DNA of 32,143 nt from Clostridia bacterium (GTDB taxonomy: Bacteria; Bacillota; Clostridia; Oscillospirales; Acutalibacteraceae): positions 1 through 32,143 of the forward strand of contig JAFSDM010000008.1 of assembly GCA_017436225.1 (NCBI GenBank). The letters are read 5' to 3'. Shown piece after piece: positions 1 through 32,143 of this stretch. The notes under the pieces were generated by a model that searched no databases, was not told where the DNA came from, and saw only the letters and a program-made list of their open reading frames with translations. Each line of letters starts with the position of its first letter. Positions within the stretch are counted from its first letter, which is position 1. A program made the translations under genes and the position numbers.

Positions 1-39
1 AAGTTTTGCTCGGTGGTATGCCCCAAAGGAGGCATATGT

Positions 40-462
40 TTGGACTACCGACAAAACGCTGACAGTCGAGATGAGCTTCGTGCGAGATTTACCGCATGGC
101 TCGACACGTTAATACGACGTGCAAAGCTCAATTATCTTCGCAAGACGGAGATTCCGGTTGATATTGTATCTCTGGAGGAACTGTTCGAGGAAAACATCCC
201 TGTTTCAGAGGATGAATGGATGCGACAGCTTCTATTTCAAGATAATGATTTCAACTTTGAAGAAGAACGTCTCGCTACGGCCTACGCTGAACTGCCGTTA
301 ATGAGACAGCAAATCCTTAAACTTCTTTATGTGGACGAGCTTACTGTAGGAGAAATTGCCAAAAGGCTGAACTGCTCGGCACAGTACGTATCAGACCAAA
401 AGCAAAAGGGTCTGAAGCATCTCCGCAAAAAGATGTCTGAAGGTGGTGATGAGAATGGATAA
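40..462 (+). CDS. Sigma-70-like regulator, Tn916 Orf7 family
   Basis: A 140-residue protein of the sigma-factor-like regulators found near the int end of Tn916-type conjugative elements, where they promote transcription of transfer genes after excision and circularisation (family knowledge). The C-terminal third is a sigma region 4-type helix-turn-helix: a QQILKLLYVDELTVGEIA stretch followed by LNCSAQYVSDQKQKGLKHL. The start is taken as TTG at 40 because a perfect AAAGGAGG lies at 25-32, 7 nt upstream, and the protein then begins MDYRQNADSRDELRARF, as in relatives. An upstream GTG at 13 would place the ribosome site inside the gene. It overlaps the next gene, so the two are probably translationally coupled. 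Confidence 0.82.
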   Translation: MDYRQNADSRDELRARFTAWLDTLIRRAKLNYLRKTEIPVDIVSLEELFEENIPVSEDEWMRQLLFQDNDFNFEEERLATAYAELPLMRQQILKLLYVDELTVGEIAKRLNCSAQYVSDQKQKGLKHLRKKMSEGGDENG

Positions 463-646
463 AGATTTATTCCGAATCACCTTGCAGGGCGCTGTTGCAG
501 GCAATCACGATGCCTTTGAGAAAATCATCGATTTGTATGCACCTCTAATCGAGCACCATTGCTATATCAATGGCAAGTACGACGAGGATCTGCATCAGTA
601 CATACTCATGCGAATAGCCCTAAAAATAAGCAAATTTAATATCTGA
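455..646 (+). CDS. Helix-turn-helix protein (HTH_16), Tn916 Orf8-like
   Basis: A 63-residue protein of the HTH_16 family (conjugative-transposon helix-turn-helix domain), distantly like sigma region 2. The visible pattern is an ITLQGAVAGNHDAFEKIIDLY helix pair split by a conserved GN(H)D-type turn, then LIEHHCYINGKYDEDLHQYI. In Tn916 the equivalent gene directly follows the sigma-like gene, and the two act as a regulatory pair (family knowledge). ATG 455 is chosen because AAGGTGG at 440-446 sits 8 nt upstream; in-frame GTG/ATG codons at 443-449 overlap that site. The start overlaps the end of the upstream gene. A hairpin terminator follows 7 nt after the stop codon. Confidence 0.75.
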   Translation: MDKDLFRITLQGAVAGNHDAFEKIIDLYAPLIEHHCYINGKYDEDLHQYILMRIALKISKFNI

Positions 647-652
647 GAAAGA

Positions 653-681
653 GGCTCCGGAGCAATCCGGAGCCTTTTTTT
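653..681 (+). terminator. Rho-independent terminator after the sigma/HTH pair
   Basis: A perfect 9-bp stem, GGCTCCGGA (653-661) with TCCGGAGCC (666-674), a 4-nt loop and seven T residues at 675-681. It ends the two-gene regulatory transcript and insulates the recombination genes. Confidence 0.9.
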
Positions 682-740
682 GAAAAAATTTTGCCAGAGC
701 GACTATATTTGCGATTTTTCAGGTGTTTTTACCTTATGAA

Positions 741-1000
741 AGCATCCCTATGACTTTTACGCACCTTGAAAACTGAATAGAGTCTTTACCTCTACGGTCC
801 CGGCGTGAGAAGCGGCTATCCAACTGTTTGGCAAGCAGTTCCAAGAGCACTGATATGTGGGTGGCACCCGCATAACGCGATGATCCATCCGGGGATAATG
901 AGACTTCCGTAATTCGCGGTCCGGCCACAATGAAGGCGGGAAGGTGAAATTCCTATGGACCTGTTCGCTGCAGGCAGAGTGTAAAGCCATAATATTTATA
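741..1000 (+). ncRNA. Candidate structured RNA or long structured leader upstream of the excisionase-like gene
   Basis: No convincing ORF lies between 682 and 1045. The stretch is rich in nested hairpins: AACTGTTT/AAGCAGTT (822-840) with a GGC loop; ATGTGGGT/ACCCGCAT (855-873), also with a GGC loop; GGAA/TTCC (939-953); CCTG/CAGG (960-974); and CCGT/GCGG around 907-919. It opens with CACCTTGAAAACTGAATA (762-779), which resembles the conserved block found before 23S rRNA in many Firmicutes 16S-23S spacers. The region is far more GC-rich and palindromic than ordinary intergenic DNA here. It could be a free-standing ncRNA or a 5' leader controlling the recombination genes. No known RNA class is assigned. 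Confidence 0.5.
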
Positions 1001-1045
1001 ATAGGAAGAAACTGTGTATATGAACCAATTAAGGAGGAAGTGACA

Positions 1046-1255
1046 ATGGGACATCAGCGACAAGATGTTGAGCGTACAAAACAATACGCCAAAAAGTTTG
1101 TTAGATATAAAGAAGGCGCAGAAAAATACAGTTTGGGTTTAACCAAGTTTCAGGCATTGGCCAAAGAAGCTAAAGCAGTATATAAAATAGATGGAATTGC
1201 ACTGGTAAACTGCGAGATTTTCGAGAGGTTCCTGGAATCGTTCCGGGAATGCTAA
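1046..1255 (+). CDS. DUF6462 family protein, excisionase-like
   Basis: A 69-residue basic protein matching the DUF6462 pattern seen in Clostridial conjugative elements: RYKEGAEKYSLGLTKFQALA, then a short linker and a VNCEIFERFLESF tail. The fold resembles the small winged-helix MerR/excisionase-type DNA-binding proteins, and its position just before the integrase fits a recombination directionality factor; that role is inferred. ATG 1046 is chosen because of AAGGAGG at 1031-1037. It begins directly after the structured region at 741-1000. A small hairpin (GGAA/TTCC with a TCG loop, about 1233-1245) lies at the 3' end of the gene without a T-run, so it is not an obvious terminator. Confidence 0.75.
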   Translation: MGHQRQDVERTKQYAKKFVRYKEGAEKYSLGLTKFQALAKEAKAVYKIDGIALVNCEIFERFLESFREC

Positions 1256-1267
1256 AGGGTTGATATT

Positions 1268-1366
1268 ATGAATTTCAGAATATTACGGGGACGAATAGCA
1301 CGCAGGCTATTGACTTTCTGTCTTACGATAAGTATAATATATGATGTGTTTGGAGGTAGCATATGA
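1268..1366 (+). CDS. Possible 32-residue micro-ORF between the Xis-like and ribbon-helix-helix genes
   Basis: An ATG at 1268 preceded by AAAGGG at 1254-1259 opens a 32-codon frame whose TGA overlaps the ATG of the next gene by 4 nt. The product would have an Arg-rich head (RILRGRIARRL) and a hydrophobic middle (LLTFCLTISIIY). The coupled overlap and ribosome site argue for translation. Against this, a strong promoter (1310-1338) lies inside it, so the frame may be fortuitous or act only as a leader peptide. No family is recognised. Confidence 0.3.
   Translation: MNFRILRGRIARRLLTFCLTISIIYDVFGGSI
1310..1338 (+). promoter_or_regulatory. Sigma-A promoter for the ribbon-helix-helix and integrase genes
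   Basis: TTGACT at 1310-1315 and TATAAT at 1333-1338 are separated by exactly 17 nt. Transcription would start near 1345, just upstream of the TGGAGG ribosome site at 1351-1356. This would give the integrase a promoter separate from the leader and excisionase-like gene. Confidence 0.8.
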
Positions 1367-1533
1367 CAAAGATGGGACGCCCAAGGAAGGACGATGCAAA
1401 AAGAGCATCCATTACAATCCGTATGTCGAAAGAAACCCATAAGAAGTTGAATGAGTATGCTTCTAAGCACGAATTGTCAATGACAGAGGTTGCCTTGCGA
1501 AGTTTGGAAGAGTATCTATCCAAAAAGAAGTAA
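1363..1533 (+). CDS. Ribbon-helix-helix DNA-binding protein (CopG/Arc type)
   Basis: A 56-residue protein that begins MTKMGRPRKDDAKRAS. The basic GRPRK start is followed by a short beta strand (ITIRMS) and two helices (KETHKKLNEYASKHELS and TEVALRSLEEYLS), which is the Arc/MetJ/CopG ribbon-helix-helix layout. Such proteins bind DNA as dimers through the strand. Here it probably represses or tunes its own promoter at 1310-1338 and hence the integrase (inference). TGGAGG at 1351-1356 gives a well-spaced ribosome site for ATG 1363. The gene lies 46 nt before the integrase. It is not part of the classical Tn916 int end, where xis directly precedes int. Confidence 0.8.
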   Translation: MTKMGRPRKDDAKRASITIRMSKETHKKLNEYASKHELSMTEVALRSLEEYLSKKK

Positions 1534-1579
1534 GTGCTGTGAGCCCCCTTTTCAATATTTATTGAAGGAGGTAATCAGT

Positions 1580-2812
1580 ATGGCAAAGGCACGAAAAGAC
1601 GAGCGCGGTAGAGCGCTTAGAAAAGGAGAGGTGCAGAGAGCGTCAGATAAGCGATATATGTACACATACACCGATCCGTTGGGACGGCGAAAGTTTATAT
1701 ATGCGAATGATCTGACAACACTTAGAGAAAAGGAAAAACAACTGATGAAGGATCAGTTGGATGGCTTGGATGTGTATGTTGCAGGAAAGGCAACTGTAAA
1801 CGATACGTTTGATAGATATATGTCTACCAAGTGTAAGTTGAGAGAAACCACCCGCAGTAATTACATCTACATCTATGATCGTTTTGTCAGGGACACATTT
1901 GGCAGAAAGAAAATTGCTGAGGTTAAGTATTCGGATGTGCTCCAATTTTATCTCCATCTACTGAACGTAGATGACCTATCATTGGGTACATTGGACTCGG
2001 TACACACCTTGCTGCATCCAACATTTCAATTGGCGGTTCGGGATGAGGTAATCAGAAAGAACCCGTCTGATGGAGTGATGAAGGAAGTTAGCAAAGAGTC
2101 CGACAAAGCAAGAGGTATGCGTCATGCTCTCACCATGGAGCAGCAGAGATCCTTTATGGACTACATCGCAAACCATCCGATATATTACCATTGGTGGCCG
2201 TTATTCGCTGTGTTGCTTGGCACCGGAGGTCGAATCGGCGAGGTATTAGGATTGACATGGGACGACGTTGATTTTGATAACCGCAAGATCAGTATCAACC
2301 ACAGTGTAGTCTACTACCCGGTCGGAAACTCCAGAACATCAACATTGCAGATATCGAAACCCAAAACCGAGGCAGGTATTCGTTCAATTCCTATGCTTGA
2401 TGTGGTGTATGATGCATTTCAGATGGTCCGCGAGGAGCAGGACGAGAATGGAGCTTATGATCCGGTGATTGACGGTATGAGAGGATTTATATTCATCAAT
2501 CGCTATGGCGGAGTGCAAACCCCTCAGTCTGTAAATCGAACCATTAAGCGCATTATCTGCAGCCACAATTCCGAGGAAGTTGTGAAGGCCAAAAGAGAGC
2601 GCCGCGAGCCGGTTGTTCTTCCGGATTTTTCCTGTCATCATCTAAGACACACTTTTTGTACCAGACTCTGTGAGCACGAGACCAATTTGAAAGTAATTCA
2701 AGATATCATGGGACATCGTAATATTGAAACGACGATGGATATCTACGCTGAAGCAACGGATCAAAAGAAGCAAGAGTCATTTAACAACTTATCAAAGTTG
2801 GATATCTTTTGA
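1580..2812 (+). CDS. int: Tn916-family tyrosine integrase
   Basis: A 410-residue tyrosine recombinase that excises and integrates the element. The N terminus (about residues 8-60) is the three-stranded arm-binding domain of Tn916 Int, with RYMYTYTDPLGRRKFIY and a LREKEKQL helix. A SAM-like core-binding domain spans about 70-175, and the catalytic domain about 185-400. Catalytic residues visible are R218 (GTGGRIGEVLGL), a Lys in SKPKTEAG (260 or 262), the HHLRH box (H353, R356), H379 in MGHRN and the nucleophile Y389 in MDIYAEA. The length matches Tn916 Int (about 405). ATG 1580 is chosen because of GAAGGAGG at 1565-1572; in-frame codons further upstream lie inside the preceding gene. It looks intact. 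Confidence 0.95.
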   Translation: MAKARKDERGRALRKGEVQRASDKRYMYTYTDPLGRRKFIYANDLTTLREKEKQLMKDQLDGLDVYVAGKATVNDTFDRYMSTKCKLRETTRSNYIYIYDRFVRDTFGRKKIAEVKYSDVLQFYLHLLNVDDLSLGTLDSVHTLLHPTFQLAVRDEVIRKNPSDGVMKEVSKESDKARGMRHALTMEQQRSFMDYIANHPIYYHWWPLFAVLLGTGGRIGEVLGLTWDDVDFDNRKISINHSVVYYPVGNSRTSTLQISKPKTEAGIRSIPMLDVVYDAFQMVREEQDENGAYDPVIDGMRGFIFINRYGGVQTPQSVNRTIKRIICSHNSEEVVKAKRERREPVVLPDFSCHHLRHTFCTRLCEHETNLKVIQDIMGHRNIETTMDIYAEATDQKKQESFNNLSKLDIF

Positions 2813-2834
2813 GAAGGGTTCTCGGTGTGAAGCC

Positions 2835-2881
2835 TGACAACAAAAAAGCTGCAAAGACAACAGATTGACAACAAATTTGTT
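2835..2881. repeat. GACAACA repeats and palindrome, probable Int arm-type sites
   Basis: TGACAACAAA occurs at 2835-2844 and 2866-2875, with a third GACAACA at 2856-2862; the last copy runs into the palindrome AACAAATTTGTT. The repeats sit 20-60 nt past the integrase stop, where Tn916-type elements carry binding sites for the integrase N-terminal domain. Confidence 0.6.
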
Positions 2882-2898
2882 TTTTCCCTGATGCAATA

Positions 2899-2955
2899 TG
2901 AATGAGTATGAAGTTCGGGAAAGTCAGCAGAATAAAGGATTTGAATGAATATGAA
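2899..2955. repeat. Pair of 14-bp direct repeats near the element end
   Basis: TGAATGAGTATGAA (2899-2912) and TGAATGAATATGAA (2942-2955) differ at one base and are 43 nt apart, about four helical turns. They could be a second class of recombinase or accessory-factor sites. Their function is inferred from position only. Confidence 0.45.
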
Positions 2956-3133
2956 TAGATGTGAATTGTTGGAGAAACTTTTCCCCACAATGAAACCGCT
3001 AGCAGAATAATGCTGAACAGGCTGTAGATTTCCGCAACCCGTTTATGTGTTGTTCGAAATAGATTGCGAATATACAATCGCATTACCGATATGAAATGGA
3101 TGAAAAAGTTTTGTTAGATTTGGGGGACGTGTT

Positions 3134-3715
3134 ATGCAAAAAGATGTTGTTCTAAACAATGGCGAAATAGTTATACTAAGTGAAAAACCCAAAAAAACGG
3201 CTTTCATTATGAAAAACTCATTAAAAATGTTACCTATTGCTGTTATTTGGTTTGCTATTGATTTTGGGTTCATCAGCGCATCTGTGCAAGAAGGTGAGAT
3301 GTTGTGGTTTCTGATCCCTTTTTTCACCTTGCACCTTATGCCAGTTTGGATATGGCTTGCTAATGCGGTTACGGCCAATCGACGCTGGAAGAATACGAGA
3401 TATTTTGTCACGAACAAACGCATTATCATTCAGAGCGGGTTCTTTGCAATAAATGAAGTATCGTTGTTCTACAAAGATTTGCATAACGCCCAGCTTAACA
3501 TTGGATTACTTGGCAAACTGTTTCATACAGGCAGCATTATCTTTGATGCCGGCGCAAAAGAAAACAACTTTGTTTTTGAAGATTTGGAGAATTGTGAGCA
3601 AATTTACAGCAGAGTCCAAAATATCATCTTGGATATACAAACAGATATGGAATATCCCAATGCACTCCGTCCCGAAATTAACGAAGGATATAAAACAGAT
3701 TATCGCGAATTCTGA
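3134..3715 (+). CDS. Membrane protein with bacterial PH domain
   Basis: A 193-residue protein with two membrane segments near residues 31-52 and 56-79, then a bacterial PH-like domain (about 88-170). The domain carries the usual TRYFVTNKRIIIQSGFF signature, a strand-rich stretch and SIIFDAG. Families of this type (bPH/DUF304-like) are mostly uncharacterised membrane-associated proteins linked to envelope or stress functions. The start ATG 3134 follows GGGGGA at 3121-3126. It lies outside the integrase end and is followed by a strong bidirectional hairpin. Whether it is chromosomal or part of a neighbouring island cannot be told from the sequence. Confidence 0.7.
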   Translation: MQKDVVLNNGEIVILSEKPKKTAFIMKNSLKMLPIAVIWFAIDFGFISASVQEGEMLWFLIPFFTLHLMPVWIWLANAVTANRRWKNTRYFVTNKRIIIQSGFFAINEVSLFYKDLHNAQLNIGLLGKLFHTGSIIFDAGAKENNFVFEDLENCEQIYSRVQNIILDIQTDMEYPNALRPEINEGYKTDYREF

Positions 3716-3761
3716 GACATTGAGAATACGCAAACTGCGATCCCTATAAAAAGGTAACAGT

Positions 3762-3795
3762 AAACGGGCTGTGACACACGTCACAGCCCGTTTTT
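3762..3795. terminator. Bidirectional terminator between convergent genes
   Basis: A perfect 14-bp stem, AAACGGGCTGTGAC (3762-3775) and GTCACAGCCCGTTT (3780-3793), with an ACAC loop and T-run on the plus strand. It serves the plus-strand PH gene and probably the minus-strand gene ending at 3804. Confidence 0.9.
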
Positions 3796-3803
3796 ACTTA
3801 TAA

Positions 3804-4082
3804 TTACTTTTTATCTTGAATTCTTGCACAAGTTTCACAACGACCAAGCTCGTCTAATTCTAACGCTGAAAATGTTTTGGTCAATTCTTCATATATTGCT
3901 TTGTTAACTGAAAATGTAAAAGGATCTTTATCTGTGTCGCTTAAAAAATCAGGTTGTTCAATAGCAGGACTATATCCTTTGTGTCCGCACACATTACATT
4001 CATTGATATACTTTTTTGCATTTGGGTTCCAGTTATCTAAATATAGTGATTTACCTCGTTTATTATATTTGCTATGTGACAT
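3804..4082 (-). CDS. Small zinc-ribbon-like protein of unknown function
   Basis: A 92-residue soluble protein. Two cysteine pairs, C29/C32 (ECNVCGHKG) and C82/C85 (RCETC), form a likely zinc site; between them is an acidic helical segment. The family is not recognised and no function is assigned. The start codon at 4082 has a good AAGGAG site on the minus strand (about 4088-4093). It follows the PH-like membrane protein gene by 32 nt in the same orientation, so the two are probably cotranscribed from the promoter at 4680-4708 and end at the hairpin 3762-3795. Confidence 0.6.
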   Translation of the reverse strand: MSHSKYNKRGKSLYLDNWNPNAKKYINECNVCGHKGYSPAIEQPDFLSDTDKDPFTFSVNKAIYEELTKTFSALELDELGRCETCARIQDKK

Positions 4083-4114
4083 AAAATCTCCTTATTATAT
4101 CATATCAGAATTTT

Positions 4115-4660
4115 TTAAAGATGAGATATTTGTTTAAGCGATAAATCTTTTTCGTGTTTCACTGTAATGTTTTTAGATTCTGCCATTTTGACAACATACC
4201 AAACATTATCCATATCGGTATTCAAGTCAATTACACATTTGCCATCTTTATTATATATTGCTACAATAACACTTTTTTCGTTTGTTTGCTCAACAACTCT
4301 AATACACGAAACGTTGTCCCATTCGATATGTTTACTAAACAATCCCCAATAGTTCTTTTTGATATGCTGTTCTGTAACATAACAGCGAAAAGAAAAAGTG
4401 ATTAAAGATAAAATAAGCAAAGCACCAAAAAGAATAATAAATATTACGTATAAAATTTGAGTATCCGCATCTACAATTATTAAAAGTAACGCAAAGACAG
4501 CAATAATAATTAATGTAGCAACAATCCGTGCAATGGTTTTCTTTACAGGATGACTGACAGTAAAACAAGGGTTATAGGATATGTTATCCGGCATTTTATC
4601 CGGTTTGTTTTTCGCTAATCCAAATAGCAATTCGGTAATCAATTCAACGATATGGCCCAT
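4115..4660 (-). CDS. Membrane protein with PH-like domain, unknown function
   Basis: A 181-residue protein with two adjacent hydrophobic segments (about residues 42-64 and 68-90), then a PH-like soluble part beginning FRCYVTEQHIKKNYWGLFSKHIEWDNV and ending in a long helix. The layout matches the PH protein at 3134 but the sequences are clearly different; a DUF6560-type family is possible but unproven. The start is set at 4660 because AGGTGAG precedes it and a strong promoter (4680-4708) would lie inside any longer reading starting at 4708. It is probably membrane anchored with the PH-like domain in the cytoplasm (inference). Confidence 0.6.
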   Translation of the reverse strand: MGHIVELITELLFGLAKNKPDKMPDNISYNPCFTVSHPVKKTIARIVATLIIIAVFALLLIIVDADTQILYVIFIILFGALLILSLITFSFRCYVTEQHIKKNYWGLFSKHIEWDNVSCIRVVEQTNEKSVIVAIYNKDGKCVIDLNTDMDNVWYVVKMAESKNITVKHEKDLSLKQISHL

Positions 4661-4679
4661 ACTCTCACCTCGCGTTTCT

Positions 4680-4708
4680 ATTATATCATAATCAAACGAG
4701 CATTTCAA
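4680..4708 (-). promoter_or_regulatory. Sigma-A promoter for the PH-like and zinc-ribbon genes
   Basis: On the minus strand TTGAAA (4708-4703) and TATAAT (4685-4680) are separated by 17 nt. Transcription would start about 4673, giving a short leader to ATG 4660. Confidence 0.8.
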
Positions 4709-4752
4709 TATTTTTACATTTACGCTAATTTACGCCACATGAAAAAATGAAG

Positions 4753-4784
4753 ACACCCTATGACCAAAGTCATAGGGTGTTTTT
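4753..4784 (+). terminator. Strong hairpin terminator with no plus-strand gene in front of it
   Basis: A 12-bp perfect stem, ACACCCTATGAC (4753-4764) and GTCATAGGGTGT (4769-4780), a CAAA loop and five T residues. It is oriented for plus-strand transcription but the upstream gene reads away on the minus strand, so it may be left over from a displaced gene or insulate yitT. Confidence 0.85.
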
Positions 4785-4838
4785 GCATATTTTTTAGTTC
4801 TATTATGGTTATTTTTATTGCAATCGGCTAAAAATTTA

Positions 4839-4867
4839 TTGTATTTAGAAAGGCTTAATGCTATAAT
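4839..4867 (+). promoter_or_regulatory. Promoter for the YitT-family gene
   Basis: TTGTAT (4839-4844) and TATAAT (4862-4867) with a 17-nt spacer. The AGGAG ribosome site at 4879-4883 and ATG 4892 follow closely, giving a short leader. Confidence 0.75.
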
Positions 4868-4891
4868 GTAACAATAAAAGGAGTGCTTTGA

Positions 4892-5749
4892 ATGTTAAAA
4901 AAGGATATTCTTAAAACAATAAAAGATTTTGCAATAATTACCTTAGGCTCGGTTATTTCCGCTGCGGCAATTTACTTTTTTATGCTTCCAAGCAAGGTTG
5001 CTGTTGGTAGCGCCTCTGCACTTGCTATGGTGCTTGGAAATTTCATTCCGCTTTCGGTATCACAAATCACTTTAATTATTAATCTTATTTTGTTGGGATT
5101 GGGCTTTTTGCTAATCGGTTCGGAATTTGGCGCTAAAACCATTTATACAACTATTATAATTCCGCTTGTAATTGGCATTTTTGAACTTGTTTTTCCAAAT
5201 TTTAAATCCCTAACAAATGACCCTATTATAGACGTTATTTGCTATGTTTTGGTTGCCGGTATGGGAATAGCTATTCTATTTTCTATGAATGCATCATCAG
5301 GGGGACTTGATATTGTAGCAAAAATTATGAATAAGTATTTTAATATAGAGCTGGGTCGTGCCAGCGCTATTGCGGGTATTGTAGTTGCTCTTACCTCTGC
5401 TTTTTGTTATGATACCAAAACAATTGTACTTAGCGTGCTTGCTACATATTTTGGCGGAATAGTTATAGACCACTTTATTTTTGGTCTTAACATTAAGCGT
5501 AGGGTCTGCATTGTTTCCGAAAGGCTGGAGGAAATCACCGATTTTGTACTGTATGACCTTCACAGCGGCGCCACCCTTTATGATATGGTGGGCGCATACG
5601 ATAAACAAACCAAGCGAGAAATAATTGCTATTGTAAATAAAAATGAATACCGTAAGCTTATGGATTTTGTAAAAAAGATTGACCCCAAAGCCTTTGTTAC
5701 CGTTTATTCGGTAAATGAGATTAGGTATCAGCCAAAAAAACCGCAATAG
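4892..5749 (+). CDS. YitT family membrane protein (DUF161 plus DUF2179)
   Basis: A 285-residue integral membrane protein of the YitT family, common as several paralogues in Firmicutes. The physiological substrate is not firmly established. About five to six hydrophobic segments cover residues 12-200; the family loop ASSGGLDIVAKIMNKY is present near residue 135. A C-terminal cytoplasmic DUF2179 domain runs from about 204 to 280, starting RRVCIVSERLEEI and containing the HSGATLYDMVGAY block. It is a single gene with its own promoter and a hairpin after the stop. Length and domain order are normal for the family. Confidence 0.92.
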   Translation: MLKKDILKTIKDFAIITLGSVISAAAIYFFMLPSKVAVGSASALAMVLGNFIPLSVSQITLIINLILLGLGFLLIGSEFGAKTIYTTIIIPLVIGIFELVFPNFKSLTNDPIIDVICYVLVAGMGIAILFSMNASSGGLDIVAKIMNKYFNIELGRASAIAGIVVALTSAFCYDTKTIVLSVLATYFGGIVIDHFIFGLNIKRRVCIVSERLEEITDFVLYDLHSGATLYDMVGAYDKQTKREIIAIVNKNEYRKLMDFVKKIDPKAFVTVYSVNEIRYQPKKPQ

Positions 5750-5776
5750 AATTTCTATTACGGTCATACTACAAAC

Positions 5777-5802
5777 AAACCCGCCGGATTTTTGGCGGGT
5801 TT
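5777..5802. terminator. Hairpin between convergent yitT-like and yfbR genes
   Basis: AAACCCGCC (5777-5785) pairs with GGCGGGTTT (5794-5802) across an 8-nt loop. T-runs are short on both strands, so it is a moderate bidirectional terminator serving yitT (plus) and possibly yfbR (minus, ending at 5889). Confidence 0.65.
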
Positions 5803-5888
5803 AAGCATTTTTATTGATTTTATTTTTTACAATATTTTAAGCGGCTTGGTAAACCGTGTTTTTTTACAGTCGCTTTTACATAATATTT

Positions 5889-6464
5889 TTATTCCATACT
5901 TTCATCAAGAGCTATGGCAAAGGATGGTACAAATTCCTTTAAAAATACCTCGGCGGCAGGAAGCTTTAACGCCTTAATAGCCTTTTCTGCCGATTTAGCC
6001 GCCTTTTGAAATTCGGCGTTACCAAGAGACAGCTCCTCCTTACACTTAATAAGCGCAGAAAATTTATCCGCCGCTTTAACGTAAAGCTCAATCTTCTCAT
6101 CGGGGCGGTAGTAGGTGGTGAATTCTTCCCTTAAATCTTCGGGAATAAGCTCTAAAAGCTTATTTTCTGCGGCGGCTTCAATGCTCTTGTAGGCTGATTT
6201 TATATCATCATTATAATATTTAACGGGGGTGGGCAAATCGCCTGTTATAACCTCGGCGGTGTCGTGAAAAAGCGCGGTAACGGCAACCTTGTCGGGGTCA
6301 ATGTTTTCTGAAAAACGCTTTTTGGCAATAACTGCAAGGCAGTGTGCTATAAAGGCGGTTTCCAAGGTATGTTCGCTTAGGGTTTCAGCCCTTAAATTGC
6401 GCATAAGCGCCCAACGGTTAATATATTTCATTCTAAAAAGCATAGCGTAGTAGTTGTTTTTCAT
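5889..6464 (-). CDS. yfbR: 5'-deoxynucleotidase, YfbR-like HD-domain phosphohydrolase
   Basis: A 191-residue HD-domain enzyme closely like E. coli YfbR (199 residues), which dephosphorylates deoxyribonucleoside 5'-monophosphates in a metal-dependent way and feeds pyrimidine/dNTP salvage. The signature N terminus INRWALMRN (R17, W18) is present, as are H32 in SEHTLE, the H67-D68 pair in LFHDTAEVITGDLPTPVKY and D133 in KAADKFSAL. The end, FVPSFAIALDE, also matches. It lies 16 nt after the dehydrogenase gene in the same direction and is presumably cotranscribed. An AGGCAGG-like ribosome site precedes ATG 6464. Confidence 0.92.
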   Translation of the reverse strand: MKNNYYAMLFRMKYINRWALMRNLRAETLSEHTLETAFIAHCLAVIAKKRFSENIDPDKVAVTALFHDTAEVITGDLPTPVKYYNDDIKSAYKSIEAAAENKLLELIPEDLREEFTTYYRPDEKIELYVKAADKFSALIKCKEELSLGNAEFQKAAKSAEKAIKALKLPAAEVFLKEFVPSFAIALDESME

Positions 6465-6480
6465 AGTTTTACCTGCCTTT

Positions 6481-7428
6481 TTATACTATTCTGTTTCTTG
6501 TTTCACCGCCGAAAAATGCGGTAATATTTTCTGCGATTTCATTCATACAGCGAAGGCGGGATTCATAGGCGCCCCAAGCCATATGTGGTGTTAAAATTAC
6601 ATTTTTATGGTTTTTAATTCGTTGTAAGGGACTGTTTTCTTCTAACGGCTCTACCGAGTAAACATCGGTTGCAAAGCCGCCGATAACACCCCTTTCAATA
6701 GCGTTTGCAACGGCGTTTTCATCCGTTACGGCGCCCCTTGCCGCATTTATAAGTATTGCGGTGTTTTTCATAAGGGCAAGTTCATTTTCGCCTATAATAT
6801 GGTGTGTTTCTTCGCTAAGGGGAAGATGCACACTAACAATATCAGACCTACTTAAAAGGGTTTTAAGGTCTACGCAGTTGTAGTCGGGGTCGGGTGTGCG
6901 CTTAAAGCACAAAACCTTGCAGCCAAAAGCTTCGGCAACCCTTGCAACCTGTTTTCCGATGTTCCCAAGACCCACAATTCCAAAGGTTTTTCCCATAAGC
7001 TCGTGAAAAACGGGAACAAGGCGGTTTTGAACACCGCTTTTTGTGTAGTCACCGCCTGTTACGTATTCGTTATATTCCAAAAGGTGCGTTGCAAGAGCCA
7101 AAGCAAGGGTGATGGTTATTTGCGCTACTGAATGGGTAGAGTAACCCTTAACATTGCAAACCGCAACGGAATGTTTTTTGCAAGCGGCAATGTCAATATT
7201 ATCAAAGCCGGTTGCCGCAACGCACACAAGCTTAAGCTTTGGCAGAGCGGCTACAACCTCTTTGGTAATTTTAACCTTGTTTAAAATGGCAACATCGCTA
7301 TCAATTAGACGCTCTATAACCTTTTCGGCAGGGGTAGTTTGGTAAATACTAACCTCGCCTAAAGCCTCCCACATTTCAAAGGAAAGGTCCTCGCCTAAGG
7401 TGGCGGCATCTAAAACCGTTATCTTCAT
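6481..7428 (-). CDS. D-2-hydroxyacid dehydrogenase (hydroxypyruvate/glycerate dehydrogenase-like)
   Basis: A 315-residue member of the D-isomer-specific 2-hydroxyacid dehydrogenases, which reduce 2-oxoacids with NAD(P)H. The Rossmann motif GLGNIG is at 153-158; catalytic R231 (NAARG), E260 (VYSVEP) and H282 (TPHMAW) are all present. Start 7428 is used because the homologous protein begins MKITVLDAATLG; the open frame to 7593 runs through the promoter region. At the end of the second Rossmann strand the sequence is LCFKRTP (173-179), with no acidic residue to hold the NAD ribose, which hints at NADP use (inference). The substrate is uncertain; hydroxypyruvate or glyoxylate are the best guesses. 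First gene of a two-gene minus-strand operon with yfbR. Confidence 0.85.
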   Translation of the reverse strand: MKITVLDAATLGEDLSFEMWEALGEVSIYQTTPAEKVIERLIDSDVAILNKVKITKEVVAALPKLKLVCVAATGFDNIDIAACKKHSVAVCNVKGYSTHSVAQITITLALALATHLLEYNEYVTGGDYTKSGVQNRLVPVFHELMGKTFGIVGLGNIGKQVARVAEAFGCKVLCFKRTPDPDYNCVDLKTLLSRSDIVSVHLPLSEETHHIIGENELALMKNTAILINAARGAVTDENAVANAIERGVIGGFATDVYSVEPLEENSPLQRIKNHKNVILTPHMAWGAYESRLRCMNEIAENITAFFGGETRNRIV

Positions 7429-7462
7429 AAAAATATCACTCGTTTTTTTTATAAATATTCCA

Positions 7463-7491
7463 TTGATTATTATACCAAAAAATGATATAAT
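7463..7491 (+). promoter_or_regulatory. Promoter of the Gpi18-like/YfhO/rsmE/pth/mfd operon
   Basis: TTGATT (7463-7468) and TATAAT (7486-7491), spacer 17 nt. It is followed by the AAGGAG ribosome site (7523-7528) and ATG 7535. It physically overlaps a minus-strand promoter. Confidence 0.75.
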
Positions 7492-7496
7492 ATCAA
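7469..7496 (-). promoter_or_regulatory. Promoter of the dehydrogenase-yfbR operon
   Basis: On the minus strand TTGATA (7496-7491) and TATAAT (7474-7469), spacer 16 nt. Its -35 shares base 7491 with the plus-strand -10, and its -10 abuts the plus-strand -35. Confidence 0.7.
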
Positions 7497-7534
7497 GTGG
7501 TTTAATATGAAAAACTATTTTTAAGGAGATAAAA

Positions 7535-8794
7535 ATGCAGCTTACGGTTAATAAGAGCGTGGCAGATAAAAAAATATTCGATGTTTTTTTCATAATGCTT
7601 ATTTTCGGTGCGGTGCTTAGATTTGCTATTGGCGTTGGATATTATAATCCGCAGGATACCTTGTGGTATAAAGCTTGGGCAATGGAGCTTCAGGGCGGTC
7701 TTTTTGATATTTACTTAAAAGCCGACCAAATCAGCCTTGATTACCCGCCGATTTACCTTTTCTTTTTAAAAATTACGGGCGCAATATATAAGATTACGGG
7801 CGAAGAGGTTCATAATTACACCGAAATGTTTATTATGAAGCTTTGGCCAATCTTTGGTGATATTCTTTGCTCGGTAGCGATTTTTAAGGTGCTTAAGCCT
7901 AAAAGTCCAAAGGCGGCTATTGCCGCATCGGCGCTTTGGATGTTTAATCCATCGGTTATTTTTAATTGCGCTTTTTGGGGTCAGACCGATTCTATAATGT
8001 GTTTGCTTTTGCTTGTTAGCTTTGTAACACTTGAAAATAAAAAGCCTGTTTTAGCATCGATGCTTTTTGCTATTGCAGGTATGACCAAGTATCAATGCCT
8101 CTTTTTCACTCCGCTGTTTTTGGCAGAGCTTTTTGTAAAATTCAAATTTTCAAAGGCGGTACAGGGCATATGCGGTGCGGCGGCAACCGTTGCGGCAGTA
8201 TTTTTGCCATTTATGATTGGCTCAAAAAATCCGCTACTATTTTTCGATGTTTATTTAAAGGGTCAGGGAACTTACCCATACTGCACTCTTAACGCCTATA
8301 ATGTTTACGGAATTTTCGGACTTAATTGGGAGGAGGATACTCTGGGAACCCCCTCGCTTTACGCCTTGAGCTTTGTGCTTATTGCGGTGCTTATAGGCTT
8401 TATGGTTTTTTGCTACATTTATGCAAAAAGGCCGTCGGTATGGGTTTTGGGCTTTGTTTTTATGAACACCCTTTTTATGTTTATGACCCGTATGCACGAA
8501 AGGTATCAGTTTGTAGTGCTTATTTTTATTCTTATGGCGGCTATTCAGCATAAGCACAGGGGATTTTTCTATTCCTTTGTTGGAATGAGCCTTATAACCT
8601 TTGTAAATCAGGCGGTTCCAATGTTTAGCTGGCGGTCGGATAATTCCTTTTTCGACCGCAACTACGGCGAGCTGATGGTAACCTTTTCGATTTTGAATTT
8701 AGCGCTCTATTTTGTAACTACCTACATTTCGGTAAAATTTATATTAAAAAATAAAGCTACCTCTAGGGTGGCAGAAGGGGAGGCGACGGCGTGA
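7535..8794 (+). CDS. Gpi18-like membrane mannosyltransferase (GT-C fold)
   Basis: A 419-residue polytopic membrane protein of the COG5542/Gpi18-like type, which uses polyprenyl-phosphate sugars to glycosylate acceptors on the outer membrane face. The first outside loop carries an acidic motif followed by DYPPIYLF (from residue 69). The family blocks NPSVIFNCAFWGQTDS (about 145-160), KYQCLFF and MHERYQ (about 320) are all visible. About ten hydrophobic segments are apparent. The acceptor is unknown; the neighbouring YfhO-type protein suggests teichoic-acid or glycolipid glycosylation (inference). It is the first gene of the operon, with a consensus ribosome site, and its stop overlaps the next start by 4 nt. 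Confidence 0.8.
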   Translation: MQLTVNKSVADKKIFDVFFIMLIFGAVLRFAIGVGYYNPQDTLWYKAWAMELQGGLFDIYLKADQISLDYPPIYLFFLKITGAIYKITGEEVHNYTEMFIMKLWPIFGDILCSVAIFKVLKPKSPKAAIAASALWMFNPSVIFNCAFWGQTDSIMCLLLLVSFVTLENKKPVLASMLFAIAGMTKYQCLFFTPLFLAELFVKFKFSKAVQGICGAAATVAAVFLPFMIGSKNPLLFFDVYLKGQGTYPYCTLNAYNVYGIFGLNWEEDTLGTPSLYALSFVLIAVLIGFMVFCYIYAKRPSVWVLGFVFMNTLFMFMTRMHERYQFVVLIFILMAAIQHKHRGFFYSFVGMSLITFVNQAVPMFSWRSDNSFFDRNYGELMVTFSILNLALYFVTTYISVKFILKNKATSRVAEGEATA

Positions 8795-11634
8795 GCTTTA
8801 CCGAACTTAAAAAACAAAATTTGGGAATAAAAAAAGGCAAGGGACTTTCCACCTTTTTAATAGCCCTTTTAACGGCGGCGGCATTTTTTGTGCCCTTTAT
8901 GGTGCTGAATGAAGGTTATTTCCTTTTTTACGGAGACTTTAACGTTCAGCAAATTCCGTTTTATAAGCACTGCCACGAAATACTTCGCTCGGGTAATATC
9001 GGTTGGGATTTTGGAACCGATTTGGGCGTGAATTTTGTAGGCTCATATACTTTTTATACATTAGGTAGCCCGTTTTTCTGGCTAACCTTACCTTTTCCTA
9101 CCGATTTTGTTCCATATTTAATCGGACCCCTTTTAATACTTAAATTTGCGCTTAGCGCACTTACGGGCTATCTGTATATTTCAAGATTTACCCGCACCCC
9201 CGAAGCTGCAAGAATAGGCGGACTTCTCTATGCCTTTTCAGGCTTTGCGGTTTATAACATCTTTTTCAATCACTTCCACGAGGCGATAGTGTTCTTTCCG
9301 CTTTTGCTTTTGTCGGTTGAACTTTTAATAACCGAAAACCGCCGTGGATTTTTTGCCGCAATGGTTGCCGTAACGGCTATTACCAACTACTTTTTCTTCT
9401 TTGGAATGGTTGTGTTCACGGTTATCTATTGGTTTGTCAGGGTATTTTCGGGCTGTTATAAAATTAAGGCTTCGGGATTTTTATGGTTCCTTTTTGAAGC
9501 AGTGCTTGGTGTTTTAATGGCGGCTGTAATACTTCTTCCCACCTGCTATGCCGTTTTGGGAAATAGCCGAATAACCGAATTTTTGCACGGCTGGAACGCA
9601 ATTACCTATGGCAAGGAGCAAATCTACCTTAACATCTTTGAATGCTTCTTCTTCCCGCCCGATATTCCCGCCCGACCCGTTTTCTTCCCCGATGCCGATG
9701 TAAAGTGGTCGTCGCTTGGCGGTTGGTTCCCACTGTTTTCTGTGGTTGGCGTTTTTGCTTGGATGCAACAGAAAAAAGGCACTTGGCAACGCCGACTTCT
9801 TGGAATTTTAATGTTTATGGCATTGGTGCCCGTTTTAAACAGCGCATTTTATATGTTTAACGGAGCCTATTATGCAAGATGGTACTATATGCCAATTTTA
9901 ATAATGGCTCTTGTTACCTCGCTATCGGTTGAGGATGCGGAAATTCACTTCAAATCCCCCTATAAATGGGTAATGGGTATCACAATTGCAACAACGGTTG
10001 TTTTTGCACTCTTCCCACGCGAAATTGAGGATGGCAAAATCACAAAGTGGGGATTATATGAGCAAAGTCAGGATTACTATTTTTACAGATTTTTGGCAAC
10101 CGCCGCAATTGCTTTGGTTTCGCTTGTAATTCTAGGCTTAATGCTCAGAATTATAAGAAAAGACCGTAAGCAGTTTATGAAAACCGCACCCGCCTTAATT
10201 TGTGTTATAAGCGTTATTTATGCAAGCTTTTTCATAGGCTGCGGTCAAAGTCACTCTTACGATTATGATATAGTTATTAACGACCTTATCGAAGCTGATA
10301 TTGATTTAGAGGAGGAAAAAGAGTCCTATCGTATAGATGTTTTTGACGGTATTGATAACACGGGAATGTTCCTTAATTACCGCACCATTAACGCTTTTCA
10401 TTCGGTTGTACCAACCTCAGTTACCGAGTTTTGGGAATACGTTGGTGAGGAAAGAGGTGTTGCAAGCCGCCCCGAAACAAAATCCTTTGCCGCCCGTTCG
10501 CTTTTGGGCGTAAAATATCTTTTTGCCCGTGAGGATGGCGACAGCTTTACCGATGAAATGGGCGACCCCAAGATGGATGGCTTTGAGTTTTATAGTCACG
10601 AGGAAGGCTACGATGTATATATAAACCAAAACTATATTGGAATGGGCTTTGCCTACGATTATTATATGACCGAGGAGCAAGCCGATTCTATTAGTGATGT
10701 TAATCGCTCCAATGCAATGCTAAAGGCAATTATGCTTAATAATGAACAGGTTAAAAAATACGGCGGCTACCTTACAAATATCTCTGAGTATTCGCAAAGC
10801 AGCGAGGATGAGCCGTTAGAGGATGATATTTTATCGGCCGTTATTGATGGCGCAGAGGCTTTAATCCCCTTGCAAGGTGAGCAGTCTGATGCTTCTTCTG
10901 GCGATATCGAAGGCTCATCGAGCGAGGCGCCTTCGGCAGGATTTAGTGAAGCAGTATTAGATTATGAGAACACGGACTTTGATGCTCTTAATACCTTCTA
11001 TTATGATGGTGAGGAGCTGGAGCGTGATGCCGCCGCATTAAGGGAAAAGGCGGTAGAAAACTATGCCGAAACCGAAAAAGGCTTCTCGGCAAGCATCACC
11101 CTTGAAAATGATAATCTTGTTTTCTTCTCTGTCCCCTTTGATGAGGGTTGGTCGGCAACCGTAAACGGCAAAACGGTGGATATTGAGCGTGTAAATAAGG
11201 GCTTTATGGCGGTGCCCGTTACCGCGGGCGAAAGCGAAATCGAGTTCACCTATGAAACACCGGGACTTTATTATGGTGTGCTTATAACCCTTTCTGCCAC
11301 AGGGCTTTGGCTTTTGTACACCTGTATTTGTCTTGTTTTATCCAAAAAGGGTAGGCTTGCTGAGGCAGAGTATCCCGAGGGTGAAAAGCTCCTTCAAAAA
11401 TACGCTTTTGATGCCGCACAGGATGCCGCGCTTCAAAGCACTGCCGAAACCGAAAAAGAGTTTGATATAGAAATAACCGATGATAGCGTAATTTATGGCT
11501 ATGACCAAAACAGCGCAAACTTTAACCGCGGTTTTTGGATAAATACCGAAATAGATGACGAAGAAAATGAAATATCCCTTGCAGATTTGCTTAGTGATAA
11601 AAACAATCCAGATATAAATAAAGAGGAAGAATAA
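8791..11634 (+). CDS. YfhO family membrane protein (GT-C glycosyltransferase-like)
   Basis: A 947-residue YfhO-family protein (PF09586). Bacillus and Listeria relatives are linked to glycosylation of lipoteichoic acid. About twelve membrane segments occupy residues 15-490, with the family block YGDFNVQQIPFYKHCHEI near 47 and a long extracytoplasmic domain (about 495-825). A last membrane segment (about 829-850) and an acidic cytoplasmic tail follow. GTG 8791 overlaps the previous stop and has AAGGGGAGG upstream. Unusual: the outer domain holds a Ser/Gly/Glu-rich low-complexity insert (about residues 695-725) and the tail is unusually long and acidic. Substrate unknown. It overlaps rsmE by 1 nt. 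Confidence 0.88.
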   Translation: MSFTELKKQNLGIKKGKGLSTFLIALLTAAAFFVPFMVLNEGYFLFYGDFNVQQIPFYKHCHEILRSGNIGWDFGTDLGVNFVGSYTFYTLGSPFFWLTLPFPTDFVPYLIGPLLILKFALSALTGYLYISRFTRTPEAARIGGLLYAFSGFAVYNIFFNHFHEAIVFFPLLLLSVELLITENRRGFFAAMVAVTAITNYFFFFGMVVFTVIYWFVRVFSGCYKIKASGFLWFLFEAVLGVLMAAVILLPTCYAVLGNSRITEFLHGWNAITYGKEQIYLNIFECFFFPPDIPARPVFFPDADVKWSSLGGWFPLFSVVGVFAWMQQKKGTWQRRLLGILMFMALVPVLNSAFYMFNGAYYARWYYMPILIMALVTSLSVEDAEIHFKSPYKWVMGITIATTVVFALFPREIEDGKITKWGLYEQSQDYYFYRFLATAAIALVSLVILGLMLRIIRKDRKQFMKTAPALICVISVIYASFFIGCGQSHSYDYDIVINDLIEADIDLEEEKESYRIDVFDGIDNTGMFLNYRTINAFHSVVPTSVTEFWEYVGEERGVASRPETKSFAARSLLGVKYLFAREDGDSFTDEMGDPKMDGFEFYSHEEGYDVYINQNYIGMGFAYDYYMTEEQADSISDVNRSNAMLKAIMLNNEQVKKYGGYLTNISEYSQSSEDEPLEDDILSAVIDGAEALIPLQGEQSDASSGDIEGSSSEAPSAGFSEAVLDYENTDFDALNTFYYDGEELERDAAALREKAVENYAETEKGFSASITLENDNLVFFSVPFDEGWSATVNGKTVDIERVNKGFMAVPVTAGESEIEFTYETPGLYYGVLITLSATGLWLLYTCICLVLSKKGRLAEAEYPEGEKLLQKYAFDAAQDAALQSTAETEKEFDIEITDDSVIYGYDQNSANFNRGFWINTEIDDEENEISLADLLSDKNNPDINKEEE

Positions 11635-12362
11635 TGCCGCGTTTTTTTAAAGAAGATTTTAAAGAAAACCCATTTTTAGAGGGCGCAGATGCAAATCACG
11701 TTGCCCGCTCACTTCGTATGAAAGTAGGCGAAGCCCTTACGGTCAGTGACAGTAGAGGCACCGATTTTGACTGTGTTATCACCTCTGTAACACCCGATAG
11801 GGTAGAGCTTAAAATTAAGGAAATTAAGCCATCGGAGAGTGAGCCAAGTGTTGAGGTTACGCTCTGCACCTGTCTTCTCAAAGGCGATAAATTTGAAATG
11901 GTTATACGCCATTCGGTAGAGCTTGGCGTTACCAAAATTGTGCCTGTTCTTTCTACCAATTGCGTTTCCCGCCCCGATGCAAAATCACTTAAATCCAAGG
12001 AACAAAGATGGCAAAAAATCGCAAACGAAGCGGCGGGTCAGTGCGGTAGAGGTGTGTTGCCAACCCTTTTAAGCACAACCGACCTTTTAGCCCTTGCTAA
12101 AACCTTTAATGACTATGATTTGGTGCTGTTTTTCTATGAGTTGGGGGGCGAGCCCCTTGGCGAAACCCTCTGGGAGAATGACACGGCTAAAAAAATAGCC
12201 ATTATCACAGGTCCCGAGGGCGGTTTTACCGCAAGTGAAGCCGAATTGTTGGCAAATGCGGGTGCAAAAACAATATCACTCGGCAAAAGAATACTTCGTG
12301 CCGAAACGGCGCCGCTTGCCGCTTTAACGGGCGTAATGCTTCTTACCGATAATTTAGAATAG
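11634..12362 (+). CDS. rsmE: 16S rRNA (uracil-1498-N3)-methyltransferase
   Basis: A 242-residue SPOUT-class RNA methyltransferase that methylates N3 of U1498 in 16S rRNA using S-adenosylmethionine. The N-terminal PUA-like part contains the HVARSLRMKVGE block (from about residue 22). The knot domain shows KGDKFEMVIRHSVELGV, ITGPEGGF and the closing LGKRILRAETAPLAAL, all diagnostic. Length is normal (E. coli 243). ATG 11634 shares one base with the stop of the YfhO gene, so translation is coupled. It is followed after 11 nt by pth. Confidence 0.95.
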   Translation: MPRFFKEDFKENPFLEGADANHVARSLRMKVGEALTVSDSRGTDFDCVITSVTPDRVELKIKEIKPSESEPSVEVTLCTCLLKGDKFEMVIRHSVELGVTKIVPVLSTNCVSRPDAKSLKSKEQRWQKIANEAAGQCGRGVLPTLLSTTDLLALAKTFNDYDLVLFFYELGGEPLGETLWENDTAKKIAIITGPEGGFTASEAELLANAGAKTISLGKRILRAETAPLAALTGVMLLTDNLE

Positions 12363-12373
12363 AGAGTGTTTTT

Positions 12374-12976
12374 ATGTTTTCAAGGTTTAAAAAGGGTCCA
12401 ACGGGCAGCTTTGACTATTTAATTGTAGGTCTTGGCAATCCGGGACTTCAGTACGAAAAAACTCGCCATAACGTAGGCTTCAGAGCGGTAGATAAGCTTT
12501 GTGATGAGCTAGGCACAAAGTGTGACCGCAGTAAATTTAAAAGCCTCTATACCGATGCAAAAATCGGCGATAAAAGGGTGCTTGTTTTAAAACCGCAAAC
12601 CTATATGAATAATTCGGGTCAAGCGGTGACGGAGGCTATGAAGTTTTACAAAATCCCAATTGGGAATGTTATAGTAATATCTGATGATGTCACGCTTGAT
12701 GTCGGTCGCCTTCGAATTAGAGCAAAGGGCTCTGCGGGCGGTCATAACGGACTTAAGGATATCATAGAATTAAGCGGTTCGGAAGAATTTCCAAGAATTA
12801 AAATCGGTTGCGGAAAAAAGCCACACCCTGATTACGATATAAAGGACTGGGTGCTTGGTAAATTTCCAAAGCAGGAAGAAAAGGCAATTGAAGAGGTTAT
12901 TTCTCTTGCCGCCGATGCCGCAATTTGTATGGTTAAAACAGATATTCAAACCGCTATGAACAGGTATAACAGATGA
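12374..12976 (+). CDS. pth: Peptidyl-tRNA hydrolase
   Basis: A 200-residue Pth that releases peptides from peptidyl-tRNA. Recognised by VGLGNPGLQYEKTRHNVGF with catalytic H32 and N22, PQTYMNNSGQAV (N79), SDDVTLDVGRLRIR (D104) and GSAGGHNGL (N125). Compared with the E. coli enzyme it has about ten extra N-terminal residues (MFSRFKKGPTGSF) before the first strand; no better downstream start is seen. Its last codons overlap the ATG of mfd by 4 nt; the pth-mfd order is common in Firmicutes. Confidence 0.96.
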   Translation: MFSRFKKGPTGSFDYLIVGLGNPGLQYEKTRHNVGFRAVDKLCDELGTKCDRSKFKSLYTDAKIGDKRVLVLKPQTYMNNSGQAVTEAMKFYKIPIGNVIVISDDVTLDVGRLRIRAKGSAGGHNGLKDIIELSGSEEFPRIKIGCGKKPHPDYDIKDWVLGKFPKQEEKAIEEVISLAADAAICMVKTDIQTAMNRYNR

Positions 12977-15900
12977 TGCAGTTTTTACTAAACACCTTAA
13001 ACCAAATACCTGCAATTAAATCAGTTTTTAGTACCGTAACGGGGGAGGGGGGCTCTCCTGTTGCGGTTTTTGGCTTGCCCGATACCGCCCGTTCGGTACT
13101 TTCGGTAGGCACCGCTCAAAGACTTGATAGGTCGGTTTTTGTAATAACCGATACCGAAGCCACCGCCAGAAAAATGGCGGCAGATGCTCTGTCACTGGGC
13201 GGTAGTGCAGAGGTTTTTCCATCAAGAGATTTTAACTTTTTAAATATGCTCGGCTCCTCAAAAGATTATGAGCTTGCTCGTATTGGTGTGCTATGGCGTT
13301 TTATAACGGGCAAAACAAAAATAATTTTTACCGATATTGAAGCCTTCAGCCAAAAAACCATTTCACCCACCGCCCTTAAAGGTCTTACCTTTAAGCTTTC
13401 GGCGGGCAGTAGTGTAGATATTAAAGACCTTGCGGCAAGGCTTGTTTCAATGGGCTATGAATTCACCGAACAGGTGGATGGCGTTGGTCAGTTTTCTGTT
13501 CGCGGAGGTATTATAGATGTCTTTTCGGCGGGGGATATTAAGCCCGTTAGAATTGAGCTTTGGGGTGATGAGGTTGACTCTATGGCGTATTTCGATCCAA
13601 GCGATCAAAGAAGGGGCGACTTTTGCGAAGAAATCACCATTCTTCCTGCTGCAGAATTTGCGGTAGACGGTGAAACACTTTGCGATATTTTAACCAACCT
13701 TTTGCAAAAAAAGGTCTTTAAAAGCAGCGCCTTTGAGGCGGTAGTAAGCGGTGATATTAATGATATTAAATCGGGCGTTTTTGTAAACACCGACCGCTAT
13801 ATGAACTATATTCCAAACGCCTCTGCCTTTTTAAGTGATTACGCCACCGAGTCTGTTTTAATTCTAAGCGAAAACCGCAATATATCATCGCGTATGAAAT
13901 CCCTTTGGGAGTCACGGCTTTGCAGTATGGAAGACCTTTTTGAAAACGGCTCTATAGATGGCAAAATAGAAAGCTTTTATTACGGAGCATCGTATTTTGG
14001 GGAGATTATTTCAAAAATCCCCACAATATATGTTGATAGCTTTACAGGTAGCAGCTACCCCGTAGCGCCAAAGCAAATTCATACCGTATTTGTAAAACAG
14101 CTTTCAGCGTGGGGCGGAAGTATGGATGTTTTGCTTGATGATTTGCGACCCGCCGTTAAAAGAAAACAAACCGCCATAATTCTTGCGGGTAGTGAAAAAG
14201 GCGCCGATATTCTAATAGGTCAGCTTGAAAATAACGGCGTTCACGCCCAAAAGGCAATCAGCGAGGACCTTTTGGCAGGCGCAGGTGTTTTTGTTATGGC
14301 AGATGCCCTTTCGGCAGGCTTGGAATTTACTGAGCAAAATTTGCTGGTTATTGCTCATAAGCCGTTAAATCTTGCCGCCAAAAAGAATAAAAACCGCAAA
14401 AAGGGCGAAGCCTTTAACTCTTTAGAGGAGCTTAAGGTAGGCGACTATGTTGTTCATTTTGCGCACGGAATAGGTCAATTTGACGGTATTCATCGCATTG
14501 AAACGGGAAACGTGGTTAAGGACTATATAAAAATTAAATACAAGGGCACCGACGTTCTTTACGTGCCCGTAACTCAACTGGATTTAGTTTCGCGTTATAT
14601 AGGCGGAGCAGGGGAAAGCGGACCGGTTCTTCATAGGCTTGGCGGTCAGGAATGGCAGAAAGCCAAAGCCCGAGTTCGCGCCGCCACTAAGGATATAGCT
14701 AAGGAGCTTATAAAGCTCTACGGCGAGCGACTTAAGGTTCAGGGTCACGCCTTTGCCCCCGATAACGAGCTTCAGTCGGATTTTGAAGCGCGTTTTCCCT
14801 ACGAAGAAACCGAAGACCAATTAGCCGCCATAAACGATATTAAAAGGGATATGGAACGCCCTGTTCCAATGGATAGACTCCTTTGCGGTGATGTTGGCTT
14901 TGGTAAAACCGAGGTTGCTTTGCGTGCGGCATTTAAGTGTGTTTGCGAGGGTAAGCAGTGCGCCATTTTGGTGCCCACAACCATACTAGCTTGGCAACAT
15001 TATCTGACCGCTACCGAGCGCTTTGGCGAGCTTCCTGTAAAGATTGAAATGCTTTCGCGTTTTCGCACCAAAAAACAGATAGAAAAAACTCTGGAGGGCA
15101 TCAAAAGGGGGGACGTTGACCTTGTGGTCGGCACCCACCGTATGATTTCTTCCGATGTAAGCTTTCGCGATTTAGGTTTAGTTATTATTGATGAAGAGCA
15201 ACGTTTTGGCGTAGCCCAAAAGGAAAAGCTTAAAACTATGTTCAGTGCTGTGGATGTTTTAACCCTAACCGCCACCCCAATTCCGCGCACCCTTAATATG
15301 GCTATGTCAGGTATTAGAGATATGTCATCAATTGAAGAAGCTCCTATGGATCGCCAACCCGTTCAAACCTACGTTATGGAGCAAAATAACGGTGTTTTAA
15401 TCGAAGCCATAAACAAAGAGCTTCGCCGCGGCGGTCAGGTTTACTATATGCATAACAGGGTAGAAAGCATAACCCATTGTGCCGCAAGGCTTAAAACCGC
15501 CCTGCCCGATGCCAATATAGGCTTGGCGCACGGAAAAATGAGCGAGGAGGAGCTTTCAAAGGTCTGGAAATCCCTTTTAGAGGGCGAAATAGATGTGCTG
15601 GTTTGCACTACCATAATCGAAACGGGGGTTGACGTTCCAAATTGTAACACCCTTATCATCGAAGATGCCGATAGAATGGGTCTGGCTCAGCTCCATCAAA
15701 TCAGAGGTCGTGTAGGTCGTTCAAGCAGAAGAGCATATGCCTATTTCTGCTTTAAACGGGGCAAGGCGCTCAGTGAAATAGCCACAAAACGACTTGAAGC
15801 AATCAGAGAATATACCGAGTTTGGTTCGGGCTTTAAAATTGCAATGCGCGATTTAGAAATAAGGGGCGCGGGTAATATTTTAGGCGGCGAACAGCACGGT

Positions 15901-16410
15901 CATATGGAAACTGTCGGCTATGATATGTACATTAAACTGCTTAGTGAAGCAATCAGTGAGGAAAAGGGTGAGCAAAAGCCTGTCCAAGAGGAATGCTCGG
16001 TGGATTTGGATATAAGCGCCAATATCCCCGAAAGCTATATTCCGTCACTCTCGCACAGGCTCAGCATTTACCGCCGAATTGCCGATATTAAAAACACCGA
16101 TGATAGGTCGGACGTTATTGATGAGCTTTGCGACCGATTTGGTGATCCACCGCCCGAAGTGCTTGGGCTTATGGATGTGGCGCTTATTAAGGGCGCGGCA
16201 GGGCGCAACGGCATTTATGAAATTTCGGGCGATAAAAGCGAAATAAACTTTTATGTTAAAAGCTTTACCCCCGAAAGGGCAAGCGAGCTTATAAAAAAAC
16301 TCGGTCAGGGAACGCTTTTAGTGCCTACCGAGCCAATCCACTTCACCATTAAGCTAAAGGCGGGTCAAAGCCAGTCCGCAGTGCTAAAAGCTCTGGCTCA
16401 AAAGCTGTAA
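12973..16410 (+). CDS. mfd: Transcription-repair coupling factor
   Basis: A 1145-residue Mfd, close to the E. coli length (1148). It displaces RNA polymerase stalled at DNA lesions and recruits UvrA. An N-terminal UvrB-like module covers about residues 1-450. The RNA-polymerase interaction (CarD-like) domain is near 475-545 (VGDYVVHFAHGIGQFDGI). Two helicase domains follow with Walker A GDVGFGKTE (about 638-646), DEEQ (740-743), LTATPIPRTL and the QIRGRVGRS motif VI. A C-terminal TRCF domain comes after about residue 990. All key motifs are intact. The start overlaps pth; a second ATG follows immediately at 12976. No clear terminator is visible after the stop. Confidence 0.97.
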   Translation: MMQFLLNTLNQIPAIKSVFSTVTGEGGSPVAVFGLPDTARSVLSVGTAQRLDRSVFVITDTEATARKMAADALSLGGSAEVFPSRDFNFLNMLGSSKDYELARIGVLWRFITGKTKIIFTDIEAFSQKTISPTALKGLTFKLSAGSSVDIKDLAARLVSMGYEFTEQVDGVGQFSVRGGIIDVFSAGDIKPVRIELWGDEVDSMAYFDPSDQRRGDFCEEITILPAAEFAVDGETLCDILTNLLQKKVFKSSAFEAVVSGDINDIKSGVFVNTDRYMNYIPNASAFLSDYATESVLILSENRNISSRMKSLWESRLCSMEDLFENGSIDGKIESFYYGASYFGEIISKIPTIYVDSFTGSSYPVAPKQIHTVFVKQLSAWGGSMDVLLDDLRPAVKRKQTAIILAGSEKGADILIGQLENNGVHAQKAISEDLLAGAGVFVMADALSAGLEFTEQNLLVIAHKPLNLAAKKNKNRKKGEAFNSLEELKVGDYVVHFAHGIGQFDGIHRIETGNVVKDYIKIKYKGTDVLYVPVTQLDLVSRYIGGAGESGPVLHRLGGQEWQKAKARVRAATKDIAKELIKLYGERLKVQGHAFAPDNELQSDFEARFPYEETEDQLAAINDIKRDMERPVPMDRLLCGDVGFGKTEVALRAAFKCVCEGKQCAILVPTTILAWQHYLTATERFGELPVKIEMLSRFRTKKQIEKTLEGIKRGDVDLVVGTHRMISSDVSFRDLGLVIIDEEQRFGVAQKEKLKTMFSAVDVLTLTATPIPRTLNMAMSGIRDMSSIEEAPMDRQPVQTYVMEQNNGVLIEAINKELRRGGQVYYMHNRVESITHCAARLKTALPDANIGLAHGKMSEEELSKVWKSLLEGEIDVLVCTTIIETGVDVPNCNTLIIEDADRMGLAQLHQIRGRVGRSSRRAYAYFCFKRGKALSEIATKRLEAIREYTEFGSGFKIAMRDLEIRGAGNILGGEQHGHMETVGYDMYIKLLSEAISEEKGEQKPVQEECSVDLDISANIPESYIPSLSHRLSIYRRIADIKNTDDRSDVIDELCDRFGDPPPEVLGLMDVALIKGAAGRNGIYEISGDKSEINFYVKSFTPERASELIKKLGQGTLLVPTEPIHFTIKLKAGQSQSAVLKALAQKL

Positions 16411-16475
16411 AAAGTAACTAAAACGGTATCACCCCAAAATTTAAGGCTTAAAAATCATAATAAAATGCAAATATA

Positions 16476-16523
16476 GGCGAATATGGCGAATTATTCAAAA
16501 AATGGAAAAAAGAACAGGCGAAT
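16476..16523 (+). repeat. Three GGCGAAT direct repeats upstream of the exopolysaccharide promoter
   Basis: GGCGAAT at 16476-16482, 16485-16491 and 16517-16523, with a related GCGAAT at 16561-16566 inside the promoter spacer. They may be binding sites for a regulator; no regulator gene is present locally. Confidence 0.35.
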
Positions 16524-16548
16524 CGTTTAAAATGCACCTTAAAAACAA

Positions 16549-16577
16549 TTGACTTTTATAGCGAATAATGATAGAAT
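16549..16577 (+). promoter_or_regulatory. Promoter of the exopolysaccharide operon
   Basis: TTGACT (16549-16554) and TAGAAT (16572-16577) with a 17-nt spacer. Transcription would begin near 16584. It is the only strong promoter seen before the right edge, so it may drive 15 kb or more. Confidence 0.8.
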
Positions 16578-16626
16578 ATAATAGATAATGTGCGATCATT
16601 TTTGCCTTGAAAAGGGGATTGATTTT

Positions 16627-17886
16627 TTGGAAAAATTTAAAAATAAAATATGGCTTGCCACACCTACAATGCACGGTGAAGAAATGGAATATGTTAAACA
16701 GGCTTATGATACAAACTGGATGAGCACTGTTGGCGAGAACATAAACGAAGTTGAAAAAATCGCTGCTAAGAAGGCGGAAATGAAATATGCAGTTGGTTTA
16801 TCTTGTTGTACTGCCGCACTTCATTTGGCAGTAAAGCACGCGGGCGAAACCCTTTACGGCAAACCTGCAATCAGTCACGGTGCATTAGAGGGTAAGCGAG
16901 TATTTTGCTCTGATATGACCTTTGACGCAACTCTTAACCCCGTGGTTTATGAAGGCGGTATCCCCGTGTTCATTGATACAGAAGCGAAATCGTGGAATAT
17001 GGACCCCGTAGCGCTTGAAAAGGCGTTTGAAATGTATCCCGATGTAAAATTAGTCGTTTCGGCAGAGCTTTATGGTTTCCCCGGTAGAATGGATTTAATC
17101 AAGCAAATCTGCGAAAAGCACGGCGCCCTTTTAATTGAGGATGCAGCCGAGGCAATGGGCGCAACCATTAACGGCAGACAGTGCGGCTCCTTTGGTGACT
17201 ATTCGGCTATAAGCTACAACGGCAATAAAATTATCACCGGTTCGGCGGGCGGCTGTCTTCTTACCAATGATTTGGAAATGGCAAATAAAGCTCGTAAGTG
17301 GTCTACACAGTCAAGGGAAAACGCCCCTTGGTATCAGCATGAGGAAGTCGGCTATAACTACCGTATGAGCAATGTAATCGCAGGTGTTGTGCGTGGTCAG
17401 TATCCCTATTTAGAGGAGCACATCGCACAGAAAAAAGCAATTTATGAGCGTTATCGTGACGGATTTAAGGGCTTGCCCGTACAAATGAATCCAATTACGG
17501 ATGGAACGGAGCCTAATTACTGGCTATCTGCTATGATTATAGATAAAGAGTATATGTGTAAACAGGTAAGGGATGACTCTAACGCTATCTATATAAAAGA
17601 GTCGGGTAAAACCTGTCCTACCGAAATTCTCGAAACACTTGCAGAGTATAATGCCGAAGGCAGACCAATTTGGAAGCCTATGCATATGCAGCCAATGTAT
17701 CGTATGCACGAGTTTGTAACCCGTGAGGGCAGCGGCCGCTGCAGAACAAACGCTTATATCGCAGGTGGCTGTTTGGACGTCGGCGCAGATATTTTTGAAC
17801 GTGGACTTTGTTTGCCAAGCGACAACAAAATGACCGCTGAAGAGCAAGCACAAATTATAGAAATTGTGAAATGCTGTTTTAAATAA
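16627..17886 (+). CDS. DegT/DnrJ/EryC1/StrS family sugar aminotransferase
   Basis: A 419-residue PLP-dependent aminotransferase acting on nucleotide-linked keto-sugars to make amino sugars. Visible: the substrate-binding start WMSTVGENINEVE, D172 in EDAAEAMGA (PLP ring contact) and the Schiff-base lysine K201 in SYNGNKIITG. Start choice: TTG 16627 has AAAGGGG 9 nt upstream, whereas ATG 16588 lies about 4 nt from the predicted transcript start and has no ribosome site. Followed after 21 nt by a PglC-like transferase, a pairing like PglE/PglC of bacillosamine pathways. The matching 4,6-dehydratase and acetyltransferase are not in this window, so the exact product is unknown. Confidence 0.88.
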   Translation: MEKFKNKIWLATPTMHGEEMEYVKQAYDTNWMSTVGENINEVEKIAAKKAEMKYAVGLSCCTAALHLAVKHAGETLYGKPAISHGALEGKRVFCSDMTFDATLNPVVYEGGIPVFIDTEAKSWNMDPVALEKAFEMYPDVKLVVSAELYGFPGRMDLIKQICEKHGALLIEDAAEAMGATINGRQCGSFGDYSAISYNGNKIITGSAGGCLLTNDLEMANKARKWSTQSRENAPWYQHEEVGYNYRMSNVIAGVVRGQYPYLEEHIAQKKAIYERYRDGFKGLPVQMNPITDGTEPNYWLSAMIIDKEYMCKQVRDDSNAIYIKESGKTCPTEILETLAEYNAEGRPIWKPMHMQPMYRMHEFVTREGSGRCRTNAYIAGGCLDVGADIFERGLCLPSDNKMTAEEQAQIIEIVKCCFK

Positions 17887-17907
17887 TTTTGAACGGAGAA
17901 ATACATA

Positions 17908-18603
17908 ATGTATGCAAGGTTTTTAAAAAGACCCATAGATTTTATTTTGTCTGCTACGGCTTTGATTGTGTTATCTCCCGTTTTGTTAATCTTGATTGTG
18001 GTTGGTGCAATTGCTATGAAGGGAAACCCGTTTTTCTTTCAACCACGACCGGGCAAAAAAGGAAAAGACAAAAAAGAAAAAATCTTTATGCTAATTAAAC
18101 TGCGTACTATGAGCAACGCAAAAGATAAGGATGGCAATCTTCTTCCCGATGACGTAAGACTGAATAAGTATGGAAAATTACTGCGATCCACCTCTTTGGA
18201 CGAGCTTCCCGAGCTTTTTAATATTTTTGTAGGTCATATGTCAATAGTCGGCCCAAGACCTCAGCTTGTTCGCGATATGATATTTATGAGTGACGAGCAA
18301 AGACGCCGTCATGATGTTCTTCCGGGTTTAACTGGTCTTGCACAGGTGAACGGGCGAAACAATATCACTTGGGAACAGAAAATTGAATTCGATCTTGAAT
18401 ACATAAATAAAGGAATTACATTTATTGGCGATGTGAATATAATTTTGCAAACCATAGGCAAGGTGTTCAAACGGGAAGATACCGTCCGTGAGGGAACCGT
18501 GTCAGATATGGACTTCGGAGACTGGCTTATGTTGGAAGGTAAGGTCGATAAAGCAACCTACGACGCAAAACAAAAAGAAGCAAAGGAATTATTGAGGAAT
18601 TAA
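17908..18603 (+). CDS. Initiating phosphoglycosyl transferase (bacterial sugar transferase, PglC-like)
   Basis: A 231-residue monotopic phosphoglycosyl transferase that moves a sugar-1-phosphate from a UDP-sugar to undecaprenyl phosphate, priming the repeat unit. An N-terminal re-entrant hydrophobic helix (about residues 8-35, KRPIDFILSATALIVLSP) precedes the catalytic core with KLRTM, the Asp-Glu dyad D98-E99 in STSLDELPEL and SIVGPRPQ. The small size without extra membrane helices is the PglC type rather than the WbaP type. ATG 17908 follows ACGGAG at 17892-17897. A C-terminal charged helical tail (about 200-231) extends beyond the core. Confidence 0.9.
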   Translation: MYARFLKRPIDFILSATALIVLSPVLLILIVVGAIAMKGNPFFFQPRPGKKGKDKKEKIFMLIKLRTMSNAKDKDGNLLPDDVRLNKYGKLLRSTSLDELPELFNIFVGHMSIVGPRPQLVRDMIFMSDEQRRRHDVLPGLTGLAQVNGRNNITWEQKIEFDLEYINKGITFIGDVNIILQTIGKVFKREDTVREGTVSDMDFGDWLMLEGKVDKATYDAKQKEAKELLRN

Positions 18604-18605
18604 AG

Positions 18606-19424
18606 ATGGAAAAATATAGCGTACTTATGTCGCTTTATGTAAAAGAAAAACCCGAATACTTACGTTTAGCTATTGATAGTATGATTAATCAAACGGTCGT
18701 TCCTGATGAGATTGTAATCGTGGAGGACGGTCCGTTGAATGATGAGTTGTACGCAATTATAAAAGAGTACACCGAAAAGCATCCCGATTTGTTTTCGATT
18801 GTGGTCAACAAAGAAAACTTGGGGTTGGGATTGGCGCTGAACGAAGGCCTTAAAGTGTGTAAAAACGAATTGGTAGCTAGAATGGATACGGATGATATTG
18901 CCAAGCCGGACCGCTGCGAAAAACAGCTTGCCGTCTTCCGAGAGAATCCGGAGCTGGCTATTGTGGGTGCCTATGTGGACGAGTTCCACACCACGCCGGA
19001 TCAGGTGGTATCCACCCGGGCAGTACCCCAGACCCATAAGGAGATCTATCAGTTTGCCAAAAAACGCAGCGCCTTTAACCATCCCGCGGTGATGTACCGT
19101 AAAAGCAAGGTGCTGGAATTCGGCGGTTACAGCGACCTGCGCCGGAATCAGGATGTAGATTTGTTTGGTAGAATGCTTTTTGGCGGTTGCAAAGCTGAGA
19201 ATATCGGTGAATCACTTTTGTATTTCCGTTCAAACGATGATCTTGCAAAGCGCCGCAAAAGCTGGGAAAATACCAAAAGCTATATCGATACCATCAAGCG
19301 GTTCTGGAAAATGGGCTACGCAAGTTTTACAGATTATACCATCGTAGCAGTTGCCCAAACGGGAATGTTCTTAATGCCCGTAAAACTACAGCATTGGGTG
19401 TATAAAACATTTTTGAGGAAGTGA
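18606..19424 (+). CDS. Family 2 glycosyltransferase (internal GC-rich patch)
   Basis: A 272-residue inverting GT2 (GT-A fold) enzyme. The N terminus SVLMSLYVKEKPEYLRLAI, VEDGP, and the metal-binding ARMDTDDIAKPDR (D94, D96) are typical; FNHPAVMYR and NQDVDLFGR mark the acceptor side. Probably adds the second sugar to the lipid-linked primer (inference from its position just after the PglC-like gene). Base composition jumps inside the gene: about 30-35% GC near the start, about 60% from roughly 18897 to 19020 and still high to 19150, then back near 43%. No frame break accompanies it, which suggests a recombined segment. Confidence 0.9.
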   Translation: MEKYSVLMSLYVKEKPEYLRLAIDSMINQTVVPDEIVIVEDGPLNDELYAIIKEYTEKHPDLFSIVVNKENLGLGLALNEGLKVCKNELVARMDTDDIAKPDRCEKQLAVFRENPELAIVGAYVDEFHTTPDQVVSTRAVPQTHKEIYQFAKKRSAFNHPAVMYRKSKVLEFGGYSDLRRNQDVDLFGRMLFGGCKAENIGESLLYFRSNDDLAKRRKSWENTKSYIDTIKRFWKMGYASFTDYTIVAVAQTGMFLMPVKLQHWVYKTFLRK

Positions 19425-19425
19425 A

Positions 19426-20703
19426 TTGGCATCAATGAGCCTGGAACAGAAGATCAATTATCATTTAAACAAGTTTCCTGTTGTCAAGAAAGTCATTAAG
19501 CGGGCATATCAACTGGGGATGTATGCCATTTCTCCAAAAATCAAGTCGGAGGGCAACATTGAGTGCGTTTCTCCCGATGATGGCAAGGAATATTTCTTTG
19601 GGTATTATGATAAATCTCCTTGGGATGCAACCCAGCGATATATGCTCTGTATGCGCGCTAATAACACCTGGAGCGATGTTTCTCCCAAAGAGCCTGCCGA
19701 TATTATACTCATTGACACGACTAAAGCAAAAGATGAAGATGGCCGTGTGAGAAAACTGGCAGAAACCAGAGCCTGGAATGTACAGATGTCCTGTATGCTC
19801 CAGTGGCTTGGACCCGATTATCAAAGCAAGATCCTGTACAACGATTTTCGCGACGGAAGATTCTGTGCCGTGATCCTGAACGTGGAAAGCGGCGAGGAGC
19901 GCGTGATCGATGCGCCGGTATACAGCGTATCTGCCGACGGCAAGTTTGCCCTTACGTTGGATTTTGCCCGACTGTATTCTCTGCGCCCCGGTTACGGTTA
20001 TTACAATGTACCCGAGGTCACGAAGGACGTTGCCCTCCCGGATGCACCCTGTATCTGGACCGTGGATCTGGAAAGTGGGGAAGTAAAGCCTCTGCTGAAG
20101 TATACAGATTTTGCCGCGTTCCAGCCCCGGAAAGAAATGCAGGAGAATGGGGCTGTACACAAGGTCAACCATATTATGCTCAGCCCCAACGGCAAGCGGT
20201 TTATGGTGCTGTACCGCTGGTTCAACGGTCAGCGGAAGTATACCCGCCTGATCACCTGCAATATTGACGGCAGCGATATGTATGTACTCAGCGATGATGA
20301 CATGGTATCCCACTGCTATTGGAAAAACGACGGCGAAATCATTGCCTTTGAAAACAAGCACAGCGGCGGCCCCGGCTATTACCTAATGAAGGATAAAACA
20401 CAGGAGTATACGCACCTGTGGAGCAAGTACAGCAATGATGGACATCCCAGCTATTCGCCGGACCGTAGCTTTGTGGTAACGGATTCCTACCCGGACCGTG
20501 CCCGTATTGCAGAAATTAAATTATTGAAAGATACGGATATAGAAGCAAAAGACGTAAAAATTTTGGCAAGAGTGTTTGCCCCCTTCCGATATGATAACGA
20601 TACCCGATGCGATCTGCACCCTAGATGGAGCAGAGACGGAAGAACTATTTGTTTTGATGCTGTGTTTGAGGGACATCGAGGTTTGTATATCGTTGGTATT
20701 TAA
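19426..20703 (+). CDS. Beta-propeller-like protein of unknown role in the polysaccharide locus
   Basis: A 425-residue soluble protein without signal peptide or membrane segments. It has repeating blade-like motifs in the style of TolB/WD40 propellers: VYSVSADGKFALTLDF, HIMLSPNGKRFMVLYRW, HPSYSPDRSFVVTDSYP and LHPRWSRDGRTICFDAVF, each with an Asp/Gly turn. No catalytic motif is recognised. Similar proteins occur in capsule loci but the role is not known to me; a scaffold for glycosyltransferases or a polymer-processing enzyme are guesses. TTG 19426 is preferred over ATG 19435 because GAGG at 19415-19418 spaces correctly to it. The gene is strongly GC-rich (55-62%) from about 19840 to 20515 but about 33% GC at both ends. 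Confidence 0.6.
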   Translation: MASMSLEQKINYHLNKFPVVKKVIKRAYQLGMYAISPKIKSEGNIECVSPDDGKEYFFGYYDKSPWDATQRYMLCMRANNTWSDVSPKEPADIILIDTTKAKDEDGRVRKLAETRAWNVQMSCMLQWLGPDYQSKILYNDFRDGRFCAVILNVESGEERVIDAPVYSVSADGKFALTLDFARLYSLRPGYGYYNVPEVTKDVALPDAPCIWTVDLESGEVKPLLKYTDFAAFQPRKEMQENGAVHKVNHIMLSPNGKRFMVLYRWFNGQRKYTRLITCNIDGSDMYVLSDDDMVSHCYWKNDGEIIAFENKHSGGPGYYLMKDKTQEYTHLWSKYSNDGHPSYSPDRSFVVTDSYPDRARIAEIKLLKDTDIEAKDVKILARVFAPFRYDNDTRCDLHPRWSRDGRTICFDAVFEGHRGLYIVGI

Positions 20704-20726
20704 TGATTGAATACAAGGAGAAAAAT

Positions 20727-21629
20727 ATGATTAGCGTAGTAATTCCCACACATAATAGAGCAGATTTATTGCCTAGGGCTATTAAAAGCGTTCAAGCGCA
20801 AACTTATACCGATTTAGAGATACTTATTGTATCCGACGGATCTGAAGATAACACCCAAGAAGTTGTGGAAGAACTAGCGAAGGACGATAACAGAATCAAG
20901 TTTATCGAGTATTTTCCCGCAAGAGGTGGCAATGTTGCACGTAATACCGGCATTGAGAACGCTTCCGGTGAGTATGTGGCATTCCTGGACGATGATGACG
21001 AGTTCATGCCGGAAAAGTTGGAAAAGCAAATGGCAGTGATGAAATCAGATCCGCAGATCGGTTTGGTATATACCGGTGTTAAAGTTATATATGCTAATGA
21101 AGGCGTTGAATATGCCTCTGTACCTAAGGCTACCGGTGATCTGAGTAGTGAAATTCTGTTGGACAATATTATTGGAACTACATCAACAGTTATGGCGCGT
21201 AAAGAACTATTACTACAAGCAGGTGGATTTGATGTGCAATTGCGAGCACTACAGGATTTTGATTTGTGGATTCGCATTTGTCAGCTCTGCAAAGTTGGAT
21301 TTGTCCCTGAAGAGATGATTAACTATTATAACTATACCGGCACAAAGCAGGTGTCTGCTCTCACGAATAAATACATCGAATCCTTTGCATATATAAACAA
21401 GAAATACAATGATATGCTGAATGCTCTGCCAAAAGAAAAGCAGCGAGAGAAAAAGTATAATGAGTATATGCTCCTAGGCAATAAAGCAATGCGAAACGGA
21501 GACGGTAAATTGGCAAGGCGGTTTATTAAAGCTGCATTGAGAGAAATAAAGAGCAAGAAGGCTATAGCATATTATCTGCTTTCATTTTGTAGTTATAAGA
21601 CAGTTTTGAAACTGAGAAGTTGTTTTTGA
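20727..21629 (+). CDS. Family 2 glycosyltransferase
   Basis: A 300-residue GT2 enzyme starting MISVVIPTHNRADLLPRAI. It has the nucleotide-binding VSDGSEDNT and a metal-binding run of four aspartates (D88-D91) in AFLDDDDEF, followed by QDFDLWIR on the acceptor side. ATG 20727 is chosen because AAGGAG (20715-20720) is 6 nt upstream; an in-frame ATG at 20703 overlaps the previous stop but lacks a site. The C-terminal 90 residues are basic and helical. It is likely one of the sugar-adding steps on the cytoplasmic face of the membrane; donor and linkage cannot be deduced. Confidence 0.88.
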   Translation: MISVVIPTHNRADLLPRAIKSVQAQTYTDLEILIVSDGSEDNTQEVVEELAKDDNRIKFIEYFPARGGNVARNTGIENASGEYVAFLDDDDEFMPEKLEKQMAVMKSDPQIGLVYTGVKVIYANEGVEYASVPKATGDLSSEILLDNIIGTTSTVMARKELLLQAGGFDVQLRALQDFDLWIRICQLCKVGFVPEEMINYYNYTGTKQVSALTNKYIESFAYINKKYNDMLNALPKEKQREKKYNEYMLLGNKAMRNGDGKLARRFIKAALREIKSKKAIAYYLLSFCSYKTVLKLRSCF

Positions 21630-21652
21630 CAGTTGATTGGTGAGGAGAAGTA

Positions 21653-22771
21653 ATGGCAAATAAGGTTCATATTCTACAAGTTACAGGTTCTCTGCGAGTG
21701 GGTGGATTGGAAAATGTCGCAATGAATATTATTCGTTATAGCGATAAGCAGAAGTATGCCATTGATTATTTGGTATATGGAGCTGGCGTTGAACCTTTAG
21801 AAGCAGAAGTGGAAGCTCTCGGTGGACGGGTATTTCATATTCCATACCCGCATATGGGGGCTGGAAAGTATGTGCGGGAAATGAAGCGCGTAATGCAGGA
21901 AAACGGTCCTTATGATGTGGTACACGCACATTCGCTGTTTAATTCTGGTTTTGTCATGAAAGCTGCTTATGAAATGGGCATTGCAATTCGGATATCTCAT
22001 GGGCATAGTGACCGCAGAAATGTAAAAGTGAAGTTCCATCGTGATATTTATAACAGATATATGCGCTATTTGATTAATAGGTATGCAACACAGAAATTTG
22101 CTTGTTCTGAGGGAGCAGGAAAATATTTGTACGGCAAAGGTTACGGGGAAGATGTTTATATTGTAAAAAATGGTGTTGATGTGGAAAAATTCCGCTTTGA
22201 CCAAGAAAAACGCCTTGTAATTAAGAAGGAGTTTGGCTGGGAAGACTGTAAGATCGTGGGTCATATTGGAAGACTTGCGCAGGTGAAAAATCAGAAGAAA
22301 GTTATTGATGTTTTTTATCATGCCTATCAGCAGGATTCCTCGCTTCGTTTGTTGATTGTTGGGGATGGAGAGTTAAAAGATGAATTGCAGCAACAAATCG
22401 ATTCACTTAGACTACATGATGTTGCTAAGTTAGTGGGCACACGCCGTGATATACCTGATTTGTTGTCTGCATTCGATGTATATATGATGCCTTCTTTTTA
22501 TGAAGGAGTTAGTATTTCTTTAATTGAAGCACAAGTTTCGGGTGTGCATTGCTTGGTATCTTCCAATGCTGCTGCAAAAGAGACTCGCATTACAGATTGC
22601 ATCAATGTTCTAGAATATACCGATTCTGACGAAGCGTGGGCGGAGCGAGTTGTTTACTTGGTAAATAAAGAACGTATTATGCATACTGAAGGTGAAATCA
22701 AAGAGCAAGGATATGACATTAAAGATATTGTTAGTAACGCAATAAAATTATACGGAGAAAAAAATGATTAA
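21653..22771 (+). CDS. Family 4 glycosyltransferase (EpsF-like)
   Basis: A 372-residue retaining GT-B enzyme. The glycine-rich N-terminal loop GSLRVGGLENVAMNII, the HAHSLFNSGF segment and the C-terminal GHIGRLAQVKNQK donor-binding block are typical of GT4. The EX7E motif is E284 and E292 in YEGVSISLIEAQ. Closest in style to EpsF-type exopolysaccharide glycosyltransferases of Firmicutes. Its end overlaps the polymerase gene by 8 nt, so translation is coupled. The linkage made is unknown. Confidence 0.88.
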   Translation: MANKVHILQVTGSLRVGGLENVAMNIIRYSDKQKYAIDYLVYGAGVEPLEAEVEALGGRVFHIPYPHMGAGKYVREMKRVMQENGPYDVVHAHSLFNSGFVMKAAYEMGIAIRISHGHSDRRNVKVKFHRDIYNRYMRYLINRYATQKFACSEGAGKYLYGKGYGEDVYIVKNGVDVEKFRFDQEKRLVIKKEFGWEDCKIVGHIGRLAQVKNQKKVIDVFYHAYQQDSSLRLLIVGDGELKDELQQQIDSLRLHDVAKLVGTRRDIPDLLSAFDVYMMPSFYEGVSISLIEAQVSGVHCLVSSNAAAKETRITDCINVLEYTDSDEAWAERVVYLVNKERIMHTEGEIKEQGYDIKDIVSNAIKLYGEKND

Positions 22772-23990
22772 ATTATTGGATGTAAAGTTAAATGATGCTT
22801 TAAGTTTTTTAGCGGTATTTATTGCATTCATTTGCGCTACAAATGGTGAGTTAGCTAATACCAACAACACTGTAATATATTACATACCTTATTTAGTGTG
22901 TTTTGTGGCGCTTGCGCTTGAACTTCTGCTATTCTTTTATAAAAAATTTATTATACCTTCCTATTTAGTATGGCGTGTAGGAATTATTATATTTTTCCTT
23001 TTTAGTATAATTTATGCAACTACTGGTGCCAACTGGTTTGTTATTATTAAAAAATATATAGCACAATCTATAGTAGTGTTTTTAATTTCGTTTAAATGTA
23101 TGGTAGCAAAGGAAAATATCCAAAAATTTATAAGGATTGCTATTGTGGCTATGTTTTTTAGTTTGCTGTATGTATTAACAAGTGTTGATCTGGCAATGGT
23201 ACGGGAAGGCGTTCGTCTAGGTGTAGATTCTCTTAATGAAGCATGGAATGCTAACGATATAGGGCTAACTTCATCTATGGGTGGCGTATTAACTTGGTAT
23301 ATTTTCTTTGTTCATTCCAAAACATTAACCAAACGCCAAAAAATATTAGGCATTATATTAGAGTTGTTTTTCTTACTTTTCTCAGTTCTTTCCGGTTCCA
23401 GAAAATCATTGCTTATTTTCTTTTCTGCAATATTTGTTTATTATATTGGAAAATCAAAATCTAATAAAATAAGAAATATTATGCTAACCATAGTAGGTGT
23501 CTCAGTTTTATGGTATGCAATTTTTAATATTCCTTTTTTGTATGAACATATTGGTTACCGTTTTGAAGGCGCGTTGGATATGCTAAGTGGCACTGGTGGT
23601 GACAGAAGTTCTCAGATCCGCAGGGATATGTTAGAGATCGGTTTGCAAGCCTTTAAACAAAAACCATTTTTAGGGCATGGGCTTAACGGTTTTTCTATTG
23701 TGTATGGTAACCTTACCGGTGCACACGTGTATTCACACAATAATTATATTGAAATATTGGTTAATACCGGAATAATAGGTTTTTTGCTTTACTATGGCTA
23801 TATTGTGCGGATGGTGTTTGTGCGTGTTAATGGTAATAAAGAACTAATTATGTTTAAGGCTATATTAATAGCTTTGCTTTTAGCTGATGTAGGCTTAGTC
23901 AGTTATACGGCTGCATCATATCAGTATGTTTTGTGTTTAGTAATATGTGGTATTTCACAAAAATCGTTAATTCCGCAGGAAAATACGTGA
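22764..23990 (+). CDS. Wzy-like polymerase / O-antigen ligase family membrane protein
   Basis: A 408-residue polytopic membrane protein with about ten to twelve hydrophobic segments. It carries the Wzy_C signature: SGSRKSLLIFF, then a long outside loop with arginine-rich GDRSSQIRRDM, GHGLNGF (H305) and the SHNNYIEILVNTGIIGF block near 325. Proteins of this type polymerise flipped repeat units at the outer face of the membrane. The presence of a Wzx-like flippase downstream supports polymerase over ligase. It is noticeably AT-rich compared with mfd or rsmE. Start ATG 22764 lies within the end of the preceding gene, with GGAG about 8 nt upstream. Confidence 0.88.
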   Translation: MIKLLDVKLNDALSFLAVFIAFICATNGELANTNNTVIYYIPYLVCFVALALELLLFFYKKFIIPSYLVWRVGIIIFFLFSIIYATTGANWFVIIKKYIAQSIVVFLISFKCMVAKENIQKFIRIAIVAMFFSLLYVLTSVDLAMVREGVRLGVDSLNEAWNANDIGLTSSMGGVLTWYIFFVHSKTLTKRQKILGIILELFFLLFSVLSGSRKSLLIFFSAIFVYYIGKSKSNKIRNIMLTIVGVSVLWYAIFNIPFLYEHIGYRFEGALDMLSGTGGDRSSQIRRDMLEIGLQAFKQKPFLGHGLNGFSIVYGNLTGAHVYSHNNYIEILVNTGIIGFLLYYGYIVRMVFVRVNGNKELIMFKAILIALLLADVGLVSYTAASYQYVLCLVICGISQKSLIPQENT

Positions 23991-24027
23991 ATCAGAGAAG
24001 ATTTGGTAGTGGTGAAAGGATGGATAT

Positions 24028-25098
24028 ATGAAAATTGCATTTTCAATGGCAAATATGCTTGGCGGCGGAGCAGAGCGGGTTGTATCTGAGTTGGTAAATT
24101 CTTTTGTAGAGCAGGGCCACGATGTATCGATTATTGTTGTGAAGGCTTCAGAGTGCGTGTATCCGCTTAAGGCTCAGGTTAAGCTCGTGGATTTGTCTGC
24201 AAAGGATAAAGGTATTTTGTCGCGAATATGTGCTTTGCGTCAATGCATTAAGAAAAATCGCTACGATGTTGTGATTTCTTTCTTGACTAGTACGAATATT
24301 GAAACGTTGTTGGCTATGGTAGGGTTGGGTATTCCTACAGTGATTAGTGAGAGGAATAACCCCTATATATTACCTGAGGGCAAAATATACCGTTTTCTTA
24401 GGTCAGTGACCTATCCTTTGGCAAAGGGTTACGTATTTCAGACGCCGGATGCTCAGGCGTTTTTTAGCAAGAGGATTCAAAAGAAAAGTGTGGTTATTAT
24501 GAATCCTATCAAATCCCAGTTGCCTGCGGTATATAGCGGAGAACGTGAAAAACGGGTTGTAAATGTAGGTAGATTGGTTCCTCAAAAAAACCATAGAATG
24601 TTTATAGATGCTTTTTGCGAATTTTCCAAGAGCCACCCCGATTATATCGCGGAAATTTACGGCGAAGGCCCCTTAGATAAAGAGTTGTTGGATTATATCC
24701 GGTCTAGCGGTATGGAAACCAAGGTGTTTCTCCGTGGTTTTTGCAAGGATGTATTATCGGAGATTGCAAGCGCAGCGATGTTTATAATGTCTTCCGACTA
24801 TGAAGGTATGAGCAATGCGTTGATCGAAGCGGTTGGAATGGGAATTCCGTGTATTTCTACCGATCATCCCATTGGTGGCGCACGGTTGACAATTCAAGAT
24901 GGTGTCAGCGGCTTTTTGGTTCCTGTGGGTGACACTTATAAATTAACTGAGAAAATGTCTAATATTGCTGATGATCCGGAATTGGCAAGCAAATTCTCAA
25001 AGCAGGGAGTATCGCTTCGTAATAAGCTATCAATCCAAGAAATTGCAAAGAGTTGGATTGAATATATCGAAAAAGTAAGGAAAGGTAATAAGTCATGA
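24028..25098 (+). CDS. Family 4 glycosyltransferase (PglH/PglJ-like)
   Basis: A 356-residue GT-B enzyme. N terminus MKIAFSMANMLGGGAERVV; donor-site blocks NVGRLVPQKNH and SSDYEGMSNALIEAVGMG, with E259 and E267 of the EX7E motif; then CISTDHPIGGARLTIQDG. This last block is typical of the N-acetylgalactosaminyltransferase-like group around Campylobacter PglH/PglJ and many O-antigen enzymes, so a HexNAc donor is plausible (inference). ATG 24028 follows GAAAGGATGG. It overlaps the next gene by 4 nt. Confidence 0.88.
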   Translation: MKIAFSMANMLGGGAERVVSELVNSFVEQGHDVSIIVVKASECVYPLKAQVKLVDLSAKDKGILSRICALRQCIKKNRYDVVISFLTSTNIETLLAMVGLGIPTVISERNNPYILPEGKIYRFLRSVTYPLAKGYVFQTPDAQAFFSKRIQKKSVVIMNPIKSQLPAVYSGEREKRVVNVGRLVPQKNHRMFIDAFCEFSKSHPDYIAEIYGEGPLDKELLDYIRSSGMETKVFLRGFCKDVLSEIASAAMFIMSSDYEGMSNALIEAVGMGIPCISTDHPIGGARLTIQDGVSGFLVPVGDTYKLTEKMSNIADDPELASKFSKQGVSLRNKLSIQEIAKSWIEYIEKVRKGNKS

Positions 25099-26006
25099 GA
25101 TTCTCAAGCTTATTTAAATTAAAAGTGTGGAAGAATTGGTTTCTGCAAAGTCCAATGGCCGTTGTTTTACCCGATAAAACGCATATCAAAATGCGTTTTA
25201 AATTAAAAATGGGAAAAAAGTTAAACCTGGAGAATCCGCAGACTTTTAACGAGAAGCTTCAATGGCTAAAACTCTATGACCGCAAGCCTATTTATACCAC
25301 TATGGTGGATAAGGTAGCTGTAAGAGACTATATTACAAAGACTATAGGTGAAGAATATCTTATACCTTGTTTGGGGGTTTGGGATTCTCCTGATGATATT
25401 GACTTTGATTTGTTACCTGAACAATTTGTTTTGAAATGCAATCATAATTCCGGGCTTGGAATGTGCATTTGTAAGGACAAGTCCAAATTAAACATAGAGA
25501 AGATAAAAAAAGGATTAAAAAAAGGTCTTGCACAAAATTATTATTTATACGGTCGTGAATGGCCGTATAAAAATGTGAAGCCTCGTATTATTGCAGAACA
25601 GTATATGGAGGATTCCTCTGGCGGATTAATCGACTACAAATTTTTCTGTTTTAACGGAACTGTTGATTGCGTTATGGTTTGCATTGACAGGCATATTAAC
25701 GACCCCAAATTCTACTTTTTTGATTCTAACTGGAAACTCAAAAGGCTCAATATAAGGGGAAAAGAAGCTCCTGAGAATTTTACATTGCCTATGCCCGAGT
25801 GTATGCCGCGCATGTTTGCTTTGGCCAAAGAACTTGCAAAAAGCCATTCTTTTGTCAGAGTCGATCTTTATGAATGCAATGGAAAAATATATTTTGGTGA
25901 ACTTACTTTTTTCCCCGATAGTGGTTTCGACAATAAACTGCTTTGGGAAACGGATAAGTATTTTGGTGATGCTTTGATATTACCCATAAAGGAGAAAAAA
26001 ATATGA
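25095..26006 (+). CDS. TupA-like ATP-grasp ligase
   Basis: A 303-residue member of the TupA-like ATP-grasp family. TupA is named from teichuronopeptide synthesis in alkaliphilic Bacillus, and the family is predicted to form amide bonds between amino acids or peptides and cell-surface polymers. Visible: PQTFNEKLQWLKLYDR (48-63), FVLKCNHNSGLG (111-122, with K114 as likely ATP contact), RIIAEQYM, FVRVDLYE (D257) and the metal/ATP-binding end GELTFFPDSGF (268-278, E269). No signal peptide, so it acts in the cytoplasm. Its ATG overlaps the glycosyltransferase stop and its stop overlaps the octopine-dehydrogenase-like gene by 4 nt, so the three are tightly coupled. Substrates are unproven. Confidence 0.82.
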   Translation: MRFSSLFKLKVWKNWFLQSPMAVVLPDKTHIKMRFKLKMGKKLNLENPQTFNEKLQWLKLYDRKPIYTTMVDKVAVRDYITKTIGEEYLIPCLGVWDSPDDIDFDLLPEQFVLKCNHNSGLGMCICKDKSKLNIEKIKKGLKKGLAQNYYLYGREWPYKNVKPRIIAEQYMEDSSGGLIDYKFFCFNGTVDCVMVCIDRHINDPKFYFFDSNWKLKRLNIRGKEAPENFTLPMPECMPRMFALAKELAKSHSFVRVDLYECNGKIYFGELTFFPDSGFDNKLLWETDKYFGDALILPIKEKKI

Positions 26007-27067
26007 AAATTACGGTTATTGGTGCAGGAAATGCTGGAACAACAGTGGCGGCGCAGTTATCATATTTTGGACACGAGGTTACTGTTTTGAGAACCTCAAA
26101 CCATTTGCACAATGAACACTATGCTCTGTTTAAGCAAACAAGAATTATCAAGGTTATAGATGAGTATTTGGGCGACTATACTGCTCAAATACATCATGTT
26201 ACCGAATCTTTTGAGGAAGCTATTCCTACTGCCGAACTGATTATAGTTTATGTTCAGACTTCATATCACGAAGCCGTTATAAAAAATATGATTCCTTATT
26301 TAAAGGATGGACAAGCTATTCTTTTTGAACCGGGCTACCTTTCGACAGCTTTTCTATTGAAATATTGTAATAAAGACATTATTTCAATAGAAGCAGAAAG
26401 TTCACCCATAGATTGTCGTATAATAGAACCTTGTTTATGTAAGGTGTTATTTAAAAATGTTATGAATCCGATGGGTGTGTACCCTTCTAATAAAAAAACT
26501 GTCGCTGCAGAAATCCTTGACAAACTTGGATTTCCTTACAGATTTACAGATAATGTTGTAGAAGCGGCACTTCATAATCCTAACCTTATTGTTCATACTA
26601 TTGGAGCATTATTCAGTATACCAAGAATTGAATATACAAATGGAAGGTATTGGATGTATAAAGAAGTATTTACGCCTCATGTATGGAACGTATGTGAATC
26701 ATTAGATGCTGAGAAGATGGCTGTTATGAGCAAAGTGGGGGTCGTTAAACGTCAAAGCTATGTTGAAGCTTGTCAAGAGCGGAATTTCGTTAACGATGAA
26801 CGATCTCCTTTGGATTCTTTTTTTGATTATGCAATGAATTCCTCTCCCGAAGGACCTTCCATTCCTGATTCGAGGTATTTGACTGAGGATGTTCCGCAGG
26901 GATTAGTTTTATTAGAGTCTTTGGGAATATATCTAAATGTTCCTACACCGACTTGTTCATCTTTGATTGATTTAGCAAGTGTAGCTTTAAAAATAGATTT
27001 TAGAGCTTGTGGCAGAACAGTAGACAAGCTTGGCATAGAAAACTTGTCGAAAATCCAAAACGGTTAA
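26003..27067 (+). CDS. NAD/NADP octopine (opine) dehydrogenase family protein
   Basis: A 354-residue protein with an N-terminal Rossmann domain (GAGNAG, 7-12) and the all-helical octopine/nopaline dehydrogenase domain. The diagnostic helical-domain block HNPNLIVHTIGALF places the conserved catalytic histidine at H198; the partner acidic residue is probably D296 in RYLTEDVPQGL. Family members reductively condense an amino acid with a 2-oxoacid to give N-(carboxyalkyl)amino acids (opines). Lying between an ATP-grasp ligase and a CapA-like gene inside a polysaccharide operon, it may make an opine that is attached to the polymer (inference). AAAGGAG at 25987-25993 precedes ATG 26003. All core motifs appear intact. 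Confidence 0.82.
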   Translation: MKITVIGAGNAGTTVAAQLSYFGHEVTVLRTSNHLHNEHYALFKQTRIIKVIDEYLGDYTAQIHHVTESFEEAIPTAELIIVYVQTSYHEAVIKNMIPYLKDGQAILFEPGYLSTAFLLKYCNKDIISIEAESSPIDCRIIEPCLCKVLFKNVMNPMGVYPSNKKTVAAEILDKLGFPYRFTDNVVEAALHNPNLIVHTIGALFSIPRIEYTNGRYWMYKEVFTPHVWNVCESLDAEKMAVMSKVGVVKRQSYVEACQERNFVNDERSPLDSFFDYAMNSSPEGPSIPDSRYLTEDVPQGLVLLESLGIYLNVPTPTCSSLIDLASVALKIDFRACGRTVDKLGIENLSKIQNG

Positions 27068-27077
27068 GGAGACTGTT

Positions 27078-28214
27078 ATGAATATTCTTATAGGTGCAGA
27101 TTTAGTTCCTACCGCTTCGAATTTTAGTGTTTTCAAGGCGGGGGATGGCGTTTCACTTGTTGGAGAAGAATTGCTCAATATCTTAAACAAGGCAGATTAT
27201 CGTATATTTAACCTTGAAGTTCCGCTTTGTGATAATGCTGCTCCAATAGAAAAGTGCGGCCCTGCGCTTATCGCATCTACGTATACCATATCCGGCTATA
27301 ATGCTTTGGGTGTAGATTTGCTTACTCTTGCAAATAATCATATAATGGATCAAGATAATCAAGGTTTGATTTCAACCATAAATCTTTTAAACGGTAATGG
27401 TATTGCTTATTTAGGCGCGGGTGAAACCTTAGAACAGGCAAAAAAACCTTATAATTTCCAACTTGATGGCAAAAAAATCGGCGTATATGCATGTGCAGAA
27501 CACGAATTTTCTATCGCTGATGATAAAGCTCCGGGAGCCAATCCCTTTGACCCGTTTGAGTCTCTTGATCATATTGCAGAGATGAAAGGGGAATGCGACT
27601 ATGCTATTGTGCTTTACCACGGAGGTAAGGAACATTATAGATATCCATCTCCTTCTTTGCAAAAGACCTGTCGCAAGATGGTTGAAAAGGGCGCTGACCT
27701 TGTTGTGTGCCAGCATAGCCATTGTGTAGGCTGTGAAGAAAAATATAACGGTGCAACAATCGTTTATGGTCAGGGTAATTTTCTATTTGACGGTAGCGAG
27801 AACGAATGTTGGCAGACGAGCCTGATAGTTTCTGTTAACGAGAATGGTGAAGTGTCATACATACCATTAAAAAAGACAGGAAATTCTGTGCGGGTGGCAA
27901 AAGAAGATGAAGCCGCTGATATAATGGATGGTTTTATAAACAGAAGCGAAGAAATAAAGCAAAATGGCTTTATTGAAAGAAAATATGCAGAGTTTGCAGA
28001 TTCTATGATAAAACATTATTTATTTGCATTCTCAGGCATAAAAAGAAATTTTGTTTATAAAGTTTTTAATAAGTTGTTGGGGTATAGACTGACTGATTGG
28101 ATACTTAAAAGAAAGTATACTAAAGACAAACGGCTTGCTTTGCAAAATTATATTGAATGTGAAGCTCACAGAGAATTGTTTATTCAAGGCCTTAGGATAA
28201 ACAACAAATTATAA
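27078..28214 (+). CDS. CapA-family protein (poly-gamma-glutamate capsule type, metallophosphatase fold)
   Basis: A 378-residue protein of the CapA/PgsA family (PGA_cap), which has a calcineurin-like metallophosphoesterase fold. Metal-site motifs are all visible: GADLVP with D8, FNLEVP (N45, E47), ANNHIMD (N86-H88), LYHGGKEH (H181, E185), CQHSHCVG (H213, H215) and VYGQGNFLFD. In Bacillus, CapA takes part in polyglutamate capsule synthesis and export and is membrane anchored; this protein has no N-terminal signal or anchor, so it is probably cytoplasmic. A C-terminal extension (about 290-378) is basic. It follows the opine-dehydrogenase-like gene by 10 nt. No CapB/CapC genes are near, so a full polyglutamate capsule is not indicated. 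Confidence 0.8.
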   Translation: MNILIGADLVPTASNFSVFKAGDGVSLVGEELLNILNKADYRIFNLEVPLCDNAAPIEKCGPALIASTYTISGYNALGVDLLTLANNHIMDQDNQGLISTINLLNGNGIAYLGAGETLEQAKKPYNFQLDGKKIGVYACAEHEFSIADDKAPGANPFDPFESLDHIAEMKGECDYAIVLYHGGKEHYRYPSPSLQKTCRKMVEKGADLVVCQHSHCVGCEEKYNGATIVYGQGNFLFDGSENECWQTSLIVSVNENGEVSYIPLKKTGNSVRVAKEDEAADIMDGFINRSEEIKQNGFIERKYAEFADSMIKHYLFAFSGIKRNFVYKVFNKLLGYRLTDWILKRKYTKDKRLALQNYIECEAHRELFIQGLRINNKL

Positions 28215-28227
28215 CGAGGGTGTTTTT

Positions 28228-29700
28228 TTGAATAATAGTATTAATAAAAAAGTTGGGCGCGCTGCGGCTTGGTCTTCTGTAACCGAGCTTATGGCAAAAC
28301 TTATTTCGCCTATTGTAAATATTTTTTTGGCAAGGCTTTTGTTGCCGGAAGCATTCGGCATCGTGGCAACTATTACTATGGTTACCAGTTTTGCTGAAGT
28401 GTTTACCGATGCGGGATTTCAAAAATATATTATTCAGCATGAGTTTAAGGACGAAAATGAGTTAAACGAAAGCACAAATGTAGCCTTTTGGACTAACTTG
28501 GGGATCTCCATATTTGCTTGTTTAGTAATTTTTGTTTTTAGAGATCGAATAGCAATTCTTGTTGGAAATTCTGGCTTGGGAATATCTATAAGCATTGCCT
28601 CGTTACTTATAGTGTTTCATGCTTTTTCAAGTATTCAAATGGCTCGCTATAAAAGAGAACTAGATTTCAAAACATTGTTTTTTGTAAGAATAGGAACATC
28701 GTTAATTCCTTTGGTTATAACCATTCCGTTGGCAATTGTTTTAAGAAATTATTGGGCTTTAATAATAGGGAATTTTGCAACGCAAGGGTTTAATGCTTTT
28801 GTTTTAACGGTGAAATCTAAGTGGAAAATCAAGTTTTTTTATAACTTTTCGCTTTTTAAGCAAATGTTTTCTTTTAGCGTGTGGACACTTTTAGAAAGCA
28901 TATCCATTTGGCTTACATCAAATATTGATATTTTCTTAATAAGCAAATATCTTGATGAACATTATCTTGGGTTATATAAAACCTCAATGGCAACCATAAA
29001 TTCATATATGGGATTGATTACAGCAGCTCTCACACCGGTACTATTTTCTACTTTATCAAGATATCAGAATGATGATAAACAGTTTAAATCTACATATTAT
29101 ACCTTTCAAAAATTAACTTCTGTTTTAGTTGTTCCTATGGGAATAGGTATATTTATTTTTAGTGATCTAGTTACCTTGATTTTGTTGGGCGAAAATTGGA
29201 TGGAAGCTAGTGGCTTTATTGGTTGGTGGGGACTCACTAGTGCTTTTACTATAATTTTTTCTCACTTTTCTAGTGAAGTAATACGCAGTAAAGGAAAACC
29301 ATTAATTTCTTTTATAATTCAAGTTATTCATATTTTAGTACTGATGCCGGTTTTGATTATGTTCAAAGATTCTGGTTTTAGGACGCTATATATAGTTCGT
29401 TCTTTATTAAGAGTAGAACTTATATTGTCAGCAATTATAGTTTTGTGTGTAATCTTTAAATTTAATCTCAGAAAGATTTTTGTTAATATTATTCCTGCTA
29501 TGTTTTCTGCTATCATAATGGCAGTTGTAGGTTATTGTGTCAGAGGTATTTTTGATAACATAATCTGGCAATTTGCATCAATTTTTATTTGTGTTATTGT
29601 ATATTTTGTTATTTTATTAGGTTGTTTCCCGAAACTCAGACGCGAGCTTTTGGAAACCGAGTATGCAAAAAAGATTGTGAAAATTTTTAATAGAAGATAA
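28228..29700 (+). CDS. Wzx-like lipid-linked oligosaccharide flippase
   Basis: A 490-residue polytopic protein of the MOP/MATE-like polysaccharide flippase family with about fourteen hydrophobic segments. The N terminus KVGRAAAWSSVTELMAKLI and the block RLLLPEAFGIVATITMVTSF are typical of the Wzx/TuaB/AmsL group, which moves undecaprenyl-linked repeat units across the membrane. TTG 28228 is taken as the start because GAGGGTG (28216-28222) is well spaced and no ATG fits. It follows the CapA-like gene by 13 nt. It is AT-rich, like the polymerase gene. Confidence 0.9.
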   Translation: MNNSINKKVGRAAAWSSVTELMAKLISPIVNIFLARLLLPEAFGIVATITMVTSFAEVFTDAGFQKYIIQHEFKDENELNESTNVAFWTNLGISIFACLVIFVFRDRIAILVGNSGLGISISIASLLIVFHAFSSIQMARYKRELDFKTLFFVRIGTSLIPLVITIPLAIVLRNYWALIIGNFATQGFNAFVLTVKSKWKIKFFYNFSLFKQMFSFSVWTLLESISIWLTSNIDIFLISKYLDEHYLGLYKTSMATINSYMGLITAALTPVLFSTLSRYQNDDKQFKSTYYTFQKLTSVLVVPMGIGIFIFSDLVTLILLGENWMEASGFIGWWGLTSAFTIIFSHFSSEVIRSKGKPLISFIIQVIHILVLMPVLIMFKDSGFRTLYIVRSLLRVELILSAIIVLCVIFKFNLRKIFVNIIPAMFSAIIMAVVGYCVRGIFDNIIWQFASIFICVIVYFVILLGCFPKLRRELLETEYAKKIVKIFNRR

Positions 29701-29737
29701 CAAATAAGATCTTGAAATACTATTTTAGGAGAGTTTT

Positions 29738-30829
29738 ATGCTTATCTCAAACATTAATTTAACAACCACCCCTATCCTAATCACCGGAGCTGCCGGTTTT
29801 ATTGGCTCCAATCTTGTTATGGAGCTGCTTCGCACCGTTCCGGGTATAAGTATTGTCGGTCTTGACAATATGAATGATTACTATGACGTTTCCATTAAGG
29901 AATACCGTCTTTCAGAGATTGAAAAGCTTGCTACGGAGCACCCTGACTGCAAATGGGAGTTCGTTCGCGGCAATATCGCCGACCGTGCGCTGATTGACGG
30001 TCTTTTTGAAAAACATCATTTCTCGGTTGTGGTTAATCTTGCCGCGCAGGCGGGGGTTCGTTACTCGATTACCAATCCCGACGTTTATATTGAGAGCAAC
30101 ATAATTGGTTTCTACAATATTCTTGAAGCTTGTCGCGCTACTATGAATACAGACCACCCCGTTGAGCACTTGGTTTACGCTTCATCCTCCTCGGTTTATG
30201 GAACTAATAAAAAAATTCCATATTCAACTGATGACAAGGTGGACAACCCCGTGTCTTTATATGCTGCTACTAAAAAGTCAAACGAGCTTATGGCTCATGC
30301 CTACTCAAAGCTTTATAATATTCCGTCAACCGGACTGCGATTTTTTACCGTTTACGGTCCTGCGGGGCGCCCCGATATGGCTTATTTTGGCTTTACAAAC
30401 AAGCTGCTAAAGGGCGATACTATTGAGATTTTCAACTACGGCAACTGCAAACGAGACTTCACATATGTGGACGACATAGTTGAGGGGGTTAAGCGTATTA
30501 TGCAGCATGCTCCCGAAAAGGCAATGGGCGAGGATGGACTTCCTCTGCCGCCCTATGCCGTTTACAATATCGGAAACAACAGCCCTGAAAATCTGCTCGA
30601 CTTTGTAACAATTTTGCAGGAGGAGCTTATCTGCGCAAAGGTCTTGCCCGAAGATTATGATTTTGAGGCACACAAAAAGCTTGTTCCCATGCAGGCGGGC
30701 GACGTGCCTGTTACTTATGCCGATACCTCGGCGTTGGAGCGCGATTTTGGCTTCAAGCCATCAACCCCACTTCGTGACGGGCTTCGCAAATTTGCCCAGT
30801 GGTACCACGAATTTTATCAGTCTAAGTAA
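29738..30829 (+). CDS. UDP-glucuronate 4-epimerase
   Basis: A 363-residue short-chain dehydrogenase/epimerase. The GITGAAGFIG-type nucleotide motif (17-23) is followed by DNMNDYYD, the block AAQAGVRYSITNPDVYIESN that marks UDP-GlcA 4-epimerases, YASSSSVYG and Y175xxxK179. GRPDMAYFGFT and GNCKRDFTYVDD fit the same group. It would interconvert UDP-glucuronate and UDP-galacturonate in the cytoplasm. TTTAGGAGAG precedes ATG 29738. Codon use is richer in GC than the flippase just upstream. Together with the next gene it points to galacturonic acid as a building block of the polymer. A GDP-mannose-type or other uronate epimerase is the main alternative. Confidence 0.87.
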   Translation: MLISNINLTTTPILITGAAGFIGSNLVMELLRTVPGISIVGLDNMNDYYDVSIKEYRLSEIEKLATEHPDCKWEFVRGNIADRALIDGLFEKHHFSVVVNLAAQAGVRYSITNPDVYIESNIIGFYNILEACRATMNTDHPVEHLVYASSSSVYGTNKKIPYSTDDKVDNPVSLYAATKKSNELMAHAYSKLYNIPSTGLRFFTVYGPAGRPDMAYFGFTNKLLKGDTIEIFNYGNCKRDFTYVDDIVEGVKRIMQHAPEKAMGEDGLPLPPYAVYNIGNNSPENLLDFVTILQEELICAKVLPEDYDFEAHKKLVPMQAGDVPVTYADTSALERDFGFKPSTPLRDGLRKFAQWYHEFYQSK

Positions 30830-30868
30830 AAAGGTCTATTTTTAGGAAAGGATTAATAGGTAAAGCAT

Positions 30869-32044
30869 ATGACCGTATATGATGCGTTTAAAAACATCTA
30901 CAAAAAGGAACCGCAACACATAGCTTTTACCCCGTACCGAGTTTGCCCTATCGGCGCACACTCCGATCATCAACTTGGCAAGATCACGGGTTTTGCTATC
31001 AATAAGGGTATTCACATTGCCTACGGTCCAAAAGAAAACGGTGTAATAGAAATTCAGTCCTTGCAGTTTGAAAAAAGAGCGCAATGGCATGTTGAAGCCA
31101 CCCCAAAAGTGAAAGAAAACGATTGGGCAGATCATTTACGCGGCGCTACAATAGCCCTTAATAAGCGCTATCCGCTTCGCCGAGGACTTTGCGCAGTTAT
31201 AAAAGGGGAGCTTCCTATTGGTGGACTTTCTTCATCTGCCGCGGTTATTATTACCTATTTGTCCGCACTTTGTAAAATGAATTGCATTGAGCTTTCACCA
31301 GAAGAGCTTATTACAATTTCAAAGGAAGCCGAAAATAAATACGTTGGCGTATCTTGTGGTAAGCTGGACCAAAGCTGTGAGGTGTACTGCAAGAAGGATC
31401 ACCTTCTTTATATGGATTTGCAAGATGATACTTACGAACTGATTCCGCAATCCGATAATATGAAGCCCTATAAGTTTGCAATCTTCTTCAGCGGTTTGGA
31501 ACGCAGTCTGGCAGGCTCGGCATTCAATATGCGTGTTGATGAGTGTAGAAGCGCTGCTTATGCTCTCAAGGCTTTTGCGGGTATTGAGTACGGTAAATTT
31601 GAAGAAACAAACCTTCGAGACGTTCCCGTCGAAGTCTTCCATCAATACAAGGATAGATTACCTGAAAATTGGCGCAAGAGAGCTGAGCACTGGTATACAG
31701 AGTTTGAACGCGTTGAAAAGGGCGCTGAGGCTTGGCGTAGGGGAGATATTGAAGAATACGGCAGACTCTCCTTTGAGAGCGGCTATAGCTCTATTCATAA
31801 CTGGGAAACAGGCTCGCCTGAGCTTATTAAGCTGTATGAAATAATGACCAAAACGAAGGACATTTACGGCGGCAGATTTTCGGGCGCAGGCTTTAAGGGG
31901 TGTTGCCTCGCAATTATTAACCCCGAATATGAAGAAAGTATTATTCAAACCGTTACAAAGGAATATTTAAAGGCATTTCCACAGCTGGAAGGTAAATATT
32001 CAGTTCACATTTGCGAGAGTGCAGATGGGGTGAAATTGAATTAA
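30869..32044 (+). CDS. GHMP-family sugar kinase, galacturonokinase-like
   Basis: A 391-residue GHMP kinase related to galactokinase. ATP loop PIGGLSSSAAV (116-126), catalytic-base segment GKLDQSC (D167) and C-terminal GRFSGAGFKGCC are intact. The sugar-binding N terminus reads PYRVCPIGAHSDHQLG (22-37) instead of the GRVNLIGEHTDY of true galactokinase: the Glu and Tyr that contact galactose are replaced. From memory this GAHxDHQ form, and the later RAEHW and GSPELIKLY segments, resemble plant galacturonokinase, so galacturonate 1-kinase is the favoured guess. It would feed UDP-galacturonate with a pyrophosphorylase not seen here. It follows the uronate epimerase by 39 nt. Substrate assignment is inference. 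Confidence 0.75.
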   Translation: MTVYDAFKNIYKKEPQHIAFTPYRVCPIGAHSDHQLGKITGFAINKGIHIAYGPKENGVIEIQSLQFEKRAQWHVEATPKVKENDWADHLRGATIALNKRYPLRRGLCAVIKGELPIGGLSSSAAVIITYLSALCKMNCIELSPEELITISKEAENKYVGVSCGKLDQSCEVYCKKDHLLYMDLQDDTYELIPQSDNMKPYKFAIFFSGLERSLAGSAFNMRVDECRSAAYALKAFAGIEYGKFEETNLRDVPVEVFHQYKDRLPENWRKRAEHWYTEFERVEKGAEAWRRGDIEEYGRLSFESGYSSIHNWETGSPELIKLYEIMTKTKDIYGGRFSGAGFKGCCLAIINPEYEESIIQTVTKEYLKAFPQLEGKYSVHICESADGVKLN

Positions 32045-32089
32045 TTATAATTGTGAAGAAAATCGAAAAATATGCGGAAAGGTATTGAC

Positions 32090-32143
32090 ATGAAAAATGA
32101 AATCGCCGACAATCTTAACAGACAGACAGACAGACAGACAGAC
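32090..32143 (+). CDS. 5' end of a gene starting with a tetranucleotide repeat (partial)
   Basis: ATG 32090, preceded by AAAGG (32078-32082), opens a frame MKNEIADNLN that runs into repeated Arg-Gln-Thr-Asp units and leaves the window. The repeat is a period-4 tract, so a change of one unit shifts the frame. The product cannot be identified; being next in the operon, it is probably another sugar-metabolism or polysaccharide gene. Confidence 0.6.
   Translation, partial: MKNEIADNLNRQTDRQTD
32118..32143 (+). repeat. ACAG tetranucleotide repeat in the start of a coding region
   Basis: Six and a half ACAG units occupy 32118-32143, and the tract continues past the window edge. It lies from the tenth codon of the frame opened at 32090. 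Any reading frame through it stays open (Thr-Asp-Arg-Gln repeats), which is the design of slipped-strand contingency loci. Confidence 0.9.

Follow-up and report, generated by a model that had tools for sequence, protein, structure and literature searches.

The window, i.e. the whole stretch of 32,143 nucleotides analysed here, comes from a gut-type bacterium and carries an operon of 14 genes in the same direction (16588 to 32044, forward strand), separated by gaps of less than 40 nt or by small overlaps. Pfam matches identified, in this order, a DegT aminotransferase, a PglC-like sugar transferase, a GT2 glycosyltransferase, a PD40-like protein, a second GT2, a GT4, a Wzy_C protein, a second GT4, a TupA-like ATP-grasp protein, an octopine-dehydrogenase-family protein (ODH), a CapA-like protein, a Wzx, an NAD-dependent epimerase and a GHMP kinase. 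The upstream part, from DegT to the second GT4, spans 16588..25098 and includes the PglC-like initiating transferase (Bac_transf, 173.6 bits) and the Wzy-type polymerase (22764..23990; Wzy_C, 62.3 bits), while the Wzx-type flippase lies downstream of the CapA-like gene at 28228..29700 (Polysacc_synt_3, 272.2 bits). An initiating sugar transferase, glycosyltransferases, Wzx and Wzy, which define a Wzx/Wzy-type locus, are all present in this one operon. The TupA-like, ODH and CapA-like genes (25095..26006, 26003..27067 and 27078..28214) follow one another with a 4-nt overlap and then a 10-nt gap, and encode proteins of 303, 354 and 378 residues. The first-pass annotation had placed these three reading frames at the same positions and within a Wzx/Wzy-type operon, and both points are confirmed.

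The ODH is a putative opine synthase

The ODH matched PF02317 (Octopine_DH) with 125.3 bits (cut-off 30), its N-terminus matching several NAD-binding families above their cut-offs. Over its whole length (residues 5-349) it aligned with the structure 1bg6, an N-(1-D-carboxylethyl)-L-norvaline dehydrogenase (CENDH), with an E value of 4.9e-27. His198, Arg291 and Asp296 are invariant in all 12 aligned relatives; the His is aligned with a His of 1bg6, and the Arg and Asp with Arg324 and Asp329 of the octopine dehydrogenase 3c7a, in which a His, an Arg and an Asp are catalytic. To our knowledge, enzymes of the 1bg6 and 3c7a type are soluble, metabolic and not tied to a glycan locus. In the best reading, its product would be an N-(1-carboxyalkyl) amino acid, probably of lysine or ornithine.

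The ODH gene also adjoins a TupA gene in Ruminococcus flavefaciens Y1 (L009) and in Enterococcus italicus DSM 15952 (L018). In 9 further loci, among 24 close ODH loci, an ATP-grasp gene of the ATPgrasp_ST type lies beside the ODH gene (two of these are fragments), so that the partners of this dehydrogenase come from two ATP-grasp families. Neither a TupA nor an ATPgrasp_ST gene is beside the ODH gene in the other 13, two of which (L020, L043) are truncated at the edge of a contig; the ODH therefore functions in the absence of these ligases as well. Some of the ODH-ATPgrasp_ST pairs lie outside obvious polysaccharide loci.

A TupA lineage with opine-type neighbours and an unrelated putative synthase in the ODH position

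The TupA-like protein covers profile positions 1-240 of 241 of PF14305 (ATPgrasp_TupA), with 210.6 bits (cut-off 25). TupA of Bacillus halodurans, which gave this Pfam family its name, links polyglutamate to polyglucuronate in teichuronopeptide. We propose that the protein of the window would form an amide between the amine of an opine or amino acid and the carboxylate of a uronate.

A TupA tree of 45 rows places together, with support of 93/78, all but one of the six TupAs that have an adjoining opine-type gene; this group of five becomes six rows at 100/99 when L053 is added. The TupA of the window pairs with L049 (98/85) and L055 groups with L018 and L009 (100/97), the neighbours of ODH type and of N5-(carboxyethyl)ornithine synthase (CEOS) type being intermixed inside the group. 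The genome of L053 (G571) gave no ODH match at 1e-60 and no match at 1e-40 to the CEOS-type protein described below, and most TupA loci seen are devoid of an opine-type gene. Eight positions common to the five opine-neighbour TupAs and rare elsewhere were considered as a residue signature for opines. L083 has 6 of the 8, but this signature was set aside: L053 and L080, near which no opine gene was seen, also have 5 and 4, so that ancestry may explain it.

In the genome G335, an operon with the order TupA, X, CapA, Wzx, epimerase and UDP-sugar dehydrogenase holds in the ODH position a protein X of the AlaDH/PNT fold, which is not homologous to the ODH of the window. In a tree with flagged long branches, X groups with annotated CEOS, apart from alanine dehydrogenases (100/99); the blast scores are close, at 124 bits for a CEOS and 117 bits for an alanine dehydrogenase. 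A plain alanine dehydrogenase was nevertheless set aside, X lacking about 50 residues of those compared and grouping with CEOS. X-type genes, whose products are about 30% identical to the Lactococcus CEOS, were found in 6 of 391 genomes, and a TupA gene adjoins in three of them (G335, G455, G640) and is lacking beside the other three. An enzyme of the Lactococcus CEOS type, non-homologous to the window ODH, fills the ODH slot in these three genomes. Known enzymes of the ODH family use alpha-amines, CEOS an omega-amine; therefore, the products of ODH and X may differ. The same logic as in the operon of the window, with a different ATP-grasp from TupA, is seen in an E. coli plasmid locus, which has ATP-grasp, CEOS, flippase, glycosyltransferase, epimerase and dehydrogenase genes in this order. 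The non-homologous replacement in G335 is the strongest evidence for the reading that an opine is made and amide-linked to a uronate.

In L009 and L087, the gene after the opine gene encodes a membrane protein that matched no Pfam or NCBIfam model; only its position and hydropathy make it flippase-like.

The three genes do not form a conserved module

The first-pass annotation had read the three genes as one cassette, whose association could be sought in other genomes. The exact TupA-ODH-CapA trio was found in no genome beyond the window, G335 having the CEOS-type X in the middle instead. What recurs separately is the TupA-CapA pair, in 10 of 29 TupA loci (three of the ten CapA genes being broken), and the TupA-opine synthase pair, in six loci, four of which lack a CapA-like gene. 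The CapA-like gene comes after TupA with or without an opine gene, and L009 and L018 carry the TupA-ODH pair without CapA. Given these two loci and the restriction of the trio to the window, a conserved three-gene module is not borne out.

Probable genes for uronate supply

The NAD-dependent epimerase (29738..30829; PF01370) is probably a UDP-glucuronate/galacturonate 4-epimerase. Its best PDB match is 5u4q (363.8 bits), labelled dTDP-glucose 4,6-dehydratase, and its relatives in L009, L049 and L087 (578-612 bits) have a UDP-glucose-type dehydrogenase as immediate neighbour; a uronate 4-epimerase and a UDP-sugar dehydrogenase are also adjacent in the E. coli plasmid locus. The last gene (30869..32044) encodes a galactokinase-like GHMP kinase that scores under the galactokinase model cut-offs, and G591 has a relative (531 bits) in its TupA-CapA locus. 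In the home genome, which is 88% complete, there was no real match to a UDP-glucose-type dehydrogenase, only two sub-cut-off PF03721 matches, one of which is the ODH itself. The contig ends 99 nt past the GHMP kinase gene, beside the epimerase-kinase pair. For E. italicus L018, no epimerase or dehydrogenase of the uronate type was found in the 21 kb examined.

The CapA-like protein resembles a soluble metalloenzyme

The CapA-like protein matched PF09587 (PGA_cap) with 160.9 bits (cut-off 27), a domain that it shares with CapA/PgsA. PgsA is membrane-anchored, whereas the CapA-like protein has no transmembrane segment: its highest 19-residue hydropathy mean is 1.12, compared with 2.47-2.97 in the Wzy, Wzx and PglC of the operon. 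Given the missing anchor, a poly-gamma-glutamate component was set aside. The protein matches the epimerase MslH (1.7e-15) but reaches only 62.9 bits, against a cut-off of 700, with the MslH NCBIfam equivalog model. The active-site set of MslH comprises Asp11, Glu44, Asn87, His88, Asp91, His259, His261 and His295, and six of the seven aligned residues are kept, as Glu47, Asn87, His88, Asp91, His181 and His215, His261 being replaced by Gly183. Asp11 falls outside the alignment; Asp8 of the CapA-like protein stands at the expected place and is invariant in the subfamily. All 11 subfamily members share the eight site residues of the CapA-like protein without change. Plasmid relatives are haloarchaeal, about 29-35% identical, and the one examined has an unrelated setting.

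The MslH paper also maps these site residues on the phosphodiesterase YmdB, and they therefore do not separate an epimerase from a phosphatase. In B. subtilis without pgsA, the D/L ratio of poly-gamma-glutamate is reported as 5/95 instead of 75/25 (PMC6029982). The reading that we tentatively favour, while holding it to be possible rather than probable, is a cytosolic metalloenzyme acting as an epimerase. A role in transfer, suggested by the first-pass annotation, gained no support here; the site residues are at least equally compatible with an MslH-like epimerase.

Discussion

Considering these data together, the best reading is that an opine made by the ODH would be amide-linked by the TupA-like enzyme to a uronate, which we regard as fairly likely; this part of the earlier proposal stands as the best-supported reading, while the single cassette does not. 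It is supported by the unrelated opine-synthase family in the same slot beside related TupAs, by the uronate 4-epimerase in the operon and the UDP-glucose-type dehydrogenase in the operons of relatives, and by the amidation of glucuronate published for the TupA-like domain of Campylobacter Cj1438 (PMC11800379). Against it stand the 13 ODH loci with neither ligase family, the three X-type genes beside which TupA is lacking, the genome of L053, which belongs to the TupA group but gave no opine-type match, the different amines used by ODH-family enzymes and CEOS, and the uronate genes that were not found: a UDP-glucose-type dehydrogenase in the 88% complete home genome, and an epimerase or dehydrogenase in the 21 kb of L018. 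In this reading, the operon would make a Wzx/Wzy-type surface polysaccharide in which a uronic-acid residue, probably galacturonate, bears an opine in amide linkage. The ODH would reductively join a 2-oxo acid and an amino acid through an amine of the latter; pyruvate and either lysine or ornithine are the most likely substrates, the second amine staying free for ligation. The TupA-like enzyme would couple this free amine to the uronic acid at its C6 carboxylate, with a sugar nucleotide or the lipid-linked repeat as acceptor, a step proposed from the precedent of Cj1438. More speculatively, the cytosolic CapA-like protein might invert or otherwise edit the carbon beside the new amide, modelled on MslH, which does so at a peptide C-terminus. 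Wzx would finally export the product and Wzy polymerise it.

Two known systems come close to this scheme. The C-terminal domain of C. jejuni Cj1438 is also a TupA-like ATP-grasp and, before the chain is extended, forms an amide with the carboxylate at C6 of a uronic acid, but it is fused to a GT2, and its partner is a phosphorylated amine, with a separate phosphatase and no mention of an opine synthase (PMC11800379). The O-antigen of Providencia rustigianii O14 contains Ne-[(S)-1-carboxyethyl]-Na-(D-galacturonoyl)-L-lysine, in which an amide joins the opine-type Ne-[(S)-1-carboxyethyl]-L-lysine to D-galacturonic acid (PMC10609480); it belongs to a Gram-negative LPS known as a structure, whereas the system of the window is of Firmicutes type and known from genes alone.

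Alternatively, the amino acid that the TupA-like enzyme couples to the uronate could be an ordinary one, with the ODH adjoining by chance or for regulation and having another reductase role, such as reducing a different imine or making free opine to keep redox balance. Uronates often carry plain amino acids (PMC10609480), and the 13 ODH loci with neither ligase family, like the majority of the TupA loci seen, which are devoid of an opine-type gene, agree with this. We consider it unlikely, since within one TupA lineage the same slot is also occupied by a second, non-homologous opine-synthase family and the ODH is paired with a second ATP-grasp family in nine loci. Less probable still is an opine placed off the main polymer, ligated to an amino sugar or a small molecule, for instance a 4-amino sugar made by DegT and acylated by the opine carboxylate. 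The DegT aminotransferase that opens the operon, the published alanopine on 4-amino-4,6-dideoxyglucose (Qui4N) in Providencia alcalifaciens O35 (cited in PMC10609480) and the ODH-ATPgrasp_ST pairs outside obvious polysaccharide loci speak for it; uronate genes, however, recur beside TupA-opine genes, and in the reaction of the characterised TupA-like domain the uronate supplies the carboxylate and its partner the amine (PMC11800379).

The CapA-like protein could also be a phosphatase, acting after the ligation of a phosphorylated amine by TupA. This is the reaction order of Campylobacter, in which serinol-phosphate or ethanolamine-phosphate is ligated and the phosphate is then removed by Cj1435 (PMC11800379), and the fold family is calcineurin-like. 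Yet neither a kinase nor a pathway to a phosphorylated amine was recognised among the genes of the operon of the window, an opine needs no phosphate, and MslH, the relative with a solved structure, is an epimerase, so we see a phosphatase as improbable, below the epimerase.

Opine residues have been described structurally for a few Gram-negative O-antigens, and in the open-licence literature no paper was found that ties an opine dehydrogenase or CEOS to a polysaccharide or O-antigen locus. The most complete picture, a family of opine-decorated polysaccharides with an opine-specialised TupA lineage repeatedly served by two unrelated synthase families, together with a soluble, TupA-restricted CapA-like C-alpha epimerase that would set the stereochemistry of the amide residue, in Firmicutes-type bacteria, is as a whole rather doubtful. 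If the main reading is right, the pair of ligase and opine synthase would predict opine-bearing glycans from sequence across rumen, gut and lactic acid bacteria, and one enzyme would have been cleanly replaced by a non-homologous one with the glycan modification preserved. Should the CapA-like protein be a C-alpha epimerase, this would add the tailoring of glycans to the roles of the CapA fold and hint at the general function of CapA/PgsA. For the study of that function, the soluble TupA-linked CapA-like enzymes would be an easily handled model.

Genomic context and the dehydrogenase

The first-pass annotation had placed a TupA-like ATP-grasp gene (25095-26006), an octopine-dehydrogenase-family gene (ODH, 26003-27067) and a CapA-like gene (27078-28214) in tandem, and these positions were borne out, with ATPgrasp_TupA, Octopine_DH and PGA_cap matches far above the Pfam cut-offs. 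They lie within a 14-gene one-direction operon (16588-32044). Genes for a DegT aminotransferase and PglC-like initiating transferase come first and those for an NAD-dependent epimerase and GHMP kinase last; the rest of the operon includes two GT2 and two GT4 genes, a PD40-like protein, Wzy and Wzx. The PD40/beta-propeller-like protein (19426-20703, 425 aa) has a relative adjoining TupA in locus L069. Elsewhere in the window, a pemK-type cis-regulatory RNA (Rfam RF02913, 70.7 bits; within 895-2812), a small DUF6462 gene (944-1255), a Tn916-type integrase (1490-2812) and a partial sigma-like ORF (1-462) look like the terminal part of an integrative element.

The sole strong PDB relative of the ODH is 1bg6, N-(1-D-carboxylethyl)-L-norvaline dehydrogenase (E 4.9e-27, residues 5-349), followed by octopine dehydrogenase. 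His198, Arg291 and Asp296 do not vary among the 12 aligned relatives; they align with Arg324 and Asp329 of octopine dehydrogenase and one histidine of 1bg6, and are presumably catalytic. Of the 391 genomes in the class, 11 carried an ODH gene at E 1e-60, the home genome included; in the order, at E 1e-20, 7 of 295 did. A genome scan added 12 loci. Among 24 close loci outside the window, TupA adjoins the ODH in two, from Ruminococcus flavefaciens and Enterococcus italicus, and an ATPgrasp_ST-type gene in nine (L021, L022, L039, L041, L044-L048). This type was Pfam-confirmed in the six loci whose full-length proteins were tested, while L044 and L047 were assigned by similarity and the L045 gene gave no match, those of L045 and L047 being pieces only. 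The remaining 13 carry neither ligase beside the ODH, two of them (L020, L043) being cut by a contig end. In a tree with four far relatives on long branches as outgroup, the ATPgrasp_ST-linked ODHs form one group (95/100), and the window ODH groups with that of R. flavefaciens (92/83), the E. italicus ODH being placed elsewhere. In L041 (7728-11156) and L044 (8815-12219), one ATPgrasp_ST gene stands between two ODH genes with no obvious polysaccharide locus around, possibly a small opine-peptide pathway.

Probable exchange of the opine synthase beside TupA

When the class was searched with the window TupA (E 1e-30), 43 of 391 genomes had a match; the best 30, window included, were taken with 1.5 kb flanks. 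The second-best match, genome G335, has the order TupA, a 315-aa protein, CapA-like, Wzx, epimerase and UDP-glucose-type dehydrogenase, the epimerase being the same as the window's (612 bits). The protein in the ODH position belongs to the AlaDh_PNT family and has no sequence homology to the ODH. By tblastn against plasmids it matches annotated N(5)-(carboxyethyl)ornithine synthases (CEOS) from an E. coli plasmid (33%), Lactococcus (30%) and Vagococcus (28%), as well as alanine dehydrogenases with similar score; a 12-row tree, which carries a long-branch warning, joins this type with annotated CEOS against three alanine dehydrogenases (100/99). At 1e-40, 6 of the 391 genomes carry such a gene, which adjoins TupA in three (G335, G455, G640) and does not in the other three. 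G455 has the order TupA, CEOS, membrane protein, epimerase, dehydrogenase, and R. flavefaciens the same order with ODH for CEOS; the membrane protein, without Pfam or NCBIfam match, is flippase-like by place and hydropathy.

In a 45-row TupA tree, five of the six opine-neighbour TupAs form one group (93/78; with that of L053, genome G571, six rows at 100/99), the sixth, of G640, being far from it. Within the group ODH and CEOS types are intermixed: the window pairs with G335 (98/85), and the R. flavefaciens and E. italicus TupAs join that of G455 (100/97). It thus seems that the synthase was replaced within a ligase lineage that retained its opine partner, and this is the best evidence that the window ODH would make an opine.

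TupA is also found fused to a Wzy-type domain (L057, 1483-3603) and to a GT2 (L079, 1-2334), the latter like Campylobacter Cj1438. On a Lactococcus garvieae plasmid (L119, 6019-8003), TupA-like directly adjoins ATPgrasp_ST; the locus is capsule-type and includes a nucleotide sugar dehydrogenase.

An ATP-grasp plus CEOS-type locus lies on plasmids in 2 of 5,426 E. coli genomes, together with a flippase-like gene, glycosyltransferases, EpsG, a nucleotide sugar dehydrogenase and an NAD-dependent epimerase that matches the window's at 333 bits. Its ATP-grasp, so annotated in one record, matched neither Pfam nor the TupA or ATPgrasp_ST profiles. Judged by gene content, the locus is the same predicted ligase and opine-synthase logic in a Gram-negative.

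The CapA-like protein

The three genes had also been read as one unit, but this was not supported as a conserved arrangement: CapA-like is absent beside TupA in four of the six TupA-opine loci (R. flavefaciens, E. italicus, G455 and G640, whose contig is short). Among the best class matches it follows TupA in 10 of 29 other loci, in G335 with CEOS between; seven copies are apparently full length and three broken or short (G503, G400, G548). Among the other loci from the phylum search, it also lies near TupA in two (L105, L113). Beside intact TupA, copies in L094 (9217-9444), L097 (9203-9601) and L098 (9878-10804) seem truncated or stop-containing, so the gene may be dispensable, assembly error being another possible cause. 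At E 1e-70, 10 of the 42 other TupA-positive genomes have CapA-like, eight of them beside TupA; at 1e-40, none of 30 hand-picked TupA-negative genomes does (one-sided Fisher p 0.003, a value that the hand-picking qualifies).

The protein lacks any transmembrane stretch. All 11 members compared carry Asp8, Glu47, Asn87, His88, Asp91, His181, His213 and His215. Its only notable PDB match is MslH (1.7e-15), described in PMC10406935 as an epimerase of a peptide C-terminal residue using Asp11, Glu44, Asn87, His88, Asp91, His259, His261 and His295. The alignment covers seven of these residues and six of the seven are kept, MslH His261 being Gly183. A residue attached to a uronate by its nitrogen, its carboxylate left free, looks much like the C-terminal end of a peptide. 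Epimerisation is therefore chemically sensible, and we put it forward tentatively, as somewhat short of probable. In B. subtilis the D/L ratio of PGA is 5/95 without pgsA and 75/25 with it, a shift for which the authors (PMC6029982) propose causes other than PgsA epimerisation. By analogy with a Campylobacter pathway that uses a phosphatase (PMC11800379), the protein may instead be a phosphatase.

Predicted uronic acid supply and product

The closest PDB entry to the window epimerase is 5u4q (364 bits), labelled dTDP-glucose 4,6-dehydratase, WbgU and 6zl6 being weaker. Because a UDP-glucose-type dehydrogenase adjoins its close relatives in R. flavefaciens, G335 and L087, it is probably a uronate 4-epimerase. 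No PF03721 match over cut-off was found in the home genome (1.39 Mb, 47 contigs, estimated completeness 87.8%), of which the window is one entire contig. Genome G591 carries relatives of the window kinase and epimerase with a dehydrogenase in one TupA-CapA locus; our guess is that the home dehydrogenase gene may thus lie beyond the contig end. The GHMP kinase (30869-32044) scores below galactokinase cut-offs, adjoins the uronate-type epimerase and could be a uronate kinase.

A paper tying an opine dehydrogenase to a polysaccharide locus was not found in the open-licence literature, where most subscription journals are missing. The closest known structure to the predicted product is the Providencia rustigianii O14 repeat (PMC10609480). 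We consider it reasonably probable that the locus would synthesise an opine and amide-link it to a uronate of its Wzx/Wzy polysaccharide.
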